Positions 1-64,000 of a stretch of 64,000 nucleotides of DNA are shown here, piece after piece; the first letter of the stretch is position 1; every line of letters begins with the position of its first letter. The DNA comes from Arthrobacter hankyongi. Lineage in GTDB: Bacteria > Actinomycetota > Actinomycetes > Actinomycetales > Micrococcaceae. The stretch spans positions 62,001 to 126,000 of the forward strand of contig NZ_JAKLTQ010000007.1 in the NCBI RefSeq assembly GCF_022012395.1. Reading direction: 5' to 3'. A program made the translations under genes and the position numbers. Below the pieces are notes generated by a model. It was not told the origin of the DNA. It saw only the letters and a program-made list of their open reading frames with translations, and made no database searches.

Positions 1-258
1 GGTGGCGGGGAAGACCTGCGGAACGTTGTAGGCGAAGACCAGCAGCACCAGCAGCGGCAGGCTGCGGAACAGCCACACATAGGCCCCGGCGATGCCGGCG
101 AGCGCCCGGGAACGCGATTCCTTCATCAGCGCCAGGCCGATGCCGGCGACGTTGGCAATCACCCAGGACAGCAGGCTCAGGGCGACGACGACGCCGGCCG
201 CCCGCCACAGGTTGGGGTCGGCGAAGAGCGAGAACGTGTAGGCCCAGTCGAATGTCAT
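1..258 (-). CDS. Amino-acid ABC transporter permease, N-terminal part (runs off the window)
   Basis: This is the first 86 codons of an inner-membrane permease of the His/Glu/Gln (HAAT) family. The visible protein begins MTFDWAYTFSLF and has a hydrophobic segment near residues 20-45, then the RSLPLLVLLVF stretch typical of these permeases. The ATG at 256-258 lies 2 bases after the stop of the upstream binding-protein gene, so the two are co-transcribed. The ATPase of the system is not in the window and probably lies beyond its left edge. The family is clear; the substrate is inferred from the neighbouring binding protein and is not proven. Confidence 0.85.
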   Translation of the reverse strand, partial: MTFDWAYTFSLFADPNLWRAAGVVVALSLLSWVIANVAGIGLALMKESRSRALAGIAGAYVWLFRSLPLLVLLVFAYNVPQVFPAT

Positions 259-260
259 GG

Positions 261-1133
261 TCAGGCCTGCTTCAGCGATTCCTCGAGCACCGCGGGGTCA
301 ACGGCCTCCAGGTTGTACTTCTGGAGCAGCTCGTCGTACTTGCCCGAAGCCTTCATGGCCTCCAGCCCGTCCTCGAGCGCCTTCTGCATCTTCGCATTGC
401 CCTCCTGCACGGCCAGGCCGACGGCGATCGGGTAGATCAGCTGCTGGCTGCTCAGGCTCAGCCGTCCCTTGGACTTTTCGACGGCGGTCTTGGCCACCGC
501 GGCGTCCGTCATCTGGGCATCGACCTGGCCCGAGAGCAGCGCCTGAGTGGCCTCCGGGTCGGTGGGGAATTCCTTCACCGTAATGGCGCCCTTGCCAGCC
601 TTCTTGCACTTGTCGCTTTCGGCGGCGGGCAGGATCTTGGCAATGACCGTCGCGGTGACCACGCCGACCTGCTTGCCGCAGAGGTCCTGGGCCGTGGCCA
701 GGGCCGGCTGGCCCTGCTTCACGATGATGGAATTGCCGGTCTGGAAGTAGGGCACGAAGTCCACTTCCTTGTCCCGGGCGGAGGAAACGTAGAGCGTGGA
801 GGCGATCACGTCGTAGCGGTCGGCCTTGATGCCGGCGACGATCTGGGCAAACCGGGTATCGGTGTACTTCGGCGTCAGGCCCAGCTCGGCGGACATCGCG
901 TCCATGAACTCGACGTCGAAGCCTGCCGGCTTGCCGTTCTCCAGCATGTCGTAGGGCGGATAGGTCAGGTCGGTGCCGACATTCAGGATGCCGGCGGTGT
1001 TGGTTTCGACTTTTGCCTTGGCACCGGCTTCGGCGGTGGATCCTGTTACGCTGCCGCTGCCGCCGCACGCGCTCAGGGCCAGGGCGAGGGTGGCCGCGCC
1101 CGCCAGCAGGGCAGATTTCTGGGAGATTTTCAT
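261..1133 (-). CDS. Polar amino-acid ABC transporter substrate-binding lipoprotein
   Basis: A 290-residue extracytoplasmic solute-binding protein of the SBP_bac_3 family. The N-terminus is a lipoprotein signal with lipobox LSAC (Cys about residue 23). The mature part has the family features: an N-lobe with VGTDLTYPPYD, then GFDVEFMDAMSAELG, and a C-lobe with the ATQALLSGQVDA region. It binds a small amino-acid-like ligand and delivers it to the permease encoded 2 bases downstream. An M20 peptidase gene ends 19 bases upstream on the same strand, so uptake and hydrolysis of an acylated or peptide-linked amino acid are probably coupled. Ligand identity is unknown. Confidence 0.9.
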   Translation of the reverse strand: MKISQKSALLAGAATLALALSACGGSGSVTGSTAEAGAKAKVETNTAGILNVGTDLTYPPYDMLENGKPAGFDVEFMDAMSAELGLTPKYTDTRFAQIVAGIKADRYDVIASTLYVSSARDKEVDFVPYFQTGNSIIVKQGQPALATAQDLCGKQVGVVTATVIAKILPAAESDKCKKAGKGAITVKEFPTDPEATQALLSGQVDAQMTDAAVAKTAVEKSKGRLSLSSQQLIYPIAVGLAVQEGNAKMQKALEDGLEAMKASGKYDELLQKYNLEAVDPAVLEESLKQA

Positions 1134-1152
1134 GGCTGCCTTTCGTAGGGGC

Positions 1153-2298
1153 TCAGTTGCACCACAGGTTGACTGCGTTGTTGTAGATGTCGATGATTTC
1201 CCGGTACTTGGCCAGTTCGACCCATTCGTCCGCCCAGCTGTATGGCGGGGTGCCGGGCCCGATGTTCACCGCGGGGATGCCGAACTGCTTCAGCGGGACC
1301 ATGTCGGTCCAGAACTGGATGCCGCGGTACACCGGTTCGGCACCGGCACGGGACACCGCCTCGGCGGCCGCCACCGAGATCGGGGAGGTCCTGTCGATCT
1401 CGTAGGGCAGCCGCGGGCCGCTGAGCCAGTGGTCGCTGAACTCCACGGTGGCCTCGATCCGCGGATCTTCGGCCTTCAGGTCCCCGATCATCTGCTCCAC
1501 CTGGAGCCTGACGTCGTACGGGTCCTGCGAGGGCAGCAGGCGGATGTCGCAGGTCATTTCGCAGCGGTCCGGGACCTGGTTGTGCTTGGTCCCGCCGCGG
1601 ATGGTGCCGATGTTCAGGTTCGGCCCGCCGGGAAGTTCCGGGTGCGGGGTGTAGGGCATCATGCCTTCGAGCCGGCGCATGCCGGCCAGGATCGGCTCCA
1701 TGGTCTCGATCGCATTCAGTCCCAGCTGCTTTGCGGAGGTATGGGCCTGGACGCCGTAGGTGGTGATCTTCAGGTACGCGGCACCGCGGTGCACCGTCCC
1801 GATGGTGTTGTCGGTCGGCTCGCCGCAGATCGCACCGTCGGCGGTGAAGCCGGCTTCCAGCAGGGAGCGGGTGCCGACCCCGCCTTCGAAGTGGCACGAA
1901 ACCCCCTGGAAGACGACGTCGCCCTTGGGCCGCGAGCCGGAGAGGGCGATGCGCCGCAGCACGGCCAGCGACGCCGTGGTGGCGGCCTTCATGTCGGCGA
2001 TCCCGGCCCCGTAGACCTTGCCGTCCTCGACGACGGGGCCGAACGGGTCCCTGGTCCAGTCCGGCGACACCTCGTAGGTGTCCAGGTGGCCGTTGAGCAG
2101 CAGCGACCTGCCGCCGCCGGTGCCGCGGAGCCGCCCGCCGACGCTGTGCCGGCCGGGCATGGATTCGACCAGTTCGACGTCGTCGACGCCCCAGCTGTGC
2201 AGCTGGCCGGCGATGAATTCCGCGAGCTCCTTTTCCCGGCCCCAGGTCGAATCGATGGACAAGGTCTTCAGCAGCAGATCAAGTTCCGGGTCGGTCAT
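1153..2298 (-). CDS. M20 family (ArgE/DapE-like) metallopeptidase
   Basis: A 381-residue zinc-dependent amidohydrolase of the ArgE/DapE/CPG2 group. Visible motifs are the metal-binding GHLD (about residue 70), GAGIADMK with the bridging Asp, CGEPTD, and a dimerisation domain between about residues 175 and 280. Such enzymes remove acyl or peptide groups from amino acids. It is the first gene of a minus-strand unit that continues into the ABC binding protein and permease. It diverges from the LysR gene across a 111-bp AT-rich gap, suggesting LysR control. The exact substrate cannot be told. Confidence 0.85.
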   Translation of the reverse strand: MTDPELDLLLKTLSIDSTWGREKELAEFIAGQLHSWGVDDVELVESMPGRHSVGGRLRGTGGGRSLLLNGHLDTYEVSPDWTRDPFGPVVEDGKVYGAGIADMKAATTASLAVLRRIALSGSRPKGDVVFQGVSCHFEGGVGTRSLLEAGFTADGAICGEPTDNTIGTVHRGAAYLKITTYGVQAHTSAKQLGLNAIETMEPILAGMRRLEGMMPYTPHPELPGGPNLNIGTIRGGTKHNQVPDRCEMTCDIRLLPSQDPYDVRLQVEQMIGDLKAEDPRIEATVEFSDHWLSGPRLPYEIDRTSPISVAAAEAVSRAGAEPVYRGIQFWTDMVPLKQFGIPAVNIGPGTPPYSWADEWVELAKYREIIDIYNNAVNLWCN

Positions 2299-2371
2299 GC
2301 CGGCTCCATCCCTTTCGGTGTTGTGGGCAGTTCGGGAATAGAACGACTATGCAGTCTGCGGATAACCATGT

Positions 2372-2381
2372 AAAACAGATG
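2372..2381. promoter_or_regulatory. Candidate LysR-type operator half, shared with the flavin reductase leader
   Basis: AAAACAGATG lies in the gap between the divergent M20 peptidase and LysR genes. Its reverse complement, CATCTGTTTT, recurs at 3426-3435 upstream of the flavin reductase/HpaB operon, where it is part of an inverted repeat CCATC...GATGG (3425-3443). Both copies are followed by ATGG and sit in the AT-rich parts of the only two intergenic gaps next to this regulator. A role as LysR binding sites is inferred. Confidence 0.35.
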
Positions 2382-2409
2382 TAATCGATGAAGGGTTTCT
2401 AAAAAATCT

Positions 2410-3318
2410 ATGTCTAGCGTGACCCTCCGGCAGCTCGAGTACCTGGTTGCGGCGGCGGAGACCGGCAGCGTGACGGCCGCCGCCGGCCGGCTGTATCTGT
2501 CCCAGTCGGCCGTCTCCACCGCGCTGGCGGACCTGGAAGAGGCCGTGGGCGTGCAGGTCTTCATCCGGCATGCGCGCGGGCTGTCCCTGACCGGCGTGGG
2601 GCAGCAGGTGCTGGCCGACGCGCGCCGCCTGCTGGCCGGCGTGGACGATCTGAAGAACTCCGCCCGGGAAGCCAGCGAATCGCTTTCGGGGCGCCTGGTG
2701 GTGGGCTGCTACAGCACGCTCGCCCCGATCCTGCTGCCGCGCATTATTGCCAGCTTCACCGAGCATCATCCCGGGGTGGACCTGAGCTTCGTGGAGGGCT
2801 CGCACCTGACGCTGGAGGAGCAGCTGCGCAACGGCTCGCTCGACCTGGCCCTGCTCTATGACTACGACTTCGACCGCCGCGGCTTCCCGCGCGACCTGAG
2901 CTCGCACGTGCTGGCCGCCACCCCGCCGTATGTCGTGCTTCCCGAACACCACAAATTCGCCGACAACGGCGCCCTCTCGCTGCAGCAGCTGGCGCCCGAG
3001 CCGCTGATCCTGTTCGACCTGCCGCCCGGCGGGGACTACTTCCTCTCCTTCTTCGCCGCCGAGGACCTCGAACCGAACATCAGGTTCCGGACCACCAGCT
3101 TCGAAATGGTGCGCGCCCTGGTCGCCCGGGAACTGGGGTATTCGATCCTGAGCCAGCGCACCAACATCAACATGAGCTACGAGGGCCGCGGGTTCGTCAC
3201 GAAACAGCTCAGCGGCGCGCCGCGCGGCCTGAACGTGTGCGCGGTGCACCTGTCCGGGGTGCGCCTGACCCGCCGGGCGACGGCGTTCATCGACGAATGC
3301 CGGGGCGCCCTCACTTAA
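2410..3318 (+). CDS. LysR-family transcriptional regulator
   Basis: A 302-residue LysR-type regulator. Residues 1-60 form the winged HTH (TLRQLEYLVAAAETGSVTAAA, then LYLSQSAVSTALADLEE) and residues 90-300 form the effector-binding domain. It lies between the divergent peptidase/ABC unit and the plus-strand flavin reductase/HpaB operon, and probably regulates one or both. The spacer before its ATG is AT-rich with only a distant AAGGG as possible ribosome-binding site. The inducer is unknown. Confidence 0.9.
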   Translation: MSSVTLRQLEYLVAAAETGSVTAAAGRLYLSQSAVSTALADLEEAVGVQVFIRHARGLSLTGVGQQVLADARRLLAGVDDLKNSAREASESLSGRLVVGCYSTLAPILLPRIIASFTEHHPGVDLSFVEGSHLTLEEQLRNGSLDLALLYDYDFDRRGFPRDLSSHVLAATPPYVVLPEHHKFADNGALSLQQLAPEPLILFDLPPGGDYFLSFFAAEDLEPNIRFRTTSFEMVRALVARELGYSILSQRTNINMSYEGRGFVTKQLSGAPRGLNVCAVHLSGVRLTRRATAFIDECRGALT

Positions 3319-3424
3319 CCGATCGGGGCAGGCCCTTCGTGCCGCGGGCGCGCCACGCAGGGACCCTGCTGCCCCGCGCTTATTCACCCCGCCCGTTTCC
3401 AGACTGTTTCCCGGCGGTTTCAAG

Positions 3425-3443
3425 CCATCTGTTTTTTCGATGG
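3425..3443. promoter_or_regulatory. Inverted repeat upstream of the HpaB-type operon
   Basis: CCATC and GATGG flank a T-rich centre about 90 bp before the flavin reductase start. The block contains CATCTGTTTT, also found inverted at 2372-2381 in front of the LysR gene. This makes it a candidate regulator binding site. The rest of the 213-bp gap between LysR and flavin reductase shows no gene. Confidence 0.35.
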
Positions 3444-3531
3444 ATAAGGGCGAAAACTTCTGTTGGACACATACCACCGCCGCTTCCAATACTTGGTGCA
3501 AGCAACCGCACAAGTGGAAGGGAGCGGCCAG

Positions 3532-4137
3532 ATGTCCATGTCAACCAAGGATGCGGCCACCAACGCCCGGGCCGCCGGGGCACCCCGGGATGAATTCATA
3601 GCCGCCATGGGACGGGTTGCCACCGGCGTCACCGTGGTGTCGACCGGCGGGCCGGCCGGGCGGTTCGCGCAGACCGTCAGCGCCATGTGCTCGGTCTCGG
3701 CGGATCCGCGGCTGGTGCTGGTGTGCATCAATGCGCGCAGCCCGATCAACGCCGCGATCCGCGAGCACGGCGTCTTCAACGTCAATGTCCTGGGCAAGCA
3801 GCACGACCACGTGGCCGACACCTTCGCCGGCCGGCCGTGGCCGGGCAAGGAACGCTGGGACTTTTCCTGCGGCGAATGGGTCGATGCGCCGTCGGGCTCG
3901 CCGCGGATCCGCGACGCCGTCGCCAGTTTCGACTGCACGGTCCACGAAACCGTCGAGGCCGGCACGCACCTGGTCTACATCGGCCGGGTCACCTCCGTCG
4001 ACTCGCACGAGGCCGAACCGCTGATCTACAGCGCCCAGACCTACGCCAAGCCCGAGCCCATCGAACCCTCGGTCTTCCCCGACTACCCGGGCTCCGGCCC
4101 CACCTACCGCCAGCAGAAGAAGGAGGATTCCCAGTGA
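3532..4137 (+). CDS. Flavin reductase family protein (HpaC-like partner of the downstream monooxygenase)
   Basis: A 201-residue flavin:NAD(P)H oxidoreductase with the split-barrel FMN-binding fold: FIAAMGRVATGVTVVST at residues 20-40, then the QTVSAMCSVSADP region and GVFNVNVLG. It should supply reduced flavin to the two-component monooxygenase encoded next. A start at 3532 is preferred over an in-frame one at 3463 because GGAAGGGAG lies about 8 bases before it and the extra N-terminus does not resemble the family. Its stop overlaps the next gene's start (GTGA). Confidence 0.88.
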   Translation: MSMSTKDAATNARAAGAPRDEFIAAMGRVATGVTVVSTGGPAGRFAQTVSAMCSVSADPRLVLVCINARSPINAAIREHGVFNVNVLGKQHDHVADTFAGRPWPGKERWDFSCGEWVDAPSGSPRIRDAVASFDCTVHETVEAGTHLVYIGRVTSVDSHEAEPLIYSAQTYAKPEPIEPSVFPDYPGSGPTYRQQKKEDSQ

Positions 4138-5594
4138 TCCGCACAGGAGACGAATACCGCGAGTCGATCCGCGACGGCCGACAGATCTGGATCGACGGCG
4201 AGAAGGTCACCGACGTGACCACCCACCCGATGTTCAAGCCCGTGGTGGACGTCCGGGCCAGGATCTACGACCTGGCCCACGAAGAGCACTCCCGCCAGGT
4301 CATGACCTATGCGGACGACCAGACCGGCGAACCCAACGCGATCGCCAACCGGCTGCCGAAGACCCAGCAGGACTGGCTGGACAAGCGCGCCGCCGTGGAA
4401 CTGGTCCAACGCGAAGCCGGCGGCGTGGTCACCCGGGTCGGCGACGAGACCATCGGCGAGATGTGGTCGCTCTACGACGGCCAGGACGTGCTCAACGAGG
4501 TGGACCCGCGCTTCTCGGAGAACATCCGCCGGCACATCGCCCGCACCATCAAGGGCGATCCGTTCCACATTTCCGCCAACACCGATCCCAAGGGCGACCG
4601 TTCCAAGGCCCCGCAGGACCAGGACCCCGACATGCTGCTGCATGTGGTGAAGGAAACGGACAACGGGATCGTGGTCCGCGGCGCCAAGTACGAAACCGCC
4701 GCCGCCTACGCCAACCAGGCCTTCACCAAGCCCACCATCGCCAACTGGGGCAACGACAAGCTCTCCGACTACGCCGTCGGCTTCGTGGTGGACCTCTCCA
4801 GCCCCGGGCTGAAGTTCATTTCGCGCAACGGCTTCGCCGGCCGCGCCCCGGCCGCCGACTACCCGCTGGCCAACCGGGTGGACGAAGTCGAATCCCTGGT
4901 GGTCTTCGACAATGTCGAGATCCCGTGGGAGGACGTGCTGTTCTACCGCCACACCAGGGCCGCCGCGTTCATCCGCTCCACCCTGCACCGCTACAGCGCG
5001 TTCCCGTTTGTCCAGCGCACCCTGCACCTGGCGGATCTGATGATCGGCTCCGCGCTGTGGAACGTGAAGCAGACGGGTCTGGAAAAGCAGCAGGCGGTGC
5101 AGGAGAAGCTCGCCCAGCTGGCCTGCTACCGCGAAGGCATCAACGCGCACCTGACCGCCGCGGTCGCCAACGCCGAGACCAGCCCGGGCGGCCTGCTGAT
5201 GCCCAACCAGTCCCTGCTCTACACCGGCCGGGTCTTCGCCCTGTCCCAGCTGCCGGCCATGATGCACGTGGCCCGGGAGCTGTGCGGCGGCCAGATCTGC
5301 ATCACCCCGGATGCGGCCACCTTCAGCGACCCGGAAGTCTCGCCCTGGCTGGAGAAGTTCTACACCATCAACGAGAACTGGGTGGCCGAGGACCGCCGCC
5401 GGCTGCTGGCCTTCGCCCGCGACCTGCTCAACAGCGACTACGCCGGGCACCGGCTGACCTTCCAGCTGTTCGCCCAGTCCCCGCCGTTCGCCCAGCTCGG
5501 CGCCGTCTACCGCAACTTCGACTGGAACGGGCCGCTGGACCTGGTCAAGGCCGCCGCCAACCTCTCCGAGAAGGTGGACGGATCGCGCGCATGA
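4134..5594 (+). CDS. 4-hydroxyphenylacetate 3-hydroxylase family (HpaB-like) flavin-dependent monooxygenase
   Basis: A 486-residue oxygenase component of a two-component flavin monooxygenase. The protein starts (GTG, after AGGAGG at 4121-4126) with IRTGDEYRESIRDGRQIWIDGEKV, the family N-terminus. It carries the acyl-CoA-dehydrogenase-like core with PLANRVDEVESLVVFDNVEIPWEDVL and the C-terminal helical domain. It would hydroxylate a phenolic or hydroxy-heteroaromatic ring using reduced flavin from the preceding gene product. Context (RidA, amidohydrolase, aspartase) suggests a nitrogen-containing aromatic substrate, which is only an inference. Confidence 0.88.
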   Translation: MIRTGDEYRESIRDGRQIWIDGEKVTDVTTHPMFKPVVDVRARIYDLAHEEHSRQVMTYADDQTGEPNAIANRLPKTQQDWLDKRAAVELVQREAGGVVTRVGDETIGEMWSLYDGQDVLNEVDPRFSENIRRHIARTIKGDPFHISANTDPKGDRSKAPQDQDPDMLLHVVKETDNGIVVRGAKYETAAAYANQAFTKPTIANWGNDKLSDYAVGFVVDLSSPGLKFISRNGFAGRAPAADYPLANRVDEVESLVVFDNVEIPWEDVLFYRHTRAAAFIRSTLHRYSAFPFVQRTLHLADLMIGSALWNVKQTGLEKQQAVQEKLAQLACYREGINAHLTAAVANAETSPGGLLMPNQSLLYTGRVFALSQLPAMMHVARELCGGQICITPDAATFSDPEVSPWLEKFYTINENWVAEDRRRLLAFARDLLNSDYAGHRLTFQLFAQSPPFAQLGAVYRNFDWNGPLDLVKAAANLSEKVDGSRA

Positions 5595-6007
5595 GCACCC
5601 ATACCCGGCTCCGCAAATTCAACACCAGGGACACCTATCCCGAGCAGCAGCTGGACAACGACCTGTGCCAGGCCGTGGTGGCCAACGGCGTGGTCTACCT
5701 GCGCGGCCAGATCGGCCAGGACCTCGAGACCCGCGAATCCGTCGGCATCGGCGACGTCGAGGCCCAGGCCGAAAAGGCCATGGCCAACATCGACCTGCTG
5801 CTCAAGGAGGCCGGCAGCAGCCTCGAGGACATCGTCAAGGTGACCGTCTACATCATCGACCCCCGCTACCGGGAGCCGGTGTACCGGACCATGGGCCGCT
5901 GGCTCAAGGGCGTCTACCCGGTCTCCACCGGGATCGTGGTCGACGCGCTGGCCCGGCCCGAGTGGCTGGTCGAAATCGACGCGACCGCCGTGATCAGCAA
6001 GAACTGA
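5591..6007 (+). CDS. RidA/YjgF family protein
   Basis: A 138-residue RidA-family protein with the characteristic VANGVVYLRGQIGQDL segment, EAQAEKAMANIDLLLKEAGSSLEDIVKVTVYI, and a C-terminus ending in IDATAVISKN. Family members hydrolyse reactive enamine/imine intermediates, and catabolic versions act in ring-cleavage pathways (as in the Rut pathway). The conserved Arg of true imine deaminases is not obvious at the C-terminal site, so it may be a specialised subgroup. The start overlaps the monooxygenase stop (ATGA), showing tight coupling. Confidence 0.85.
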   Translation: MSTHTRLRKFNTRDTYPEQQLDNDLCQAVVANGVVYLRGQIGQDLETRESVGIGDVEAQAEKAMANIDLLLKEAGSSLEDIVKVTVYIIDPRYREPVYRTMGRWLKGVYPVSTGIVVDALARPEWLVEIDATAVISKN

Positions 6008-6040
6008 ACAACCTCGAAGAACCAGATTTCAGGAGATCCT

Positions 6041-6715
6041 ATGACTTTCTCACTTGTAGCCAGGGATGCCGCCACCGGCGCGTTCGGCATGGTTGTCACC
6101 TCGTCCAGCCCCTCCGTGGCGGCGCGCTGCGTCCACCTGCGGCCGGGGACCGGGGCGGTGGCCTCGCAGAACATCACCGATCCCGGCCTCGGCGCGAAGC
6201 TGTTGGATCTGCTGGAGTCCGGTTCGCCGGCCGAGGAGGCGATGGCCAAGCTGCTGGCCCGGGAGCCGGAGACCGAGTACCGCCAGCTCACCGCCGTCGG
6301 GCGCGACGGACGCACCGCCGCCTTCAGCGGCGCCCGGACGCTGGGCACGCACCGTACGGTGGAGCTCGACGGCGCGGTCGCGGCGGGCAACCTGCTCGCC
6401 TCGCCCGGCGTCGTCGACGCCATCGCCGAGGCGTATGCCTCGGCCGGCGGCGAGTTCGAGGACCGGCTGCTGGCCGGCCTGCTGGCAGGCCGCGACGCCG
6501 GCGGCGAGGAAGGCCCGGAGCACTCGGCCGGCCTCGTCGTCGTCGAAGATGTGCCGTGGGCGGTCACGGACCTGCGTGTGGACTGGGCAGAGGAGGACCC
6601 GATCGGCCAGCTTTCCGGGATCTGGGAGCTGTGGCGTCCGCAGAAGCGCGACTACAAGCTGCGCGCGGTCCAGCCCTCCCTCGCCCCGAGCTACGGGGTG
6701 CCGGGGGACCTGTGA
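6041..6715 (+). CDS. DUF1028 family protein (predicted Ntn-hydrolase fold)
   Basis: A 224-residue DUF1028 protein. The start TFSLVARDAATGAFGMVVTSSS and the GTGAVASQNITDPGLGAKLLDLLESG block are diagnostic of this family, which has an N-terminal-nucleophile-hydrolase-like fold and often sits with amidohydrolases and peptidases. Here it is between RidA and an M20 amidohydrolase, with AGGAGA just upstream of the ATG. It is probably an amide hydrolase in the same pathway; biochemical function is unproven. Confidence 0.8.
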   Translation: MTFSLVARDAATGAFGMVVTSSSPSVAARCVHLRPGTGAVASQNITDPGLGAKLLDLLESGSPAEEAMAKLLAREPETEYRQLTAVGRDGRTAAFSGARTLGTHRTVELDGAVAAGNLLASPGVVDAIAEAYASAGGEFEDRLLAGLLAGRDAGGEEGPEHSAGLVVVEDVPWAVTDLRVDWAEEDPIGQLSGIWELWRPQKRDYKLRAVQPSLAPSYGVPGDL

Positions 6716-7929
6716 AAAGCCTCAAGGACGCGGCCGCCGGCCGCATCGACACCCTGTCCGGCCGCATCCTGGCACTCTCCCACCGGATCCACGCCAACCC
6801 GGAACCGGGCTGGCAGGAGCACCAGGCCGCCGGCTGGATCAGCGGCGAACTGGCCGGGTTCGGCTACGAGGTGACCCGGGAACTCTGCGGATTCCCGACG
6901 GCGTTTGCCGCCGGCGTGGGCCGCGGGCCGCTGCGGCTGGCGATCTGCGCCGAGTATGACGCGCTGCCCGGGCTCGGCCACGCCTGCGGACACAACATCA
7001 TCGCCGCGGCGGCCGTGGGTGCCGCCGCGGCGCTGGCCCCGATCGCCGATGCGCTGGACGCCCGGATCACCGTGTTCGGCACCCCGGCCGAAGAGGGCGG
7101 CGGCGGCAAGATCGAACTGCTCGAACGCGGCGCCTTCGACGGCCAGCATGCGGCCATGATGGTCCACCCCGGACCGCTGGACGTGGCCCGGGCCGAACCG
7201 TTCGCCGTCTCGCACAGCAGGATCCGCTACCGCGGCCAGGCCGCCCACGCCGCGGCCTACCCGGAACGCGGCGTCAACGCCGCCGATGCCTTCACCGTGG
7301 CCCAGGTGGCGATCGGCCTGCTGCGCCAGCAGTTGGCCAGCGGGACCAGGGTCCACGGCGTGCTGACCAACGGCGGCGAGGCGCCGAACGCGATACCCGA
7401 GGTGACCGAGGGCCGCTGGTACGTCCGGGCCGGCTCGCTGGCGGAACTGGACCGCCTCGAGGAGCGCGTGCGGCACTGCTTCGAGGCCGGGGCGCTGGCC
7501 ACCGGCTGCGACCTGGACATCGAGGCCGAAAGCAAGCCGTACTCCGAATTCCGCACCGACGAGGACCTGCTGGCACTCTACGTGGACAATGCCGTGCGGC
7601 TGGGCCGCCGCTTCGCCGACGACGGGCCGGACATGCGGATGAACCGCGCCTCCACCGACATGGGGAACATCTCGCTGGTGCTGCCGGCCATCCACCCCTA
7701 CATCGGCATCGATTCGCTGCCGGCGGTCAACCACCAGAAGGAGTTCGCCGCCCACTGCGTATCCGGCGCGGCGGACCGTGCGGTGCTGGATGCGGCCAAG
7801 GCCATGGCCTTCACCTGCATCGACGCCGCGTCGGACGCGGGCCTGCGCGGGCGCCTGATGTCCGCGGGCCTGGAACGGGACAGCGGCAGCACCTCCGACG
7901 ACGAAAGGCAGGCCCTCGGTGTCCGCTGA
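6712..7929 (+). CDS. M20D family amidohydrolase (AbgB-like)
   Basis: A 405-residue metal-dependent amidohydrolase. Motifs include EYDALPGLGHACGHN (residues about 80-95), FGTPAEEGGGGK with the catalytic Glu pair, a lid domain from about residue 180 to 290, and the late SLPAVNHQKEFAAHC. Relatives cleave N-acyl amino acids or p-aminobenzoyl-glutamate-like amides. The GTG start overlaps the DUF1028 stop (GTGA). With aspartase next in line, a product such as an N-acylated aspartate is conceivable but unproven. Confidence 0.85.
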   Translation: MKSLKDAAAGRIDTLSGRILALSHRIHANPEPGWQEHQAAGWISGELAGFGYEVTRELCGFPTAFAAGVGRGPLRLAICAEYDALPGLGHACGHNIIAAAAVGAAAALAPIADALDARITVFGTPAEEGGGGKIELLERGAFDGQHAAMMVHPGPLDVARAEPFAVSHSRIRYRGQAAHAAAYPERGVNAADAFTVAQVAIGLLRQQLASGTRVHGVLTNGGEAPNAIPEVTEGRWYVRAGSLAELDRLEERVRHCFEAGALATGCDLDIEAESKPYSEFRTDEDLLALYVDNAVRLGRRFADDGPDMRMNRASTDMGNISLVLPAIHPYIGIDSLPAVNHQKEFAAHCVSGAADRAVLDAAKAMAFTCIDAASDAGLRGRLMSAGLERDSGSTSDDERQALGVR

Positions 7930-9367
7930 GCCAGGATCCGCAACCAGGACAGAGCACGACCTGCTCGGCGAGCTGCAGGTGCCGGCCGCCGCCTACTACG
8001 GCGTGCACACGGCCCGGGCCCGGGAAAACTTCCGGATGACGGGCGTGCCGATCGGCCTGCACACGGACCTGGTCTGGGCACTGGGCTGCGTGAAGGAGGC
8101 CGCCGCCGCGGCCAACCGCGAGCTCGGGCAGCTGGACCAGCGCCGCGCCGAGGCCATCATGGCGGCCTGCCGGGAGGTGCAGGCCGGGCGGCTCAGTGCC
8201 GAATTCGTCGTCGACGTCCTGCAGGGCGGCGCAGGCACCTCCACCAACATGAATGCCAACGAGGTGATCGCCAACCGGGCGCTGGAACTGCTCGGCTACG
8301 CCAAGGGCGACTACGCCCGGCTGCACCCGATCGAGCATGTGAACCTCGGCCAGAGCACCAACGATGTCTACCCCACCGCGCTGCGGCTCGGGCTGCACCG
8401 CGCCGCCGGCTCCCTGCTGACCGCCATGGCCGGGCTGCGGACGGCGATGGAACGCAAGTCGGTGCAGTTCCGGGACTACCTGAAGATGGGCCGGACCCAG
8501 CTCCAGGACGCCGTCCCGATGACCCTGGGCCAGGAGTTCGGCACCTTCGCCGTTATGCTCGCCGAAGACGAACTGCGCCTGGCCGAGGCACTGGGACTGA
8601 TCCGGGAGGTGAACCTGGGCGGGACGGCGATCGGCACCGGGCTCAACGCCCACGCGGATTATGCGGCGGCGGCGTGCGGCCACCTGGCCCGGATCTCGGG
8701 CGTGCCCGTGGTGCCGGCCGGAAACCTGATCGAGGCCACCCAGGACGTGGGCGCCCTGGTCCAGTTCTCCAGTGTCCTGAAGCGGATCGCGGTCAAGCTC
8801 TCGAAGGTGGCCAACGACCTGCGCCTGCTCTCCTCCGGCCCGCGCGCGGGACTGGGCGAGATCGTGCTGCCGGCCGTGCAGGCCGGCTCGTCCATCATGC
8901 CGGGCAAGGTGAACCCGGTCATCCCCGAGGTGGTCAACCAGGTGGCCTTCTCCGTCATCGGCAAGGACCTGACCGTGACCATGGCCGCCGAAGCCGGGCA
9001 GCTGCAGCTCAATGCGTTCGAGCCGGTCATGGCCCGGGCGCTGTTCGAAAGCCTCGGCGAGCTCACGGCCGCGTGCACGGTACTGGCCGAGCGCTGCGTC
9101 GAGGGCATCACCGCCGACCGGGACGGCCTGCGGGCCGGGGTGGAGAATTCCATCGGGCTGGTCACCGCGCTGGTGCCGTACATCGGCTACCACAGCGCCA
9201 CCGAGGTCGCCCGGCACGCGATGCGCACCGGAGCCGGGGTGATCGACGTCGTCCGCGCCCGGGCGCTGATGGACGACGCCGTGCTGGAGGCCGTGCTCGG
9301 CGCCCCGGAACTGCTGACCACCCCGGGGCTGCGGCTGGCCGCCGGCGGCCCGCTGCCGCTGACCTGA
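7919..9367 (+). CDS. aspA: Aspartate ammonia-lyase family protein
   Basis: A 482-residue member of the aspartase/fumarase superfamily. The N-terminal EHDLLGELQVPAAAYYGVHT pattern fits aspartase better than fumarase. The conserved GQSTNDVYPTALRL, MGRTQLQDAVPMTLGQEF and the superfamily signature SSIMPGKVNP (substrate-binding loop with the catalytic Ser) are present. It would deaminate L-aspartate to fumarate and ammonia, feeding the TCA cycle. The GTG start overlaps the previous gene by 11 bases, making it the last gene of the operon. A non-aspartate amino-acid substrate remains possible. Confidence 0.82.
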   Translation: MSAEPGSATRTEHDLLGELQVPAAAYYGVHTARARENFRMTGVPIGLHTDLVWALGCVKEAAAAANRELGQLDQRRAEAIMAACREVQAGRLSAEFVVDVLQGGAGTSTNMNANEVIANRALELLGYAKGDYARLHPIEHVNLGQSTNDVYPTALRLGLHRAAGSLLTAMAGLRTAMERKSVQFRDYLKMGRTQLQDAVPMTLGQEFGTFAVMLAEDELRLAEALGLIREVNLGGTAIGTGLNAHADYAAAACGHLARISGVPVVPAGNLIEATQDVGALVQFSSVLKRIAVKLSKVANDLRLLSSGPRAGLGEIVLPAVQAGSSIMPGKVNPVIPEVVNQVAFSVIGKDLTVTMAAEAGQLQLNAFEPVMARALFESLGELTAACTVLAERCVEGITADRDGLRAGVENSIGLVTALVPYIGYHSATEVARHAMRTGAGVIDVVRARALMDDAVLEAVLGAPELLTTPGLRLAAGGPLPLT

Positions 9368-9402
9368 TCCGGCAGCGGGAGGTTTCCAGGGTCCGTCACT
9401 TC

Positions 9403-9435
9403 GCCGCCGTCCTGGGCATGCCGTTCGACGGCGGC
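9403..9435 (+). terminator. Weak stem-loop after the aspartase gene
   Basis: GCCGCCGTC (9403-9411) pairs with GACGGCGGC (9427-9435) across a 15-base loop. It lies between the plus-strand aspartase and the convergent TetR gene. No T-run follows, so it is only a possible terminator. Confidence 0.4.
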
Positions 9436-9448
9436 ACGGCCCGGCAGG

Positions 9449-10042
9449 CTACAACACCGCGCCCGTGACCGCCCGCGCGTAGCCCAGCAGGATTTCCCTG
9501 GCCTGCTCCGGGGTCAGGCTGTCCGTGCCGGCCAGTACCTGCAGGCCCAGGCCGTCTTCGAGCGCCACAAAGGACCTGGCCAGTTCGTTGTACGTGCCGG
9601 CCAGGGAAAAGGCCTCCGTCTTGGCGCCCTGTTCCAGCACCTGCTCATAGAGCGAGACCTCGTCGTGATAGAGGCTGCTCATCAACCGTTCATGCTGCGG
9701 CATCCGGGTGGCACTGACGCTCAGTTCGTAGAGCACCCGCGAGAGCACATCCCCACGTCCCTGCGGCACGCCGCTGGCAATGAGCCCGGCCAGAGCGGCC
9801 TCCGGCCGGCGCTGCTGCTGCAGGGCATGCAACCGGTTCCAGTAGTATTTCTCGGATGCCTTGCGGTGCGTCGCGGCTACCAGCGCGTCCAGATCCGGGT
9901 AGTAGTAGCTGACCAGCCGCTCCGAGACCCCGGCCTCGGCGGCAATGTCCTTGATCCGCAGGTTAGGCAGCCCGTTGCGCGCAATGGTAGCCACCGTGGC
10001 ATCCACAATGCCGTCCATCCGCTTGTCCCGGTCCCGCGCCAT
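9449..10042 (-). CDS. TetR-family transcriptional regulator
   Basis: A 197-residue TetR regulator. Residues 1-50 form the DNA-binding domain (ATIARNGLPNLRIKDIAAEA, GVSERLVSYYYPDLDALVAA) and the rest is the ligand/dimer domain. The start at 10042 is preferred because AGGAAGG is placed about 8 bases upstream; an in-frame start 18 codons earlier lacks one. It diverges from the aldehyde dehydrogenase gene and is the likely regulator of the amine-catabolism genes. Its leader contains CCGCAAA (10070-10076), a half-site of the inverted repeat seen at 10165 and 13622. Confidence 0.88.
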   Translation of the reverse strand: MARDRDKRMDGIVDATVATIARNGLPNLRIKDIAAEAGVSERLVSYYYPDLDALVAATHRKASEKYYWNRLHALQQQRRPEAALAGLIASGVPQGRGDVLSRVLYELSVSATRMPQHERLMSSLYHDEVSLYEQVLEQGAKTEAFSLAGTYNELARSFVALEDGLGLQVLAGTDSLTPEQAREILLGYARAVTGAVL

Positions 10043-10164
10043 TGAGGCCCTTCCTGTTATGTCGGCTGGCCGCAAACCGGTCCGGCGCGACCTCACGATT
10101 ATTTCAATATATAGCTTCGGTAATTCAGGGGCCGGAACCCCTCGCCTTCGTGAAGCAGCTCACA

Positions 10165-10191
10165 TATTCTTGCGGTGAACCGCAAAGAATA
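10165..10191. promoter_or_regulatory. Inverted-repeat operator before the aldehyde dehydrogenase gene
   Basis: TATTCTTGCGG is followed after 4 bases by CCGCAAAGAATA, a near-perfect inverted repeat ending at the ribosome-binding site AGGAG (10191-10195). A closely similar block lies at 13622-13647 before the amine oxidase gene. The TATTCT arm could double as the -10 box. It is a candidate binding site for the adjacent TetR regulator. Confidence 0.65.
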
Positions 10192-10201
10192 GGAGTCCAC
10201 C

Positions 10202-11692
10202 ATGCCGAACCACACTCTGGAAGACTGGCAGGCCCGGGCCGAGCGGCTCGATATTCCGCACCGGGCCTTCATCGATGGCCAGCATGCCGATGCACTGTCG
10301 GGTGCCACTTTTCCCAGCATCAATCCTGCCAATGGCAAGGCGCTGGCGGACGTGGCCTCCTGCAACGGAGCCGACGTGGACCGTGCCGTGGCTGCCGCCC
10401 GCGCATCCTTCGCCGACCGCCGCTGGGCCGGGCAGCCACTGGCGGCACGCAAACGGGTCATGACAGGCATCGCCGAAGGACTGCGGAAGAACGCCGAGGA
10501 GCTTGCCCTGCTGGATTCGCTGGACATGGGCAAGCGGGTGACGGACGCTTACGAGCTGGACGTGCCCTTCTCCGCCTCGCTGTTCGACTTTTACGGCGAA
10601 GCCATCGACAAGGTCAACGGGGAAGTAGTGGCGATGGACGAGGGCGTCCAAGCCACCGTCGCCAAGGAGCCCTTGGGCGTGGTCGGCGCCGTCGTGCCGT
10701 GGAATTACCCGGTGGACATGGCTGCCTGGAAGCTCGCCCCGGCCATTGCAGCAGGCAACAGCGTCGTGCTGAAACCGGCCGAGCAGTCTCCGCTCTCGGC
10801 CATCAGGCTGGCGGAGATCTTCGCCGAGGCCGGGCTGCCGGACGGCGTCGTAAATGTCGTGCCGGGGTTCGGGGAAAGCGCGGGACAGGCCATCGGCAGG
10901 CATCCGGATATCGACACCCTGGTCTTCACCGGCTCCACCGGCGTCGGCAAGCTGTTCCAGCGCTACGCCGGCGAATCGAACATGAAACAGGTATGGCTCG
11001 AATGCGGCGGCAAGAGCGCCAACCTGGTCTTCGCCGACGTCGAGGACCTGGAAAAGGCTGCCGAATCCGCCGCGTTCGACGTGTTCTTCAACCAAGGCGA
11101 AGTCTGCTCGTCCCATTCCCGGGTCCTGGTCCAAAGCGAGGTCCACGCCGAATTCGTGGCGCACCTGGGCCGCATCGCCGCCCGCTACTACCCGGGCGAC
11201 CCGCTGGACCCGGCCTCCGGCATGGGTGCCCTGGTCACGGCGGCACACACGGACCGGGTGGAGGGCTTCATCTCTCGTGCGGCACGCGAGTTCGACCTCG
11301 TCACCGGCGGCCGCAGGCTCACCATCAGCGGCAGCGACTGCTACCTCGAACCGACCGTGATCGACAACGTCCATCCGGACTCGGAACTGGGCCAGCACGA
11401 AGTGTTCGGTCCGGTGCTGGCCGTGATCCCGTTCGACACCGAGGAGGAAGCGGTCCGGATCGCCAATGCCACCCCATTCGGTCTGGCGGCCTCGCTCTGG
11501 ACCTCCAGCATCTCCCGGGCGCACCGCGTTTCCCGCCGGCTCGTGGCCGGCACGGTATCCATCAACACCACCGACGCCTTCGGTGCCCGCACCCCGTTCG
11601 GCGGTTTCAAGGCCTCCGGGTACGGGCGGGACCTCTCGCTCCATGCCTTGGACAAGTACCAGGGGCTCAAGACCACTTGGACCGCCTACTAG
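10202..11692 (+). CDS. Aldehyde dehydrogenase family protein
   Basis: A 496-residue NAD(P)-dependent aldehyde dehydrogenase. Visible are GAVVPWNYPVDMAAWKLAPA (cofactor-binding and oxyanion Asn region), FTGSTGVGK (nucleotide-binding Gly), WLECGGKSANLVF with the general-base Glu, and FFNQGEVCSSHSR with the catalytic Cys. It probably oxidises the aldehyde made by the copper amine oxidase encoded downstream to a carboxylic acid. It resembles gamma-glutamyl-aminobutyraldehyde or phenylacetaldehyde dehydrogenases; the exact aldehyde is not determined. AGGAG sits 6 bases before the ATG. Confidence 0.9.
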   Translation: MPNHTLEDWQARAERLDIPHRAFIDGQHADALSGATFPSINPANGKALADVASCNGADVDRAVAAARASFADRRWAGQPLAARKRVMTGIAEGLRKNAEELALLDSLDMGKRVTDAYELDVPFSASLFDFYGEAIDKVNGEVVAMDEGVQATVAKEPLGVVGAVVPWNYPVDMAAWKLAPAIAAGNSVVLKPAEQSPLSAIRLAEIFAEAGLPDGVVNVVPGFGESAGQAIGRHPDIDTLVFTGSTGVGKLFQRYAGESNMKQVWLECGGKSANLVFADVEDLEKAAESAAFDVFFNQGEVCSSHSRVLVQSEVHAEFVAHLGRIAARYYPGDPLDPASGMGALVTAAHTDRVEGFISRAAREFDLVTGGRRLTISGSDCYLEPTVIDNVHPDSELGQHEVFGPVLAVIPFDTEEEAVRIANATPFGLAASLWTSSISRAHRVSRRLVAGTVSINTTDAFGARTPFGGFKASGYGRDLSLHALDKYQGLKTTWTAY

Positions 11693-11776
11693 GCCGCCCC
11701 TGGCACAGCTTCAAGAAAGGCAGATCAGAAATGTCACGGCACTCCTTAGGGGGCCCGCATCGAGAGGCGGCTAGCC

Positions 11777-11914
11777 ATGCACCCGGTGGAGTTCGAGTGG
11801 TACACCGACCTTCCGCCGACCCTGCACACGGTGAACGAATACGTCGACATCGACGACCTGGTCAGGACGGCCCAGATCCTGGCCCTGTCCGCACTGGCGC
11901 TCACTGCTGGCTGA
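11777..11914 (+). CDS. Small predicted protein, 45 residues
   Basis: A short reading frame between the aldehyde dehydrogenase and permease genes, opening with ATG after GAGAGG (11762-11767). The product begins MHPVEFEWYTDLPP, has an acidic middle (EYVDIDDLV) and a hydrophobic alanine/leucine-rich end. The codon choice is normal for the window. The frame is closed upstream at 11747, so it is short by itself and not an extension of a neighbour. No family is recognised; a membrane-associated accessory peptide of the amine permease is one possibility. Confidence 0.45.
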   Translation: MHPVEFEWYTDLPPTLHTVNEYVDIDDLVRTAQILALSALALTAG

Positions 11915-11951
11915 CCCTGCACTGCACGGCCGTTCCCCGGAAAGGACATCC

Positions 11952-13466
11952 ATGTCATCGATAAATACCCGCTATATGGACGAACAACAGGGCAAGCTGC
12001 ACCGGACCCTTGGCCGGCTCGACATCGTCCTGCTCACCATTGCCGCGGTAATCTCCATCGAGATCCTCGGCCAGATCTCCTCCTACGGCGGCGAGACCTT
12101 CACCTGGCTGGTCGTCCTGACCGTCACCTTCCTGCTCCCCTACGCCCTGCTGTTTGCCGAAACCGGCAGCACGTTTACGGAGGAGGGCGGCTGCTACAAC
12201 TGGGTCAAGCGGGCCTTCGGCCGCGGCGTGGCCTCGGTTGCCACCGTTTTCTACTGGGTGACGACGCCGGTGTGGATCGGCGGTTCCATGGCGCTGCTGG
12301 CCGGGGAGACCTTCAATCATTACCTGCTGCCGCTGGACACCCACGGAATCTCCGGCTACCTCTTCCATCTGGCCTTCATCTGGACCACCGTGCTCACGGC
12401 CATTGCCAGCCTGCGCTGGGCCAAGTGGCTGCCGAACTCGGGGGCGTTCTCGAAGGTTGGCCTGCTGGTCCTCTTCGTGGCGACCACCCTTATCTACGGC
12501 CTCCAGCACGGGTTCAGCGGCATGGCCGGTTCGGATCTGGCACCGACGCTGACCGGGCTGTTCGGCGTGGCTCCCCTGCTGCTGTTCGGTTTCCTTGGTT
12601 TCGAAGCGGCCAACGGGGCGGCCGGCGAAATGAAGAACCCGCAGAAGGATGTGCCCCGGGGCCTGGCCCGTTCCGCCGTCGTCGCCGCCGCCTGCTACCT
12701 GCTGCCCATCCTGGCCATCCTGCTGGTGATCCCGAAGGAGAAAATCACCGGCGTTTCGGGTCTGATGGAGGCGGTGGGCGAGGTCTTCGTGGTCTATGGT
12801 CCGGCCGCGCCGGTGATGACCACCATCGCGGCGGCGCTGTTCGTCCACGTACTCGTCACCCAGGGGGCGGCATGGATGATCGTCAGCGACCGGGTGCAGG
12901 GCATCGCGGCGGCCGACGGCGCATTCTTCGGCGGTTTCTTCGGCAAGTTCCACCGGCAGCTGGGCACCCCGATTCGGATCAACCTGCTCTCCGGCATCCT
13001 GGCCAGCATTTTCCTCGTCGCCTCGCTGACGCTGATCGAGGGATCGTCGGCCGCCATTTTCGGGGTGGTGCTGACCATCTCCATCAGCACCTACCTGATC
13101 TCCTACCTGGCCATCATCCCGGCAGCAGTCAAGCTGCGGCTGTCGGATGCCGCCAGCCACCGGCCGTTCCGGGTGCCGGGCGGGAACCGTGTCTTCGCCG
13201 CCCTGGGGCTGGTCTGCACGCTGTGGGTGGCCCTGGGGTCCTGGGTGGCGGTCTTCCCCGGCACCCTGGAATCGCTAGTCGGCTTGGAGTATCCGTTTAT
13301 TGAGATCTGGGGCGTGGACCAGCAGGTCTATACCGCCTTCACGCTGGGTACCCTCGGGGTCCTGGCCGCACTGGGCATTGCAGGCTACCTGGCCGGCCGC
13401 CGGCTGCGCGACGCGGCGGCCGTGCCCGATGGTGGGGCCCCCGAACGGCAACCCGTGCACGACTGA
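11952..13466 (+). CDS. APC-superfamily amino-acid/amine permease
   Basis: A 504-residue membrane transporter with about 12 hydrophobic segments. The first segment after the DEQQGKLHRTLGRLDIVLLT lead and the NWVKRAFGRGVASVATVFYWVTTP region fit the amino acid-polyamine-organocation superfamily, close to the glutamate/GABA and amine permease branch. AAAGGA precedes the ATG by 6 bases. Lying between an aldehyde dehydrogenase and a copper amine oxidase, it most likely imports the primary amine they consume. Confidence 0.88.
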   Translation: MSSINTRYMDEQQGKLHRTLGRLDIVLLTIAAVISIEILGQISSYGGETFTWLVVLTVTFLLPYALLFAETGSTFTEEGGCYNWVKRAFGRGVASVATVFYWVTTPVWIGGSMALLAGETFNHYLLPLDTHGISGYLFHLAFIWTTVLTAIASLRWAKWLPNSGAFSKVGLLVLFVATTLIYGLQHGFSGMAGSDLAPTLTGLFGVAPLLLFGFLGFEAANGAAGEMKNPQKDVPRGLARSAVVAAACYLLPILAILLVIPKEKITGVSGLMEAVGEVFVVYGPAAPVMTTIAAALFVHVLVTQGAAWMIVSDRVQGIAAADGAFFGGFFGKFHRQLGTPIRINLLSGILASIFLVASLTLIEGSSAAIFGVVLTISISTYLISYLAIIPAAVKLRLSDAASHRPFRVPGGNRVFAALGLVCTLWVALGSWVAVFPGTLESLVGLEYPFIEIWGVDQQVYTAFTLGTLGVLAALGIAGYLAGRRLRDAAAVPDGGAPERQPVHD

Positions 13467-13533
13467 GGCCGCCTCGGCGCCAGCGGTGCGGCCAGGCCCG
13501 GAACCGGCCCTGAAGGAGGACGGTTCCGGGACC

Positions 13534-13570
13534 CTGCCATCGGCAGTTCCTTCGATTCTGCCGATGGCAG
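13534..13570 (+). terminator. Stem-loop between permease and amine oxidase genes
   Basis: CTGCCATCGGCAG (13534-13546) and CTGCCGATGGCAG (13558-13570) form a perfect 13-bp stem with an 11-base loop, 67 bases after the permease stop. It lies before the operator at 13622, so the amine oxidase probably has its own promoter. Confidence 0.7.
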
Positions 13571-13621
13571 GCTTCGGCGTTTTCGACGGCGGAAGGCATC
13601 GCTTTTGGCTCCCACCCCACC

Positions 13622-13647
13622 TATTCTTGCGGTTAAGCGCAAAAATA
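13622..13647. promoter_or_regulatory. Inverted-repeat operator before the amine oxidase gene
   Basis: TATTCTTGCGGTTA is followed by AGCGCAAAAATA, matching the block at 10165-10191 at nearly every position of both arms. It ends 43 bases before the amine oxidase ATG. TATTCT could serve as the -10 box with the repeat covering the transcription start. This points to co-regulation of the oxidase and the aldehyde dehydrogenase. Confidence 0.65.
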
Positions 13648-13690
13648 TCCGGGCCGCAGATGCCCCGGCGATCGTTTGAAAGGCAACTCC

Positions 13691-15679
13691 ATGCAGACCA
13701 CACAAATCGCGCCCTCCAACCTGGGCGTGACCCACCCGCTCGACATGCTCACCCCGCAGGAGATCAGCGCCGCCCGGCAACTCCTCGTGGAAGCGGGCCT
13801 GGTCGGTGCGACGACACGGTTCCCGCGCCTACTCCCGGTCGAGCCGACCAGGGAGCTGCTGGCTGGCTACGTCGACGGCGACGATGACTATGACCGGTCC
13901 GTACTCGTCACACTGCTGGACACCGCGACCGGCGAGGCGGCGGAGGCGGTCGTCTCGGTCACCCGCGGCGAAGTGGCGGACTACCGGGTGCTGCCCAACG
14001 GGGAGCACCCTTACGGCCAGCCGCAATACTTGTTCGAGGAATACGAGCGGGCACAGCAGATCGCCAAGGCCGATCCGCGCTGGCAGGCGGCCATGCGGCG
14101 CCGCGGCATCACTGACACGACGCACACCTACCTCTCGCCGCTGGCCCCCGGTTTCTTCCCGTACGAGGGCGAGACCGGCCGGCGCATGATCCGCTCGCTG
14201 ACCTTCCACCGCAACTTCGAGGGCGATAACGCCTGGGCCCACCCGGTAGAGGGGCTGATCTGCCACATCGATCTCACCGCCGGTACGGTCACCCGGGTCG
14301 AGGACGACTACGCGGAGACGGAGCCGGTGCCGGTCCCGCTCCAGACGCGTCACTACACTCCCGAACACGTCGGTCCGGCCCGGACCTCGCTCAAGCCGCT
14401 GGAGATCACCCAGCCGGAGGGACCCTCCTTCAAGGTCGAGGGAACCCACGTGGAGTGGGAGAATTGGAAGCTGCGCGTGGGTTTCAACGCCCAGGACGGC
14501 CTGGTGCTGAACCAAGTCAGCTTCCGTGACGGCGACGAGGACCGCCTGGTCCTGCACCGGGCTTCCGTGCCGGAAATGGTGGTTCCGTACGGAGACATCA
14601 GCAATACCCGGTTCTGGATCAGCTATTTCGACGCCGGCGAGTATCTGCTGGGCAAGAACGCGAATTCGCTCAAGCTCGGCTGCGACTGTCTGGGCGTGAT
14701 CAAGTACTTCGATGCCTTTGTGGCCGACGACGACGGCCGGCCCGTGAAGATCCCGAACGCGGTCTGCATGCACGAAGAGGACTACGGGATCCTGTGGAAG
14801 CACACCGAATTCGGCGAGGCCCCGCAGGTGCGCCGCTCCCGCCGTCTGGTGCTGTCCTACTTCGCCACCATCGGCAACTACGACTATGGCTTCTTCTGGT
14901 ACTTCTACCTCGATGGCTCCATCCAGATGGAAGCCAAGGCCACCGGCATCGTCTACACCGGAGCCACGTTCCCCGGCCAGCCAAACCGGCATGCCCCGGA
15001 GATCGCCCCGGGCGTCATCGCCCCGGTCCACCAGCACATCTTCTGCGCCCGGCTGGACGTGGCGATCGATGGCGACGCCAACTCGGTCCAGGAGCAGAAC
15101 GTCCGCGGCATCCCCATGGGACCCGATAACCCCCATGGCAATGCCTTCACCTGGAATCGCACCCCGCTGACCCGCGAACTGGAGGCGGTGCGGGACGCGA
15201 ACCCGGAAACGGGACGCAGCTGGTTCGTCATCAATCCAAACCGGAAGAACTACGTGGGCGAGCCCACCGGCTACCAGCTGATCCCTATGCCCGGGCCGCG
15301 GCTGATGGCGCAGGAAGGCTCCTCGGCCTGGAAGCGTGCACAGTTCGCCACACACCATTTCTGGGCCACCCGGTATGACCCGGCCGAACGGTTCCCGGCC
15401 GGCGACTACCCGAACCAGCACGCCGGCGGCGGGATCGGCGAATGGGTCCAGGCCAACCGTTCCTTGGAGAACGAGGACATCGTTCTCTGGCACTCCTTCG
15501 GGCCTACACATATCCCGCGTACCGAGGATTGGCCGGTCATGCCGGTGGACTACAGCGGCTTCTGGTTCAAGCCGCACGGGTTCCTCGACGAGAACCCGGC
15601 CATGGACCTACCGGACTGGAGCTCGTACCAGGGAGTCCCAGGGACGGATGTCGACGACGCCGGATGCTGCCGGCACTGA
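13691..15679 (+). CDS. Copper-containing primary-amine oxidase (topaquinone enzyme)
   Basis: A 662-residue copper amine oxidase that converts primary amines to aldehydes with release of ammonia and hydrogen peroxide. The topaquinone precursor is Tyr397 in the motif NYDY, the catalytic base is Asp314 in YFDAGEY, and copper ligands are His447 and His449 in HQHIFC plus a His of the THHFW motif near residue 555. Length and Asp-Tyr spacing match the Arthrobacter histamine/phenethylamine oxidases. The ATG at 13691 is chosen over an in-frame TTG at 13676. The aldehyde dehydrogenase and permease upstream complete an amine-use module; the preferred amine is not known. Confidence 0.95.
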   Translation: MQTTQIAPSNLGVTHPLDMLTPQEISAARQLLVEAGLVGATTRFPRLLPVEPTRELLAGYVDGDDDYDRSVLVTLLDTATGEAAEAVVSVTRGEVADYRVLPNGEHPYGQPQYLFEEYERAQQIAKADPRWQAAMRRRGITDTTHTYLSPLAPGFFPYEGETGRRMIRSLTFHRNFEGDNAWAHPVEGLICHIDLTAGTVTRVEDDYAETEPVPVPLQTRHYTPEHVGPARTSLKPLEITQPEGPSFKVEGTHVEWENWKLRVGFNAQDGLVLNQVSFRDGDEDRLVLHRASVPEMVVPYGDISNTRFWISYFDAGEYLLGKNANSLKLGCDCLGVIKYFDAFVADDDGRPVKIPNAVCMHEEDYGILWKHTEFGEAPQVRRSRRLVLSYFATIGNYDYGFFWYFYLDGSIQMEAKATGIVYTGATFPGQPNRHAPEIAPGVIAPVHQHIFCARLDVAIDGDANSVQEQNVRGIPMGPDNPHGNAFTWNRTPLTRELEAVRDANPETGRSWFVINPNRKNYVGEPTGYQLIPMPGPRLMAQEGSSAWKRAQFATHHFWATRYDPAERFPAGDYPNQHAGGGIGEWVQANRSLENEDIVLWHSFGPTHIPRTEDWPVMPVDYSGFWFKPHGFLDENPAMDLPDWSSYQGVPGTDVDDAGCCRH

Positions 15680-15687
15680 CCCGCCGT

Positions 15688-15717
15688 CCGGCCCCGGGTG
15701 CCCGCACCCGGGGCCGG
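15688..15717 (+). terminator. Rho-independent-type hairpin after the amine oxidase gene
   Basis: CCGGCCCCGGGTG (15688-15700) pairs perfectly with CACCCGGGGCCGG (15705-15717) across a 4-base loop, starting 8 bases after the stop codon. The stem is very GC-rich and no long T-run follows. The membrane gene at 15734 starts just after it, so read-through may be partial. Confidence 0.7.
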
Positions 15718-15733
15718 CTGAAAGGCTGTAGCG

Positions 15734-16315
15734 ATGGCTCTACACCTCTGGCTCACCGCCGGAATGCTGGTTTTCACCGGCATGGGGCTCTGCTGCGCGG
15801 CAGCAGGAGGGCACCGGGATGGTGCGCGGCGCCTGGCTGTTCCGTCCGGGGCGGGCTGGATGGCCCTGATGCTGGCGGCCATGGCCGACATCGCCGGGCA
15901 ACAGGTCCACCTGCTGCCCGGCGCGGCATGGGCCCTGATCCTGCTGCTGGCTGGCCCGCTGTCTGTGGCGCTCTCCCACCGGGGAGCGATCCCGGTGGTG
16001 CACGACCCGTTGAAGGCATCCATGCACCTGCACCGGGGGCTGTCGCTGCTGGTGATGGGAGCCTTGGTATTGCTCATGCACGCCGATCCGGCGGCCCAGG
16101 CTGTCCCGGCGGCAGCGCATTCCCACGGCGGCGGACCGGTCCCGCTGCTGCTGGCCGCCGGATTGGGCTCCTACCTGCTGTTTTCGGCCCGACTGTCTCT
16201 GCGGCTGTACCGGGTACGGGCGGTGCGCAGGGGCAGCCGGGCACATCTGATCGAAGCACTGTCATCGGTAGCTGCCGCGGCGTGCATGATCGTGATGGCC
16301 ATGCAGGCACATTAA
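15734..16315 (+). CDS. Predicted membrane protein (DUF5134-like)
   Basis: A 193-residue hydrophobic protein with about five or six membrane segments (around residues 5-25, 45-60, 65-85, 105-120, 135-155 and 175-190). It has two His-containing stretches (VHDPLKASMHLHRG and AAAHSHGG) and a methionine-rich end. The pattern recalls actinobacterial DUF5134 proteins, but I cannot confirm membership. GAAAGG lies about 10 bases before the ATG. It follows the copper enzyme gene after a hairpin, so a link to copper handling is conceivable but speculative. Confidence 0.65.
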   Translation: MALHLWLTAGMLVFTGMGLCCAAAGGHRDGARRLAVPSGAGWMALMLAAMADIAGQQVHLLPGAAWALILLLAGPLSVALSHRGAIPVVHDPLKASMHLHRGLSLLVMGALVLLMHADPAAQAVPAAAHSHGGGPVPLLLAAGLGSYLLFSARLSLRLYRVRAVRRGSRAHLIEALSSVAAAACMIVMAMQAH

Positions 16316-16394
16316 TGATCAACGAGGAGCAGCAGACCGTACGGCCGCAGCTACCTTGCCAGCGTCGTGGAGGCCGGGGACTCCCCCATACCGC

Positions 16395-17351
16395 CTACAA
16401 TCGCGTCCTCCGGCCAAGGTTCGTCCGGAGCAGTTGCCGGCCGGCCTGCGCATAGGGCACGGCGATGAGGACGGCTCCGGCCAGTGCCGCGAGCAGGGCG
16501 GGAATGCCGAACGCGAACGGGGCCTGGCCGGTGAAGGCCTGGAAGACGCTCACCGCCAGCAGCAGCGCATAGCCGGCGGCCGCGCTCCAGGCGGCCCGCC
16601 GCCGTCGCACGTCCGTCCAGTCCAGGCGCTGGACCAGCCAGCCGAGCAGCGGCAGCACCTGGATGGCGTGCAGCGCGACGCCGTGCGGGGACTTCAGGAT
16701 GCCGGCGGCGCCGAGCACCACCCCGTGGGGACCGAACACGGCCGCCTCGTTGCCGGCGGCGAGGGCGGGTTCGCCGACGGCGATGATCGCCGCGCCGAGG
16801 AACTGGCCGGCCACCAGCAGCAGCATGCCGGCCCGGATCGACAGCGTGAGGGCCGGGGTCCCGGGTTTGGCCGAGGTGAAGCTCAGGACGGCCAGGGCGA
16901 GGATGACGACGACGATCACCATCACGGTCATGCCCATGGCCGAGAACACCATCGCGTCGAACCGCGTGGCGGTGTTGAAATGCGAGGGCACGCCGCGCCA
17001 GGCCTGCATCGCGACCAGCACCTCCTCGACCACGAACGTGGCCGCAAGGGTGCCCAGCAGGGCCCAGGAGGCCCACCGGCGGAGCCGCAGGCGGGACTCG
17101 ATCAGCGCGAGCGTGACGGCGGTCAGTCCGAGGGACACGCCGAAGGTGACCGGCTTGCGCCAGGAGACCGGACCGTCCCAGGAGGTGTCCGACAACAGGA
17201 ACACCACGGTATGGAAGGCGGCGGAGACGAACATCAGCAGGCCGACGATGGTCAGGACCCTGGCCGGCGCGGAGAGCTGCTGCCAGCCGCGGTGCAGTGA
17301 CGAAGTAAGGGGACGCGGGTACGGGGCTGTTTTCAGGTTCGTCGTGGACAC
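16395..17351 (-). CDS. Predicted integral membrane protein with about eight membrane segments
   Basis: About 318 residues with eight hydrophobic helices spread from residue 35 to the end. Between helices 3 and 4 it has FNTATRFDAMVFSAMGM, and further on the stretches AVFGPHGVV and SPHGVALHAIQVLPLLGWL. It is an uncharacterised type seen in actinobacteria. The start is uncertain: a GTG at 17349-17351 is the most plausible, but there is no clear ribosome-binding site and the frame stays open to 17555. It is convergent with the previous gene. No function is proposed. Confidence 0.65.
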   Translation of the reverse strand: MSTTNLKTAPYPRPLTSSLHRGWQQLSAPARVLTIVGLLMFVSAAFHTVVFLLSDTSWDGPVSWRKPVTFGVSLGLTAVTLALIESRLRLRRWASWALLGTLAATFVVEEVLVAMQAWRGVPSHFNTATRFDAMVFSAMGMTVMVIVVVILALAVLSFTSAKPGTPALTLSIRAGMLLLVAGQFLGAAIIAVGEPALAAGNEAAVFGPHGVVLGAAGILKSPHGVALHAIQVLPLLGWLVQRLDWTDVRRRRAAWSAAAGYALLLAVSVFQAFTGQAPFAFGIPALLAALAGAVLIAVPYAQAGRQLLRTNLGRRTRL

Positions 17352-17451
17352 GAGGTTCAGGCTAAGCGGGAGCCGGGGCCGGGCGGATCGGGATTTCCCC
17401 TGATCAGGCCCCGCTTTGGACCCTGACTGTCCCCCCTGCCGCAGTCCGGTC

Positions 17452-17727
17452 TCAGACCGCGGCCTTGCCGTAGCGCTGGCGTGCAGCTTCCCCCGAGGTG
17501 CCGAGGAACGTCCCGATCGTGGACCACGGCAGCCCCGCAGCCCGGGCCTGGGCAACCGCCCTACTTAGATGCCTCTCCGCTTCGGACCGTTCGATGACGG
17601 CATCGCGAAGCGCCAGCACGGCAGCCACGTTCCGCTCATCCATGGACCGAGGCTCATATTCCTCGAATCGCTTCGCCAGTGCGTCGGCGTGCTTCAGTAT
17701 TTCCTCAACAGAGCGCGGCATCTTCAT
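17452..17727 (-). CDS. Small helix-turn-helix protein
   Basis: A 91-residue protein starting MKMPRSVEEILKHADALAKRFEEYEP and ending in a predicted HTH: AAGLPWSTIGTFLGTSGEAARQRY. The middle has a charged helix rich in Glu and Arg. Similar small actinobacterial proteins carry this C-terminal HTH; some are thought to be antitoxin-like. No toxin partner lies next to it. A longer start at 17760 is in frame, but the MKMPRS start fits the family better. The role is unknown. Confidence 0.6.
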   Translation of the reverse strand: MKMPRSVEEILKHADALAKRFEEYEPRSMDERNVAAVLALRDAVIERSEAERHLSRAVAQARAAGLPWSTIGTFLGTSGEAARQRYGKAAV

Positions 17728-17869
17728 CACTGACGCCGCGCTTGCGTGCCGACGGGGCAATGATGGGCTTGTTCCGCACGATTACAAGTTAACTTGGCAC
17801 GGGATGAGGGTCAATGACGCAGCCACCCTGCTGAGGAGGTTCCGCAGGACAGCCCCGCCGCGGCGGGCC

Positions 17870-17899
17870 GGTCCTGGGCCGGTATTCCGGCCCAGGACC
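17870..17899 (-). terminator. Hairpin at the end of the IclR gene
   Basis: GGTCCTGGGCCGG (17870-17882) and CCGGCCCAGGACC (17887-17899) form a perfect 13-bp stem with the loop TATT, directly abutting the IclR stop codon. It is a good intrinsic-type terminator without a clear T-run. Confidence 0.75.
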
Positions 17900-18676
17900 T
17901 CAGGATACGCGTGACTCCGTTCCTGCCCGTGGGTTCAGCCGCGTTTCCAGGCCATCGGCGGCCTGGCGCACCAGGTTGCCGAATTTTTCCACCATGGCCG
18001 GCGTGATGCGGTATTCGGGGCCGGCCACCGAGAGCGACGCGACCACGCGGCCGCCAAGCGTGACCGGAGCCGCGACTGCACACACCCCGTCGTCCAGTTC
18101 CGACCGGCTGGCGGCATACGGCGCCTTCAGCTGCTCCTGCAGGGTCAGGATCAGGCGGTCCCGGTTCCTGGCCGGCATCGACGGATCGACCCGGTCCAGG
18201 TAGCGGCGGATCCATGGCTCGCCCTGGCTGGCCAGCAGCACCCTGGCCCCGGCCCCGCGGTGCAGCGGTTGGATCGCCCCCGGGGCGTAGGAGATTCTGA
18301 TCGCCATATCCGACTCGCGGATCGCGGTGCACGTTGCGTAGTCCCCCGACTGCTCGATGAGCAGCGCCGTCTCCCCGGTGGCCTGCCGGAGCTCTTCGAG
18401 CACGTCCACTGCTGCCAGGCGCACGTGCGTGGAGGTATCCACCGACTCCGCCAGGGCCAGCACGCGGGTGGTGAGCACGTAGCGTCCGCCGCCGGCTTCC
18501 TCCACCAGCGCCATTTCCCGCAGGAGCGAGACGTAGCGGTAGGCCGAGGGAATGGAGATGGAGATCATCGAGGCGATCTCCTCCGCCGTCAGGGACTGGT
18601 GGTCCTCAAACAGCAGCAGCACGTTGAGGACGCGGCGGGCGCTGTCGACGCCGGGAGTCTTGCCGCTTCCTGCCAT
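17900..18676 (-). CDS. IclR-family transcriptional regulator
   Basis: A 258-residue IclR regulator with an N-terminal winged HTH (residues 10-70: SARRVLNVLLLFEDHQSLTA, EEIASMISISIPSAYRYVSL) and a C-terminal effector domain (about 85-250). It follows the putative vitamin B6 operon on the same strand, beyond a terminator, so it is a candidate regulator of that operon. The target palindrome proposed is at 26370-26387, at the operon start 7.7 kb away. The effector is unknown. Confidence 0.9.
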   Translation of the reverse strand: MAGSGKTPGVDSARRVLNVLLLFEDHQSLTAEEIASMISISIPSAYRYVSLLREMALVEEAGGGRYVLTTRVLALAESVDTSTHVRLAAVDVLEELRQATGETALLIEQSGDYATCTAIRESDMAIRISYAPGAIQPLHRGAGARVLLASQGEPWIRRYLDRVDPSMPARNRDRLILTLQEQLKAPYAASRSELDDGVCAVAAPVTLGGRVVASLSVAGPEYRITPAMVEKFGNLVRQAADGLETRLNPRAGTESRVS

Positions 18677-18718
18677 GTTGATTCACTTCCTTCTGGGTAT
18701 GCTGACTTTACCGCTGCG

Positions 18719-18745
18719 GCCGGCGCCGCGGTAAGCGGCGCCGGC
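18719..18745 (-). terminator. Hairpin terminating the pyridine-catabolism operon
   Basis: GCCGGCGCCGC (18719-18729) pairs with GCGGCGCCGGC (18735-18745) around a 5-base loop, 9 bases after the last gene's stop on the minus strand. It separates the long operon (from about 26.3 kb down) from the IclR gene. Confidence 0.75.
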
Positions 18746-18753
18746 TGTACCGG

Positions 18754-19200
18754 TCAGGCGTCAAATGTTGCGACCAGGCGGGCCTGCTCGAGGATGTTGC
18801 CGGCGTAGGCGGCCAGGAACTCTTCCCGCGAGGGGGTGCCCGCTACCTTGGTGTCGAGGGCGTAGACCCAAAAATAGTAGTGGTGGGTGCCGTGGCCGGC
18901 CGGCGGCTGCGGGCCGGTGTACGCGGCTTCGCCGATACCGTTGGGGCCCAGCCGGACTTCACCGCTGACCAGCCCGTCCACCGGAGCGATTCCATAGGCG
19001 GTCCAGTGCGTGAACCCGTTGGCCAGCGGCGCGTCCGGGTCGTGCAGGATCAGGGCCAGCTCCACCGTTCCGGCGGGGACTCCCGAGACCGAGACCTTCG
19101 GGGTTTCGTTGCCGTAGTCGGCGGCGAACCGGTCCGGAATGCGCGCTCCCGGTTCGATCTCGTCGACCGTTACTTTCAGATCCTGGATGTTGAGGGGCAT
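18754..19200 (-). CDS. YbhB/YbcL family Raf-kinase-inhibitor-like (PEBP) protein
   Basis: A 148-residue PEBP-fold protein. The ligand-pocket motifs DPDAP followed by FTHWTAYGI, and later GPQPPAGHGTHHYYFWVYAL, are both present. The function of bacterial members is largely unknown; they are proposed to bind small anionic ligands. Its start lies 25 bases inside the end of the alpha/beta hydrolase gene, so it is translated as part of the operon, as its last gene. Confidence 0.88.
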   Translation of the reverse strand: MPLNIQDLKVTVDEIEPGARIPDRFAADYGNETPKVSVSGVPAGTVELALILHDPDAPLANGFTHWTAYGIAPVDGLVSGEVRLGPNGIGEAAYTGPQPPAGHGTHHYYFWVYALDTKVAGTPSREEFLAAYAGNILEQARLVATFDA

Positions 19201-20033
19201 GAGGCCTGGCCTTTCATATCGATTGCGGGGAAACGTGTGGTGATCGCCCGGGCTATCGCCTCCGGTGCGACCTCCGGGATGTAGTGGTCACAGTCCGGGA
19301 CCGTGATGTAGCTGAAGTCGGGGCGCTCCTGCTGGGACCGGGCGTAGGCCCGGGGCGAGACAATCGCGCTGTGTTCGCCGCGCAGCACCGCCACCGGCAC
19401 GCGGACCGACCGGAAGGCTTCGGCGAAGTCGGTGCGGAAGCTGTCCACCGTGCCGCGCATGGCCTCCGGGTCCGCCAGCGGCAGGAAGCGGTCTTCCTGC
19501 CGCTGGTAACCGTAGGCGGCCCGGCGCTGCAGTGCGGCCCGCGGGGTCCGCGGGTACCGCGCGCACAGGTAGTCGACGATTTCCGCCTCGGTGCCGAAAC
19601 TGCGGAATCCGCCCAACACCCTGTTCTCCAGGTCGTCGATCACCTGCGGTTCCACGAAGGGCAGGTAATCGACGGCCACGACGCCGGCGAACAGTTCCGG
19701 TGCCGCGTCCGCCGCGACGACGGCGTTCCGGGCACCCAGCGAGTGCCCGACCAGGACCACGTCCTTCAGCCCGAGGCTGGACACCAGGCCCAGGATGTCC
19801 CGGGCGAAGTCCTGCTGCGAGTAGCCGTGGGCCGGCTTGCTGCTGCGCCCGTGGCCGCGCTGGTCCAGCGCGACCGCCCGGTAGCCGCCGTCCAGATGCC
19901 CGATCACGCCGTCCCACACGCCGAGGCTGGCGGAGGTGCCGTGCAGGAAGAGCAGCGGCCGGCCTTCCCCGCTGTCCCGGAAGCACAGTCGCGCGCCGTC
20001 GACCTCGGCATACTGCAGGCTGGTGCTGTCCAT
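19176..20033 (-). CDS. Alpha/beta hydrolase, candidate acetamidomethylene-succinate hydrolase
   Basis: A 285-residue alpha/beta hydrolase with oxyanion segment FLHGTSASLGVWD, GHSLGA nucleophile elbow (Ser about 103) and a late catalytic His in PDCDHYIPE. In the Mesorhizobium pathway I of vitamin B6 breakdown, an enzyme of this fold hydrolyses the ring-opened product 2-(acetamidomethylene)succinate to succinic semialdehyde, acetate, ammonia and CO2. The three neighbouring genes match other steps of that pathway, which supports the assignment. On sequence alone the protein could be any serine hydrolase. Confidence 0.7.
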   Translation of the reverse strand: MDSTSLQYAEVDGARLCFRDSGEGRPLLFLHGTSASLGVWDGVIGHLDGGYRAVALDQRGHGRSSKPAHGYSQQDFARDILGLVSSLGLKDVVLVGHSLGARNAVVAADAAPELFAGVVAVDYLPFVEPQVIDDLENRVLGGFRSFGTEAEIVDYLCARYPRTPRAALQRRAAYGYQRQEDRFLPLADPEAMRGTVDSFRTDFAEAFRSVRVPVAVLRGEHSAIVSPRAYARSQQERPDFSYITVPDCDHYIPEVAPEAIARAITTRFPAIDMKGQASCPSTSRI

Positions 20034-20036
20034 CGG

Positions 20037-20969
20037 TCAGACCGGGGTGATTTCGGACAGGGTCTTGCGTACCGCCACCAGGCCCTTGATGATGTCGGCG
20101 CGCTTGGCGTCCACCTCACCCTCGGCGTAGTCGTAGAGGCCCTGGCCGCTCTTCATGCCCAGCCGCCCCGCGGCGGTCAGCTTGCCCACCAGCTCCGGAA
20201 CGTCCTTGCGGTCGTCCAGGTCCTGGTTCAGGTAGCCGGCCACGGACTCGTAGATGTCCAGGCCCGCCATGTCCACCAGGCGCATCGGCCCGATCACGGC
20301 GAGCTTGTAGCCGACGCCCCACTTGATGCAGGTGTCCAGGTCCTGCTGGGTGGCGACACCCTCTTCGAGCAGGGACATGCATTCGCGCAGGACGGCGTAC
20401 AGCACCCGGTTCTCGACGAACCCGGCCTTCTCCTTCTCCCGCACGGCCTCGTAGCCGAAGGACTCGACGATGGTGACGAGTTCCTTCTCCACCTCTTCGG
20501 AGGTCTGCTCGCCCTTGATGACTTCGATCATCGGGATCAGGTGGGGCGGGTTGGACCAGTGCATCCCGATGAAGCGTTCCGGGTGCTGCAGGGTTTCGGC
20601 CATCGTGGTGATCGGGATGCCGGAGGTGTTGGTGGCGATGATGGTGGACGGGTCCACCAGACCCTCGACCTGGGCCAGGACCGTCCGCTTGAGCTCCAGC
20701 TTCTCGGGGACCGCCTCGATGACGAAATCGGCGCCGTCGAGGGCGGCCCGCAGGTCCGTCTCGTAGGTGACCGAGCCGCCGTCGACGGACGGGGTGCCCA
20801 GCTCGTCCAGCACGGCGGCGGCGCCGTCGATGACCTTCCGGGCCCGGTCGAGCGCGTCCTGGCTGATGTCGTTGAGCCGGACCTGGCTGCCGCTGCGGGC
20901 CAGCAGCGCGGCGATGCCGGGGCCCATGCTGCCGGAACCGATGACGGTGGTGATGGCGGGAATTGGCAT
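20037..20969 (-). CDS. 3-hydroxyacyl-CoA dehydrogenase family protein, candidate FHMPC 5-dehydrogenase
   Basis: A 310-residue NAD-dependent dehydrogenase. The Rossmann motif is VIGSGSMGPGIAALLARSG at residues 8-26, followed by EAVPEKLELK, ATNTSGIPI and the conserved catalytic GMHWSNPPHLIPMIEVIKG; the C-terminal domain has GFVENRVLYAVLRE. The family is hydroxyacyl-CoA dehydrogenase, but no other beta-oxidation gene is present. In Mesorhizobium, the 5-formyl-3-hydroxy-2-methylpyridine-4-carboxylate dehydrogenase of B6 degradation has this same fold. The start at 20969 has a good site (AAGGAGAG). Confidence 0.72.
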   Translation of the reverse strand: MPIPAITTVIGSGSMGPGIAALLARSGSQVRLNDISQDALDRARKVIDGAAAVLDELGTPSVDGGSVTYETDLRAALDGADFVIEAVPEKLELKRTVLAQVEGLVDPSTIIATNTSGIPITTMAETLQHPERFIGMHWSNPPHLIPMIEVIKGEQTSEEVEKELVTIVESFGYEAVREKEKAGFVENRVLYAVLRECMSLLEEGVATQQDLDTCIKWGVGYKLAVIGPMRLVDMAGLDIYESVAGYLNQDLDDRKDVPELVGKLTAAGRLGMKSGQGLYDYAEGEVDAKRADIIKGLVAVRKTLSEITPV

Positions 20970-20998
20970 GTCTCTCCTTGAAGTTCTGCAGGCGGGGG

Positions 20999-21745
20999 CT
21001 AGAGGCGTCCGGACTTCTCCAGGCGGTCGAGCCGGCGGTTGTAGTAGTTCCAGAAGTTGTTGCGGGCCTTGGGCCGGTAGATTTCCTCGAGCTTGAAGTC
21101 GGTTTCCTCCTGCGGAGGCAGCCGGTAGTCGTAGCCGGACGTGGCCAGGGTCAGATGGAACTTGCACGCCCGTTCCAGGAACACCCCGGCGAGGGTGACG
21201 TCCTGGACGGTCTCGCCGACGAAGCTGCAGCCGTGGTTGCTCAGCAGGATGGCCAGCGAACTGCCCATGGCCGTGGCATGCTCCTTGCCCAGCTCGATGC
21301 TCGTGATGATGTTCGAGGTCAGGTCGAAGCGCGGCACCCCGTCCTTGGCGAACCAGACACCTTCGTTGGTGTAGGGGCCGAATTCCGCGGTGGTGGTGGC
21401 GAAGGCCGTGGTGTAGAAGGGGTGCGAGTGGCCGATGAAGTTCACGTCCGGGCGGGCCAGGTAGAGCTCGGAGTGCAGCGGCCATTCCAGGTGCAGGATG
21501 CCCTTGCCCTCGAGCACGTTGCCTTCGAAGTCCACGAGCAGGAAGTCCTCGGCCTGCACCTCGTCCAGGCCGAGGTTGCCGCGCTTGAGCCACATGCCGC
21601 GGCCTTCCGGGTCGCGGTAGCTCATGTGGCCCAGGGACATGTCCCCATGCCCTTCCATCTCCAGGATGCGGTGGGCGCGGGCCAACTGGTGCAGGGTGCT
21701 GAGGACGGACTGGTCGTTGCTGTAGAGGCTGTCGAAATCTTGCAT
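20999..21745 (-). CDS. Class II aldolase/adducin family protein, candidate pyridine-dicarboxylate 4-decarboxylase
   Basis: A 248-residue protein of the class II aldolase fold. It starts with SLYSNDQSVLSTLHQLARAHRILEM, and metal-binding residues are visible as the HSHPF motif and SNHGCSFVG. In the pathway I enzymes of vitamin B6 catabolism, 3-hydroxy-2-methylpyridine-4,5-dicarboxylate 4-decarboxylase belongs to this fold. The gene lies between the dehydrogenase and flavoprotein genes that would act before and after it. A sugar-phosphate aldolase role is less likely since no sugar genes are nearby. Confidence 0.72.
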   Translation of the reverse strand: MQDFDSLYSNDQSVLSTLHQLARAHRILEMEGHGDMSLGHMSYRDPEGRGMWLKRGNLGLDEVQAEDFLLVDFEGNVLEGKGILHLEWPLHSELYLARPDVNFIGHSHPFYTTAFATTTAEFGPYTNEGVWFAKDGVPRFDLTSNIITSIELGKEHATAMGSSLAILLSNHGCSFVGETVQDVTLAGVFLERACKFHLTLATSGYDYRLPPQEETDFKLEEIYRPKARNNFWNYYNRRLDRLEKSGRL

Positions 21746-21777
21746 GATTGCGGATTCTCCTGATGGATCGATGGGGG

Positions 21778-22368
21778 CTAGGACAGGGAGGCCTGGTATT
21801 CGGCGACGGTCATGCCGCCGACCCGGTGGTGGACTCGGGCTCCGGTGGAGACGGCCACGCAGATCAGCAGCTCGTCCGGGCGCGGACCGTCCGGGACCTG
21901 GAACGGGATCGCGTCGTAGTGCGACCGCACGTAGACCTCGTCCTTGAAGGCCAGCGGGATGTCGATCGCGGTGCCGGCGGCGGCGGTCTTCGTGGCGGAG
22001 GAAATCCAGGCGTCACCTCCACCGATGGCGTCGCGGAAGGCATTGCCGAAGACGGTGGTGACGCAGGCGACCACGTGGTCCTGTTCGCCGGACAGGCCGG
22101 CGATGCCGCCCTTGCCGTAGCCTTCGACCTTCCGTCCGCCCAGCAGCGCGACGGCGCGGCGTCCCAGCTCGGTGCCCAGCGCGGCGCTCGGGGCGGTCAA
22201 GGGCGAGAGGTCCTCGACGTACCGCCCGGCGAACGGGTTCCGGATGACGGCGCCGACGCAGGCCTTCAACAGGGGCTCTTCGGCCGCCGGGCCGCCCTCG
22301 TGGACGATTTCCTGGATGGTGCTGTGGAACTCCCGGACTTCGTAGAAGTCCCCGATCAAATAGGTCAT
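21778..22368 (-). CDS. Amino acid synthesis family protein (DUF1185)
   Basis: A 196-residue DUF1185/AA_synth protein; the segments ACVGAVIRNPFAGRYVEDL, GGRKVEGYGKGGIAGLSGEQDHV and GNAFRDAIGGGDAWISS are characteristic. Despite the family name, no reaction is established. Members often sit in pyridine and other heterocycle catabolic clusters, as here, between the ring-opening flavoprotein and the class II aldolase. It may be an accessory or an unassigned ring-fragment enzyme. Start at 22368 overlaps the flavoprotein stop by 4 bases. Confidence 0.75.
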   Translation of the reverse strand: MTYLIGDFYEVREFHSTIQEIVHEGGPAAEEPLLKACVGAVIRNPFAGRYVEDLSPLTAPSAALGTELGRRAVALLGGRKVEGYGKGGIAGLSGEQDHVVACVTTVFGNAFRDAIGGGDAWISSATKTAAAGTAIDIPLAFKDEVYVRSHYDAIPFQVPDGPRPDELLICVAVSTGARVHHRVGGMTVAEYQASLS

Positions 22369-23516
22369 TTCCGTGCTCCTGTCAGGGCGTGGCGCCCCGG
22401 GTCGGTGGGGTCGTACTTGGCGGTTTCGAGATTCTCCTCGGTGAACTGGTTGCCCTTGGCCATGCCCCGGTTCGCCGCGTAGTCGGCCGAGCGGCGCTGG
22501 CAGCGCTCGGTGACCGGGTGCTCCAGCCGGTCCCACTCGACCAGCGCGTCAGGCAGGTCCCCGAGGCTGGCCTCGGTAGCGGCCACGGCCAGGGTGTAGG
22601 CGTTCTGCATCGCGGTGCCGGCGCCCTGGGCCAGGGCCGGGCACATGGCGTGGGCGGCGTCGCCGACCAGCGCCACCCGGCCTTCGCTCCACTTTTCCAG
22701 CACCGTGGTCTCGTAGCCGTAGTACTTCGGGTCCGGAGCCTGGGCCGCCGCCGCCAGGACCGGGGCCAGTTCGGGATAGGCCGAGGTCCACAGCTCAAGG
22801 TCGATCGGCGTGCGGCTGCCCTGCTCGTCGGCGCGGGGGGCGCCGAGCGCGATGTACAGCTCCCGCTCGTTGCAGGGAACATAGAGCACGCGCAGGTAGC
22901 GCGGTTCCAGGTTCCAGAAGTCGATGACGTTGTCCCACTCGCCCTCGCCCAGCTCGTCCTTCAGCCGCGGCACCAGGAAGCGGGTGATGCCGTCGCGGGA
23001 CTTCCACCGCTCCTGCTCGAAGCCGATCGAATCACGCACCTGGGACTTCACGCCGTCGGCCCCCACCACGAGGTCCGCCTCCAGCGTCCGGCCCGAGGCC
23101 AGGGTCAGCGTCCCGGCCGGCGAGGCCGCGACGACCTCCGACCCGGTCACGATCTCGACACCGGCCCTCTGGGCCGCTTCCAGCAGGCACTTGTAGAGGT
23201 ACGGGCGGGTGGCGGTGCGCCAGAAGAGCCCGCCGAAGTCCTCGTGCGAGACGCTTTCGTGGTGCATGCGCGTCTCGTAGAAGGGAGGCGTCATGGAATC
23301 CTGCAGGACCGCCTCGAGGGCCCCGATGGATTCAAGCACCTTCAGGCTGTTGTGCCACAGGACGATGCCCGCGCCCTGTTCACGCAGTTCGTTGCCGCTT
23401 TCGTGGACCCGGACCGTCCAGCCCATCCGGGCCAGCGCCGTCGCCGCGGTCAGGCCGGCAAAGCCTGCCCCGGCGATCTCGGCGTGCCGTCCGTTTTTCT
23501 CCGTCATTGTCAGCAT
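22365..23516 (-). CDS. FAD-dependent monooxygenase, candidate 2-methyl-3-hydroxypyridine-5-carboxylate oxygenase
   Basis: A 383-residue class A flavoprotein. The FAD-binding GAGFAGLTAATAL is at residues 16-28, DG motif LVVGADGVKSQVRDSIGF, and the second FAD motif LVGDAAHAMCPALAQGAG is near residue 290. From memory of the Mesorhizobium loti MHPCO sequence, shared words include WHN after GAGI, SIGF followed by RW, GEWDN, and DYAANR near the end. MHPCO hydroxylates and opens the pyridine ring in one step. A 5-pyridoxate or 6-hydroxynicotinate oxygenase is the main alternative. GGGAGG precedes the chosen start. Confidence 0.75.
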   Translation of the reverse strand: MLTMTEKNGRHAEIAGAGFAGLTAATALARMGWTVRVHESGNELREQGAGIVLWHNSLKVLESIGALEAVLQDSMTPPFYETRMHHESVSHEDFGGLFWRTATRPYLYKCLLEAAQRAGVEIVTGSEVVAASPAGTLTLASGRTLEADLVVGADGVKSQVRDSIGFEQERWKSRDGITRFLVPRLKDELGEGEWDNVIDFWNLEPRYLRVLYVPCNERELYIALGAPRADEQGSRTPIDLELWTSAYPELAPVLAAAAQAPDPKYYGYETTVLEKWSEGRVALVGDAAHAMCPALAQGAGTAMQNAYTLAVAATEASLGDLPDALVEWDRLEHPVTERCQRRSADYAANRGMAKGNQFTEENLETAKYDPTDPGRHALTGARK

Positions 23517-23535
23517 GGTTGTCCTCCCGCTCCCG

Positions 23536-24585
23536 TCAGTTGGCCTTCGAGTTCTCGATGAACTCGTTGGTGTAGACGGCGGAGGTTTCCGGGGTGCTCT
23601 TGATGACCTTCTGGTCGGCCAGGATGCCGATGGTGGACTTCCACCGCTGCTCATCCATGGCGCCCAGGCCCTGCTTCTTGGTCTGGTCCGAGGTGAAGGT
23701 GAAATCGACGTCGGCCTTCAACTGCGCGGCGAAGAGGTCCTTCTTGTCCGCCAGTTCCGGGGAGGACCCGGCCAGCAGCGCGGCGGCATCGTCCGGGTTC
23801 TGGGCCACCCAGTCGAAGGCCTTCAGGTAGGCGTTGGTGAACCGCTGCACCAGGTCCGGATTGCTTTCGATCAGCTTGTCCGTGGTGAACAGGCCGGAAC
23901 CATAGGCGTCGTACCCGAAGTCGGACCCACGCAGGATGCTCAGTTTGTCCTTGCCGCCGGCATGCTGCTCCAGCAGCGGAACCTCGGCGTCTTCGTAGCA
24001 GACGACCGCGTCCACCTGCTTCTGCATCAGGTAGTTCTCAAAGGGCGGGGTGACGGTCAGCTCCTTGACGGACTTCTTGTCGATGCCGTTCTTGGCCAGC
24101 AGCGCCTGGTAGAAGATGTAGGTCGAACCTGCAGTGTGGACGCCCATGGTCTTGCCCTGCAGGGAGGCCGGGCTGGTGAGCTCCACGTTGTCCTTCAGCG
24201 AGCACAGGCCAAGCGGCGAGACTTGGTTGACGGCGGCGATAGCCTTCACCGGAACATCCTGGGTGCGGGCCGTGACCAGCGAGGGCAGGTCGGCGAAGCC
24301 GAAGTCGGCGCCGCCGGTGCCGACCAGGCGAAGGGTGTTCGGCGAGCCGGTGCCGATATTGATGGCGGTGACGTCGATGCCCTCGTCTTTGAAGTAGCCC
24401 TTGTCCTTGGCCACCTGGAACATGGCATGGTTCCCGCGGACCTGGTAGTCCAGCTGCACGGTCACCTTGTCGGGACCGGCTGCCTCAGGTTTGGCTTCAG
24501 CCTGGCTGGAACTGGACCCGCAGGCGGTCAGGAGCAGGAGGCTGCCGGCGGCCAGGGACGCTGTCAGGGCATGGGAAATCTTCAT
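23536..24585 (-). CDS. NMT1/THI5-type ABC transporter substrate-binding lipoprotein
   Basis: A 349-residue lipoprotein (signal MKISHALTASLAAGS, lipobox LTAC) of the SsuA/ThiY/NMT1 family. It opens with VTVQLDYQVRGNHAMFQVAKDKGYFKDEGI, typical of binding proteins for pyrimidine, sulfonate, nitrate and aromatic ligands. Followed by permease and ATPase genes upstream in transcription and by pyridine-ring catabolic genes after it, it most likely binds the pyridine substrate of the operon. Ligand identity is inferred only from context. Confidence 0.85.
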   Translation of the reverse strand: MKISHALTASLAAGSLLLLTACGSSSSQAEAKPEAAGPDKVTVQLDYQVRGNHAMFQVAKDKGYFKDEGIDVTAINIGTGSPNTLRLVGTGGADFGFADLPSLVTARTQDVPVKAIAAVNQVSPLGLCSLKDNVELTSPASLQGKTMGVHTAGSTYIFYQALLAKNGIDKKSVKELTVTPPFENYLMQKQVDAVVCYEDAEVPLLEQHAGGKDKLSILRGSDFGYDAYGSGLFTTDKLIESNPDLVQRFTNAYLKAFDWVAQNPDDAAALLAGSSPELADKKDLFAAQLKADVDFTFTSDQTKKQGLGAMDEQRWKSTIGILADQKVIKSTPETSAVYTNEFIENSKAN

Positions 24586-24657
24586 GATGACTCTCCTTAG
24601 TTAAGGTGGAGCAAGAAAGGTGGAGCGGATCGGACGGTGATTGGGTCGCGGGGACCG

Positions 24658-25539
24658 TCAGTTAGTCGCCTGAAGGGTGATGTGCGGGTACTTCCGGGCG
24701 AGCAGGTACTCGGCCAGGGACATGGCGTAGTAGAGGACCAGGCCGAGGAGGGAGACCAGGATCAGGGCCGCGAACATCAGCGGGGTGTCCAGCTGGGTCG
24801 AGGCGAACTGGATGAGGTAGCCGAGCCCGTTCTGGGCGCCGGCGAACTCGGCGACGACGGCGCCGATCACGGCGAGGGTGATGGCGATCCGGAGTCCGGC
24901 AAAGAGGTAGGGCAATGAGGTGGGGATCTGGATCTGGGTGAGGACCTGGTTGCGGGTGGCCCCGATGGAGCGCATCAGCAGCAGCAGTTCCTTGTCGATG
25001 GCCTTGAGTCCGACCAGCATGTTCAGCGTGATGGGGAAGAAGGCGATGACCACGATGAGGATGATTTTCGGGGCCAGCCCGTAGCCGAACCAGAGGATGA
25101 AGATGGGCGCCAGCGCCACCTTGGGCACCACCTGGAACAGCACGATCAGCGGGTAGAGGGCACGCTCCACCCAGTGGAAGCGGGCCAGGGCAAGTGCCAG
25201 CACCATCCCGACGACGATACTGAAAAGGAATCCTTGAAGGATTTCCTCGGTGGTAACCCAGGTGGCGTCCAGCAGCATTTCGCGGGAAATCCACATTTCC
25301 TGCATGAATTCGCTGGGCTTGGCAATGACGAAGCTGGATAAATTCAATACTCCGACGCTTATTTCCCAAATCAGGACCACCGCCACAAATACCGCGGCAC
25401 TGGGCCAGATCCGCACCAGCCAGGATTTGAATTTCCGGACGGATTCCCGATTTACGGCACCGGCCGGGTGTCCTGCGGGTGGCCGGCCCAGCCTGTCCGA
25501 GGTTTTCCGGATGAGAGTTCCGGTGCTGTCATTGGTCAT
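24658..25539 (-). CDS. ABC transporter permease (SsuC/TauC-like)
   Basis: A 293-residue permease of the nitrate/sulfonate/taurine group with about six membrane segments (first near residues 45-65). The binding-protein-dependent transport motif is around SIGATRNQVLTQIQIPTSLP (about residue 185). It forms the importer with the ATPase (which ends on its first base) and the NMT1-type binding protein. Confidence 0.88.
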   Translation of the reverse strand: MTNDSTGTLIRKTSDRLGRPPAGHPAGAVNRESVRKFKSWLVRIWPSAAVFVAVVLIWEISVGVLNLSSFVIAKPSEFMQEMWISREMLLDATWVTTEEILQGFLFSIVVGMVLALALARFHWVERALYPLIVLFQVVPKVALAPIFILWFGYGLAPKIILIVVIAFFPITLNMLVGLKAIDKELLLLMRSIGATRNQVLTQIQIPTSLPYLFAGLRIAITLAVIGAVVAEFAGAQNGLGYLIQFASTQLDTPLMFAALILVSLLGLVLYYAMSLAEYLLARKYPHITLQATN

Positions 25540-26321
25540 CAGGCCACCGCCTTCGGCTCAAGCTGATGGCGCAGATGCGCCGCGTATTCCTGGAAGGTCG
25601 GAGTGTCGAAGACTTCAAGGGTGCGCGGCCGGGGCAGGTCGATTTCCAGGGTTTCGACGATCCGGCCCGGCTTGGTACCCATCACGTGGATGACGTCCGA
25701 GAGGAAGACCGCCTCCGGAATCGAGTGGGTGACAAAGACGACTGTCTTGCGGGTCTCGGCCCAGACATCGGCCAGACGCAGGTTCATCTCGTCGCGGGTG
25801 ATCGCATCCAGCGCCCCGAAGGGCTCGTCCATCAGCAGGATCTGGGGGTCCAGCGCCAAGGCGCGGGCAATGGAGACGCGCTGGGCCATGCCACCGGAGA
25901 GCTCATGCGGAAGCTTGTGGGCAGCTTCGGTGAGGCCGACCATCTCCAATGCCTTGGCGGCCGCCTCCTCAATGTCCGCTCCGCGCTTCCGGCGGGTGGC
26001 GATCTGGCGCAGCATCCGGGCGTTCTCCAGTGCAGTCTTCCACGGAAGCAGGGCCGCCTTCTGGGGTACCAGCCCGAACTGGCGGCGGCGGACCGCCTCC
26101 CCCACGGGCACCCCGTTGACCGTGACGTCCCCCGCGCTGGCGCTCTCGATGCCGCCCAGGATCTTCAGCAATGTGCTTTTGCCGCAGCCGGACGGGCCCA
26201 GCAGTGAAACGAAACTGTGCGGCTGGATTTCCAGGTCGAGCCCCTCGAGCACGGTTACCGCGGACGCACCGCTGCCGTACCGTTTCTCGACACCTTCCGC
26301 CTTGATTCCTTCAAACTCCAT
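25539..26321 (-). CDS. ABC transporter ATP-binding protein (SsuB/TauB-like)
   Basis: A 260-residue ABC ATPase with Walker [11 protein letters not shown]-loop [19 protein letters not shown], signature [15 protein letters not shown], Walker [13 protein letters not shown] and the H-loop [10 protein letters not shown]. It powers import for the pyridine-type operon and is its first gene. The start at 26321 has GAGAGGTG upstream; a frame opening 16 codons earlier falls within the leader. It overlaps the permease start by one base. Confidence 0.9.
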
Positions 26322-26369
26322 GAAGTGCACCTCTCTACTGATCTGTGCCTCATCGGTCGTTATTAGCAT

Positions 26370-26387
26370 CTAATAGCTAGCTCTTAG
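26370..26387. promoter_or_regulatory. Imperfect palindrome just after the operon promoter
   Basis: CTAATAGCTAGCTCTTAG is an 18-bp palindrome centred on AGCTAGCT with one mismatched pair. Flanking TTAGCAT words are repeated on both sides (about 26363 and 26384). It lies directly downstream of the -10 box at 26396-26401, a position suited to a repressor such as the IclR protein at 17900-18676. Binding is inferred. Confidence 0.5.
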
Positions 26388-26395
26388 CATGAGAG

Positions 26396-26423
26396 AATAT
26401 AGAGCAGAGCATGCAGGCGTCAA
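26396..26423 (-). promoter_or_regulatory. Sigma-70-type promoter of the pyridine-catabolism operon
   Basis: On the minus strand, TTGACG (26418-26423) and TATATT (26396-26401) are separated by 16 bases. This is a near-consensus promoter in an otherwise GC-rich genome and is placed about 75 bases before the ATPase start. Confidence 0.65.
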
Positions 26424-26899
26424 TGGTTATTTGTTAACTTTGCGTTTCACCTGAAGAAGCGAGCATTTTCCTGTCCGCCGCCTTCCCGCTGTACGGGAAT
26501 TTAAGTCGCAGGCCGGGGGCGCCTGACCGCCTTTCACCCGGAACCCTCCGTGCCGCCCCGATGCACGATGTCTTCGTGAATCGGAGTCACGGAGTGACAG
26601 AGTTCCAGAGGCCCGGACACGCGCTTCACAAGCGCCGGCCATTACCTACGCCGGCTATTACCTATGCGCGGACGGGGCCATGATGGGCCCCTCCTCACCG
26701 TTCCACGCCAACGCACGGTTCACGACGCCTTCCAGCAATCCAGGCGATGGCAAAGTCCGGGCGGGCGCAGCCCGGCGCCGTGATACCGGCGCACCGGCCA
26801 CAGCCGTGAGCGCGGCCGCAGGCCCCCAGCACGCCGGTGGACTTTGCAGCAGCCCTGCGAGAAGGCCTTTCTGTCATCGGCACTGGCTAAGCTGGGCCG
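26424..26899. other. Intergenic region without a recognisable gene
   Basis: Between the pyridine operon promoter and the Wadjet operon I see no convincing gene. A direct repeat ATTACCTACGCCGGC / ATTACCTATGCGCGG lies at 26641-26671. The last part before 26900 is GC-rich and holds the proposed jetA -10 box. The larger gap marks the boundary between catabolic and defence genes. Confidence 0.5.
26888..26893 (+). promoter_or_regulatory. Candidate -10 box giving a leaderless jetA transcript
   Basis: TAAGCT fits TANNNT and ends 6 bases before the GTG of jetA. There is no Shine-Dalgarno sequence in front of that GTG. The spacing would place transcription start at or next to the start codon. No good -35 box is seen. 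Confidence 0.4.
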
Positions 26900-28354
26900 G
26901 TGAACATCCTCCGTTCGGCGCTAACCGCGCAAAGACTGCTGGGCGAAGAACCGGCGTGGAGGATGCTGCGCGCCCGGAACGCTGCTGTGGCGGTGGCGCT
27001 GCTGGGCGGGCACCTTGGCGGCGAGCAGCGCCGCCTGCCGGCACCGGTGCTCTTCGAACGGCTCGAGGAAGACCTTGAGGAGTTGCGCGGCAACGGTTTC
27101 GACCTGCCGCAAACGGCCCAGGCCTACTGCGCGGAATGGCGCAACGAGAATATCCTGATCCGGCGCACCTCGGAGGCCGCCCGCGAAGAGACTCTGGAGC
27201 TCTCCCAGGGTGCGTTCGCGGCCATTCGCTTTGTCAGCCAGCTCGCCGAACCCCGCCAGGCGGTCACCGAGTCCCGCCTCGCTACCATTCTCGACCGGCT
27301 CCGGGTGCTGGCCCGCGACACCGATCCGGACACCGCTGCGCGCCTGGCGTCGCTGCAGGAGGAACGGGACCGGCTGGATCAGCTGATCGGCCGGGTCGCC
27401 GCCGGCGACGTCGATATTCTCCCTCCGGAACAGGCCGTGGAGCGTGCCCGGGACATCCTGTCCCTGGTCGAAGAAGTTCCCGCCGATTTCGCCCGCGTCC
27501 GCGGCGACCTGGAGAAGCTCAACCGGTCGCTCCGCGAGCGGCTGATCGGGCAGGAAGAATCCCGCGGCACGGTGCTCGAGGACATCTTCCGCGGCGTCGA
27601 CCTGTTGGAACAATCGGAGGCCGGCCGCAGCTTCAGCGGATTCTATGCCCTGCTGCTGGACCCCGAACGCGGACTCGAGTTCGAAGACAGCATCGCCGGC
27701 ATCCTGGAACGGGACTTCATCGAACGCCTCACCCCGGCCCAGACCCGCACCTTGCGGCGCATCCTGCCCACCCTGCAGGACCGCAGCTCGGAAATCCACG
27801 CAGTCATGACGGCCTTCAGCCGCAGCCTGCGCCGTTTCGTCCAGTCCCAGGAACTGCAGGAGGACCGGCTCATCAACCAGAGTCTGCGCAACGCCCTCAG
27901 GGAGGCGATGGACACGGCCCGGACCGTCCGCCCGTATGCCCGGACGCAGCTGGTCCTGGACCTGACCAGCGTCCCGCTCGGGTCCGTGTCGGCGCTGAAA
28001 CTACACAACCCTGCCGATTTCGAGTCAGCGCAGGAAGTCATCGCCCATGAACCGGCACCGGTGAACATCGAGGATCTGCGCGAGCTGGCCCGCGCCTCGG
28101 AGATCGATTTCAAGGAACTGACCGGCAACATAAACCGGGTCCTCGACGCACAGGGACCGGCCACCATTTCGGACGTCCTGGCCGCGCATCCCGCAACCCA
28201 GGGCGTCGCCAGCGTGGTGGGCCTGCTCGTCCTGGCCGAGGAGCAAGCGCGCCCGCTGGACGGCCGCGAGGACATCGCCTGGCAGTCCGCCCAGGGCGTC
28301 ATCCGCCGCGGCAGCGTGGGCCGCTACCTGTTCTGCGAAAGGATCAATCCGTGA
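26900..28354 (+). CDS. jetA: Wadjet anti-plasmid system protein JetA (DUF3375)
   Basis: A 484-residue DUF3375 protein, the kleisin-like (MukF-related) subunit of the Wadjet SMC complex that recognises and removes circular plasmids. Recognisable parts are an N-terminal winged-helix region, the RNENILIRRTSEAAREETLELS block and a long charged helical middle (residues 140-340). The GTG start and the GTGA overlap with jetB indicate one operon. Order and sizes match the described jetABCD systems. Confidence 0.9.
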   Translation: MNILRSALTAQRLLGEEPAWRMLRARNAAVAVALLGGHLGGEQRRLPAPVLFERLEEDLEELRGNGFDLPQTAQAYCAEWRNENILIRRTSEAAREETLELSQGAFAAIRFVSQLAEPRQAVTESRLATILDRLRVLARDTDPDTAARLASLQEERDRLDQLIGRVAAGDVDILPPEQAVERARDILSLVEEVPADFARVRGDLEKLNRSLRERLIGQEESRGTVLEDIFRGVDLLEQSEAGRSFSGFYALLLDPERGLEFEDSIAGILERDFIERLTPAQTRTLRRILPTLQDRSSEIHAVMTAFSRSLRRFVQSQELQEDRLINQSLRNALREAMDTARTVRPYARTQLVLDLTSVPLGSVSALKLHNPADFESAQEVIAHEPAPVNIEDLRELARASEIDFKELTGNINRVLDAQGPATISDVLAAHPATQGVASVVGLLVLAEEQARPLDGREDIAWQSAQGVIRRGSVGRYLFCERINP

Positions 28355-29052
28355 CCGAGCCAGCCATCGCCTCCGGTGGCGTGCCTGCCGTGCAGGGCTC
28401 CGGCGTCGCACTATGGGACGGCGACCCCGGCGCCCTGCGCGAGCCGTCCCGCCGCACCCTGGTCCAGCTGCTGCGGGGCCCGTATCTCTCGGCCGCAAGC
28501 CATTCGAATCTGTGGACCGCGCTCCTCGCGGACGAGGAGTCGATCCGTTCCCGGCTGGCGGACCTGTTCCTGGAGCTCGTCATGGACGAGGCGGCGCAGG
28601 TTGCCTTTGTGCGCAATATCAGTGCAGAGGCCGAGACGCCCAAGGTCCTGCGCACCGCCACACTGACCTTCCTGGACACTGCGCTGCTGCTGCACCTGCG
28701 CCAGCAGCTGCTCCATGAAGCCGGCGGCGGCAAGACCATCGTCGGCGCTGACGAAGTAGCGGACCAGCTGCAGGTGTACCGCGGCAAGGACAATGCGGAC
28801 CCGGCAGGGTTTGCCAAGCGGGTCAATTCCTCGTGGCAGAAAATGGTCAAGTACGGGCTGCTGGCCGCCACGTCCACCGAGGGCCGGTACGAGGTCTCAC
28901 CGGTCCTGCGGCTGGTCTTCGGGCCGGAGGAAATCGCCGCGGTGCAGCAGGAGTACCGCCGGCTCGCCGCCGAGGCCCGCCCGGATTCCGACGTCGACGA
29001 CGGCGTAGCGTCCGAGGGTGCGGACACCGCCGGGGATGAGGAGGGCGAATGA
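28351..29052 (+). CDS. jetB: Wadjet system protein JetB (DUF4194)
   Basis: A 233-residue DUF4194 protein, the KITE (MukE-like) subunit with winged-helix domains. The FLDTALLLHLRQQLLHEAGGGKTIVGADEVADQL segment and its acidic C-terminus fit the family. It bridges JetA and the JetC heads. The start overlaps the jetA stop and its own stop overlaps the jetC start by 4 bases. Confidence 0.88.
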   Translation: MTEPAIASGGVPAVQGSGVALWDGDPGALREPSRRTLVQLLRGPYLSAASHSNLWTALLADEESIRSRLADLFLELVMDEAAQVAFVRNISAEAETPKVLRTATLTFLDTALLLHLRQQLLHEAGGGKTIVGADEVADQLQVYRGKDNADPAGFAKRVNSSWQKMVKYGLLAATSTEGRYEVSPVLRLVFGPEEIAAVQQEYRRLAAEARPDSDVDDGVASEGADTAGDEEGE

Positions 29053-32000
29053 CCCCCGACGATCGCGCCGTCGGCAGCCGGATCCGCCCGGGCCAATGGC
29101 GCCTGGACCGGCTGGAGGTCCTGAACTGGGGTACCTTCCAGGGCCATCACCGGGTGGACGTTGCCCGCCGGGGCTTCCTGCTCACCGGGCACTCCGGCTC
29201 CGGCAAGTCCTCGCTGGTGGACGCAGTCTCGGCGGTGTTGACGCCGCGGATGCAGCTGCGTTTCAACGCTGCCGCGCAGGACACCGCCGCCCGCGGGGAA
29301 GACCGCAGCCTGGTCAGCTATCTGCGCGGCGCCTGGCGGCGCAGTGCGGACGAGGAAACCGGAGAAGTTTCCAGCGACTACCTGCGCACCGGGGCCACCT
29401 TCAGCGGCATCCTGCTGCGGTACACGAACGGCACCGGCGGCAAGCCCGTGGTCCTGGCCAAGCTCTACCACCTGCGCCGCGGCAGCAATACGCCGGCCGA
29501 AGTGTCCGAGCTCAGCCTGCTGCTGCAGGACGAGGCGTCGTTGACGGACTTCGTCGACTATCTGCGCAACGGCCTGGAGACACGGCGGATCAAGGCGGCG
29601 TGGCCGGATGCCTACATCACGGACCAGCATGCGCGGTTCTCCGCCCGCTTCTGCCGGCTGCTCGGCATCCAGGGCGAGAACGCCGTGCTGTTGCTGCACA
29701 AGACGCAGTCCGCGAAATCGCTGGGCAACCTGGACGAGCTGTTCCGGTCCTTCATGCTGGACAGACCGAAGACCTTTGCGCTGACGGAAAACGCCGTGGC
29801 GCAGTTCGGCGAGCTGTCCGAGGCCCACCGGCTCGTGGTGGAAGCCCGCACGCAGGTGGAGCTGCTGCGCCGGCTGGAGGAACCGTCCCGGATCTTCGAG
29901 GACAGCAGCGCGGCCGCGGCCGCCGCCGAACAGCTGGCCCAGGCGCTGCCGGCCTTCAAGGACGCCTGGAAGCTGAAGCTGGCCGAGCACGAGCGGGCCG
30001 ACGCGGAGGCGGCCGTGCGTGCTGCCGACCATGCGGTGTCCCAGGCAACGGCGCTGACCGGCGAGCTCGAAGCCGCGCACAGCCTGGCCCGCCACCAGGC
30101 GGACCAGCGCGGCGGCCAGGCTCTGAAAGTCCAGCAGGAGCGGCTGGACCTGGCCGCTGAACAGGAACGCGATGTCCGTGTCCGCCGGGCCGAGGCTGCC
30201 GGGCGGCTGGACGCGGTCAGCGTGCCGTTCCCGGAAACCTTTGCAGAATTCGAGGAACTGCGTGCCACCGCCCGCACGGAACGGGCCGCGCTGGAAGCCG
30301 CCCAGCAGCAGGGCAAGGCCGCGCTGCTGCAGCTGCACGAGGAATTCGCCGCGGCCAAGGCCTCGGTGCGGGACCTCGAGAAGGAACTGGCCTCGCTCCG
30401 CGGCAGGCGCTCCAACCTGCCGGACCGCCTGGTCACGGCCCGGCAGCGGGTCGCCGCGGCCGCCGGGATGCCGGCCGCGGCCTTTCCGTTCGCCGGTGAA
30501 CTGCTGCAGGTGCGCAGCGAATTCGCCGACTGGACGGGCGCCGTCGAACGCGTGCTGCGGCCGCTGGCCACCGTGATGCTGGTTCCCGAAGCCCACATTG
30601 CCGCCGTACGCGAGGCCGTGGACGGACTCTTCCTCGGCACACGGTTGGTGTTCGAGAGCGTGCCGGCGCACCCGGAGCCGGTGCGGGCGGCGCATTCCGC
30701 CAATTCGCTGGTGCACCGCGTCGAGGTGCAGCAGGGCCCCCTGTCCGCCTGGCTGTCCGCGGTGCTCTCCCGCCAGTACGACTTCGAATGCGTCGAGTCC
30801 CCGGCGGGGCTGGCCGGCCCGGATCAGGCCGTGACGAGGGCGGGACAGGTCAAACGCTCACGCTCCCGCCATGAGAAGGACGACCGGAGCCGGGTTGATG
30901 ACCGCAGCCAGTGGCTCCTTGGCTTCGACAACGCGGACAAGGTGGAACACCTCGTGGTGCTGCTGAAGCAGACCCGTGCTGCGCAGGCCGAGGCGGAAGA
31001 ACGGCTGAACCGGGCCCAGGCGGCGCAGGACGCCGAACAGCAGCGGGTCCGGGCACTGGAGTTCCTGGACCAGCGGGACTGGGACCAGTTCGACGTCGAA
31101 TCGGCTCTTGGGCGCACCACCGCCCAACGGCAGCGGCTGGACGAACTGCGGGCGGCGAGCAAGGACCTGCAGGCGGCCGAGGCCGCCGCCGAAGAGGCGG
31201 CCGCCCGGCTGCAGGCTGCCCGGACGGCACAGCAGGAACGCTTAAGGGAACACGCTGAGGCAGCCGCCGCGCTGGCCGGCATCGTCCGCGTCATCGAGCA
31301 GCTCACGGCGTCCGTGGATGCCTGGAATCCGGTGCCCGGCCCGCTCGCTGAGGCCCTCGAACAGCGGTTCCTGGGCGTGCGGCGCAGCATCTCGCATCAG
31401 GTGATCGACGACGTCGCCCTCACCGTTTCCAACCGGCTCACCGCAGAGGAGAAACAGGCCACGGCGCTGGCGGACAAAGCCCGCACCGCGTTCATGGCGG
31501 CCGCGGCCGAGTTTTCCCGCCGGTGGCCGGCCAAGGCCGGAGACCTGAGTCCCGTCATCGAGGACCGTGCCGGGTACCTGGCCGTGCTCGGCCAGCTCGT
31601 CGCGGACCGGCTGCCCGACTTCGAATCGCGGTTCTTCGAGCTGCTGGAACGGCAGTCGCAGCAGAACGTGGCACAGCTGGCCAACGAAATCCGGCGTGCC
31701 CCCGGCGAAGTGCGCGAACGGATCGCCCCCGTCAACACGTCGCTGGGCCGGTCCGCCTTCGACGCCGGCCGGTTCCTGAAGATCGTGGTGAAGGAGAACC
31801 GCGGCGAACTGGGACGGCAGTTCCTGACGGACCTTCAGACCATCAGCGCCGGCTCGTGGGTGGTGCAGGAACGTGACGCCGCCGAGGCCAAGTTCGAAGT
31901 CATGCGGCGGCTGATGGACCGGCTGGCGTCCAGCGAGGCGGCCGACGCGTCCTGGCGCCGGCACTGCCTGGACACCCGCCTGCATGTGCGTTTCACCGCG

Positions 32001-32444
32001 ACCGAGGTCGACGTCGAGGGCCGGACGGTGAACGTCCACGACTCCAGCGCCGGGCTCTCCGGCGGCCAGCGGCAAAAGCTCGTCACGTTCTGCCTGGCCG
32101 CCGCGCTCCGCTACCAGCTGGCCGGCGAGGACGAGGACATCCCCCGGTACGGGACCGTGATCATGGACGAGGCATTCGACAAGGCGGACAGCCGGTTCAC
32201 CCGCATGGCGATGGACATCTTCCACGAGTTTGGCTTCCACATGGTCCTGGCTACACCGCTGAAGCTGCTGCAGACGCTGGAGGACTACATCGGCGGCATG
32301 GCCGTGGTGACCTGCAAGGACTTCCGCGATTCCCAGGTCGGCTCGGTGGAGATTGCCGAATCCGGCAGCGACGGTGTGTCCGGACCCGGTGAGCCCGCGG
32401 ACCTCGAGGCCGCGTCCGAGGCCACCGAGGCGGCACTGTTTTGA
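29049..32444 (+). CDS. jetC: Wadjet system SMC-like ATPase JetC
   Basis: A 1131-residue SMC/MukB-like ATPase. Walker A GHSGSGKSS is at residues 47-55, ABC signature LSGGQRQ near 1002 and Walker B VIMDEAFDKAD near 1037. Long alanine/glutamate-rich coiled coils occupy roughly 290-480 and 640-780 around a middle domain, as in loop-extruding SMC proteins. It is the motor that reels in plasmid DNA for cleavage by JetD. The four jet genes overlap by 4 bases each, so expression is tightly coupled. Confidence 0.92.
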   Translation: MTPDDRAVGSRIRPGQWRLDRLEVLNWGTFQGHHRVDVARRGFLLTGHSGSGKSSLVDAVSAVLTPRMQLRFNAAAQDTAARGEDRSLVSYLRGAWRRSADEETGEVSSDYLRTGATFSGILLRYTNGTGGKPVVLAKLYHLRRGSNTPAEVSELSLLLQDEASLTDFVDYLRNGLETRRIKAAWPDAYITDQHARFSARFCRLLGIQGENAVLLLHKTQSAKSLGNLDELFRSFMLDRPKTFALTENAVAQFGELSEAHRLVVEARTQVELLRRLEEPSRIFEDSSAAAAAAEQLAQALPAFKDAWKLKLAEHERADAEAAVRAADHAVSQATALTGELEAAHSLARHQADQRGGQALKVQQERLDLAAEQERDVRVRRAEAAGRLDAVSVPFPETFAEFEELRATARTERAALEAAQQQGKAALLQLHEEFAAAKASVRDLEKELASLRGRRSNLPDRLVTARQRVAAAAGMPAAAFPFAGELLQVRSEFADWTGAVERVLRPLATVMLVPEAHIAAVREAVDGLFLGTRLVFESVPAHPEPVRAAHSANSLVHRVEVQQGPLSAWLSAVLSRQYDFECVESPAGLAGPDQAVTRAGQVKRSRSRHEKDDRSRVDDRSQWLLGFDNADKVEHLVVLLKQTRAAQAEAEERLNRAQAAQDAEQQRVRALEFLDQRDWDQFDVESALGRTTAQRQRLDELRAASKDLQAAEAAAEEAAARLQAARTAQQERLREHAEAAAALAGIVRVIEQLTASVDAWNPVPGPLAEALEQRFLGVRRSISHQVIDDVALTVSNRLTAEEKQATALADKARTAFMAAAAEFSRRWPAKAGDLSPVIEDRAGYLAVLGQLVADRLPDFESRFFELLERQSQQNVAQLANEIRRAPGEVRERIAPVNTSLGRSAFDAGRFLKIVVKENRGELGRQFLTDLQTISAGSWVVQERDAAEAKFEVMRRLMDRLASSEAADASWRRHCLDTRLHVRFTATEVDVEGRTVNVHDSSAGLSGGQRQKLVTFCLAAALRYQLAGEDEDIPRYGTVIMDEAFDKADSRFTRMAMDIFHEFGFHMVLATPLKLLQTLEDYIGGMAVVTCKDFRDSQVGSVEIAESGSDGVSGPGEPADLEAASEATEAALF

Positions 32445-33610
32445 GCCCGGTGCCGGTGACTCCGCAGGCGGCCCGCACCCAGGCGCGCAGGAAATATGAG
32501 CGCTGGTTCGGCAGCTGGGCCACGTCGCCGACCAACCGGCCGCTCCTTGCCCTGCCGCTGCATCCGCCCACCGAACGGCAGGCCCTCGCCGACGAGGCCT
32601 CGGCCATCGCGTGGGTGAAATCGTGGACCGGGATCGAACCGGCGGAGTGGGCCGAACGGCAGTGGGCCAGCCTGGGCCGGCAGTCCGTACCCGAACGGCT
32701 GATACTTGACAGGCCGGGCGACGTCGCGGAGTTCTGCGGCATGGGCGCGCACTGGCGGCGGATCTCGCGGCGGTGTGCGCGGATACTCGAGGCTTTTCCC
32801 GCTTCAAACAGTGACCTGCAGGCAGCCTTGGTGCGGTCCGCGACTGAGCTGGCGGCCATGGAGGACGACGATTTTACCCGGCTCTTGGACGTGTTGGCGT
32901 GGCTGGCCGGGAATCCGGATTCCGGACTCTACGTTCGCCAACTGCCGATCCGCGGGGTGGACTCGAAGTGGGTCGGCACCCGGCGGTCCCTGGTGGAGCG
33001 GCTGCATCAGGCAGTCACCGGAGCAAGCAGCCTGGGCCTGGCCGCCAGACCGGAGCTCATCCGCTTGCGCTTCCTCGATCCGGATCTCGCGCCCGGCGGA
33101 CTGCGGGATGTGTCCGCACCGCTGGCGGAACTGGCTAGACTCGGCGTGCAGCCGCGCACGGTCTTCGTTTTCGAGAACCTGGAATCGGTCCTGGCCATGC
33201 CCGAGTGGGCCGGCGCAGTGGTCATCCACGGCTCGGGCTATGCAGTGGAACGGCTGGCCCGCATCCCCTGGGTGCGTGCGACGGGCGTGGTGTACTGGGG
33301 CGACCTGGACAGCCACGGATTCGGCATCCTCAACCGGCTGCGCGCCCAGGACCTTGAAGTTCAAGCAGTCCTCATGGACACCGGCACGCTGGATGCCTTC
33401 AGCGATTTATGCGTGCCGGAGCCGAAACCCTTCACCGGCGAAACGCAGCACCTGCTGCCCGATGAGCGTCTGGTGCTGCAACAACTGGCCGGGCGTGGAA
33501 ACGTACGGCTGGAGCAGGAACGCCTTGCCTGGCCGATGTGCCTGGCCGCCCTGCGCTCGGCAACCGGTTTGGGGGCTCTGGGGGAAACGGCCTCGGGGCC
33601 TGGACGCTGA
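32441..33610 (+). CDS. jetD: Wadjet system nuclease JetD (DUF3322/DUF2220, Toprim-like)
   Basis: A 389-residue protein with an N-terminal DUF3322 domain and a C-terminal DUF2220 Toprim-like domain. The metal-binding motif is VVYWGDLDSHGFGILNRLR at about residues 283-300, with FVFENLESVLA before it. JetD is the topoisomerase VI-like nuclease that cuts the plasmid once the SMC motor has extruded it. It starts with TTG inside the jetC stop (TTGA). All catalytic features I can check are intact, so the system looks functional. Confidence 0.9.
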   Translation: MSPVPVTPQAARTQARRKYERWFGSWATSPTNRPLLALPLHPPTERQALADEASAIAWVKSWTGIEPAEWAERQWASLGRQSVPERLILDRPGDVAEFCGMGAHWRRISRRCARILEAFPASNSDLQAALVRSATELAAMEDDDFTRLLDVLAWLAGNPDSGLYVRQLPIRGVDSKWVGTRRSLVERLHQAVTGASSLGLAARPELIRLRFLDPDLAPGGLRDVSAPLAELARLGVQPRTVFVFENLESVLAMPEWAGAVVIHGSGYAVERLARIPWVRATGVVYWGDLDSHGFGILNRLRAQDLEVQAVLMDTGTLDAFSDLCVPEPKPFTGETQHLLPDERLVLQQLAGRGNVRLEQERLAWPMCLAALRSATGLGALGETASGPGR

Positions 33611-33725
33611 GACAACACGGTCTGTTTCTCTGACGCACGACGGCGTGTCGTTTCGCACCGCGGCCAGCGCCCGCCAAGTGCTCCCTGCCGGCAACTCCGC
33701 CGAACAATGCCGGTCAGCGCCTTTC

Positions 33726-34274
33726 TCAAACGGGTGTGCCGAGGGCCTCCTGGGCAACCAGCAGGAGGTCATCGCGGTTGCCCAGCTGCATCGATTCTTC
33801 CCCGTACAGTTCGAACGCAATGTCGACTGCTTCCTCTGCGCTCTGGATGCCCAGGGCACGGCAGAGCACGGCGATGTCGTGGATGTCTCGGTCCCGGCCG
33901 GCGGCCAGCTTCATGGCCAGTAGGAACCGGGGTGAGGCCACGCGGAGCGTCAGGTTCTCTGCTATGAGGACCGTTGTCGCTTCCAGGTCAGTGCCATTGG
34001 GCAGCCAGGCTTTGGCCGAACTATTCAGCCATTTGGGATCCAGGCCCAGGTCTGTGGTCATTTCCCGGGCGACGTCGTTGACCGTTTGTTCCGGCTGATA
34101 TGTGGCGTCGATGTCGGCGGTCGAGCGGCGGGAGCTGTACTCCAGCGCAATGGCGGCGCCGCCGACCAGGTAGATGTCCGCTGCGACGTCCCGGCCCAGA
34201 AGCCGGCGGGCCAGTTCGCGCAGCAGGTCTTTGACCTGCTGCGCATCGTAGGAGGTCCTGCGGACCGCGTTCAC
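33726..34274 (-). CDS. Nucleotidyltransferase-fold protein (DUF6036/AbiEii-like), toxin candidate
   Basis: A 182-residue protein with a minimal nucleotidyltransferase motif DIYLVGGAAIALEYSSRR followed by STADIDATY, where the two Asp are the likely metal ligands. Later FLLAMKLAAGRDRDIHDIAVL is also typical of the AbiEii/DUF6036 group. Such proteins act as toxins that modify RNA or protein in two-gene systems. Its GTG start overlaps the stop of the XRE gene (GTGA), as in a toxin-antitoxin operon. It is convergent with jetD. Confidence 0.75.
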   Translation of the reverse strand: MNAVRRTSYDAQQVKDLLRELARRLLGRDVAADIYLVGGAAIALEYSSRRSTADIDATYQPEQTVNDVAREMTTDLGLDPKWLNSSAKAWLPNGTDLEATTVLIAENLTLRVASPRFLLAMKLAAGRDRDIHDIAVLCRALGIQSAEEAVDIAFELYGEESMQLGNRDDLLLVAQEALGTPV

Positions 34275-34882
34275 GCCGCGTCCAGGTTACGGGCGTCAAA
34301 CACGATGTTGGCCTCGGCAAATTCTGCCGGCGTGTTCTCGGCCATCCGCTGCTTCCACGCTTGGGATATGCGCCGGCGCGGGGTGGCGTACCATTTGCTG
34401 GGCAGCGGAGGGACTTTTGTCCAGGCCGGCGGCTCCATCCCGTGTCGGCGGCACTTATACGCAAGGGTCCGGGCCAGCAGCGCGTCCCAGCGCTTCCGCC
34501 CCGTGGACGAGGGCTCTGCAAGGAACAGTCGGCGGTCGGCCGGTCCAAGGCCGTCGAAATAGTCCGCAGCCATCACCAGGATCCGCATGGCAAAATCCCG
34601 GTCGCCGTGGCGCAGTTCCCGTTTGATCTCCCGGGCCGCCTGGTCCGCCGTCCAGAAAAGCGCCGATGCAGCTTCGGGGCCGGCGACGCCAAGACCCATA
34701 TCCAGCTGGGACAGGACCTTCAGGGCGGTTCCCAGCGAAACGTTCCGGCCCCGTTCCAGGTCGACGACGGTCGATCGGCCGACACCCGCGTTCCGGGCGA
34801 GCATCTCTTGGGACAATCCGCAGCGAATGCGGTGCTGCTTCACCAACCCACCCAGTTCCCCGGCATCCCGGAAGTGCTGCAC
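34271..34882 (-). CDS. XRE-family HTH protein, antitoxin candidate
   Basis: A 203-residue protein. The HTH spans residues 12-60 (LVKQHRIRCGLSQEMLARNA, GVGRSTVVDLERGRNVSLGTALKVLSQL). The C-terminal part (from about 75) resembles a domain found beside nucleotidyltransferase genes, including RRRISQAWKQRMAENTPAEF. It is the first gene of the pair and probably neutralises and represses the downstream partner. A GTG start at 34880-34882 follows GGGTGGGG. Confidence 0.75.
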   Translation of the reverse strand: MQHFRDAGELGGLVKQHRIRCGLSQEMLARNAGVGRSTVVDLERGRNVSLGTALKVLSQLDMGLGVAGPEAASALFWTADQAAREIKRELRHGDRDFAMRILVMAADYFDGLGPADRRLFLAEPSSTGRKRWDALLARTLAYKCRRHGMEPPAWTKVPPLPSKWYATPRRRISQAWKQRMAENTPAEFAEANIVFDARNLDAA

Positions 34883-34892
34883 TTCAACCCCA

Positions 34893-34922
34893 CCCTTTTG
34901 TCGGATATATCAATCATAATGT
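34893..34922 (-). promoter_or_regulatory. AT-rich promoter region of the XRE/nucleotidyltransferase pair
   Basis: A sharp AT-rich island containing GATATATCC and ATTATGATTG on the minus strand lies immediately upstream of the XRE gene. It is the likely promoter/operator of the pair. No exact palindrome is evident. Confidence 0.4.
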
Positions 34923-34947
34923 GCGAATGGCTAGCCGATGAAGTACG

Positions 34948-35082
34948 TCATGCACCCAGCACCAGCCGGTCCAGCGGGCGGACGGTCTCAGGCCCCGCCG
35001 CACCGGCTGACCATTTCGTCGGGTAGTCCTTGAGCACCCCGAGGCGTTCACCGATCCCGATCTGGGCCAGGGTGTGGTTCAC
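34948..35082 (-). pseudogene. C-terminal gene fragment, unidentified
   Basis: A 44-codon frame reads like the end of a real protein (GERLGVLKDYPTKWSAGAAG, then PETVRPLDRLVLGA and stop), but an in-frame stop lies just upstream of its GTG. The region from here to about 35400 contains further short frames (for example SLHAEDLRVAWSADPDPV on the minus strand) that do not join. I infer decayed gene debris; no family is recognised. Confidence 0.35.
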
Positions 35083-35448
35083 CGCTCACTGCAGCCGGCG
35101 CTGTCCATCACCGGATCCGGATCCGCAGACCAGGCCACCCGCAGATCTTCGGCGTGCAGGCTCTTCTTGACCACGCAGTTTCACCAGCCAGTCGCCCACC
35201 TTGCGCTCGACACCTTCGACCCGGCGATCCCGCTCGTCTTCGACCTCGCCGGCGGCAGCCTGACATTGACGGCTCCGCGTCATCAGCAGCCTGTAGGCGC
35301 CCTGAAGCACGGCGGACGCGCGCCCGCCGTCGTGCTCTGATCACCACCGGCAACCGGGGACCAGGCCCCGGCGCCCCGTCAGGCACGTGCCGAAACAGCA
35401 GTTGTTACCTTCGTCATGATTGCCGTACATTAGCTACATCACATTCTA
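35083..35448. other. Intergenic region with gene debris, no intact gene
   Basis: No frame here has a ribosome-binding site together with a recognisable family. Several short frames on both strands are interrupted. The last 50 bases are AT-rich and belong to the promoter of the next gene, with a possible -35 TTGCCG at 35420-35425. Confidence 0.45.
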
Positions 35449-35481
35449 TTCGATTATGGAACCTAAAGTTCCAATATCGAA
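35449..35481. promoter_or_regulatory. Long inverted repeat with IclR-like core before the flavin monooxygenase gene
   Basis: Two 14-base arms, TTCGATTATGGAAC and GTTCCAATATCGAA, match except at two central positions and are separated by CTAAA. The core TGGAAC-N5-GTTCCA (35457-35473) is perfect and resembles IclR-family operators. It lies 42 bases before the start codon, just past the probable -10, suggesting repression. Confidence 0.6.
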
Positions 35482-35522
35482 CACCATCACCAGCTAGCGG
35501 CATACAGAAGTGAGGACCACCC

Positions 35523-37421
35523 GTGCAGTTTCACCATCACGGATACGTATCCGGCGACCCGCGCGTCCAGCCGGCGGCCGGCGTCGGCATTAACCGCCCC
35601 ACGGAGCTTCCCGACGAGGTCGACGTGCTCATCGTGGGCTCCGGGCCCGCGGGCATGCTGACGGCCGCCCAGCTGTCCCAGTTCCCGGGCATCACCACGC
35701 GCCTGGTGGAGCGCCGCGGCGGCCGGCTGGAGCTCGGCCAGGCCGACGGCATCCAGGCCCGCAGCGTCGAGACCTTCCAGGCCTTTGGCTTCGCCGAGCA
35801 GATCACCGCCGAGGCCTACTGGCTCACCGAGATGAACTTCTGGCGCCCGGACGAGCAGGATCCCAGGCGCATCGTCCGCGGCGGCCGTGCCATCGATGAC
35901 GAGATGGGCATCAGCGAATTCCCGCACCTGATCGTCAACCAGGCCCGCGTGCTCGACTACTTCGCCGAGGTCGCGGCCAACTCCCCCACCCGCCTGACCC
36001 CGGACTACGGCTGGGAGTTCAGCAGCCTTGAGGTGACCGACGAGGGCGAGTACCCCGTGAAGGTCACGCTGGTCCGCAGCGCCGGCCCGAACGAGGGCCA
36101 GGCGCGCACCGTGCACGCCAAGTACGTGGTCGGCTGCGACGGCGCGCGCAGCAAGGTCCGCGCCTCGATCGGCTGCACCCTGGCCGGCGACGCGGCCAAC
36201 CATGCCTGGGGCGTCATGGACGTGCTGGCCAACACCGACTTCCCCGACATCCGCACCAAGTGCGCCATCCAGTCGCACGACGGCGGCTCCATCCTGCTCA
36301 TCCCGCGCGAAGGCGGCTACCTGTTCCGGATGTACGTGGACCTGGGCGTGGTGCCCGACGACGACAACGGCAAGGTGCGCCAGACCACGATCGAGCAGAT
36401 CATCGCCAAGGCCAACGAAATCCTGACCCCCTACACGCTCGACGTGCGCAGCGTCGCCTGGCACAGCGTGTACGAGGTCGGCCACCGCCTCACCGACCGG
36501 TTCGACGACGTGCTCGCGGAGGACCGCGGCACCCGCACCCCGCGCGTCTTCATCACCGGCGATGCCTGCCACACCCACTCCGCCAAGGCCGGCCAGGGCA
36601 TGAACGTGTCCATGCAGGACGGCTTCAACCTCGGCTGGAAGCTGGGGCACGTGCTCGAGGGCCGCAGCCCGGAGAGCCTGCTCTCCACCTACTCGGCCGA
36701 GCGCCAGGTCATCGCGAAGAACCTCATCGACTTCGACAAGGAATGGTCGACGATGATGGCCAAGAAGCCCGAGGAGTTCGCCGACCCCTCGGAGCTCGAG
36801 GACTTCTACGTGCGCACCGCCGAATTCCCGGCCGGGTTCATGACCGAGTACAAGCCCTCGATGCTCACCGCCGAGCGCACCCACCAGGACCTGGCCACCG
36901 GGTTCCCGATCGGCAAGCGCTTCAAGTCCGCGAAGGTCTCCCGCGTCTGCGACACCAACCCGATCCACCTCGGCCACCAGGCCACCGCCGACGGCCGCTG
37001 GCGGATCTACGTCTTCGCGGACGCGGCGCAGGCCGGCGCCCAATCGCCGGTCGCGGACCTGGCCGAATGGCTGGCGAACGCCCCGGAGTCACCGCTCGCG
37101 GCCACCCCGGAGGGCGCGGACCTCGACGCCTGGTTCGATGTGAAGGTCATCTACCAGCAGAAGCACGAGGACATCGACATCACGGCCGTGCCTAGCGTGT
37201 TCAAGCCCGCGGTCGGGCCGTTCCAGCTGACCGACCTCGAGAAGGTCTACGGCACGGCCAAGGACGAGGACATCTTCGATGTGCGCGGGCTCTCCCGCGA
37301 CGGCGTCGTCGTGGTCGTCCGCCCGGACCAGTACGTGGCCAACGTGCTGCCGCTGACCGCAACGGCCGAACTCGGGGCGTTCTTCGCTCCGCTGCTGCGG
37401 ACCGGCCAGCCGCAGCACTGA
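35523..37421 (+). CDS. FAD-dependent aromatic monooxygenase, 3-hydroxybenzoate 4-monooxygenase-like
   Basis: A 632-residue flavoprotein of the phenol hydroxylase/MobA group. FAD-binding GSGPAGMLTAAQLSQF is near residues 40-55, GCDGARSKVR is the DG motif, and GDACHTHSAKAGQGMNVSMQD is the second FAD motif. The C-terminal thioredoxin-like domain (from about 440) includes PIHLGHQATADGRW. Length and start (QFHHHGYVSGDPRVQPAAG) match 3-hydroxybenzoate 4-monooxygenases, which form protocatechuate. GTG start with GAGG 7 bases upstream. No ring-cleavage genes are adjacent; it is a single-gene unit. Confidence 0.82.
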   Translation: MQFHHHGYVSGDPRVQPAAGVGINRPTELPDEVDVLIVGSGPAGMLTAAQLSQFPGITTRLVERRGGRLELGQADGIQARSVETFQAFGFAEQITAEAYWLTEMNFWRPDEQDPRRIVRGGRAIDDEMGISEFPHLIVNQARVLDYFAEVAANSPTRLTPDYGWEFSSLEVTDEGEYPVKVTLVRSAGPNEGQARTVHAKYVVGCDGARSKVRASIGCTLAGDAANHAWGVMDVLANTDFPDIRTKCAIQSHDGGSILLIPREGGYLFRMYVDLGVVPDDDNGKVRQTTIEQIIAKANEILTPYTLDVRSVAWHSVYEVGHRLTDRFDDVLAEDRGTRTPRVFITGDACHTHSAKAGQGMNVSMQDGFNLGWKLGHVLEGRSPESLLSTYSAERQVIAKNLIDFDKEWSTMMAKKPEEFADPSELEDFYVRTAEFPAGFMTEYKPSMLTAERTHQDLATGFPIGKRFKSAKVSRVCDTNPIHLGHQATADGRWRIYVFADAAQAGAQSPVADLAEWLANAPESPLAATPEGADLDAWFDVKVIYQQKHEDIDITAVPSVFKPAVGPFQLTDLEKVYGTAKDEDIFDVRGLSRDGVVVVVRPDQYVANVLPLTATAELGAFFAPLLRTGQPQH

Positions 37422-37432
37422 CCCATCTGAGA

Positions 37433-37482
37433 TAACGGAAGGACGACGGCGGCACCTGCGTGCCGCCGTCGTCCTTCCGTTA
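37433..37482. terminator. Bidirectional terminator, perfect 23-bp stem
   Basis: Two perfectly complementary 23-base arms (37433-37455 and 37460-37482, outer ends TAACGGAAGGACG and CGTCCTTCCGTTA) enclose the loop CTGC. It lies between convergent genes ending at 37421 and 37500 and should serve both. Confidence 0.85.
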
Positions 37483-37499
37483 AGGGCCACCGGCAGCGG

Positions 37500-37814
37500 C
37501 TACGCCGCCACCGCCCCCGCCGCCCCGGCGGGCAGCGGCCAGGCCTCGATCCGGACTTCGAGGTCCAGGTGGATGCCTTCCTTGACGGCCAGGGTGTCGG
37601 TCAGGAACTCGGCGAGGCTCCGATCGGTGACCAGCCGGGGATCGCCGGTTATTTCCCCGCGCAGCACGGCCCTGCTGTCGGTCAGTTCAACAACGCTGAA
37701 TCTGGCATTGCCCACCCCGTTGGCGGCAAGGTGTTCAACGCTGCTGCGGAAAATGTGTTCAGCGCCCTTGCGGGGCGCCACGGTCATGGAGAAGGCTGTT
37801 AGGTTCTGCCTCAT
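37500..37814 (-). CDS. Hypothetical protein, 104 residues
   Basis: The protein starts MRQNLTAFSMTVAPRKGAEH, has a central FSVVELTDSRAVLRGEITGD and ends in an alanine-rich tail. No known family is recognised. GGAGGGAAGG lies well placed before the ATG. It is 45 bases downstream of the DUF3040 gene and likely co-transcribed with it. Confidence 0.6.
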   Translation of the reverse strand: MRQNLTAFSMTVAPRKGAEHIFRSSVEHLAANGVGNARFSVVELTDSRAVLRGEITGDPRLVTDRSLAEFLTDTLAVKEGIHLDLEVRIEAWPLPAGAAGAVAA

Positions 37815-37859
37815 ATCCCTTCCCTCCGTTCGTGTCGCTCTTTGATATGCCCGGGCCTG

Positions 37860-38141
37860 CTACCGGCGCAGGGCCTTGGACGGTTGTGGCTGGCCGCTCA
37901 GTCGATAGGCGCCGGCACCCATGAGGAGGAAACCAATAACCCCCACGAGGATGAACTGCATGGCAACACCTGCCAGCAGGATCAGGATGCCGGTCACCAG
38001 CAGGACCAGGTCCCACAGCCCCGGCACGGACGGGCCCACGACCAGGCCGCGGCGCAGCTTCTGGGCAAACTCGGGATCCTCGAGGCTCAGCTCGCGCTCC
38101 AATTGCTCCAGCCGTTTTCGTTCTTCATCTGTCAAAGGCAT
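37860..38141 (-). CDS. DUF3040 family small membrane protein
   Basis: A 93-residue protein beginning MPLTDEERKRLEQLERELSL, the signature of the actinobacterial DUF3040 family, followed by DPEFAQKL and two hydrophobic segments (about residues 43-60 and 62-78). Its function is unknown. AAGGAGG precedes the chosen ATG; an upstream extension lacks family similarity. Confidence 0.85.
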   Translation of the reverse strand: MPLTDEERKRLEQLERELSLEDPEFAQKLRRGLVVGPSVPGLWDLVLLVTGILILLAGVAMQFILVGVIGFLLMGAGAYRLSGQPQPSKALRR

Positions 38142-38684
38142 TGGAACCTCCTTATCCAGGCGGTGTCGTCCGCGTCTAATTCGCCGCCTCTTACGCGAAA
38201 TAAATTCAGCGGCCCAATCCCAGCCTACCGATAAACGGGAAATTAAGCCAAAAGATCCCACCCTGCCACGCCAAGCAGCCGAATGATTGAAATTCGCCAG
38301 CAAAAATTTGACTGACCGAAGCGAATCCAGCTTTTATGCCACAAAAAATCGAAACGAAATCAATAACGCTGCGATCCGGCCCGCCCACCAGGAGAAACCG
38401 GCGCCGGGTCCGGGCCAGGCCGCATGACCGCTGCCCGGTCACGGAGGATGAGGGCAGGCTGCTCCCGGGTGACCTCGTGAACCAGGGATGCGGGAACCGG
38501 TGTGAAAATACGCGGCGCAGCCCGGACGCGAAAGCAATCCTGCCCAGCGCCGGCGTCGCCGAAAAGTCGGCATCAAAGATTTCTTTGGTGAAGCCACTGA
38601 GCACACGCCTGACGGATTCCCCAACGAATTCTGCAGCCAGGAAAAGAGGCTCGCACAAAGGATTTCTGCCGGGAAGAATTCGGC
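38142..38684. other. Lower-GC intergenic region without a recognisable gene
   Basis: This stretch contains AT-rich patches (around 38280-38360 and 38560-38690) unlike its surroundings. No frame shows a known family or a ribosome-binding site. It precedes a truncated hydrolase gene and may be the remains of a rearrangement. Confidence 0.4.
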
Positions 38685-39266
38685 ATGACCGTGGCATTGA
38701 TGTCCACAATCCGACCGCCGCCGCGCTGCCGCTGGCCGTGGGTTCGGGCGTGTGCCGGCTTCGAGCAGACCGTCGGCGGCAGCTTCTCCTGGAACGACGG
38801 CGCCGACCTGGACGCCGACCTCGCCACTCTGGCAGGCACACCCCGGCTGACCGCGGACAAGGACGCGGTGGCCACCGTGGAACGGATCGGCACCTTCACC
38901 GGCGGGCTCGACGTCCCGGTGCTCAGCCTGCACACCACCGGGGACCCGGCCGGGCCGACGGCGGACGAGGCCGCTTACGCCTCGGTGGTGCGCGCGGCCG
39001 GGGACAACGCCCAGCTACGCCAGACCTTCGTCAAGGCCGCCGGCCACTGCACCTTCACCGACGCCGAACAGGCCACCGCCACCCAGGTGCTGATCAACCG
39101 GGTCAAGCAGGGACACTGGGATCCGGCAAACCCGGCCCAGCTGAACCGGCAGGCCGTCACGCTCGAGGACGCCTCGCCCACCGTGCTCGGATCCTCCCGC
39201 TTCACGGACCCGGCGCCGGCCCAGCCGGCCCGCCTGTGGGATGTCCGGCAGTGGGGAACCTACTGA
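38685..39266 (+). pseudogene. Truncated alpha/beta hydrolase gene
   Basis: The frame encodes only the C-terminal part of a secreted-type alpha/beta hydrolase: VLSLHTTGDPAGPTADEAAY, FVKAAGHCTFTDAEQATATQ (Asp and His of the triad) and a Trp-containing end (WDVRQWGTY). The N-terminal half with the nucleophile Ser is absent. Judged from the family, GGSFSWN and GADLDADLATL are joined by an internal deletion of roughly 25-30 residues. The first 25 residues look non-native. I take it as a broken gene; loss may have occurred with the rearrangement upstream. Confidence 0.6.
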
Positions 39267-39427
39267 CGGCCGTCCGGGAAACGCCCCAAGCGTCCGTCCC
39301 GGGAGCCGCCACCGGTTCCGGGACGGACGCCGGCGTCAGGCGTCTTTCGTTGCCCGCTGCGCCCGGCGGCATAATCGACACTGCGGGACCGACGGGTACC
39401 GACAACCAGAAAACAGGAGGCAGCCGG

Positions 39428-40648
39428 GTGCAGGAGAAACTGTGGACCAGGAACTTCGTGCTCGCGATCGGCGCGAACCTGTTCATCTACATGGTGTTTT
39501 ACCTGCTGATGACCTCCATGGCGCTCTACGCGGTCCAGCGGTTCCAGGCCGCCGACACCGCCGCCGGCTTTGCCTCCAGCGCCTTCGTCGTCGGCGCGCT
39601 GGTCTCGCGCTTCTTCGCCGGGCCGCTGCTCGACGCCGCCGGCCGGCGCCGGGTCCTGATGGTGAGCCTGGCGGTGTTCGCGGCGATATCCCTGCTCTAC
39701 ATTCCGGCCGGCTCGCTGGCCATGCTGCTCGTGCTGCGCCTGCTCCACGGCGTGGCCTTCGGAGTCGGCCACACCGCGGTCACCGCCGGCGCGCAGGCCC
39801 TCATCCCGGCCGCCCGGCGCGGCGAAGGCACCGGCTACTTCGCCGTCTCCACCTCGGTGGCCACCGCCCTGGGGCCGCTGCTGGCGGTACTGCTCTCCGC
39901 TGGCGGCGAATACGACGGCGTCTTCCTGTTCAGCGCCGGGTGCTCGGCGGCCGCATTCGGCGTCTCCCTCTTCCTGAAGCTGCCCGAGCGGCGGCCGGCG
40001 CCGGCCGCCGCCGCCGTCGGGCATGGCCCGGGCGGCAAGCCGCGCAGCCAGCCGCGGACACCCCGCGCGGTACTGGAAAAGGTCCTGGAGCCGGCAGTCC
40101 TGCCGATCGGCAGCGTGATGCTGGTCGGGTGCCTGGCCTATTCCGGCGTGTTGTCCTTCCTGTCCTCCTACGCCCAGTCGCGCGGCGCCGCCCCGTCCGC
40201 CGCACTGTTTTTCCTGGTCTTCGCCGCGGCCGTGCTGGCAGCGCGCCTGTTCGCCGGCCGGATCCAGGACCGGCAGGGCGCCAACGTCGTGATGTACCCG
40301 GCGCTGGTGATGTTCGCCGCCGGCCTGGCACTCCTGGCGCTCGGGACGTCCGGCGGGACCGTCACCGCCGCCGGCATCCTGGCCGGCCTCGGCTTCGGGA
40401 GCATGATGCCGTGCACGCAGGCGATCGCGGTCAGCCAGGTGCCCGAACGGCGGCTGGGCACCGCCGTCGCCACCTATTTCCTGATGCTCGACGTCGGCAC
40501 CGGCTTCGGCCCGGTGCTGCTGGGGCTGCTGCTGCCGCTGACCGGTTTTCCGGGGATGTACGTCTGGCTGGGGGTGCTGATGCTGGCGTGTATCGGGCTG
40601 TACTACGGGGTGCACGGCAGGAAGCGGCTGCTGGAGGTCTGCGCGTAA
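39428..40648 (+). CDS. Major facilitator superfamily transporter
   Basis: A 406-residue MFS protein with 12 hydrophobic segments. Motif A-like DAAGRRRVLMVS lies between helices 2 and 3, and GVAFGVGHTAVTAGAQALIP in helix 4-5. A central cytoplasmic loop (about residues 190-215) is rich in Pro, Ala and Arg. It resembles drug/metabolite efflux permeases of the YwfA/AraJ type. AGGAGG (39415-39420) selects the GTG start. No neighbour reveals its substrate. Confidence 0.85.
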   Translation: MQEKLWTRNFVLAIGANLFIYMVFYLLMTSMALYAVQRFQAADTAAGFASSAFVVGALVSRFFAGPLLDAAGRRRVLMVSLAVFAAISLLYIPAGSLAMLLVLRLLHGVAFGVGHTAVTAGAQALIPAARRGEGTGYFAVSTSVATALGPLLAVLLSAGGEYDGVFLFSAGCSAAAFGVSLFLKLPERRPAPAAAAVGHGPGGKPRSQPRTPRAVLEKVLEPAVLPIGSVMLVGCLAYSGVLSFLSSYAQSRGAAPSAALFFLVFAAAVLAARLFAGRIQDRQGANVVMYPALVMFAAGLALLALGTSGGTVTAAGILAGLGFGSMMPCTQAIAVSQVPERRLGTAVATYFLMLDVGTGFGPVLLGLLLPLTGFPGMYVWLGVLMLACIGLYYGVHGRKRLLEVCA

Positions 40649-40701
40649 CGGCACATCGGCAGGCAGCACCGGGCTCGAAGGCCTTGGGCAGAGCAGAACC
40701 C

Positions 40702-42114
40702 TCATCGGGCGGAAGCCGGGGATGGCAGCTCCTTGACCGGCACCTGGCCCCGCCATGACGTTGCGTCCTCGTAGGCGTGCGCGACGGCCAGTACCCTGGC
40801 GTCGTCGAACTCCCGTCCCATCAGATGCATTCCCACGGGCTGGCCGCTGGTGAAGCCGCACGGCACACTCGCGGCCGGCATGCCGGTCAAATTCGCGCAG
40901 GAAAGCATTTTCAGGGCGCCCGCGAGGGAGTCTTGCGAGGCGTCGCCGGTCAGTTCCTGGGACATTGCTGACGCCAGCGGAGCGATGGCCGGGAGAGTGG
41001 GAGAAACCAGGATGTCGATGCCCCTGCTGTCCATCACGCCGGACAGGGACTCCCGAAGGTAGCCGCGCACGTCCCGGGCCAGGCGGATGTCCTCAGCGGA
41101 AATCAGGGCCCCCGTCTCGATCATGATTCGGGTGCCCTGCAGGTATGCCTGCGGGTCACGGCGAAGACGTTGCTGGTGATGGCTGACGGCTTCCGACAGG
41201 GATATGGCCAGGCTGGCGGGAAGGGCCATGGCCAGCTCCGGAATCGACACGTCGATGACTTCAGCCCCAAGGCCGCCTAAGACTGCCAGGGCTCCTTCGA
41301 GGACGGAACGCACCTCCGGTGCCACTCCCCACTGCGACCACATGGCACGGTCCACGGCCACCCGGATTGGCTCGACCGGTCCCTGGATTTGCCCGGCCAA
41401 CGGCCCGCCCATCCGTACGGCCGCAGCGTCGTCCAGCATCCCATCGAGCAGGACCGCACAGTCCACGACGCTGCGGGTAATCGGTCCGATGTGGTCCAGG
41501 GTGTGGCTGATGTTCAGGACTCCCGAACCATCGACCAAACTGCGTGTCGGCTTGAGCCCGACGAGGCCGTTGACGGCCGCCGGGTTCCGCACCGAACCGC
41601 CGGTATCCGTGCCGAGGGCGCCCGGCGCGCTGCCCACCGCGACGGCGACTCCGGACCCTATGCTCGACCCGCCTGCGTAGCGGCCCGGGGCCCAGGGGTT
41701 GCGTGTAGGCGGGCTGCCCTGGCCGAAGGCGAACTCGTACGTCACCGTCTTGCCGAGGATGACCGCCCCGTTCCGGCGGAGTCGGCGGACAACTCCGGCG
41801 TCGGCGGTGGCGACATTTCCCTTCAGCGCTGCCGACCCGCCCTCGGTCGGCAGGCCTCGGACGTCGATGACGTCCTTGATCCCGAGGGGAATGCCATGGA
41901 GGGGGCCCGGGATCCGGCCGTTGCTTGTCTGCGCGTCGGCGGCCCGGGCTGCAGCCGTGGCCCCCTCGGCATCGACATGGGCCCAGGCGTGCGCGTATTC
42001 TTCCGTGCTGCGGAGGCGCTCGAGGACGGAATCCAGCAGCTCGACGGCGGACAGCCGGCGGGTGCGGATCAGCGCAGCGGCCTCGGCGATACCCAACTCC
42101 CATGGTTCAGTCAT
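40702..42114 (-). CDS. Amidase signature family hydrolase
   Basis: A 470-residue amidase. The Ser-cisSer-Lys triad is visible: Lys in HGIPLGIKDVIDV (about 79), cis-Ser in AGGSSIGSG (about 155) and nucleophile Ser in GTDTGGSVRNPAA (about 179). It hydrolyses a carboxamide. It is last in a three-gene unit with an amidohydrolase and a 62-residue protein, an arrangement that recalls AtzE-AtzG. The start at 42114 lies within the end of the small gene. The substrate is unknown; imide- or ureide-derived amides are plausible in context. Confidence 0.85.
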   Translation of the reverse strand: MTEPWELGIAEAAALIRTRRLSAVELLDSVLERLRSTEEYAHAWAHVDAEGATAAARAADAQTSNGRIPGPLHGIPLGIKDVIDVRGLPTEGGSAALKGNVATADAGVVRRLRRNGAVILGKTVTYEFAFGQGSPPTRNPWAPGRYAGGSSIGSGVAVAVGSAPGALGTDTGGSVRNPAAVNGLVGLKPTRSLVDGSGVLNISHTLDHIGPITRSVVDCAVLLDGMLDDAAAVRMGGPLAGQIQGPVEPIRVAVDRAMWSQWGVAPEVRSVLEGALAVLGGLGAEVIDVSIPELAMALPASLAISLSEAVSHHQQRLRRDPQAYLQGTRIMIETGALISAEDIRLARDVRGYLRESLSGVMDSRGIDILVSPTLPAIAPLASAMSQELTGDASQDSLAGALKMLSCANLTGMPAASVPCGFTSGQPVGMHLMGREFDDARVLAVAHAYEDATSWRGQVPVKELPSPASAR

Positions 42115-42295
42115 CGGTGCCCCGCCTTTCCTTCGGGGCCGCCTGCAGCTGCCCAAAATACTCCCGGAGCTCATCGATTCCGTTTCTGAAGTCCTGGTAG
42201 GAGTGTTCCAGGGCCTGCCAGTCCTGCTGTGCAGTGGTTTCGTCGACGACGGCGAGGATACGGTCCCGGTGTGCGGGTCCCAGCGCGTTGTTCAT
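42107..42295 (-). CDS. Small 62-residue protein between amidohydrolase and amidase
   Basis: A short, polar, helical protein (PAHRDRILAVVDETTAQQDW, then ALEHSYQDFRNGIDELREYF). It overlaps the amidohydrolase stop by 4 bases and the amidase start by 8, so it is certainly translated within the unit. Position and size recall AtzG/GatC-type small subunits that bind amidase-family enzymes, but the sequence similarity is not clear to me. It could be a chaperone-like partner of the amidase. Confidence 0.65.
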   Translation of the reverse strand: MNNALGPAHRDRILAVVDETTAQQDWQALEHSYQDFRNGIDELREYFGQLQAAPKERRGTDD

Positions 42296-43665
42296 CGGTG
42301 GGCCTCCGCTGTCAGTTTCCCCTCGCGGACGACGCAGATGCCGTCGACGAACACGTACCTCACGTCCCTGAAGTCTTCCGCGCCGGCAACCACGACGTCG
42401 GCCGCCCGGCCGGCCTGCAGACGGCCGCTTTGCGGGGCGATACCCGGGATCAGGTCCGCAACGGCGGAGGTGGCCATGGCGACGGCGCCGGCGAGGGGGC
42501 GGTGCCCTTGGGCAGCGACGTCCTGGACGGCCGCGATCAGTTCGTCGTGCTCCCCGTCCCGTCCGTAGTCGGTGGCGAGCACGGACACCAGACCGGGCTC
42601 GCCGAGCAGTAGGTCCCAGTGGTCGCGGGTGGTGACGGTGTGCCGGCGGTGCAGCAGGTCGAACACCGAGGCCTCGGCCGGCCAGCCGTTGCCACGTCCC
42701 AGGACAGCAAGCTCGAGTGCTTCGGCAGGACTGTGGGACGGGTGGTTGACATGGGCTGCGATCACTTGGACCCCGTTCCCCCGTGTTTCGGCCATCAGGT
42801 CGCGCAGGATGCGTGCGGTGGCGGAGGCGCTGTGCACGATGGCGGGAACGCCCAGGCGTGATGCTGCCAGCACGCCTTCCCGGATCCCCGTGATGGCGGG
42901 CACGAACGAGGGCAGCACGGAGTCCTCGATCACCGTTCTGAGCTCGTCCATCGTGAGGCGTCCCGACAAGCCTGCCTCATAGGCCGCAGTGTCCAGAGCC
43001 TCGGCATCGAAGGCGGAGGCATCGATGAACCTGCCGAGCACCGCCTCCTTCAGGCGCCGCGCCTGACCGATCTCCACGCGCACGCCGGTCAGTTTCTCGA
43101 TGGCCGCCGGGATGTAGACCAGGTCCTGGCCACCCCCGCCGAGCGTCTGTCCGCCGCCGAGCTCGCCGATGGCCACGGCGCCGTCATCGATCATCCGTTC
43201 CACGGTCAGGGCGCGTGTGCGGGCAGTCAGGCCCCGGCCGTCGGCGAACTGCGCGGCCTGGAGCGCTGCGGGCAGGTGGCTCGTGGCACCGCGTACGTGG
43301 ACCGCGTGGCGCCGGTCCGCCTCGCGGACCTCGTCCATGCCGGCGAAGCCGCAGAGGTTGAGCACCGTGGTGGTGCCGGCCAGCAGGTGGCGGTCCAGGT
43401 TTCCCATCCACGCCTGCTCGGCCAGGCGGGCCGCGGCGCTGGGGAAGAGCGGGCCGGGACTGACCCCGTGGGCGTGGCAGTTGATGAGGCCCGGCATCAC
43501 CACGCAGCCTGCCGCGTCGATGGTCTCCCCGGCGAACTCCTGCACCGGATCCCACCGCGTCAGGACATCGGCGACCCGGCCATGGCGCAGCACGACGACA
43601 CCGTTCGCAATAACGGTGTCACCGGTGCCGGGGACTACGGTTCCGCCCTGGATCAGCGTGGACAT
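42292..43665 (-). CDS. Metal-dependent amidohydrolase family protein
   Basis: A 457-residue amidohydrolase. Metal ligands appear as the HAH motif in INCHAHGVSPG (about residue 64), His in PAIVHSASATA and VIAAHVNHPSHS, and Asp in LATDYGRDG. The overall layout with a split beta-sandwich domain at both ends matches the cytosine deaminase/atrazine hydrolase branch. It heads a unit with the small protein and amidase. The promoter carries a copy of the shared element at 43684-43713. The substrate is likely a cyclic amide or N-substituted amidine, which is an inference. Confidence 0.82.
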   Translation of the reverse strand: MSTLIQGGTVVPGTGDTVIANGVVVLRHGRVADVLTRWDPVQEFAGETIDAAGCVVMPGLINCHAHGVSPGPLFPSAAARLAEQAWMGNLDRHLLAGTTTVLNLCGFAGMDEVREADRRHAVHVRGATSHLPAALQAAQFADGRGLTARTRALTVERMIDDGAVAIGELGGGQTLGGGGQDLVYIPAAIEKLTGVRVEIGQARRLKEAVLGRFIDASAFDAEALDTAAYEAGLSGRLTMDELRTVIEDSVLPSFVPAITGIREGVLAASRLGVPAIVHSASATARILRDLMAETRGNGVQVIAAHVNHPSHSPAEALELAVLGRGNGWPAEASVFDLLHRRHTVTTRDHWDLLLGEPGLVSVLATDYGRDGEHDELIAAVQDVAAQGHRPLAGAVAMATSAVADLIPGIAPQSGRLQAGRAADVVVAGAEDFRDVRYVFVDGICVVREGKLTAEAHR

Positions 43666-43683
43666 CGCCCTCCCTGTCAGCTA

Positions 43684-43713
43684 TTTTCAGAATATCGAAG
43701 TTTCTTCACCATA
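43684..43713 (-). promoter_or_regulatory. Shared promoter element, copy a (amidohydrolase unit)
   Basis: Read on the minus strand: TATGGT (-10, 43708-43713), then GAAGAA, ACTTCGATATT and CTGAAAA. It sits about 20 bases before the amidohydrolase start. The same layout occurs at 46062, 48303, 53986, 57765 and 57960. The -10 box plus downstream tail suggests a regulator that covers the transcription start. Confidence 0.6.
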
Positions 43714-43765
43714 GACGCAACTGCTGGATCTTGGAATACCCGTCCTCGACCGAGGGGAGATCGGA

Positions 43766-44704
43766 TTGACAGGGCAGACCACCACGCGTGGATTTGTTGG
43801 CTACGGCGAGTTCCCGCCGGATTTCCGCTGGCCCGGCGACGCCAGGGTGGCAGTCTCGCTGGTCATCAACGTGGAGGAAGGAGCCGAGCGCAGCCGGGCC
43901 CGCGGCGATTCCGCCGATGACCTCGGAGCCCACTGGATCCCGGCCCATGCGGTTCCGGGCGCCCGGAACCTCACGCTGGAATCTGCCTTCGAGTACGGTG
44001 CGCGGGCCGGCATTTGGCGCCTCCTGCGCATCCTTCGACACCACGAGGTCCGGGCCACAGCGTTCTGCTGCGCAGCAGCATTGCAGCTCAATCCGGGGGT
44101 GGCGGCTGCGCTGGTCCGGGACCGCCACGAGATCGCCGACCACGGCCAGCAGTGGGACACTCATACGGGCCTCAGCGCCGAGGACGAGCAGCAGCTGATC
44201 ATCCAATCCCGGGATGCCATCACTGCAAGCACCGGGGTACGCCCCACCAGTTGGTACTCGCGCGACGGGCTCAATCCGCACACGCGGCAGACGCTGGCTG
44301 CCGCAGGGTTCACCTACGACTCGAACAGTTTCAACGACGACGTGCCGCACTGGGGGGCCGGCCCAAACAATCCCCGGCTGCCGGTGCTGCCCTACGCCGG
44401 CGACACGAACGATTCCGGCCTCCTCGGCCTGTTTCCTACGGCCGGTGCCTTCGCCGGCCATCTCGCAGCCACGCTGGACATGCTGCTCGCCGACACGCGC
44501 AGCGGCCCCTCGGTCATGAGCATCGGACTGCATCCGCGCCTGATCGGCAGGCCGGCGTATGCGGCCGCCCTCGGCCGGTTCCTGGCCCATGCACAGCAGA
44601 ACGGAAAGGCAGTATGGTTCGCCACCCGCGAGGAGATCGTCAATTGGTGGCTGCTCCGGACCGGCGGAGACGCCGGCCCGGACCCTCACGTCTCTGAAAT
44701 TTAG
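43766..44704 (+). CDS. Polysaccharide deacetylase-fold hydrolase (PuuE/cyclic-imide-hydrolase type), copy 1
   Basis: A 312-residue NodB-fold metal hydrolase of the PuuE branch. It shows YGEFPPDFRWPGDARVAVSL, VINVEEGAE, DRHEIADHGQQW (HxxxxH metal site) and VMSIGLHPRLIGRP. PuuE proteins hydrolyse allantoin; relatives hydrolyse cyclic imides. The start is TTG (43766) with GAGGGGA ahead of it. It diverges from the amidohydrolase unit. A paralogue lies at 47341-48261. Confidence 0.82.
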   Translation: MTGQTTTRGFVGYGEFPPDFRWPGDARVAVSLVINVEEGAERSRARGDSADDLGAHWIPAHAVPGARNLTLESAFEYGARAGIWRLLRILRHHEVRATAFCCAAALQLNPGVAAALVRDRHEIADHGQQWDTHTGLSAEDEQQLIIQSRDAITASTGVRPTSWYSRDGLNPHTRQTLAAAGFTYDSNSFNDDVPHWGAGPNNPRLPVLPYAGDTNDSGLLGLFPTAGAFAGHLAATLDMLLADTRSGPSVMSIGLHPRLIGRPAYAAALGRFLAHAQQNGKAVWFATREEIVNWWLLRTGGDAGPDPHVSEI

Positions 44705-45420
44705 GACATGGCGAGCAGCCGGCCCCAGCCCGGGATGGGGCGGGCTGCCCCCGCGAGCTGCAGCAGGTGCCAGAGCGTGGCCGTGGCGCTGTCCACGACG
44801 GGCAGCCCGTACTCCGCTTCGAAGCCGGCGGCAAGGTACCCCGAGCGGAGGTTGGTGCCGATGCAGACGACGGCATCGGCACCGCCCATGAAGGCAGGCC
44901 GCATCATCGACTCGATGTCACCGCGGCCAAGGAGGGCAATCTGCGGATTCGACATCACGGTTGCCGGGACGAAGGTGCCGGCCACCTCGATGCCGTGCCG
45001 GGCATATTCCTCCTCGATGAGCCGCGCGATGCCGGCCGGGCCGGGGAAGACGACGGCGATCCGTGCGGCCGAGAGCGCCTGCAGGGCGGCCAGGACGGCC
45101 AGGGACGCGGTGGTCGCCGGTGCCCCCGTCGCCGCGGCCAGTCCCGCGCACAGGGCGCGGTCGCCGGCAACACCCGTCCAGGACCCCGACGTTCCGTGGA
45201 ACGCCACCGCGGCCACCTCGGCGTCGGCCAGCAACGCCGGGGCCTCGCCGAGCACCTCCGCGTCGATGGCGTCATCGAGGCTCGGCGGCAGCCGGAAACG
45301 GCTGTAGTGCACCCCCACATCCGGCTGGTCCGCGAGCATGGCTGCGGTCATCGACTCCGCGTTCGAATTCGACGAAGGCACCAGGACGCCCAGGCGGTAC
45401 GACGGACCGGGCGCATCCAC
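44701..45420 (-). CDS. Asp/Glu racemase superfamily protein with arylmalonate-decarboxylase-like active site
   Basis: A 239-residue protein of the maleate isomerase/arylmalonate decarboxylase group, with N-terminal LGVLVPSSNSNAESM. Racemases and maleate isomerases use two Cys. Here the first position is Gly76 in FHGTSGSW and only the second, Cys186 in VVCIGTN, is present. Arylmalonate decarboxylase has the same arrangement (Gly74, Cys188, Thr75-Ser76), and here Thr77-Ser78 follow. A decarboxylase or other one-Cys enzyme is therefore likelier than a racemase. GTG start overlaps the XRE-cupin stop by one base. Confidence 0.72.
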   Translation of the reverse strand: MDAPGPSYRLGVLVPSSNSNAESMTAAMLADQPDVGVHYSRFRLPPSLDDAIDAEVLGEAPALLADAEVAAVAFHGTSGSWTGVAGDRALCAGLAAATGAPATTASLAVLAALQALSAARIAVVFPGPAGIARLIEEEYARHGIEVAGTFVPATVMSNPQIALLGRGDIESMMRPAFMGGADAVVCIGTNLRSGYLAAGFEAEYGLPVVDSATATLWHLLQLAGAARPIPGWGRLLAMS

Positions 45421-46028
45421 TAGTGGGCCCTGCCGAGCGAGGGCGGCGTGGAGATGGCGAGCATGACCGCCGCGGACTCCGTGTGGTTGCTCCACCAGTG
45501 CGGCAGGGAGGCATCATAGGTCAGGCTGTCGCCGGGTCCCAGCGTGGAGTCCTGTCCCGCGACGGTCGCCACCAGCGTACCGGCCTGGACCAGGACGCAT
45601 TCCTCGCCTTCATGCGAGTGCGGGACATGGGAGCCGTCGAAGTTGGCGGGGATCGTCATGCTGACTACGCCAAGCTTCCGGTCGGTGTCCGGGACGATCA
45701 GTTCCATGCTGATGCCCTGGGACGGAATTTCGATCCGCCGCCTGTCCGTCCGGCGCACGAGCATGCGTTCCCGGCCCTCGTTCGGATTGGTGAACATGCT
45801 GGACAACGGGAGGTCGAGTGAGTTTGCGAGGCGAAGGAGTGTCGCGAAAGAGGGATTGCCGATCCCCCGCTCAATCTGGCTGATCAGGCCCGCGCTGACA
45901 CCGGCCCGGTCGGCGAGTTCTTCCACCGTGAACCGGCCGACCCGCTGGTTCTTGACCATCGCTCCCAGATGGGTGATCCAGAAGTCCCGGTCCAGGGTCT
46001 CGCTCGCCTCGTTATCTGCCGCCTCCAT
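45420..46028 (-). CDS. XRE-family regulator with C-terminal cupin domain
   Basis: About 202 residues. The HTH (residues about 27-75: FTVEELADRAGVSAGLISQI, ERGIGNPSFATLLRLANSLD) is followed by a cupin with HVPHSHEGEECVLV and GDSLTYDASLPHWWSN. Such regulators sense a small catabolic ligand. Its own promoter region has a copy of the shared element (46062-46094), so it is a candidate regulator of all six copies. The start may be ATG 46028 or GTG 46037, which has AAGGGGG closer to the ideal spacing. Confidence 0.85.
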   Translation of the reverse strand: MEAADNEASETLDRDFWITHLGAMVKNQRVGRFTVEELADRAGVSAGLISQIERGIGNPSFATLLRLANSLDLPLSSMFTNPNEGRERMLVRRTDRRRIEIPSQGISMELIVPDTDRKLGVVSMTIPANFDGSHVPHSHEGEECVLVQAGTLVATVAGQDSTLGPGDSLTYDASLPHWWSNHTESAAVMLAISTPPSLGRAH

Positions 46029-46061
46029 GACGTCCACGACGCCCCCTTCATTTATTGCGGA

Positions 46062-46094
46062 CTTTTCATCAGTATATCGAAGATGTTCAGTTTG
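46062..46094 (-). promoter_or_regulatory. Shared promoter element, copy f (XRE-cupin regulator)
   Basis: On the minus strand: CAAACT (weak -10 position), GAACAT, CTTCGATATACTGA and TGAAAAG. The middle, CTTCGATAT, is identical to copy a. It lies 34 bases before the regulator start and would allow autoregulation. Confidence 0.5.
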
Positions 46095-46135
46095 CCTGCT
46101 GGCGTTGGCCGCAAGGCTGCCGCCGCTCTGGCGAC

Positions 46136-46861
46136 TCATCCTAGCCGCGATGCCGCGTATCCGGACAGCAACGAGGCCAGTTCCCGCTCCCAATAGACCG
46201 CACAGCGGTCGGCACCGCTGGCGAACACATCTCCGGCGCCCTCCATGCCCGCTGCCGGGAGTCCCACGCTGTGGCCCGCCCGCGACAGCACGCCGACGAC
46301 GGTCCGGACCGCGTTTTCCACCGCCTCCGGGCCTCCGTCCCCCCTCCGCCGCAGGTCGCTTGCCAGATCCGTCGGCCCTACCCACCCCCCGCTGAAGAAC
46401 GGGGAAGCCGCGAAGTCTTCCACCCGCTCGACCGCGTCGACGGTCTCAAACAACACAGTAATCCGCGGCGGACGTGAGTAGTCCGCCCCGAATGCCGAAG
46501 CCTGCGATACCTGCTTCGGCCGCGACCCCTCGGGGGCATAGCGGGTCGCGTCGTGGGCGCGCTCAAGCTCGTTGATGCTGCACACCTGCGGCAGGACAAT
46601 CTCACCCACACCGGTGTTCGCGAACGCCACCAGCGTGTTCGCTTCCAGATCGGGAACACGGACCGCCACCTGTACCCCGGAGCCTGCCAACCGCTGCACA
46701 ACGTCACGGCACTGCTGGACGGTTAGCCCTGTCTGTTCCGCATCGAGGACCAGGAAGTCCACGCCCGCATGGACGAGGATGGCAAGCAGCGAGGGCGTCG
46801 GTTCGGCAGTAATCAATCCCACGCTGCGTTCCAGCGCCGGCATGGCGGTGTTGTGTGACAT
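46136..46861 (-). CDS. HpcH/HpaI aldolase/citrate lyase family protein
   Basis: A 241-residue class II pyruvate-type aldolase. It shows VGLITAEPTPSLLAILVHAG, VDFLVLDAEQTGLTV, and metal ligands Glu in TVLFETVDAVERV and Asp in WVGPTDLASDL. It would split or form a hydroxy-oxoacid to give pyruvate plus an aldehyde. It follows the cupin and deacetylase genes in the same direction. The substrate is unknown. Confidence 0.85.
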   Translation of the reverse strand: MSHNTAMPALERSVGLITAEPTPSLLAILVHAGVDFLVLDAEQTGLTVQQCRDVVQRLAGSGVQVAVRVPDLEANTLVAFANTGVGEIVLPQVCSINELERAHDATRYAPEGSRPKQVSQASAFGADYSRPPRITVLFETVDAVERVEDFAASPFFSGGWVGPTDLASDLRRRGDGGPEAVENAVRTVVGVLSRAGHSVGLPAAGMEGAGDVFASGADRCAVYWERELASLLSGYAASRLG

Positions 46862-46915
46862 CGAGGGCTCCTCCAGGTAGTTTGCGGGATCTGCTGTTGC
46901 CGGACGGCACTGTCC

Positions 46916-47314
46916 CTACTCGTCGGGGACGAACTGCCAGTCCGCGGGCTTGCTGACCCCGACAACCAGGTCAACCGCGGTATCGCCGTCGTTCGTGAGG
47001 CCATGCCGGGTCCCCCGCGGGATGTAGATGCCGTCGCCGGGCCGGGCGCGGTACTCGGTGTCGCCGAGATGGACCAGCGGAGTTCCGGAGATGACGACAT
47101 AGAATTCCGAGGCATCGGGGTGGTGGTGACACAGGTGGTGCTGGCCAGGCAGGATCCGCCCCCAGCTGACGCACAGGTCATCGGAACCGCTCAGGTCCCG
47201 GGAGATGAGCGTGCACACCAGCCCCTGGTCGCGCTGGCCGTTCAGGCCGATCTTGTCGAGTTCCGCGAAACCTTGCTGGTCGACGTTGTGCACCAGCCGG
47301 GCAATATCCGTCAT
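46916..47314 (-). CDS. Cupin-domain protein
   Basis: A 132-residue single-cupin protein. Motif 1 is PGQHHLCHHHPDASEFYVVISG and motif 2 is PGDGIYIPRGTRHGLTN, giving His, Glu and His as metal ligands. Such proteins can be isomerases, lyases or dioxygenase-like enzymes. The ATG at 47314 is chosen since AAAGGGGA precedes it; a longer frame starts at the end of the deacetylase gene. It probably handles a small oxygen-rich intermediate. Confidence 0.8.
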   Translation of the reverse strand: MTDIARLVHNVDQQGFAELDKIGLNGQRDQGLVCTLISRDLSGSDDLCVSWGRILPGQHHLCHHHPDASEFYVVISGTPLVHLGDTEYRARPGDGIYIPRGTRHGLTNDGDTAVDLVVGVSKPADWQFVPDE

Positions 47315-47340
47315 CGCGTCCCCTTTGCTCGCGGCTGCCA

Positions 47341-48261
47341 TCACGCCACCCCCTCAAAGGCCGCCTCGGGCTGCCGTACCGGTGGATGCTCGAGCCACCA
47401 GCGGGCGATCTCCTCGCGGGTGGCAAACCAGACTCCCTGCTGGGCGAGCGCATACTCCAGGAAGCGGCGCACGCCGTGGGCGACGCTGGGCCGCCCACCG
47501 ATCCGCAGGTGCAGTCCGACCGACATCATCTTGGGCACGGTCTCGCCCTCGATCAGCAGGCAGTCGAGGGTGTCCTTGAGCACGGTGAAGAATTCGTCCG
47601 CGGTGCCCAGGCTCCCGCTGCCCCAGAACCGGGCATCGTTGGTGTCACCCGAATAGGGCAGGACAAGGTGCCGGGCAGGGCCGGCCTGAACATGGTAGGG
47701 CAGGTCATCGGCGTAGGAGTTCGAGTCGTAGAGGAAACCCTCCTCGGCGAGGATCGTCCGGGTGTTCTCGGTAATCCCCTCCCGGACGTACCACCCCACC
47801 GGCGTCACCCCGGCGACGGCCTGGATCGCAGCCACGCAGGCCCGGATTTCGGCCCGCTCCTCGGCGGGGGTCATGCCGACGGTCCCCCGCCACTTGTAGC
47901 CGTGCGCGCAGATCTCGTGTCCGTCGCGGACGATCGCCCGGGCCGCTTCGGGATTCCTTTCGAGCGCGGCGCCGCAGGCCATGAAGGTCGCCGGCACCTT
48001 GTATTCGCGCAGCATGCCCAGGTAGCGCCAGATGCCCACCCGGCTGCCGTACTCGAAGAACGACTCTTTCATCAGGCTCCGGCGGGCGGGATCGGCGGAC
48101 CAGCCCCCGAAGACCGACACATCCTCGTCGCGCCCGTCGCCGGCCTCGATGGAACTCTCCGCACCTTCCTCGTAATTGAGCACGAGGGAAACGGCGACCT
48201 TGGCATTATGCGGCCATCTGACGACCGGCGGGTTCTCCCCGTATCCAATCAGGTCTCTCAT
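47341..48261 (-). CDS. Polysaccharide deacetylase-fold hydrolase (PuuE/cyclic-imide-hydrolase type), copy 2
   Basis: A 306-residue paralogue of the protein at 43766, with YGENPPVVRWPHNAKVAVSL, VLNYEEGAESS, GHEICAHGYKWRG (HxxxH metal site) and MMSVGLHLRIGGRP. The conserved EEGAE and HG motifs are those of PuuE allantoinase and related cyclic amide hydrolases. GAGGAGTG precedes its ATG. Copy b of the shared element lies 42 bases upstream. The two copies differ in the region following EEGAE, so they may act on different rings. Confidence 0.85.
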   Translation of the reverse strand: MRDLIGYGENPPVVRWPHNAKVAVSLVLNYEEGAESSIEAGDGRDEDVSVFGGWSADPARRSLMKESFFEYGSRVGIWRYLGMLREYKVPATFMACGAALERNPEAARAIVRDGHEICAHGYKWRGTVGMTPAEERAEIRACVAAIQAVAGVTPVGWYVREGITENTRTILAEEGFLYDSNSYADDLPYHVQAGPARHLVLPYSGDTNDARFWGSGSLGTADEFFTVLKDTLDCLLIEGETVPKMMSVGLHLRIGGRPSVAHGVRRFLEYALAQQGVWFATREEIARWWLEHPPVRQPEAAFEGVA

Positions 48262-48302
48262 TGCTTCACTCCTCGCAGCTGGTTGGCGTCCGGCATGGAA
48301 CT

Positions 48303-48332
48303 TTTTCAGTATTTTGATTTTTCTTCATTATA
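48303..48332 (-). promoter_or_regulatory. Shared promoter element, copy b (deacetylase copy 2 unit)
   Basis: Minus strand: perfect -10 TATAAT (48327-48332), then GAAGAA, AAATCAAAATA and CTGAAAA. It overlaps the last codon and stop of the metallo-beta-lactamase gene upstream and gives the deacetylase-cupin-aldolase genes their own promoter inside the long run of same-strand genes. Confidence 0.6.
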
Positions 48333-49134
48333 GAACTCTTCCCTCGTAGACCTGGCGGTGCGCCGCCAGCGACGTCATGAGCATGCCCTCAACGTCGTCG
48401 ATCACATTGCCGTGTGCCGGGCCGACGAACCTGACGGGAAGCGCTTCCAGCGTTTCCCTGACCTGCTCGAAGGCCGGGACGACGTCGACGAACTTGGTCC
48501 AGTAGAGCGCCCGGCCGGTGCCGTACGCCGCCTGTTCGACCGTCGGGGGCACCGGCATCTCGCCGGAGAGCATCCGGCACTGCCCGGGCAGGTGCACCGG
48601 CTCGTCGTCTTCCTCCGGCGCGGGCACGTCGTGGATGTAGGAGAACCCGTCCGAGACGAACAGCATCCCGGCCCCGCTGTCGTAGCCCCAGAGCGTGTTC
48701 TCGAGGTCGCGGATGAAGGCAGTCAGGAACCGGAACTCGCGGCCGCCGAGATCGAGGCACTCACCGGCTGCCTTGGAAATGAACCGGTCCTCGTATTCGG
48801 GGAAGTGCAGGAGGTAGTCGCGCACGTCGCCGACGACGAGCGCCGAGGGATATCTCTCGAGCAGCCCGGGCAGGTTGCCGGCGTGGGGTATTTCCGGGTG
48901 GGTGGGGAAGATATAGTCCAACGGACGCCCACCCAGCGCCGTGTCCAGCTGTTCCATGACCACCGGCAGGTGGGCCGGGTCCCCGGTATCGACCAGGATC
49001 GAGGCCCTGGCCCCCACCACCAGATAGGCGGAGACGTGGTAGTGGACCTCCTGGCCCGGGGCATTGGCGACCAGGCATCCGCCCAGCCAATGCACGCCGT
49101 CGGCAATCAGCCGGGCCTCATGTGCTGCGCTCAT
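48328..49134 (-). CDS. Metallo-beta-lactamase-fold protein, diiron-domain-like (pair A, metal-binding partner)
   Basis: A 268-residue MBL-fold protein close to the oxygen-binding diiron domain of flavodiiron proteins. Candidate ligands are His and Glu in PTHPEIPHAGN (HxExxH), Asp in LFVSDGFSYIH and His in VGPAHGNVIDD. The usual HxHxDH motif is absent; a Pro replaces the middle Asp. No flavodoxin domain follows. It overlaps the next gene (49131) by 4 bases and forms a pair with it; the paralogous pair is at 52334-54004. The reaction is unknown. Confidence 0.75.
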   Translation of the reverse strand: MSAAHEARLIADGVHWLGGCLVANAPGQEVHYHVSAYLVVGARASILVDTGDPAHLPVVMEQLDTALGGRPLDYIFPTHPEIPHAGNLPGLLERYPSALVVGDVRDYLLHFPEYEDRFISKAAGECLDLGGREFRFLTAFIRDLENTLWGYDSGAGMLFVSDGFSYIHDVPAPEEDDEPVHLPGQCRMLSGEMPVPPTVEQAAYGTGRALYWTKFVDVVPAFEQVRETLEALPVRFVGPAHGNVIDDVEGMLMTSLAAHRQVYEGRVL

Positions 49135-49898
49135 CGGCCCCCCATTTCAAAGATGGCTACCGCCAGGCCTTCGGCTTCCCGGGCGCATTCCGCGACGCCG
49201 GTGAACGGCACCCCGTAACCGGGCCCGATGGCGGCCACTTGCCGGTTGCGGACATTGCGCAGCACGTCATGGGCGATCGGCCGCGTGTCGGCCTGGGTGA
49301 ACCAGCGGAATTTCCGCAGTCCGTCACGCGGGTCCGCGCCGGCGTCTGTGCCGTGGGTGAAGGCGTCGGAGGTCAGCAGCACCCCCGACTCCGGATCGAA
49401 GATCCACAACGTCGGCAGCAGGCGGAGCAGCGGGGAAACGAACTCGAGGACGACGCCGTCGATCACTTCGACCTCAAGGGAACTGCCGGGCTCCACCGAG
49501 ACCCGCCGGGCCGCGGCCGCAGCACGGGGCACCGTGATCCCGCCCGTGTACCACACGGACTCGACGGAAAACCGGGCCTCGATGGCCGGCAGGTTCAGGC
49601 AGCATTCCATCTCGGTCCTCGTGAGCACGATGGACAGCGGCTCCCCCGGGGCGAGCAGACGGTCGAGCTGCCGCAGGATCTGGTCCGCGTGCAGACGGAT
49701 CCCGGTATCGACGAGCACCGAACCGGACCTGCCCCGGACCAGGTAGCAGCTGACCGGCTGGCGCCTGCGCACCCCGGGCGGGCACCAGCTGACCCGCTCA
49801 TCCAGCAGGATGTCTCCGCCCAGCCGGTGGATGCGCCCGCCGGCCAGGGGGTCGGGCCCGGAACCGAAGTTCGGGGCCTCCGCGGTGGACCGTTTCAT
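49131..49898 (-). CDS. Metallo-beta-lactamase-fold protein with degenerate metal site (pair A, partner 2)
   Basis: A 255-residue MBL-fold protein. In the place of HxHxDH it has VLTRTEMECCLNL, so the His ligands are Arg, Glu and Cys; the last His motif is GPGYG. The bridging Asp in LLTSDAFTHG remains. It is probably a structural or regulatory partner of the 48328 gene product, with which it overlaps by 4 bases. It also overlaps the isochorismatase stop by 4 bases. A paralogue with the same losses lies at 53156. Confidence 0.72.
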   Translation of the reverse strand: MKRSTAEAPNFGSGPDPLAGGRIHRLGGDILLDERVSWCPPGVRRRQPVSCYLVRGRSGSVLVDTGIRLHADQILRQLDRLLAPGEPLSIVLTRTEMECCLNLPAIEARFSVESVWYTGGITVPRAAAAARRVSVEPGSSLEVEVIDGVVLEFVSPLLRLLPTLWIFDPESGVLLTSDAFTHGTDAGADPRDGLRKFRWFTQADTRPIAHDVLRNVRNRQVAAIGPGYGVPFTGVAECAREAEGLAVAIFEMGGR

Positions 49899-50602
49899 CG
49901 CACGCCGTGCAGGCTCGAGGACATGGATGCCCCGCGGGACGCCGATTCCCACACGGCAACAGCCTCCTTGAGGGAGCACACGTCATGGCGTGCCTTCATG
50001 ACCGTCATCGCCGCATCGTGGACGACCGTGTCATACGCGCCCACGGCGTCCTCGAGCAGAACGGCATAGAAGTCGTTGTGCACCGCATCGCGGAGCGTGG
50101 CCTCGACGCATCCTCCGGTCGAGACCCCGACCAGGGCTACCGACTCGATTCCCTGGCTGCGCAGGAGCAGGGCGAGTTCGGTGCCCACGAACGCGCTGGG
50201 CCGGCGCTTGGTGATGACGACTTCCCCCGCTTCGGGCATGCACGGTTCGCAGAAGTCGGTGGCCGGATCACCCTTGAGGCTGAGCCTGCCCAGGTCGATC
50301 GGACGCCCGTTGGCTGCCGTGTACAGGGCCCGCAGCCAGGCGGCCGGTGAGCTGGCGCCGTCGGGAAGGTTTTCGACCCGGATGTGGAAGACGGGCACGC
50401 CGTTGGCCCGGGCTGCGGCGATTGCCTGTCCGCAGGCCTCGACGACGGCCGGCATCATGCTCAGGTCGTGGCCGGAGTCGCCGATGGCCCCCCCGGCCGA
50501 CACCGCGCCCTGCTGCATGTCGATGACCACAAGCGCCGTGGTCGCCGGGTCGAGCAGCTCATCGAGTGTGTCGCGTACCAGCTTTCCGCAAAGTTCAATC
50601 AT
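49895..50602 (-). CDS. Isochorismatase-family cysteine hydrolase
   Basis: A 235-residue cysteine hydrolase with the triad Asp in LVVIDMQQGA (about 28), Lys in ITKRRPSAF (about 132) and Cys in STGGCVEATLRDA (about 166). Members hydrolyse amides such as N-carbamoylsarcosine, nicotinamide, maleamate or ureidoacrylate. Here it fits a step releasing ammonia or carbamate from a ring-opened intermediate. It is translationally coupled to the MBL pair downstream. Confidence 0.85.
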   Translation of the reverse strand: MIELCGKLVRDTLDELLDPATTALVVIDMQQGAVSAGGAIGDSGHDLSMMPAVVEACGQAIAAARANGVPVFHIRVENLPDGASSPAAWLRALYTAANGRPIDLGRLSLKGDPATDFCEPCMPEAGEVVITKRRPSAFVGTELALLLRSQGIESVALVGVSTGGCVEATLRDAVHNDFYAVLLEDAVGAYDTVVHDAAMTVMKARHDVCSLKEAVAVWESASRGASMSSSLHGVR

Positions 50603-50624
50603 GGCTGTGCTCTTTCTCGTGGGG

Positions 50625-50662
50625 TTCGGGGCCGGCCGCAGTGGCCGCCGGCCGGCCCCGAA
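50625..50662 (-). terminator. Stem-loop after the Dpp-type binding-protein gene
   Basis: TTCGGGGCCGGCC (50625-50637) and GGCCGGCCCCGAA (50650-50662) form a perfect 13-bp stem. It lies just after the binding-protein stop on the minus strand and before the isochorismatase start. It may partly terminate or stabilise the upstream message, as common after binding-protein genes. Confidence 0.6.
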
Positions 50663-50682
50663 GGCAATGGTCCTGCGGCGGA

Positions 50683-52266
50683 CTAGCGGCCGAGGGCGTT
50701 GAAGTAAATCTGTCCGTTGGTCAGCGGCTGCGCCCCGGACAGCCCCGCCTTTTGGGCGAGCATGCCGCGGACTTCGACCAGGGAGAGGATCGGCGCGCCC
50801 TTGTCCACCAGCGCGGTCATCTCCTCGATCAGCTTCGTGCGCTTGTCCGCATCCTCGTCCGGCGTCGCCGCCAGGGCGGCACGGGCCTTGTCGAACTTGG
50901 GATCGGACCAGCCGGTGCTGTTGCTGGGGGCTCCCGTGCCGTAGAAGGCGTAGCTGTAGTACGCCGGGTCGGCGATCACGATCGGCTCGGAATAGAGCAC
51001 CGCCTGGTAGCGGCCGTCGATCAGGGCGGTGGAGAAGTCGGTGGCGCTGGCGACGTTCTGCAGCTTTACGTCGATGCCCACGTCCTTGAGCATGGACTGG
51101 ATGAGGACTGCCGACTTCGCCGCCACCGGGCCGGGGCGGGTCTCGCTGTAGCTGAGTGTCAGCGGGAAGCCGTTAGCATAGCCGGCCTCGGCCAGCAGCT
51201 TCCTGGCCGCGGCCGGGTCGAACTTGTAGATGGCTGAACCGTCCACCATCGGGAAAATGGAACCGGCCGGCTCGCCGTAGCCCGCATACGCCCCCTTGAC
51301 GAGGGCCGCGCGGTCGATGGCCATCGAAATCGCATGGCGCACCTGCTCATTGGCCAGCGGGCCGGTCTTGGTGTTGAACATCAGCGTGTCGCGGGTCTGG
51401 CTGGCGCAGTCGGCCACGCTGACCCCCTGAGCCTTCTTGAGGGACTCGTACTGGTCGTACTCGAAGGCGTTGGCCACCTGGACTTCACCGCTTTCGACCA
51501 GCTGGCTCCGCGTCGCGGTGCTCGGCACGGCCCTGACTACAACGCGCTTGACGTCCCCGCGCTCGCCTTCCCAGTCCGGGTCCGCGGTGACGGCGAGCGT
51601 GGTTCCCGGGGTGAACTCCTCCAGGTCCCAGCCGCTGTAGTCGGCGAGGTTCTTCGACAGCCAGTTGTTCGCCGTGGGATCATCCGCCGTCACGTGCTTC
51701 TTGGCTTCGGTGCTGTCATGGATGTAGAAAAGGTTGTTCTGCAGCGCCTCGATCGTGTACGAGGTGATCTCGGTCGTGTTCAGCTGCACGGTGTGATCGT
51801 CGATAACAGTGACGAGGTTGTCCACATCGAAGCCACTGCTTTTCAGGGTTCCCTGCATGACCGGCTGGCGCTTCATGCCGATGTCCAGGCTCCAGCGCAC
51901 GTCCTCGGCGGAGAGCGTGTTGCCGAACTGGCTGGTGAGTTTCCGCAGCTTGACGATGATGCCGGTGCCGTCCGCATTGGGTTCGGCGCTTTCTGCCAGC
52001 CGGCCGGCCACCTCGGTGGACGGGTTCTGGCAGGAGTTCTCATCCGACTTGTACTGCAGCAGCTGCGAGCCGAGCCCGCTCAGCACCACGTGGGAGGCGC
52101 TTCCGCCCCACGGCGACGGGGTGAGGCTGTCCGGCAGCGCCCCGACGGCGACGACGACATTGTCGGTCCGGGCCGGGGCGGCCTGCGAGGATGCGCCCGC
52201 ACAGCCGGCCAGGGATACTGCGAGCGCGGCGGCAATGCCGCCGGCGAACAAGGGCGAGCGTTTCAT
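50683..52266 (-). CDS. Dpp/Opp-type ABC transporter substrate-binding lipoprotein
   Basis: A 527-residue SBP_bac_5 protein with lipoprotein signal (MKRSPLFAGGIAAALAVS, lipobox LAGC). Typical segments are VVVAVGALPDSLTP near the N-terminus and MFNTKTGPLANEQVRHAISM AIDR in two parts around residue 310. It binds a peptide-like or opine-like ligand for the importer encoded from 54045 to 57665. Unusually, the binding-protein gene is separated from the permease/ATPase genes by the second MBL pair. Confidence 0.88.
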   Translation of the reverse strand: MKRSPLFAGGIAAALAVSLAGCAGASSQAAPARTDNVVVAVGALPDSLTPSPWGGSASHVVLSGLGSQLLQYKSDENSCQNPSTEVAGRLAESAEPNADGTGIIVKLRKLTSQFGNTLSAEDVRWSLDIGMKRQPVMQGTLKSSGFDVDNLVTVIDDHTVQLNTTEITSYTIEALQNNLFYIHDSTEAKKHVTADDPTANNWLSKNLADYSGWDLEEFTPGTTLAVTADPDWEGERGDVKRVVVRAVPSTATRSQLVESGEVQVANAFEYDQYESLKKAQGVSVADCASQTRDTLMFNTKTGPLANEQVRHAISMAIDRAALVKGAYAGYGEPAGSIFPMVDGSAIYKFDPAAARKLLAEAGYANGFPLTLSYSETRPGPVAAKSAVLIQSMLKDVGIDVKLQNVASATDFSTALIDGRYQAVLYSEPIVIADPAYYSYAFYGTGAPSNSTGWSDPKFDKARAALAATPDEDADKRTKLIEEMTALVDKGAPILSLVEVRGMLAQKAGLSGAQPLTNGQIYFNALGR

Positions 52267-52333
52267 AGTCCAGGCTCCTTGATTTGTAGGACGCGGTTGG
52301 GACATGTGAAGGGCAGTACGCGGCGCAGGGCGC

Positions 52334-53146
52334 CTAGTAGCGGTAGGCCTGCTTGTGGCCGGTCCTGATGATGGGCTCCACCGCATGGACGTTCGTGATG
52401 AAGTTCCCGTGGGTGGGTGCGGCCGAGGTGACCCCTAGCTCGTCGACAAGCTTGAGCACCCGGTTATAGACCTGGTCCGCGTCGTTCGCGAAACGTGCCC
52501 AGTACAGGGCGCTGCCGGTAAAGAAGGCCGCATTCTCGACGGCGATGGGCGCCGAGAGTTCGCCGGTGGTCAGCCCGCACTCGCCCGGCAGGTGAACGGG
52601 GTCTTCATCGTCGAGGTCGGGCCGGTGCATGTAGCAGAAGCCGTCGGCGGTGAACAGCACCCCGGCCTGCGGCACGAAACCCCACTGGGTGTTGGGCAGG
52701 TCGCGGATGAGCGCCTCGACCACCACGAATTCCCGGCCGCCCAGATCGATCCGGTCACCCGGCACCCGGGCGTGCAGGCTGGGCACGATCTCGGGGTAGA
52801 AGAGGTGGTAGTCACGGATGTCCCCGACGACCTGCACCTGCGGGTACTTCTGCACGAGCCGGGGGAGGTTGCCGGTGTGCGGCAGCTCAGGGTGGGTGGG
52901 GAACACGTAGGTCAGTTCCCGGCCGTCCAGCAGTTGGTCCAAGGTGGCGGAGATGATGTTCCAGCTGGACGGGTTGCCCGTGTCCACCAGGATGGATGAG
53001 TGCTCGCCCTGGACGAGGTAAGTGGAGTTGTGCCCGTGGATGACCCGGTCCTCCAGGTGGAATGGCAGGCAGGAGCTCATCCAGGTCACGCCGTCAGCGA
53101 CCATGCGCGGAAGGTCGCTGCTCATTGTTTCGACAAGTGCTTCCAT
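52334..53146 (-). CDS. Metallo-beta-lactamase-fold protein, diiron-domain-like (pair B, metal-binding partner)
   Basis: A 270-residue paralogue of the 48328 gene product. It keeps PTHPELPHTGN (HxExxH), Asp in LFTADGFCYMH and His in APTHGNFITN, as well as LGGREFVVVEALIRDLPNT. By eye roughly half of the residues match pair A. It lies 9 bases after its degenerate partner (53156) and 67 bases before the binding-protein gene. The reaction is unknown. Confidence 0.75.
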   Translation of the reverse strand: MEALVETMSSDLPRMVADGVTWMSSCLPFHLEDRVIHGHNSTYLVQGEHSSILVDTGNPSSWNIISATLDQLLDGRELTYVFPTHPELPHTGNLPRLVQKYPQVQVVGDIRDYHLFYPEIVPSLHARVPGDRIDLGGREFVVVEALIRDLPNTQWGFVPQAGVLFTADGFCYMHRPDLDDEDPVHLPGECGLTTGELSAPIAVENAAFFTGSALYWARFANDADQVYNRVLKLVDELGVTSAAPTHGNFITNVHAVEPIIRTGHKQAYRY

Positions 53147-53155
53147 CGGATCCTC

Positions 53156-54004
53156 CTAGGCTGGCTGCGGAATCAGGTGGGCGCGCTCCGGGGTCAGGGC
53201 GCTGAGCATGAAGTCCAGGTGCCGCCGGACGACGTCGCGGCCGCGGAGCACACAGCCCCGGGACGGGGCGATAATCTCCGGGTCCAGTGCCGTGAACTTC
53301 TCGGCGAGCCATTCGCGCAGCGGCCCGCAGGTCGAGCGCGGGATCCACTCGTACTTGGCATAGAGGTGTCCGGCGACCTGCTCGGCCGTGGTGGTGTCTT
53401 CCATGGTGGAGTCGATGACGCGCGGGCTGTCCGGGCTGTCCATGACCCCGTGGGTGAACGTATCCGAGGTAAACAGCGTCCCGGTCTGCTCGTCCCAGCC
53501 CCAGAAGGTGGGCAGGAGCCGCAGCAGCGGAGACTCGATTTCCAGCACCCTGCCCGGCGCCACGTCGATTTGGGCCGCGCGGGCCAAAGAATCCCCCTCC
53601 CCGGTGCGCTTCTCGTCGATCTGGTGCCGCCGGCCGCGCAAGGCCATCCGGCTCAGGTCGTCGAAGGCGTCGAACGGATTAATGACGCCGCCGGTGAACA
53701 GGCGCTCGATGTCGAACCGCCTCGCGATCGGCTCAAGGTTGGACACGCAGTCCATTTCGCTGCGGGTGAAGAATACCGAGACACCGCCGCCCTCGCCGAT
53801 CAGTCCGGCCAGGTCGTCGAGGATCTCCTGGCTGTGGACGGCCAGTCCGGAGTCGACGAGCAACCGCGACTGCCCCTCGGTGATCAGGTAGCAGTTCGAG
53901 GGCTGGAACCCCGTGGATCCGGCCGGCACCCAACTGACGCGGTTGTCGAGGGGAATCAGCCCGCCGAGGACGACCATCTTTTCTGGTTTCAGTATTGTGA
54001 ACAT
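53156..54004 (-). CDS. Metallo-beta-lactamase-fold protein with degenerate metal site (pair B, partner 2)
   Basis: A 282-residue paralogue of the 49131 product: FFTRSEMDCVSNL replaces the metal motif, LFTSDTFTHG keeps the Asp, and the last His is lost (APSRGC). The ATG at 54004 falls inside copy e of the shared element, 6 bases after its -10 box, so the mRNA may be leaderless. The alternative ATG at 53977 (MVVLGGLIPLDN) aligns with the conserved start of the paralogue but lacks a clear ribosome-binding site. Confidence 0.72.
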   Translation of the reverse strand: MFTILKPEKMVVLGGLIPLDNRVSWVPAGSTGFQPSNCYLITEGQSRLLVDSGLAVHSQEILDDLAGLIGEGGGVSVFFTRSEMDCVSNLEPIARRFDIERLFTGGVINPFDAFDDLSRMALRGRRHQIDEKRTGEGDSLARAAQIDVAPGRVLEIESPLLRLLPTFWGWDEQTGTLFTSDTFTHGVMDSPDSPRVIDSTMEDTTTAEQVAGHLYAKYEWIPRSTCGPLREWLAEKFTALDPEIIAPSRGCVLRGRDVVRRHLDFMLSALTPERAHLIPQPA

Positions 54005-54038
54005 ATCTTCAATCTATTGAATCTTGGCGGATTGTCAA
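53986..54038 (-). promoter_or_regulatory. Shared promoter element, copy e, with consensus -35 (MBL pair B)
   Basis: Minus strand: TTGACA (54033-54038), 16-base spacer, TAGATT (54011-54016), then GAAGAT, ATGTTCACAATA and CTGAAAC. TGAA-N6-TTCA in the tail is a perfect short palindrome. This is the clearest full promoter of the set. Confidence 0.65.
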
Positions 54039-54044
54039 GGTTTT

Positions 54045-55106
54045 TCAGGCGGAAACTGCAGCCGTTTCCGGGCGCTGCGGCCGCTTCCGGCCCGCCACCG
54101 CATTGCTCCGGGTGCGCGGGTCGAGAAGGGTAATGAGGGCGTCCAGGATCACGTAGCCGAGCAGGCTTGTGGCGCCCATGATCAGGACAAAGCCCTGGAT
54201 GACCGGGACATCGCCCTTGAGCACCCCGTCCAGTGACCAGCCGCCGACGCCGGGCCAGGAGAACACGCTTTCGATGATCGCGGCGCCGCTGAGTGAGGCT
54301 GCGAAGAGCAGGACCATGTAGGTCATCAGGGACCCCCTGACGTCGCTGAGCGCATACCGGTACACCTGGGCCGGCCGCAGGCCGCAGGCCCTGGCAAACT
54401 CGATCTGGGGCGAGTTCAGCACCTGGAGCAACCCGGTGCGCACGGTCTTGCCGAAGGGCGCGGCGAAGAACAGGCCCATCGTGATGATCGGCAGGGCCGC
54501 CCGGCCGAGGATGGATGCCACCAGGTCCCACTTCCCGGCCAGCACGGCGTCGATGGGTACGGCTCCGGTCACCTTGGGCGGCGGGATGTCCGCACTGGAG
54601 AGCATCCCCAGGGGTGCCGGCGCAAGGTGCAGCTGCTGGTAGAAGATGAAGAGCAGGAGCAGGGCCAGCACGAATTCCGGCATCGCCATCAGGACCGATA
54701 CACCGGCGGTGAAGGACTTGTCCGCGAAACGGCCGTATTTGTAGGCCGCGAATGTGCCCGAGGCCATCCCGATCACCAGCGCCAGGATCAGTCCGGGAAC
54801 CAGGTAGACCAGGGTATTCGGCAGGCGCGTCCAGATTTCCGCCGCAACCGGGCTGCCGGTGAAGAATGACTGGCCCAGGTCACCGCGGAGGGTCCGGCCC
54901 ATGTAGTCGAGGTAGCGCTCCCAGAACGGCAGGTCCAGCCCCAGCTGGGCGTTGATCCGGGCGACGTCGGCCGGGGTGGCGTATTCGCCCAGCAGCGCGA
55001 CTGCCGGATCCCCCGGAAGCAGGGAAACCAGCCCGAAACTCAGCGTGATCAGTCCCAGCAGGAGCAGGAAGGCGATCACCAACCGCGAAATGATGTAGCG
55101 GATCAT
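54045..55106 (-). CDS. Dpp/Opp-type ABC transporter permease (DppB-like)
   Basis: A 353-residue permease beginning MIRYIISRLVIAFLLLLGL, typical of DppB/OppB proteins, with LLPGDPAVALLG after the first helix and the family motif region around ARACGLRPAQVYRYALSDVR. It forms the channel with the permease at 56778. Its start overlaps the ATPase stop by 4 bases. Order here (C-D-F-B) differs from the usual B-C-D-F. Confidence 0.88.
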   Translation of the reverse strand: MIRYIISRLVIAFLLLLGLITLSFGLVSLLPGDPAVALLGEYATPADVARINAQLGLDLPFWERYLDYMGRTLRGDLGQSFFTGSPVAAEIWTRLPNTLVYLVPGLILALVIGMASGTFAAYKYGRFADKSFTAGVSVLMAMPEFVLALLLLFIFYQQLHLAPAPLGMLSSADIPPPKVTGAVPIDAVLAGKWDLVASILGRAALPIITMGLFFAAPFGKTVRTGLLQVLNSPQIEFARACGLRPAQVYRYALSDVRGSLMTYMVLLFAASLSGAAIIESVFSWPGVGGWSLDGVLKGDVPVIQGFVLIMGATSLLGYVILDALITLLDPRTRSNAVAGRKRPQRPETAAVSA

Positions 55107-55945
55107 AGCGTTCCCGCCTTTGTCCGGTCCTGGCTGTCGCCGTCGGAGACGGCGCCGGCTGGATTGGGTGAATAGGGGATCGGCGGCATGGCCGCTAACA
55201 TCAGCGCCTGGGTATAGGGCTGCTGCGGATCAGACAGCACCTGGCGGGTCGTGCCGGTCTCGACGAAGCGTCCGCGGTGCATCACGGCCACGCGCGAACA
55301 GAAGTGCCTGACCGTTTCGATGTCGTGCGAAATAAAGACATAGGTCAGTCCCCGGGAGACCTGCAGCGCTGCCAGCATGCGCAGGATCGACGCCCGGATG
55401 GTCAGGTCCAGGGAGGCGGTGGGCTCATCCAGCACCACCAGGGTGGGGTCGGTGACGAGCGCCCGGGCGATGCCGACCCGCTGCTGCTGTCCGCCGCTGA
55501 GGTTCGCCGGCCGGCGCTCGAGGAAGTCCGCCGAGAGCCCGACTTCCTCAAGCGTTTCCGTCACCCGGCGGAGCCTGTCGGCCCGTGTGCCGCTGGTCCG
55601 CGCCACGATCAGCGGCTCCTCCACGATCTGGCGGATGGTCAGCCGCGGATTCAGCGACGCGAACGGCTCCTGGAAGACAATCTGCCAGTGCCGGCGCCGC
55701 CGGCGCAGTTGCTGCCGCGTCAGCGCGCGGACGTCCTCGCCGTCGAGGATGATCGAGCCTGAATCTGCCTCGTGCAGCCGCAGAATCAACCGGCCGAGCG
55801 TGGACTTTCCGGATCCGCTTTCGCCGATAATGCCGACGCATTCGCCGGCTTCGACCGACAGCGAGACACTGTCAACCGCGGTGACGAGCTGCCCCTGCGG
55901 AGTGCGGAAGGCCTTCCTGAGGTCCTTGATTTCGATCAGTGCCAT
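55103..55945 (-). CDS. Dpp/Opp-type ABC transporter ATP-binding protein (DppF-like)
   Basis: A 280-residue ABC ATPase with Walker A GESGSGKSTLGR, Q-loop FQEPFASLNPRLTI, signature NLSGGQQQRVGIARAL and Walker B LVVLDEPTASLD. The start at 55945 has GGAGG 8 bases upstream, inside the end of the previous gene; a start 5 codons earlier is less likely. It works with the ATPase at 55948. Confidence 0.9.
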   Translation of the reverse strand: MALIEIKDLRKAFRTPQGQLVTAVDSVSLSVEAGECVGIIGESGSGKSTLGRLILRLHEADSGSIILDGEDVRALTRQQLRRRRRHWQIVFQEPFASLNPRLTIRQIVEEPLIVARTSGTRADRLRRVTETLEEVGLSADFLERRPANLSGGQQQRVGIARALVTDPTLVVLDEPTASLDLTIRASILRMLAALQVSRGLTYVFISHDIETVRHFCSRVAVMHRGRFVETGTTRQVLSDPQQPYTQALMLAAMPPIPYSPNPAGAVSDGDSQDRTKAGTL

Positions 55946-55947
55946 GG

Positions 55948-56781
55948 TCAGGGCCTCCATGATTCGGAGAGTTCAGCGGCAGGTGCGGCGTCGCCTTCCG
56001 GCCGCACCACGGAGTTGAGCAGCGAGACGGTATAGGGGTGCTGCGGGTCCACGAACACCTGGGATACCTCCCCCTGCTCGACGATTTCGCCCTGGTACAT
56101 CACCAGGACCCGGTCGCAGTATTCGGCCACCACCCCCAGGTCGTGCGTGACAATGAGCATGGAACGGCCGCTGTCCACGGTGAGCCGGCGGAGGGTGTCG
56201 AGCACCTGGCGCTGTACCGTCAGGTCGAGCGCCGTGGTCGGCTCGTCCGCGATCACCAGGCGGGGGTTCAGGAAGAGAGCCATGGCAATGACCACCCGCT
56301 GTGCCATGCCGCCGCTGAGCTCGTGGGCATAGCCATGCATGACGCGCTGCGGCTCGTTCACCCCGGTGGCAGCCAGCAGCTGCAGAGCGTGCTCGCGCGA
56401 GGCACCGTCCACCGGCAGTCCGTGCGCCTTGGCGATGTTCGCGAACTGCTTCTCGATGCGCACCACGGGATTCAATGCGCTGAAGGGATTCTGGGCGATG
56501 AATCCGATCTCCTTGCCCCGAATGCTGCGGATATCGCGTTCCCGCAGCTGCAGCAGGTCCTGGCCCGAAAAGACGGCACTCCCGCCGGCGACCCGGCCGG
56601 GCGGCATCAGCAGCTTGATCACCGAGCGGACCACCGTCGATTTGCCGGATCCCGATTCCCCGACGATCCCGACGGCCTCGCTCTGGCCCACCTCGAAGGA
56701 AATCCCGTGCAGTGCCCGCACCGTGCCGCCGCGGGTGTCGAACTCGGTCACGAGGTCCCGTACCTGGAGTCGTGTTGTCAT
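55948..56781 (-). CDS. Dpp/Opp-type ABC transporter ATP-binding protein (DppD-like)
   Basis: A 277-residue ABC ATPase with Walker A GESGSGKSTVVRSV, Q-loop FIAQNPFSALNPVVRIEKQF, signature [16 protein letters not shown] and Walker B LVIADEPTTALD, then the oligopeptide-type C-terminus. It overlaps the permease stop by 4 bases and pairs with the DppF-like ATPase. Confidence 0.9.
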   Translation of the reverse strand: MTTRLQVRDLVTEFDTRGGTVRALHGISFEVGQSEAVGIVGESGSGKSTVVRSVIKLLMPPGRVAGGSAVFSGQDLLQLRERDIRSIRGKEIGFIAQNPFSALNPVVRIEKQFANIAKAHGLPVDGASREHALQLLAATGVNEPQRVMHGYAHELSGGMAQRVVIAMALFLNPRLVIADEPTTALDLTVQRQVLDTLRRLTVDSGRSMLIVTHDLGVVAEYCDRVLVMYQGEIVEQGEVSQVFVDPQHPYTVSLLNSVVRPEGDAAPAAELSESWRP

Positions 56782-57665
56782 CGGGCCCGCTCCACTCGCT
56801 CGATCCTGTTTTCAATGGCTCCGGCGACGATGTTCAGCGAGGCGATCACCAGCAGCATGGCCGCCGTCGGAAAGGCCGCCGCCCACCACTCGCCCCGGAT
56901 CAGCATGCTGAAGCCGTCGCTGATCATGGCTCCCCAGGTCGGCTGCGGAGGCCTGACGCCGACACCGAGGAAGTTCAGCGCCGCGATCGCCCCCAGGGCG
57001 CTGGCGGCCGTCAGCGTCGCCTGCACCAGCACAACGCCGTAGGCGTTGCGCAGGATGTGGTTGAAGGCGACGCGCACCGGAGAGCAGCCGATGGCAACGG
57101 CGGCCTCCACGTAGCGCGATGAGCGCAGCGATACCGCTGCAGCGCGGGAAAGCCGGACGAAGCGCGGCGCTGCCACGATGGCGATGGCGAGCACCACGTC
57201 GGTTGCCCCGCCGCCCATGAGCTGGATGGAAACGACGGCGATCACGATTATCGGGAGGGCTGCGAAGGCATCGACGATCCGCATCAGCGCTTCGCCGGCG
57301 CGGCCGCTCGTGGCGAACAACCCCAGCGGAACCCCGACGAGGAGCGAGAGCCCCGTGGCCGCCAGTGCGATCGGCAGGTCCAGCTTGGCAGCCTCCAGGG
57401 TGCGGGCGAAAACGTCCATCCCGTTTTCGTCAGTACCGAACCAATGACTCAGGTTCGGCGCGATGCCGATCGAATCCGGATCCGGCCGCAGCGGATCGTG
57501 GGGCAGGGGCAGGACCAGGGCAACAAGCGGCAGGCCGATAATCACCGCGGCCGCGAAGGCGGTCAGGATGGGGCTTGAGCGGCCGTGGGCGCGCATCCGT
57601 GCCCGCCTGGCCCATGCCGGCGGCCGCAGCCCCGGAGAGGTGGACGGGAGTTCTTGGACACTCAT
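56778..57665 (-). CDS. Dpp/Opp-type ABC transporter permease (DppC-like)
   Basis: A 295-residue permease with the DppC/OppC hallmark WFGTDENGMDVFAR before the second membrane segment and RYVEAAVAIGCSPVRVAFNH as the ATPase contact region. It is the first gene of the importer operon. The divergent promoter region upstream carries copies c and d of the shared element. Confidence 0.9.
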   Translation of the reverse strand: MSVQELPSTSPGLRPPAWARRARMRAHGRSSPILTAFAAAVIIGLPLVALVLPLPHDPLRPDPDSIGIAPNLSHWFGTDENGMDVFARTLEAAKLDLPIALAATGLSLLVGVPLGLFATSGRAGEALMRIVDAFAALPIIVIAVVSIQLMGGGATDVVLAIAIVAAPRFVRLSRAAAVSLRSSRYVEAAVAIGCSPVRVAFNHILRNAYGVVLVQATLTAASALGAIAALNFLGVGVRPPQPTWGAMISDGFSMLIRGEWWAAAFPTAAMLLVIASLNIVAGAIENRIERVERAR

Positions 57666-57764
57666 GAGGCTCCCCTATGGGATAGATTGAAGGCATTGGA
57701 AACAACCAGCGGCTGTGGCATCTGAGGCTCCCCGATCGTTGATTCAGCTACCGCGACACTGCGG

Positions 57765-57794
57765 TTTGGCACATATCAAAGTTTCATCACTTTA
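57765..57794 (-). promoter_or_regulatory. Shared promoter element, copy c (Dpp-type importer operon)
   Basis: Minus strand: TAAAGT (57789-57794), GATGAA, ACTTTGATATG. The element lies about 100 bases before the DppC-like start. The 350-bp gap to the aminotransferase gene holds no gene; it contains this copy and copy d in opposite orientation. Confidence 0.55.
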
Positions 57795-57933
57795 TTGAAA
57801 TCGCACTCTAGCGCCATCCCGCGTGGAAAACACCCCTAGACATGCCCGGCCGCATGGCTTATAACCAGCCTTCAGGGCGCATGCACCCCAACTCTCGGGC
57901 ATGCCGCACCGACAGCCGGAAGACCCGCGGCCA

Positions 57934-57989
57934 TTGACAGCGGCACGCCCTGTCTTCAATATAGTGAGAAATCTTGCTGCGAGATGAAG
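57934..57989 (+). promoter_or_regulatory. Shared promoter element, copy d, with TTGACA box (aminotransferase unit)
   Basis: Plus strand: TTGACA (57934-57939), then TATAGT (57960-57965; spacing 20, or CAATAT at 57957 with spacing 17), GAGAAA, TCTTGCTGCGA. It is the most divergent copy. It lies 28 bases before the aminotransferase start. Confidence 0.5.
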
Positions 57990-58017
57990 TCAATGTCGAG
58001 AAGAATGGGAACCTGTG

Positions 58018-58992
58018 ATGCCAAGCCTGCCCGAAACCGCCACCATCGCCGGCACCGAACCCGCGGCTTCCGCCCCGGGCGTCCGTTATCTCCTGCACGA
58101 CGGCGAGTTGGTGGACTACGCCGATGCCCGCCTCCACGTGCTCAGCACCACCCTGAAGTACGGCGTCGGGGTCTTCGAAGGCTTCCGGGCCTACTGGAGC
58201 GAGGAAGACCAGCAGCTCTACGCCTTCCGGGTCGAAGACCACATGAGGCGCCTGGTCGAATCCATGCGGGTGGTCGAAATCGCAGGCCCCCGCGACACCG
58301 CGGCGCTCTCCGAGCAACTCCTCGGCCTGATCCGGGCAAACGATCTGCGCGGCAACCTGCACATGCGGGCGCAGGTATTCGTGGACTCCAGCGACGGCAA
58401 GCCCGAGGACAGCGGACCGGCCACCGTGTTCATGGCCGCGATTCCGATGGGCAACTACTTCGGCGCCACCGGCCTGCATGTGCAGATCAGCAGCTGGGCG
58501 CGCCTGTCCGACAGGTCCATGCCACCGCGTATCAAGTCCATCGCCAATTACCAGAACGGCCGGCTCGCCCTGCTGGAGGCCCGCCGCAACGGCTACGATG
58601 CGGCTCTCCTGCTGACCGAGAACGGCCACGTCGCCGAGGGCGCGGGCTACAACGTGTTTATGGTCCGCAAGGGCCGGCTCTGCACACCGCCGGTCACCGA
58701 GAACATCCTCGAGGGCGTGACGCGGGACAGCGTGCTGCACCTGGCCCGCACCGAACTGGGACTCGATGTCGACATCCGTCCCATCGACCGGACCGAACTC
58801 TACTCGGCGGACGAGGTCTTCGTGTGCGGCAGTGCCGCCGAGGTCAACCACGTCGCTTCCGTCGACCGCACGACGATCGGCGGGGGGACGGCGGGCGAGA
58901 TTACCGGCCGGCTGCAGGACCTCTACCGGCAGGCCGTCGTCGGCCGCGTCGCTGCCGACCAGCACTGGGCCACACCGGTCTACGCCGGGTGA
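58018..58992 (+). CDS. Class IV aminotransferase (branched-chain/D-amino-acid type)
   Basis: A 324-residue PLP enzyme of fold type IV. It shows LKYGVGVFEGFRAYW, RMRVVE-like EDHMRRLVESMRV, PLP Lys in PPRIKSIANYQNGR (about 175), and the EGAGYNVFMVRKG and LYSADEVFVCGSAAEV motifs. It would interconvert an amino acid and its keto acid. As first gene of a unit with formamidase and hydantoinase, it may process the amino acid freed from a hydantoin-like ring. A GTG codon lies one codon upstream of the chosen ATG. Confidence 0.87.
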   Translation: MPSLPETATIAGTEPAASAPGVRYLLHDGELVDYADARLHVLSTTLKYGVGVFEGFRAYWSEEDQQLYAFRVEDHMRRLVESMRVVEIAGPRDTAALSEQLLGLIRANDLRGNLHMRAQVFVDSSDGKPEDSGPATVFMAAIPMGNYFGATGLHVQISSWARLSDRSMPPRIKSIANYQNGRLALLEARRNGYDAALLLTENGHVAEGAGYNVFMVRKGRLCTPPVTENILEGVTRDSVLHLARTELGLDVDIRPIDRTELYSADEVFVCGSAAEVNHVASVDRTTIGGGTAGEITGRLQDLYRQAVVGRVAADQHWATPVYAG

Positions 58993-59933
58993 GCGGGCGG
59001 ATGATGCGCGCGTCCCACACCCTCAACGCCGGACCGCATGCCGGATTCGAGCACGCCTCCGCTTCTTTCACCGCCGCCACTCCGCCGGTGCTCGAGGTCG
59101 ACCCGGGGGAACCCTTCTCGCTTGATGCCCGCAGCCTGCTGACCGGCGGCCTGTTCGAGAGCACCGGGGAGTATGAGAAGCTGTCGATCCCGGTGACCGG
59201 CCCGGTCCTGGTCCGCGGCGTGCAGCCCGGCGACGTCCTGCGCGTCGACGTCCACGAAATCCGGATCGCCAACCGCGGAGCCATGGTCACCCTGCCGGGC
59301 CGGGGCGGCTTCAGCGGCGGGCTGGCCCGGCGCGGGCACATCGTGGAGATCGCCGACGGCGAGGTGCGCTTCGACGACGGAGTCACCATCCCGGTCCGGC
59401 CGATGATCGGCAAGATCGGCATCGCGCCTGCCGGTGCCGGCCCGGACTCCAGCACCGTGGGAAGCCACGGCGGCAATATGGACTGCAAGGACGTCACCGC
59501 GGGCGCCGCCGTCATCCTGCCGGTGCAGGTGCCCGGAGCCATGCTCTATGCCGGAGACCTGCACGCCGCCCAGGGCGACGGCGAGTGTTCGTTGACCGGC
59601 GTCGAGGTCGAGGGCACCGTCGTGCTCTCCTGCCGGGTGCTGCCCGCGGCCCCGCTGCGGCGGCCGGTGGTCCTGTCCGGCGGCTCCGTCATCACCATCG
59701 GCGACGGCGGGGACCTGGACGAAGCTGCCCGCAACGCCCTCGACGACATGCTCGAACTCCTGGCGGCCGACCGGCAATGGCCGCGGGAAAAGGCCGCGAT
59801 GCTGCTCAGCGCCGCCGCGGACGTGTCCGTGTCCCAACTGGTCAACGCGCGCGCCTCCGTCAAGGTCACCCTGGCCTCCCGGTATTTCAGCACTCCCCCG
59901 TTCTCCATCGACCCACCGACTAGGAATGCGTAG
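58989..59933 (+). CDS. Acetamidase/formamidase family protein
   Basis: About 314 residues of the FmdA/AmdA family. Characteristic are VLEVDPGEPFSLDARSLLTG, GVQPGDVLRVDVHEI, DSSTVGSHGGNMDCKDVTAG and DLHAAQGDGECSLTGVEVEG. These enzymes hydrolyse formamide or short-chain amides. The GTG start overlaps the aminotransferase stop (GTGA); ATG codons at 59001 and 59004 are alternatives. It probably removes a formamide-type product of the pathway. Confidence 0.85.
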   Translation: MSGRMMRASHTLNAGPHAGFEHASASFTAATPPVLEVDPGEPFSLDARSLLTGGLFESTGEYEKLSIPVTGPVLVRGVQPGDVLRVDVHEIRIANRGAMVTLPGRGGFSGGLARRGHIVEIADGEVRFDDGVTIPVRPMIGKIGIAPAGAGPDSSTVGSHGGNMDCKDVTAGAAVILPVQVPGAMLYAGDLHAAQGDGECSLTGVEVEGTVVLSCRVLPAAPLRRPVVLSGGSVITIGDGGDLDEAARNALDDMLELLAADRQWPREKAAMLLSAAADVSVSQLVNARASVKVTLASRYFSTPPFSIDPPTRNA

Positions 59934-59940
59934 GTTCCCC

Positions 59941-61365
59941 ATGTTTGATCTGCTCCTCACCAACGGCCTGGTGGTCACCCCCTCCGGCGCCCACCCGCTG
60001 GACATCGGCATCTCCCGCGGCAAGATTGTCTCCCTCCGTGCCACCGGTCTCGGCAGTCCGGACGAAGCCCTGCGCGTGGTAGACCTCCGCGGCCAATTGG
60101 TGGTGCCCGGCGGAGTGGACCCGCACGTTCACACCAACTCCGTCCTGCCGACGGCGGCCGAGAGCGGCATCAAATGCTTCGGCCCCGACCGCGTGAGCGA
60201 AGGCGCCATCTACGGCGGCACCACCACCCTTGTCGACTTCGCCCACTGGCAGCCCGGCGACGAACTCGCCGACTCCTTCAAACGCAAATCCGCCGAATGG
60301 GAGGGCAACACCTACACCGACTATGCCCTCCACGGCACCTTCAAGGAACCCGAGATCCCCTTCGAAGTGCTTGAGCAGATCCCCGACGCCGTCGCCGCCG
60401 GCCACGGCAGCTACAAGGTCTGGATGACCAACACCACCCCCACGCGGCCGAAGCAGAAGACGGATCTGGGCAACATGTGGGGCCTGATGGAGCAGACCGC
60501 GGCCGCAGGCGCCATGCTCGCCGTGCACGCGGAGGATGACGACATCGTCATGTACGCCTACAAGAAGCTGCAGCACCAGGGCAAGACCGGGCTCGAGTAC
60601 ATGCACCACGCCCACAACAACCTCTCCGAAAAGCTCTCCTTCCAGCGCGCCATCACGCTCGCCGAGCATGTCGGCGCCCCGATCTACCTCATGCACGTCA
60701 GCGCCCGCGAAGGCGTGGACGCCATCCGCGAGGCACGCGGCAAGGGCCAACCGGTCTACGGGGAGATCCTCCCCCACTACGCGTACTTCACGGCCGAGGA
60801 CTACCGCCAGGAAAACGGCGCCATCTACCACACCTACCCCTCGCTCAAGTCGGCGGACGACCGCGACTCGATGTGGGAATCGCTGCTCGATGGGTCGCTG
60901 AGCACGCTCGCAACCGACGGCGTGTGCACCGATCTGGAGGTGAAGACACGCGGAAGGACCATCCTCGACGCCACCGGAGGCCACGCCGGCGTCGAAATGC
61001 GGATGGCCGTCGCATACACCGAGGGCGTTGCCAAGCGGAACCTGGACCTCACGCGCTTTGTGGACATCACTTCGGCGAACGCCGCCAAGATCCTCGGGCT
61101 GTACCCGCACAAGGGCGCCATCGCCATTGGCAGCGATGCGGACCTGGCGGTGCTCGACACGACGGTCGACCGCAGGATTACGTCCGCGGACCTGCATGAA
61201 GCGGACTACACGCCCTGGGAAGGCTACCGCGTTGCGGCCTGGCCGAGCATGACGGTCCTGCGCGGCCAGGTCATCGTGGAGGACCGGCAACTGCAGGCGG
61301 GCCCCGAGGGCACCCTGCTGGAACAGCATGTGTCCAGTGACGTCCGGAACCGTCCTGCGTGCTGA
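59941..61365 (+). CDS. Hydantoinase/dihydropyrimidinase family protein
   Basis: A 474-residue cyclic amidohydrolase. The first metal motif is DPHVHTN (about residue 62), the carboxylated Lys is in SYKVWMTNTTPTRP (about 159), further ligands are AVHAEDDD, LMHVSAREG and Asp in ATDGVCTD. It opens a hydantoin-, dihydropyrimidine- or allantoin-like ring. ATG 59941 is preferred over 59926, which would overlap the formamidase end. It is last in the unit headed by the aminotransferase. Confidence 0.87.
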   Translation: MFDLLLTNGLVVTPSGAHPLDIGISRGKIVSLRATGLGSPDEALRVVDLRGQLVVPGGVDPHVHTNSVLPTAAESGIKCFGPDRVSEGAIYGGTTTLVDFAHWQPGDELADSFKRKSAEWEGNTYTDYALHGTFKEPEIPFEVLEQIPDAVAAGHGSYKVWMTNTTPTRPKQKTDLGNMWGLMEQTAAAGAMLAVHAEDDDIVMYAYKKLQHQGKTGLEYMHHAHNNLSEKLSFQRAITLAEHVGAPIYLMHVSAREGVDAIREARGKGQPVYGEILPHYAYFTAEDYRQENGAIYHTYPSLKSADDRDSMWESLLDGSLSTLATDGVCTDLEVKTRGRTILDATGGHAGVEMRMAVAYTEGVAKRNLDLTRFVDITSANAAKILGLYPHKGAIAIGSDADLAVLDTTVDRRITSADLHEADYTPWEGYRVAAWPSMTVLRGQVIVEDRQLQAGPEGTLLEQHVSSDVRNRPAC

Positions 61366-61480
61366 TCGGGACTGTTGATCCGGACCCTGCCGGGCACGGT
61401 GGCGTCGGCACCCTCATGGATGCCGGCGCCGCGGCGCGGCCTTTCCCGCCCGCTTCTACAATGCCCGGCTGGGCAACGGC

Positions 61481-61735
61481 TCAGTAGTGGAAGCGGGCGG
61501 CGATGATCACCAGTTGCCCGTCTTCCACCGCATAGACCAGCCGGTGCTCTTCGGTAATGCGGCGCGACCAGTAACCGGCCAGCTGGTGCTTGAGGGCCTC
61601 GGGCTTACCCGTGCCTTCGAACGGCGTCCGGCGGCATTCGTCGATCAGCCGGTTGATCCGCTTCAAGATCGCCTTGTCGTTGGTGACCCAGTATCGATAG
61701 TCCGCCCAGGCCTTGTCGGTGAACAGGATGTTCAC
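61481..61735 (-). CDS. yoeB: Txe/YoeB family mRNA-interferase toxin
   Basis: An 84-residue RelE-fold toxin. The family pattern is clear: FTDKAWADYRYWVTNDKAIL, RINRLIDECRRTPFEGTGKP, EALKHQLAGYWSRRITEEHR and a C-terminal ARFHY. Catalytic Glu, Arg, His and Tyr positions are present. It cleaves mRNA at the ribosome and is blocked by the antitoxin encoded upstream, with which it overlaps by 4 bases (ATGA). Confidence 0.93.
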   Translation of the reverse strand: MNILFTDKAWADYRYWVTNDKAILKRINRLIDECRRTPFEGTGKPEALKHQLAGYWSRRITEEHRLVYAVEDGQLVIIAARFHY

Positions 61736-61977
61736 TCGGCCAGCGGCCGCTCTTCAGCCTGGCCCGCCCGGTGCTGGGCGATGCTCTCCAGCAGATGCGC
61801 GGCGTTGGCCGGCGTGCGCAAGAGGTAGGCGGTCTCCTGCAAGGCCTCAAAGTCCTCCAGGGACATCAGCACGGCGTTGCCCTTCCTGGAGACGATCTCG
61901 ACCGGGACGTGGTCGGCGTTGACCTTCTCGATGAGCGGGAACAGCTGGGCACGCGCCTGGGAAGCAGTAATGGCCAC
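61732..61977 (-). CDS. yefM: YefM/Phd family antitoxin
   Basis: An 81-residue antitoxin with N-terminal DNA-binding part (ITASQARAQLFPLIEKVNAD, then VEIVSRKGNAVLMSLEDFEA) and a C-terminal toxin-neutralising tail. GTG start at 61977 with GAGGAGG ahead of it. The operator palindrome lies just upstream at 61990-62009. Confidence 0.92.
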   Translation of the reverse strand: MAITASQARAQLFPLIEKVNADHVPVEIVSRKGNAVLMSLEDFEALQETAYLLRTPANAAHLLESIAQHRAGQAEERPLAE

Positions 61978-61989
61978 GGCAACCTCCTC

Positions 61990-62009
61990 TGGTACAAAAT
62001 ATGGTACCA
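61990..62009. promoter_or_regulatory. Operator palindrome of the yefM-yoeB pair
   Basis: TGGTACAAAATATGGTACCA has perfect arms TGGTAC and GTACCA and an AT-rich centre. It lies 12 bases before the antitoxin GTG. The GTAC core resembles known YefM operator half-sites (TGTACA), supporting autoregulation by the toxin-antitoxin complex. Confidence 0.7.
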
Positions 62010-62169
62010 GTTTACGCTGTCCTACGCGCCAACGGCGCCGTGACCTCCCAGGTCGACCCATAGGACCTAACAGAGTCCCAAAGTCACTGACTCGACAAGC
62101 GCTTGGGAAGGCTGACCAGGTCATCCGCTCAAGGAGCCCCTGCTGTCCGAGGGGCGGGCCGTTCCCTTT

Positions 62170-62175
62170 TACACT
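62170..62175 (+). promoter_or_regulatory. Candidate -10 box giving a leaderless MOSC transcript
   Basis: TACACT fits TANNNT and ends 6 bases before the GTG at 62182. There is no ribosome-binding site. A leaderless message is the simplest reading. Confidence 0.45.
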
Positions 62176-62181
62176 GGCTCT

Positions 62182-63012
62182 GTGCCGCAGATTTCCTCCG
62201 CCCCGTCCGGAACCATCGACTCGCTGTATTACTACCCGGTCAAGGGGCTGAGTCCGCAGCGCCTGGACGAGGTGCTGCTGGAGACGGGGCGGGGCTTTCC
62301 GCACGACCGCCGGTACGCTCTGGCCCGCCGGGATGGCCGGTACGTGCCCGGGGCCAGGCAGCTGTTGGGAAAACGTGAGTTCCACGTGCTGATGAAGGAT
62401 GAACGGCTCGCCGCGGTGCGCAGCGTGTACGATCCGGGCACCGACGTCCTTGAGTTGTTCCCAGCGGCGCCCGCGCCGGGGACGGGGGCCGAGCTGCCTC
62501 CGGTGCTGACGGCGGATCTGTCCACCGACGCCGGACGTGATGCCTTGGTGGGCTACATCGCCGGGCTGCTGGAGCTGCCCGCGGACCGGCGGCCGGTACT
62601 CGCGGAAGAGGACGGGCTGCGCTTCCCGGACCTGCTGCGCACCGGCGAGCGGGAAATGCAGGCGGTCTCGATCCTCAACCTTGCCTCCGTACGTGAGCTC
62701 GGCGAACGCGCCGGGGTCACTGTTGATCCACTGCGCTTCCGGGCGAACATCCATCTTGAGGGGCTGGAGCCCTTCGCCGAACGTACGCTGCCGGGCTCGG
62801 TGTTGGAGTGCGGTGACGTGCGGCTCGAAGTCTTCCAGGAAATCGCCCGCTGCGCCGCCACCGAGGTCAACCTTGGCACGGCCGAGCGCGATCTGCCCAT
62901 GCTGAAGCTTTTGTACGAACACCTCGGCCACTCGAACATGGGGATCTATGCGTACATCACCGGCGGCGGCCGGCTTACGGCGGGCGACGCCGTCCGCGCG
63001 GGCGGGGTGTGA
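62182..63012 (+). CDS. MOSC domain-containing protein
   Basis: A 276-residue protein with an N-terminal MOSC beta-barrel domain (IDSLYYYPVKGLSPQRLDEV) and a C-terminal MOSC domain (VSILNLASVRELGERAGVTV, LRFRANIHLEGLEPFAE). The expected sulfur-carrying Cys may be the one in ARCAATEVN. Such proteins bind molybdenum cofactor or transfer sulfur to it, and some act in N-hydroxylated compound reduction. The gene is a single unit. Confidence 0.85.
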   Translation: MPQISSAPSGTIDSLYYYPVKGLSPQRLDEVLLETGRGFPHDRRYALARRDGRYVPGARQLLGKREFHVLMKDERLAAVRSVYDPGTDVLELFPAAPAPGTGAELPPVLTADLSTDAGRDALVGYIAGLLELPADRRPVLAEEDGLRFPDLLRTGEREMQAVSILNLASVRELGERAGVTVDPLRFRANIHLEGLEPFAERTLPGSVLECGDVRLEVFQEIARCAATEVNLGTAERDLPMLKLLYEHLGHSNMGIYAYITGGGRLTAGDAVRAGGV

Positions 63013-63282
63013 ACGCCGACCTTGCTCTCCCTGATATGCCGGCTCACCGAAAATGTGCCCGTAACGGGGATGGGCCCGGACTCACTATTGATGCGGACGT
63101 GGAGACCGCGGGAACCGCCCTTAGGTAGACGCCGGACCGCCGGGTACGGACGGCCAATGTGACAACTGCCCGCCGGTGACTGTGCCGGCATCAACGTATC
63201 CGGGGCGCTTGCCGCTGCGGTAAGTTGGCTGCATCGTCCACGCGTTGGAAGAGCCCGTGCGGGCCAGGTGGGAGGAACCGGC
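63013..63282. other. Gap before the universal stress protein gene
   Basis: No gene is seen here. It contains two similar words, CCGGGTACGGACGG-type and ATGTGCC-type repeats, without clear meaning. The stress-protein promoter should lie in its right half. Confidence 0.3.
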
Positions 63283-63714
63283 ATGGCAGGAACCGTGATC
63301 GTGGGAGTCGACGGAAGCAGCACCGCGCTCAAGGCGGCCTCGCGGGCGGCCGCCATTGCGGATGGCCTCCAGTCCGAACTCGCCGTACTGTGCGCCTACG
63401 CCAAGGAGAATACGGAGGTCGTCAGGATCGGGAACGACACCTGGATACTGGACGACGCCGAACAGGCCCAGAAGATGGCAGAGCAGGTCGTGGCCACGCT
63501 GCGCGACGAGCGTCCCGGCCTCAACCTCCGTCCCCTTGCCGTGCGCGGCAAACCCCAGGATGCCCTCGTCGAGGAAGCGGAGCGCATGGGAGCCGGGCTG
63601 CTGGTCGTGGGCAACGTCGGCATGCAGGGCCTCGGCCGCCTGCTGGGCAGCGTCGCGAGCAGCGTGGTGCACAACGCGCCCTGCGACGTGTTGGTCGTGA
63701 AGACGGCCGGATGA
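63283..63714 (+). CDS. Universal stress protein (UspA family)
   Basis: A 143-residue UspA-domain protein: VIVGVDGSSTALKAASRAAA at the start and the ATP-binding-type GNVGMQGLGRLLGSVASSVV near residue 115, ending in APCDVLVVKTAG. It lacks any extra domain. GGAGGA sits 7 bases before the chosen ATG, which is preferred over a GTG five codons earlier. It is a nucleotide-binding stress protein of unknown target. Confidence 0.9.
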   Translation: MAGTVIVGVDGSSTALKAASRAAAIADGLQSELAVLCAYAKENTEVVRIGNDTWILDDAEQAQKMAEQVVATLRDERPGLNLRPLAVRGKPQDALVEEAERMGAGLLVVGNVGMQGLGRLLGSVASSVVHNAPCDVLVVKTAG

Positions 63715-63776
63715 CGACGGCGGTAGGGACTCCGGCACTTTGGAGGTTGTTCGCGGCTTCGATGATGCCTGCCGCC

Positions 63777-63810
63777 TTGGCCGGGTGCCGCAGCCGCGGC
63801 ACCCGGCCAA
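63777..63810. terminator. Hairpin between convergent genes
   Basis: TTGGCCGGGTGCCG (63777-63790) and CGGCACCCGGCCAA (63797-63810) form a perfect 14-bp stem with a 6-base loop. It is placed between the stress-protein gene and the convergent partial gene, and probably serves both. Confidence 0.8.
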
Positions 63811-63826
63811 TAATCCGGCGGTGGGG

Positions 63827-64000
63827 CTATTCGACGCCGAAGGATGCCAGCACTTCGTCCTGCCACTCCTCATGGAGCGACTGCATCATGGCAGCAAGGC
63901 CGGGGTCGAGCTGATCCAGGTTGTCCCAGTCGAAATCAGCCCACTCCACGATCAAGATCGCCGCGTACATTTCAAGTTCCGGCGGCAGGTCGGCTTCCGT
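63827..64000 (-). CDS. Hypothetical acidic protein, C-terminal part (runs off the window)
   Basis: The last 57 codons of a minus-strand gene ending at 63827. The visible end is acidic and Trp-rich (ILIVEWADFDWDNLDQLDPG, LHEEWQDEVLASFGVE). No family is recognised. The start lies beyond the right edge. Confidence 0.5.
   Translation of the reverse strand, partial: TEADLPPELEMYAAILIVEWADFDWDNLDQLDPGLAAMMQSLHEEWQDEVLASFGVE

Follow-up and report, generated by a model that had tools for sequence, protein, structure and literature searches.

The window, which is the whole 64,000-nucleotide stretch of Arthrobacter hankyongi DNA that was analysed, contains two pairs of genes that encode MBL-fold proteins (Table 1). 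The metal-binding members (A1 and B1) are referred to as type A and the depleted members (A2 and B2) as type B; pair A consists of A1 and A2, and pair B consists of B1 and B2. All four MBL ORFs are located on the minus strand, and the plus-strand frames there are unrelated. The depleted member is transcribed before the HPE member in both pairs, with a 4-nt overlap between A2 and A1 and a 9-nt gap between B2 and B1. The initial annotation had placed the four ORFs and their repeated order correctly, without giving the strand. It had also described them as duplicated pairs. The pairs are indeed homologous, with 47% identity between A1 and B1 (E 1.0e-74) and 37% between A2 and B2 (E 2.5e-32), values at which the resemblance is not a matter of chance. 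A recent duplication of one window pair, however, is ruled out because each pair clusters with its own orthologues in the tree. Judged from the sequences, pairs A and B are old paralogues.

Table 1. The two MBL pairs and the labelled genes around them, in order of position in the window
Feature	Positions	Strand	Remarks
Amidase	40702..42174	-	PF01425
Amidohydrolase superfamily protein	42292..43665	-	
Second PuuE-like protein	43766..44704	+	TIGR03212 241.6 bits, under cut-off
AMDase / Asp-Glu racemase superfamily protein	44701..45495	-	
HTH-cupin regulator	45423..46184	-	
HpcH/HpaI aldolase family	46136..46861	-	
Small cupin (Cupin_2)	46916..47344	-	
PuuE-like polysaccharide deacetylase-family protein	47341..48261	-	TIGR03212 307.5 bits, below cut-off of 424.6
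A1	48328..49134	-	268 aa; type A; HPEIPH, D143, D162, H241; second gene of pair A
A2	49131..49898	-	255 aa; type B; TRTEMEC; first gene of pair A
Isochorismatase-family protein	49895..50602	-	Best NCBIfam matches BiuH and RutB, both under cut-off; 4-nt overlap with A2
SBP_bac_5 solute-binding protein, between the pairs	50683..52266	-	ORF opens at 52386; start 52266 picked by eye
B1	52334..53146	-	270 aa; type A; HPELPH; second gene of pair B
B2	53156..54004	-	282 aa; type B; TRSEMDC; first gene of pair B
ABC transporter, oligopeptide type	54045..57665	-	Permease 54045-55106, ATPases 55103-55960 and 55948-56781, permease 56778-57665
Class IV aminotransferase, branched-chain type	58015..58992	+	Exceeds NCBIfam cut-off
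FmdA/AmdA family protein	59028..59933	+	
Hydantoinase/dihydropyrimidinase-like protein	59926..61365	+	Under NCBIfam cut-offs

An amidase is encoded by the labelled genes within 40702-61365, as are proteins resembling cyclic amidohydrolases and PuuE; none of the labelled genes encodes a redox protein. The paired family also marks a conserved cluster made up mostly of amide-cleaving enzyme families in Arthrobacter, Sinomonas and Microbacterium. Imides, ureides and pyrimidines were considered for the pathway of the whole cluster and none could be fixed. Elsewhere the pairs are located beside carboxylate transporters, CoA transferases or flavin monooxygenases. The amide catabolic operon in which the design had been placed is thus not a constant setting, and since the settings vary so widely the amide pathway may not reveal the reaction. 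In five plasmid records with A/B-type pairs the members are annotated only as 'MBL fold metallo-hydrolase' and 'hypothetical protein', names that make a two-subunit nature invisible to annotation. Expressing one gene of a pair alone might fail.

A1 (42.1 bits), A2 (24.7) and B1 (43.4) exceed the cut-off of 22.7 bits for PF00753, the MBL-fold superfamily, and B2 (16.7) falls below it; the predicted model of B2 matches MBL folds. The structures predicted for A1 and B2 (pLDDT 87.0 and 88.9) have flavodiiron proteins as their nearest structures. A 37-row type B profile retrieves ODP and ROO, the best PDB profile match of type B is ODP (9.8e-10), and the Flv1 core (6h0c/6h0d) is among the structure and profile matches. 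Both types can be modelled as MBL domains closest to flavodiiron proteins. For the ODP family (PF19583, cut-off 27.2), A1 (25.4) and B1 (20.5) both score below the cut-off and A2 and B2 are not listed. It had been stated that no flavodoxin or rubredoxin domain is attached, and a Pfam search (E 0.01) of the four ORFs found neither, only MBL-type domains. Membership of the flavodiiron proteins is ruled out by the altered ligands together with the absent flavodoxin domain.

The flavodiiron ligand set consists of seven diiron ligands, HxExDH followed by H, D and H. In alignments the full motif is present in FprA and in three loci (L067, L070 and L072). Type A proteins have five of the seven positions unchanged in 46/46. 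At the sixth position Asp replaces the middle His in all 46, and at the seventh Pro replaces the Asp of HxExDH in 44 of the 46. The residues of the type A site are H79, E81, H84, D143, D162 and H241. The HPE member had been likened to the diiron domain of flavodiiron proteins, a likeness that stands for fold and profile but only in part for the ligands. In type B the motif reads RxEx[DE][CSAE], with the Arg, the Glu and a later Asp each found in 46/46; the first motif His is replaced by Arg throughout and the second by Cys, Ser, Ala or Glu. R94, E96, D178, W165 and W199 are invariant (46/46 each), and at or adjoining the middle ligand position there is a conserved basic residue, Arg or Lys (R159). 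The final His that the depleted member was said to lack is absent from A2 and B2, but 12 of the 46 type B proteins have His in this column.

Could the pairs be heteromeric enzymes that use or reduce O2, as the cyanobacterial Flv1/Flv3 couple or ODP would suggest? Iron would then be bound by A, B would have a structural or electron-routing role, and an unlinked ferredoxin or flavin would supply the electrons. For both subunits the closest sequences and folds are those of flavodiiron proteins and ODP, and it has been reported that Flv1 and Flv2 are without the canonical ligands while Flv3 and Flv4 retain them (PMC4390876, as excerpted). Rieske-domain proteins, which would suit a redox role, are found in four of the pair loci (by Pfam in L022 and L027, by annotation in L043, by similarity in L083), and flavin monooxygenases in others. 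A scripted scan for iron-sulphur motifs missed the Rieske proteins of L022 and L027 and is given no weight here. This explanation is nonetheless rather unlikely: the ORFs are just 255-282 aa long and without a flavodoxin domain, the labelled genes of the window cluster include no redox gene, type A itself is altered at two ligand positions, and Asp takes the place of the motif Glu in 11 of 12 haloarchaeal members.

It had been set down beforehand that homologues of the two types occurring mostly apart would speak against a partnership; they occur together. All 31 loci (28 assemblies by accession) retrieved with type A patterns only have a type B ORF. In two genome samples type A adjoins type B at 8/8 type B places, where the type A cut-off for the phylum sample was 1e-40 and a weaker type A without type B could escape. 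Four of these places are new; the others belong to carriers known before, namely the two sample centres (G000, G547) and G193, the genome of L022. Of ten genomes or records in which loci were already known, nine contain 14 strong type B places, each with a second MBL match alongside (14/14), and the remaining one, from a haloarchaeon, has no strong type B. The distance between the A and B genes is at most 60 nt in 45/46 pairs, the genes overlap in 25/46 (with script-chosen starts), and both gene orders occur. One locus (L035) is a split case with type A in pieces and type B whole. A by-eye check of ORF lengths revealed no natural A-B fusion; the long frames of L048 and L050 are overlapping ones.

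The distances within type A correlate with those within type B (r 0.965; 0/2000 permutations), but a gene block transferred as a unit would also produce the tight linkage and the matching distances. Linkage alone would also yield this co-occurrence if A and B were independent proteins, each working on its own or as a homomer and merely co-transcribed with the other, for example with A as an enzyme and B as a sensor or chaperone. Such an arrangement has a small probability, as the pair persists across varied settings, in both gene orders and with frequent overlaps, while the other neighbours change.

Types A and B each form one clade (29 rows each; 100/100 and 100/99). Type B diverges faster, with a median distance of 0.68 compared to 0.59 in type A, and its dN/dS is 0.02-0.27 in all 16 comparisons of type B proteins, by which measure type B is under purifying selection. 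Although several ligands are lost and divergence is faster, the idea that type B is a decaying duplicate of type A is scarcely credible and is ruled out by these ratios and by the invariant residues, with the single clade also speaking against it. The earlier view of a conserved partner rather than decay is thus borne out by the pairing and by the selection on type B.

A two-subunit enzyme that includes a pseudo-metalloenzyme subunit is well supported, and we infer that its subunits associate physically as a heteromer. It is somewhat more probable than otherwise that each pair is one such enzyme, composed of a metal subunit A and a pseudo-metalloenzyme B, that carries out bond-cleaving hydrolysis, perhaps in the breakdown of nitrogen-containing compounds. 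Subunit A would be a metalloenzyme with the MBL fold that belongs to the flavodiiron/ODP branch and has a site rich in carboxylates. Judging by its residues, subunit B probably lacks a dinuclear metal; R94, R159 and K196, which are basic, may pair with its leftover acids and may hold either the A subunit or the substrate. The metal of A would activate water for the cleavage of an amide, imide or ester bond, and in the window operon a cyclic amide or ureide route may supply the substrate as one of its intermediates. The presence of two diverged pairs suggests two substrates or two steps. The hydrolysis reading is drawn from the amidase, cyclic amidohydrolase-like and PuuE-like neighbours, from the lack of a labelled redox protein in the cluster and from the precedents of MetCaCb and DnhAB, as far as the excerpts on these describe them. 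Two points count against hydrolysis. The closest relatives are not hydrolases: flavodiiron proteins and ODP carry out redox reactions or bind O2. In many MBL hydrolases the motif Asp helps to place the water, and this Asp is lost in type A.

Tandem pairs are also found in haloarchaea, where both members retain a ligand set, and both partners of one Paracoccus pair retain a metal-ligand set as well. Five groupings of the haloarchaeal pairs with respect to A and B were compared, and none was rejected (p-AU 0.13-0.40). What is new is an uncharacterised family that occurs in both actinobacteria and alphaproteobacteria, together with these haloarchaeal tandem pairs; a small literature search of limited coverage found no description of the paired family. 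A broader proposal, given slightly less than an even chance, is that of an undescribed paired-MBL enzyme family spanning bacteria and haloarchaea, in which both partners of the haloarchaeal pairs and of the Paracoccus pair keep a ligand set and the bacterial B has traded its metal site for basic residues, an invariant arginine among them. If true, nature would offer a series that leads from heteromers of two active subunits to heteromers of one active subunit and one pseudoenzyme, with bond cleavage in several catabolic routes. The family is a testable case of a partner that loses its metal site yet is retained, and the ligand-keeping haloarchaeal pairs can serve as the comparison.

Among known systems, Flv1/Flv3 belong to the same MBL-domain branch and, as excerpted, likewise combine a canonical-ligand kind with one without. 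Unlike Flv1/Flv3, the pairs are without a flavodoxin or flavin reductase domain and are found in catabolic settings; the depleted partner is retained, but type A itself departs at two of the seven ligand positions. ODP (PF19583; 6qrq, 6qnm), an oxygen-binding diiron protein, comes from this branch too and consists of an MBL domain on its own, but A1 and B1 score under its Pfam cut-off. To our knowledge ODP has no paired partner. The initial claim that no system of this design had been described is overtaken by DnhAB, and Flv1/Flv3 also resemble the design. DnhAB is the 2,4-dinitroanisole demethylase of Nocardioides sp. JS1661, encoded by overlapping genes of 987 and 957 bp (PMC11631463, PMC11271267, both as excerpted), and PMC11271267 cites it as an MBL instance of an inactive cognate. 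Likened by description, both systems have tandem MBL genes with one member depleted, and in DnhAB the two MBL-family subunits form one catabolic hydrolase. However, the Dnh genes are longer, and the characterised similar proteins named for Dnh in the excerpts are alkylsulfatases, whereas the window proteins match flavodiiron proteins. The metformin hydrolase MetCaCb is of the arginase (ureohydrolase) family and not an MBL protein, but it shares the design of paired homologous genes: either subunit alone is inactive, and metal is bound in one subunit only, with the other required (PMC11271267, as excerpted).

The genomic comparisons lead most firmly to the conclusion that the HPE metal-binding MBL protein (type A; A1 and B1) and its ligand-depleted neighbor (type B; A2 and B2) form a two-subunit enzyme with a pseudo-metalloenzyme subunit, and a heteromer of the two as such is very probable. 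All four reading frames are present where the initial annotation placed them. Together with tightly packed neighbors they make up what looks like one putative operon, with the transcription order permease, two ATPases, permease, B2, B1, solute-binding protein, isochorismatase-family protein, A2, A1, PuuE-like protein and cupin. The surrounding cluster forms a conserved block found in Arthrobacter, Sinomonas and Microbacterium.

Coordinates of the features discussed (L, homologous locus; G, genome of a searched sample)
Feature	Place	Coordinates	Strand	Remark
A1 (type A)	window	48328-49134	-	pair A
A2 (type B)	window	49131-49898	-	pair A
B1 (type A)	window	52334-53146	-	pair B
B2 (type B)	window	53156-54004	-	pair B
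Putative operon	window	57665 down to 46916	-	ABC transporter to small cupin
Cluster	window	40702-61365		two PuuE-like proteins, amidase, amidohydrolase, isochorismatase-family, hydantoinase-like and FmdA-like proteins
Phenol 2-monooxygenase subfamily protein	window	35523-37421	+	NF006144, 1080.7 bits against a cut-off of 560; outside the compared block
Rieske-domain protein	L022	1382-3398		Pfam
Rieske-domain protein	L027	10648-11013		Pfam
Rieske-domain protein	L043	5382-6673		annotation
Rieske-domain protein	L083	9388-11255		similarity
Both A genes	L035, Arthrobacter sp. Hiyo8	9935-10537, 13923-14730		fragmented or shortened; B genes whole
A match	L065, G756:C7	39719-40462		one TAG inside the aligned stretch; stop-free frame of 276 codons listed there

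A genome scan with patterns drawn from type A only gave 31 loci in 28 assemblies (by accession), and a type B reading frame was found in all 31, which agrees with the conserved partner proposed earlier. The geometry was read from 46 pairs, including those of the window and excluding L035. The genes overlap in 25 of these, a count that is approximate because start codons were chosen by script; a further 20 lie within 60 nt and one pair (L038) is 1,049 nt apart. B precedes A in 34 pairs and A precedes B in 12. The broken A genes of L035 reflect either sequencing errors or real breaks.

Searches with type B gave the same picture, and homologues occurring mostly apart were not seen. In a phylum sample of 396 genomes (cuts of E <=1e-15 for B and <=1e-40 for A), B was present in three genomes and A in the same three, and all five B places adjoin A. 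In a class sample of 289 genomes around G547, B was present in three and an A match at 1e-15 in ten. Three of the ten are the B carriers, with A adjoining B at 6e-75 or better; the other seven matches are weaker and lie in frames of 373-420 aa that belong to the flavodiiron clade of the tree. These genome counts are lower bounds since only 6 to 8 candidates were scored per genome. The samples included the known carriers, namely the window's genome, G547 and G193 (the genome of L022), so four of the eight B places are new. Among 72,556 plasmid records seven match B2, and A1 also matched in all seven; one is from Paracoccus with ligands intact in both members and is thus not of the A/B type. A single-protein search of 149 genomes sampled from the window's family found the MBL proteins in one, the window's own, so the pair is patchy and was probably acquired. 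Both pairs reside on one 1-Mb plasmid in Arthrobacter sp. StoSoilB13. Roseomonas marmotae carries the MBL pair on two plasmids of one strain, p1318-7 and p1318-6 (L042, L079), with an identical A protein accession.

Neighborhoods were compared over flanks of 10 kb or less, with neighbors labelled in part. Fourteen of the 31 loci (L008-L017, L020, L021, L023, L035) share the window's arrangement of both pairs and all or most of its neighbors; in L018 both pairs are present but rearranged. The amide operon setting described initially does not hold throughout: outside these loci, carboxylate transporters, 3-isopropylmalate dehydratase-like proteins, CoA-transferase, PEP mutase, class II aldolase, AMDase-like proteins and luciferase-type or FAD monooxygenases are encoded near the pair. 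What the settings share is the breakdown of small acids, rings or amides, rather than of amides specifically. A Rieske-domain protein recurs near the pair in distant lineages; an amidohydrolase is its neighbor in L022 and L043, and also in L083 as judged by similarity. The Rhizobiales loci L025, L027, L029 and L030 each have at least two TctC-like transporter receptors, one confirmed by Pfam and the rest by similarity.

Residues were counted in 46 A and 46 B proteins, including the window's (four A pieces and two B frames of L035 were left out), with A ligand positions read from the profile alignment with FprA and a joint alignment. The flavodiiron-like ligands attributed to type A are kept at H79, E81, H84, D162 and H241 (46/46 each), but two positions are changed: the Asp of HxExDH is Pro in 44 of 46, and the middle His aligns to D143 in all. 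H31, H168, H181, C186 and E192 are also invariant. The A1 model is least certain at residues 170-179, immediately before H181 and C186, and this segment is perhaps a candidate lid. Type B has R94, E96, D178 and an Asp or Glu at 98 in 46/46, C99 in 38 and K196 in 44. R159 (40 Arg, 4 Lys) is at or beside the middle ligand position, where gap placement is ambiguous. The reported lack of a final His in type B holds for the two window copies but not for the whole family, in which the column has Arg 17, Tyr 14, His 12 and Leu 3.

In a tree of 79 rows picked from a larger set, with seven flavodiiron rows as outgroup, types A and B each form one clade of 29 rows (100/100 and 100/99). Six haloarchaeal pairs form two further clades (100/99, 97/85), with H79, P83, H84, D143, D162 and H241 in 6/6 of each and Asp replacing E81 in 11 of 12 members; in the Paracoccus pair, all seven residues are present in both proteins. 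Pairing therefore exists without depletion. A/B and the haloarchaeal pairs may or may not stem from a single duplication; of five groupings compared, none was rejected (p-AU 0.13-0.40). These same-branch tandem pairs (haloarchaeal plasmids L043, L044, L075-L078; Paracoccus L045) may show the state preceding the partner's metal-site loss. Across the 46 pairs, distances among A proteins track those among B proteins (r 0.965; 0/2000 permutations as high), a match that linkage by itself could produce. Nei-Gojobori dN/dS over the four genes is 0.01-0.21 in three closer pairs. Comparing the window with five relatives gives 0.07-0.27, a rough range because synonymous distances to the window are large (0.76-2.06).

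What reaction does the pair carry out? Ancestry favors a role with O2. The A1 sequence finds flavodiiron proteins in the PDB (FprA 2ohh, 1.9e-13), B2 alone matches only the oxygen-binding diiron protein ODP (0.78), and 37-row profiles of both types match the same MBL branch (A, FprA 2.6e-22; B, ODP 9.8e-10 and ROO 9.5e-9). The AlphaFold models are confident (pLDDT 87.0 for A1 and 88.9 for B2; pTM 0.89 each), and Foldseek ranks FprA (1.7e-16) and ROO (2.0e-13) first, respectively. Hydrolysis is the tentatively favored reaction, as suggested by the window's neighbors, with no redox gene among the labelled genes of the cluster, and by analogy with DnhAB (MBL) and MetCaCb (arginase family), hydrolases with paired subunits of which one is reported to be inactive or metal-free. 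The breadth of the family and the haloarchaeal pairs add to its interest; with DnhAB and MetCaCb as precedent, the design is less novel than the initial annotation held.
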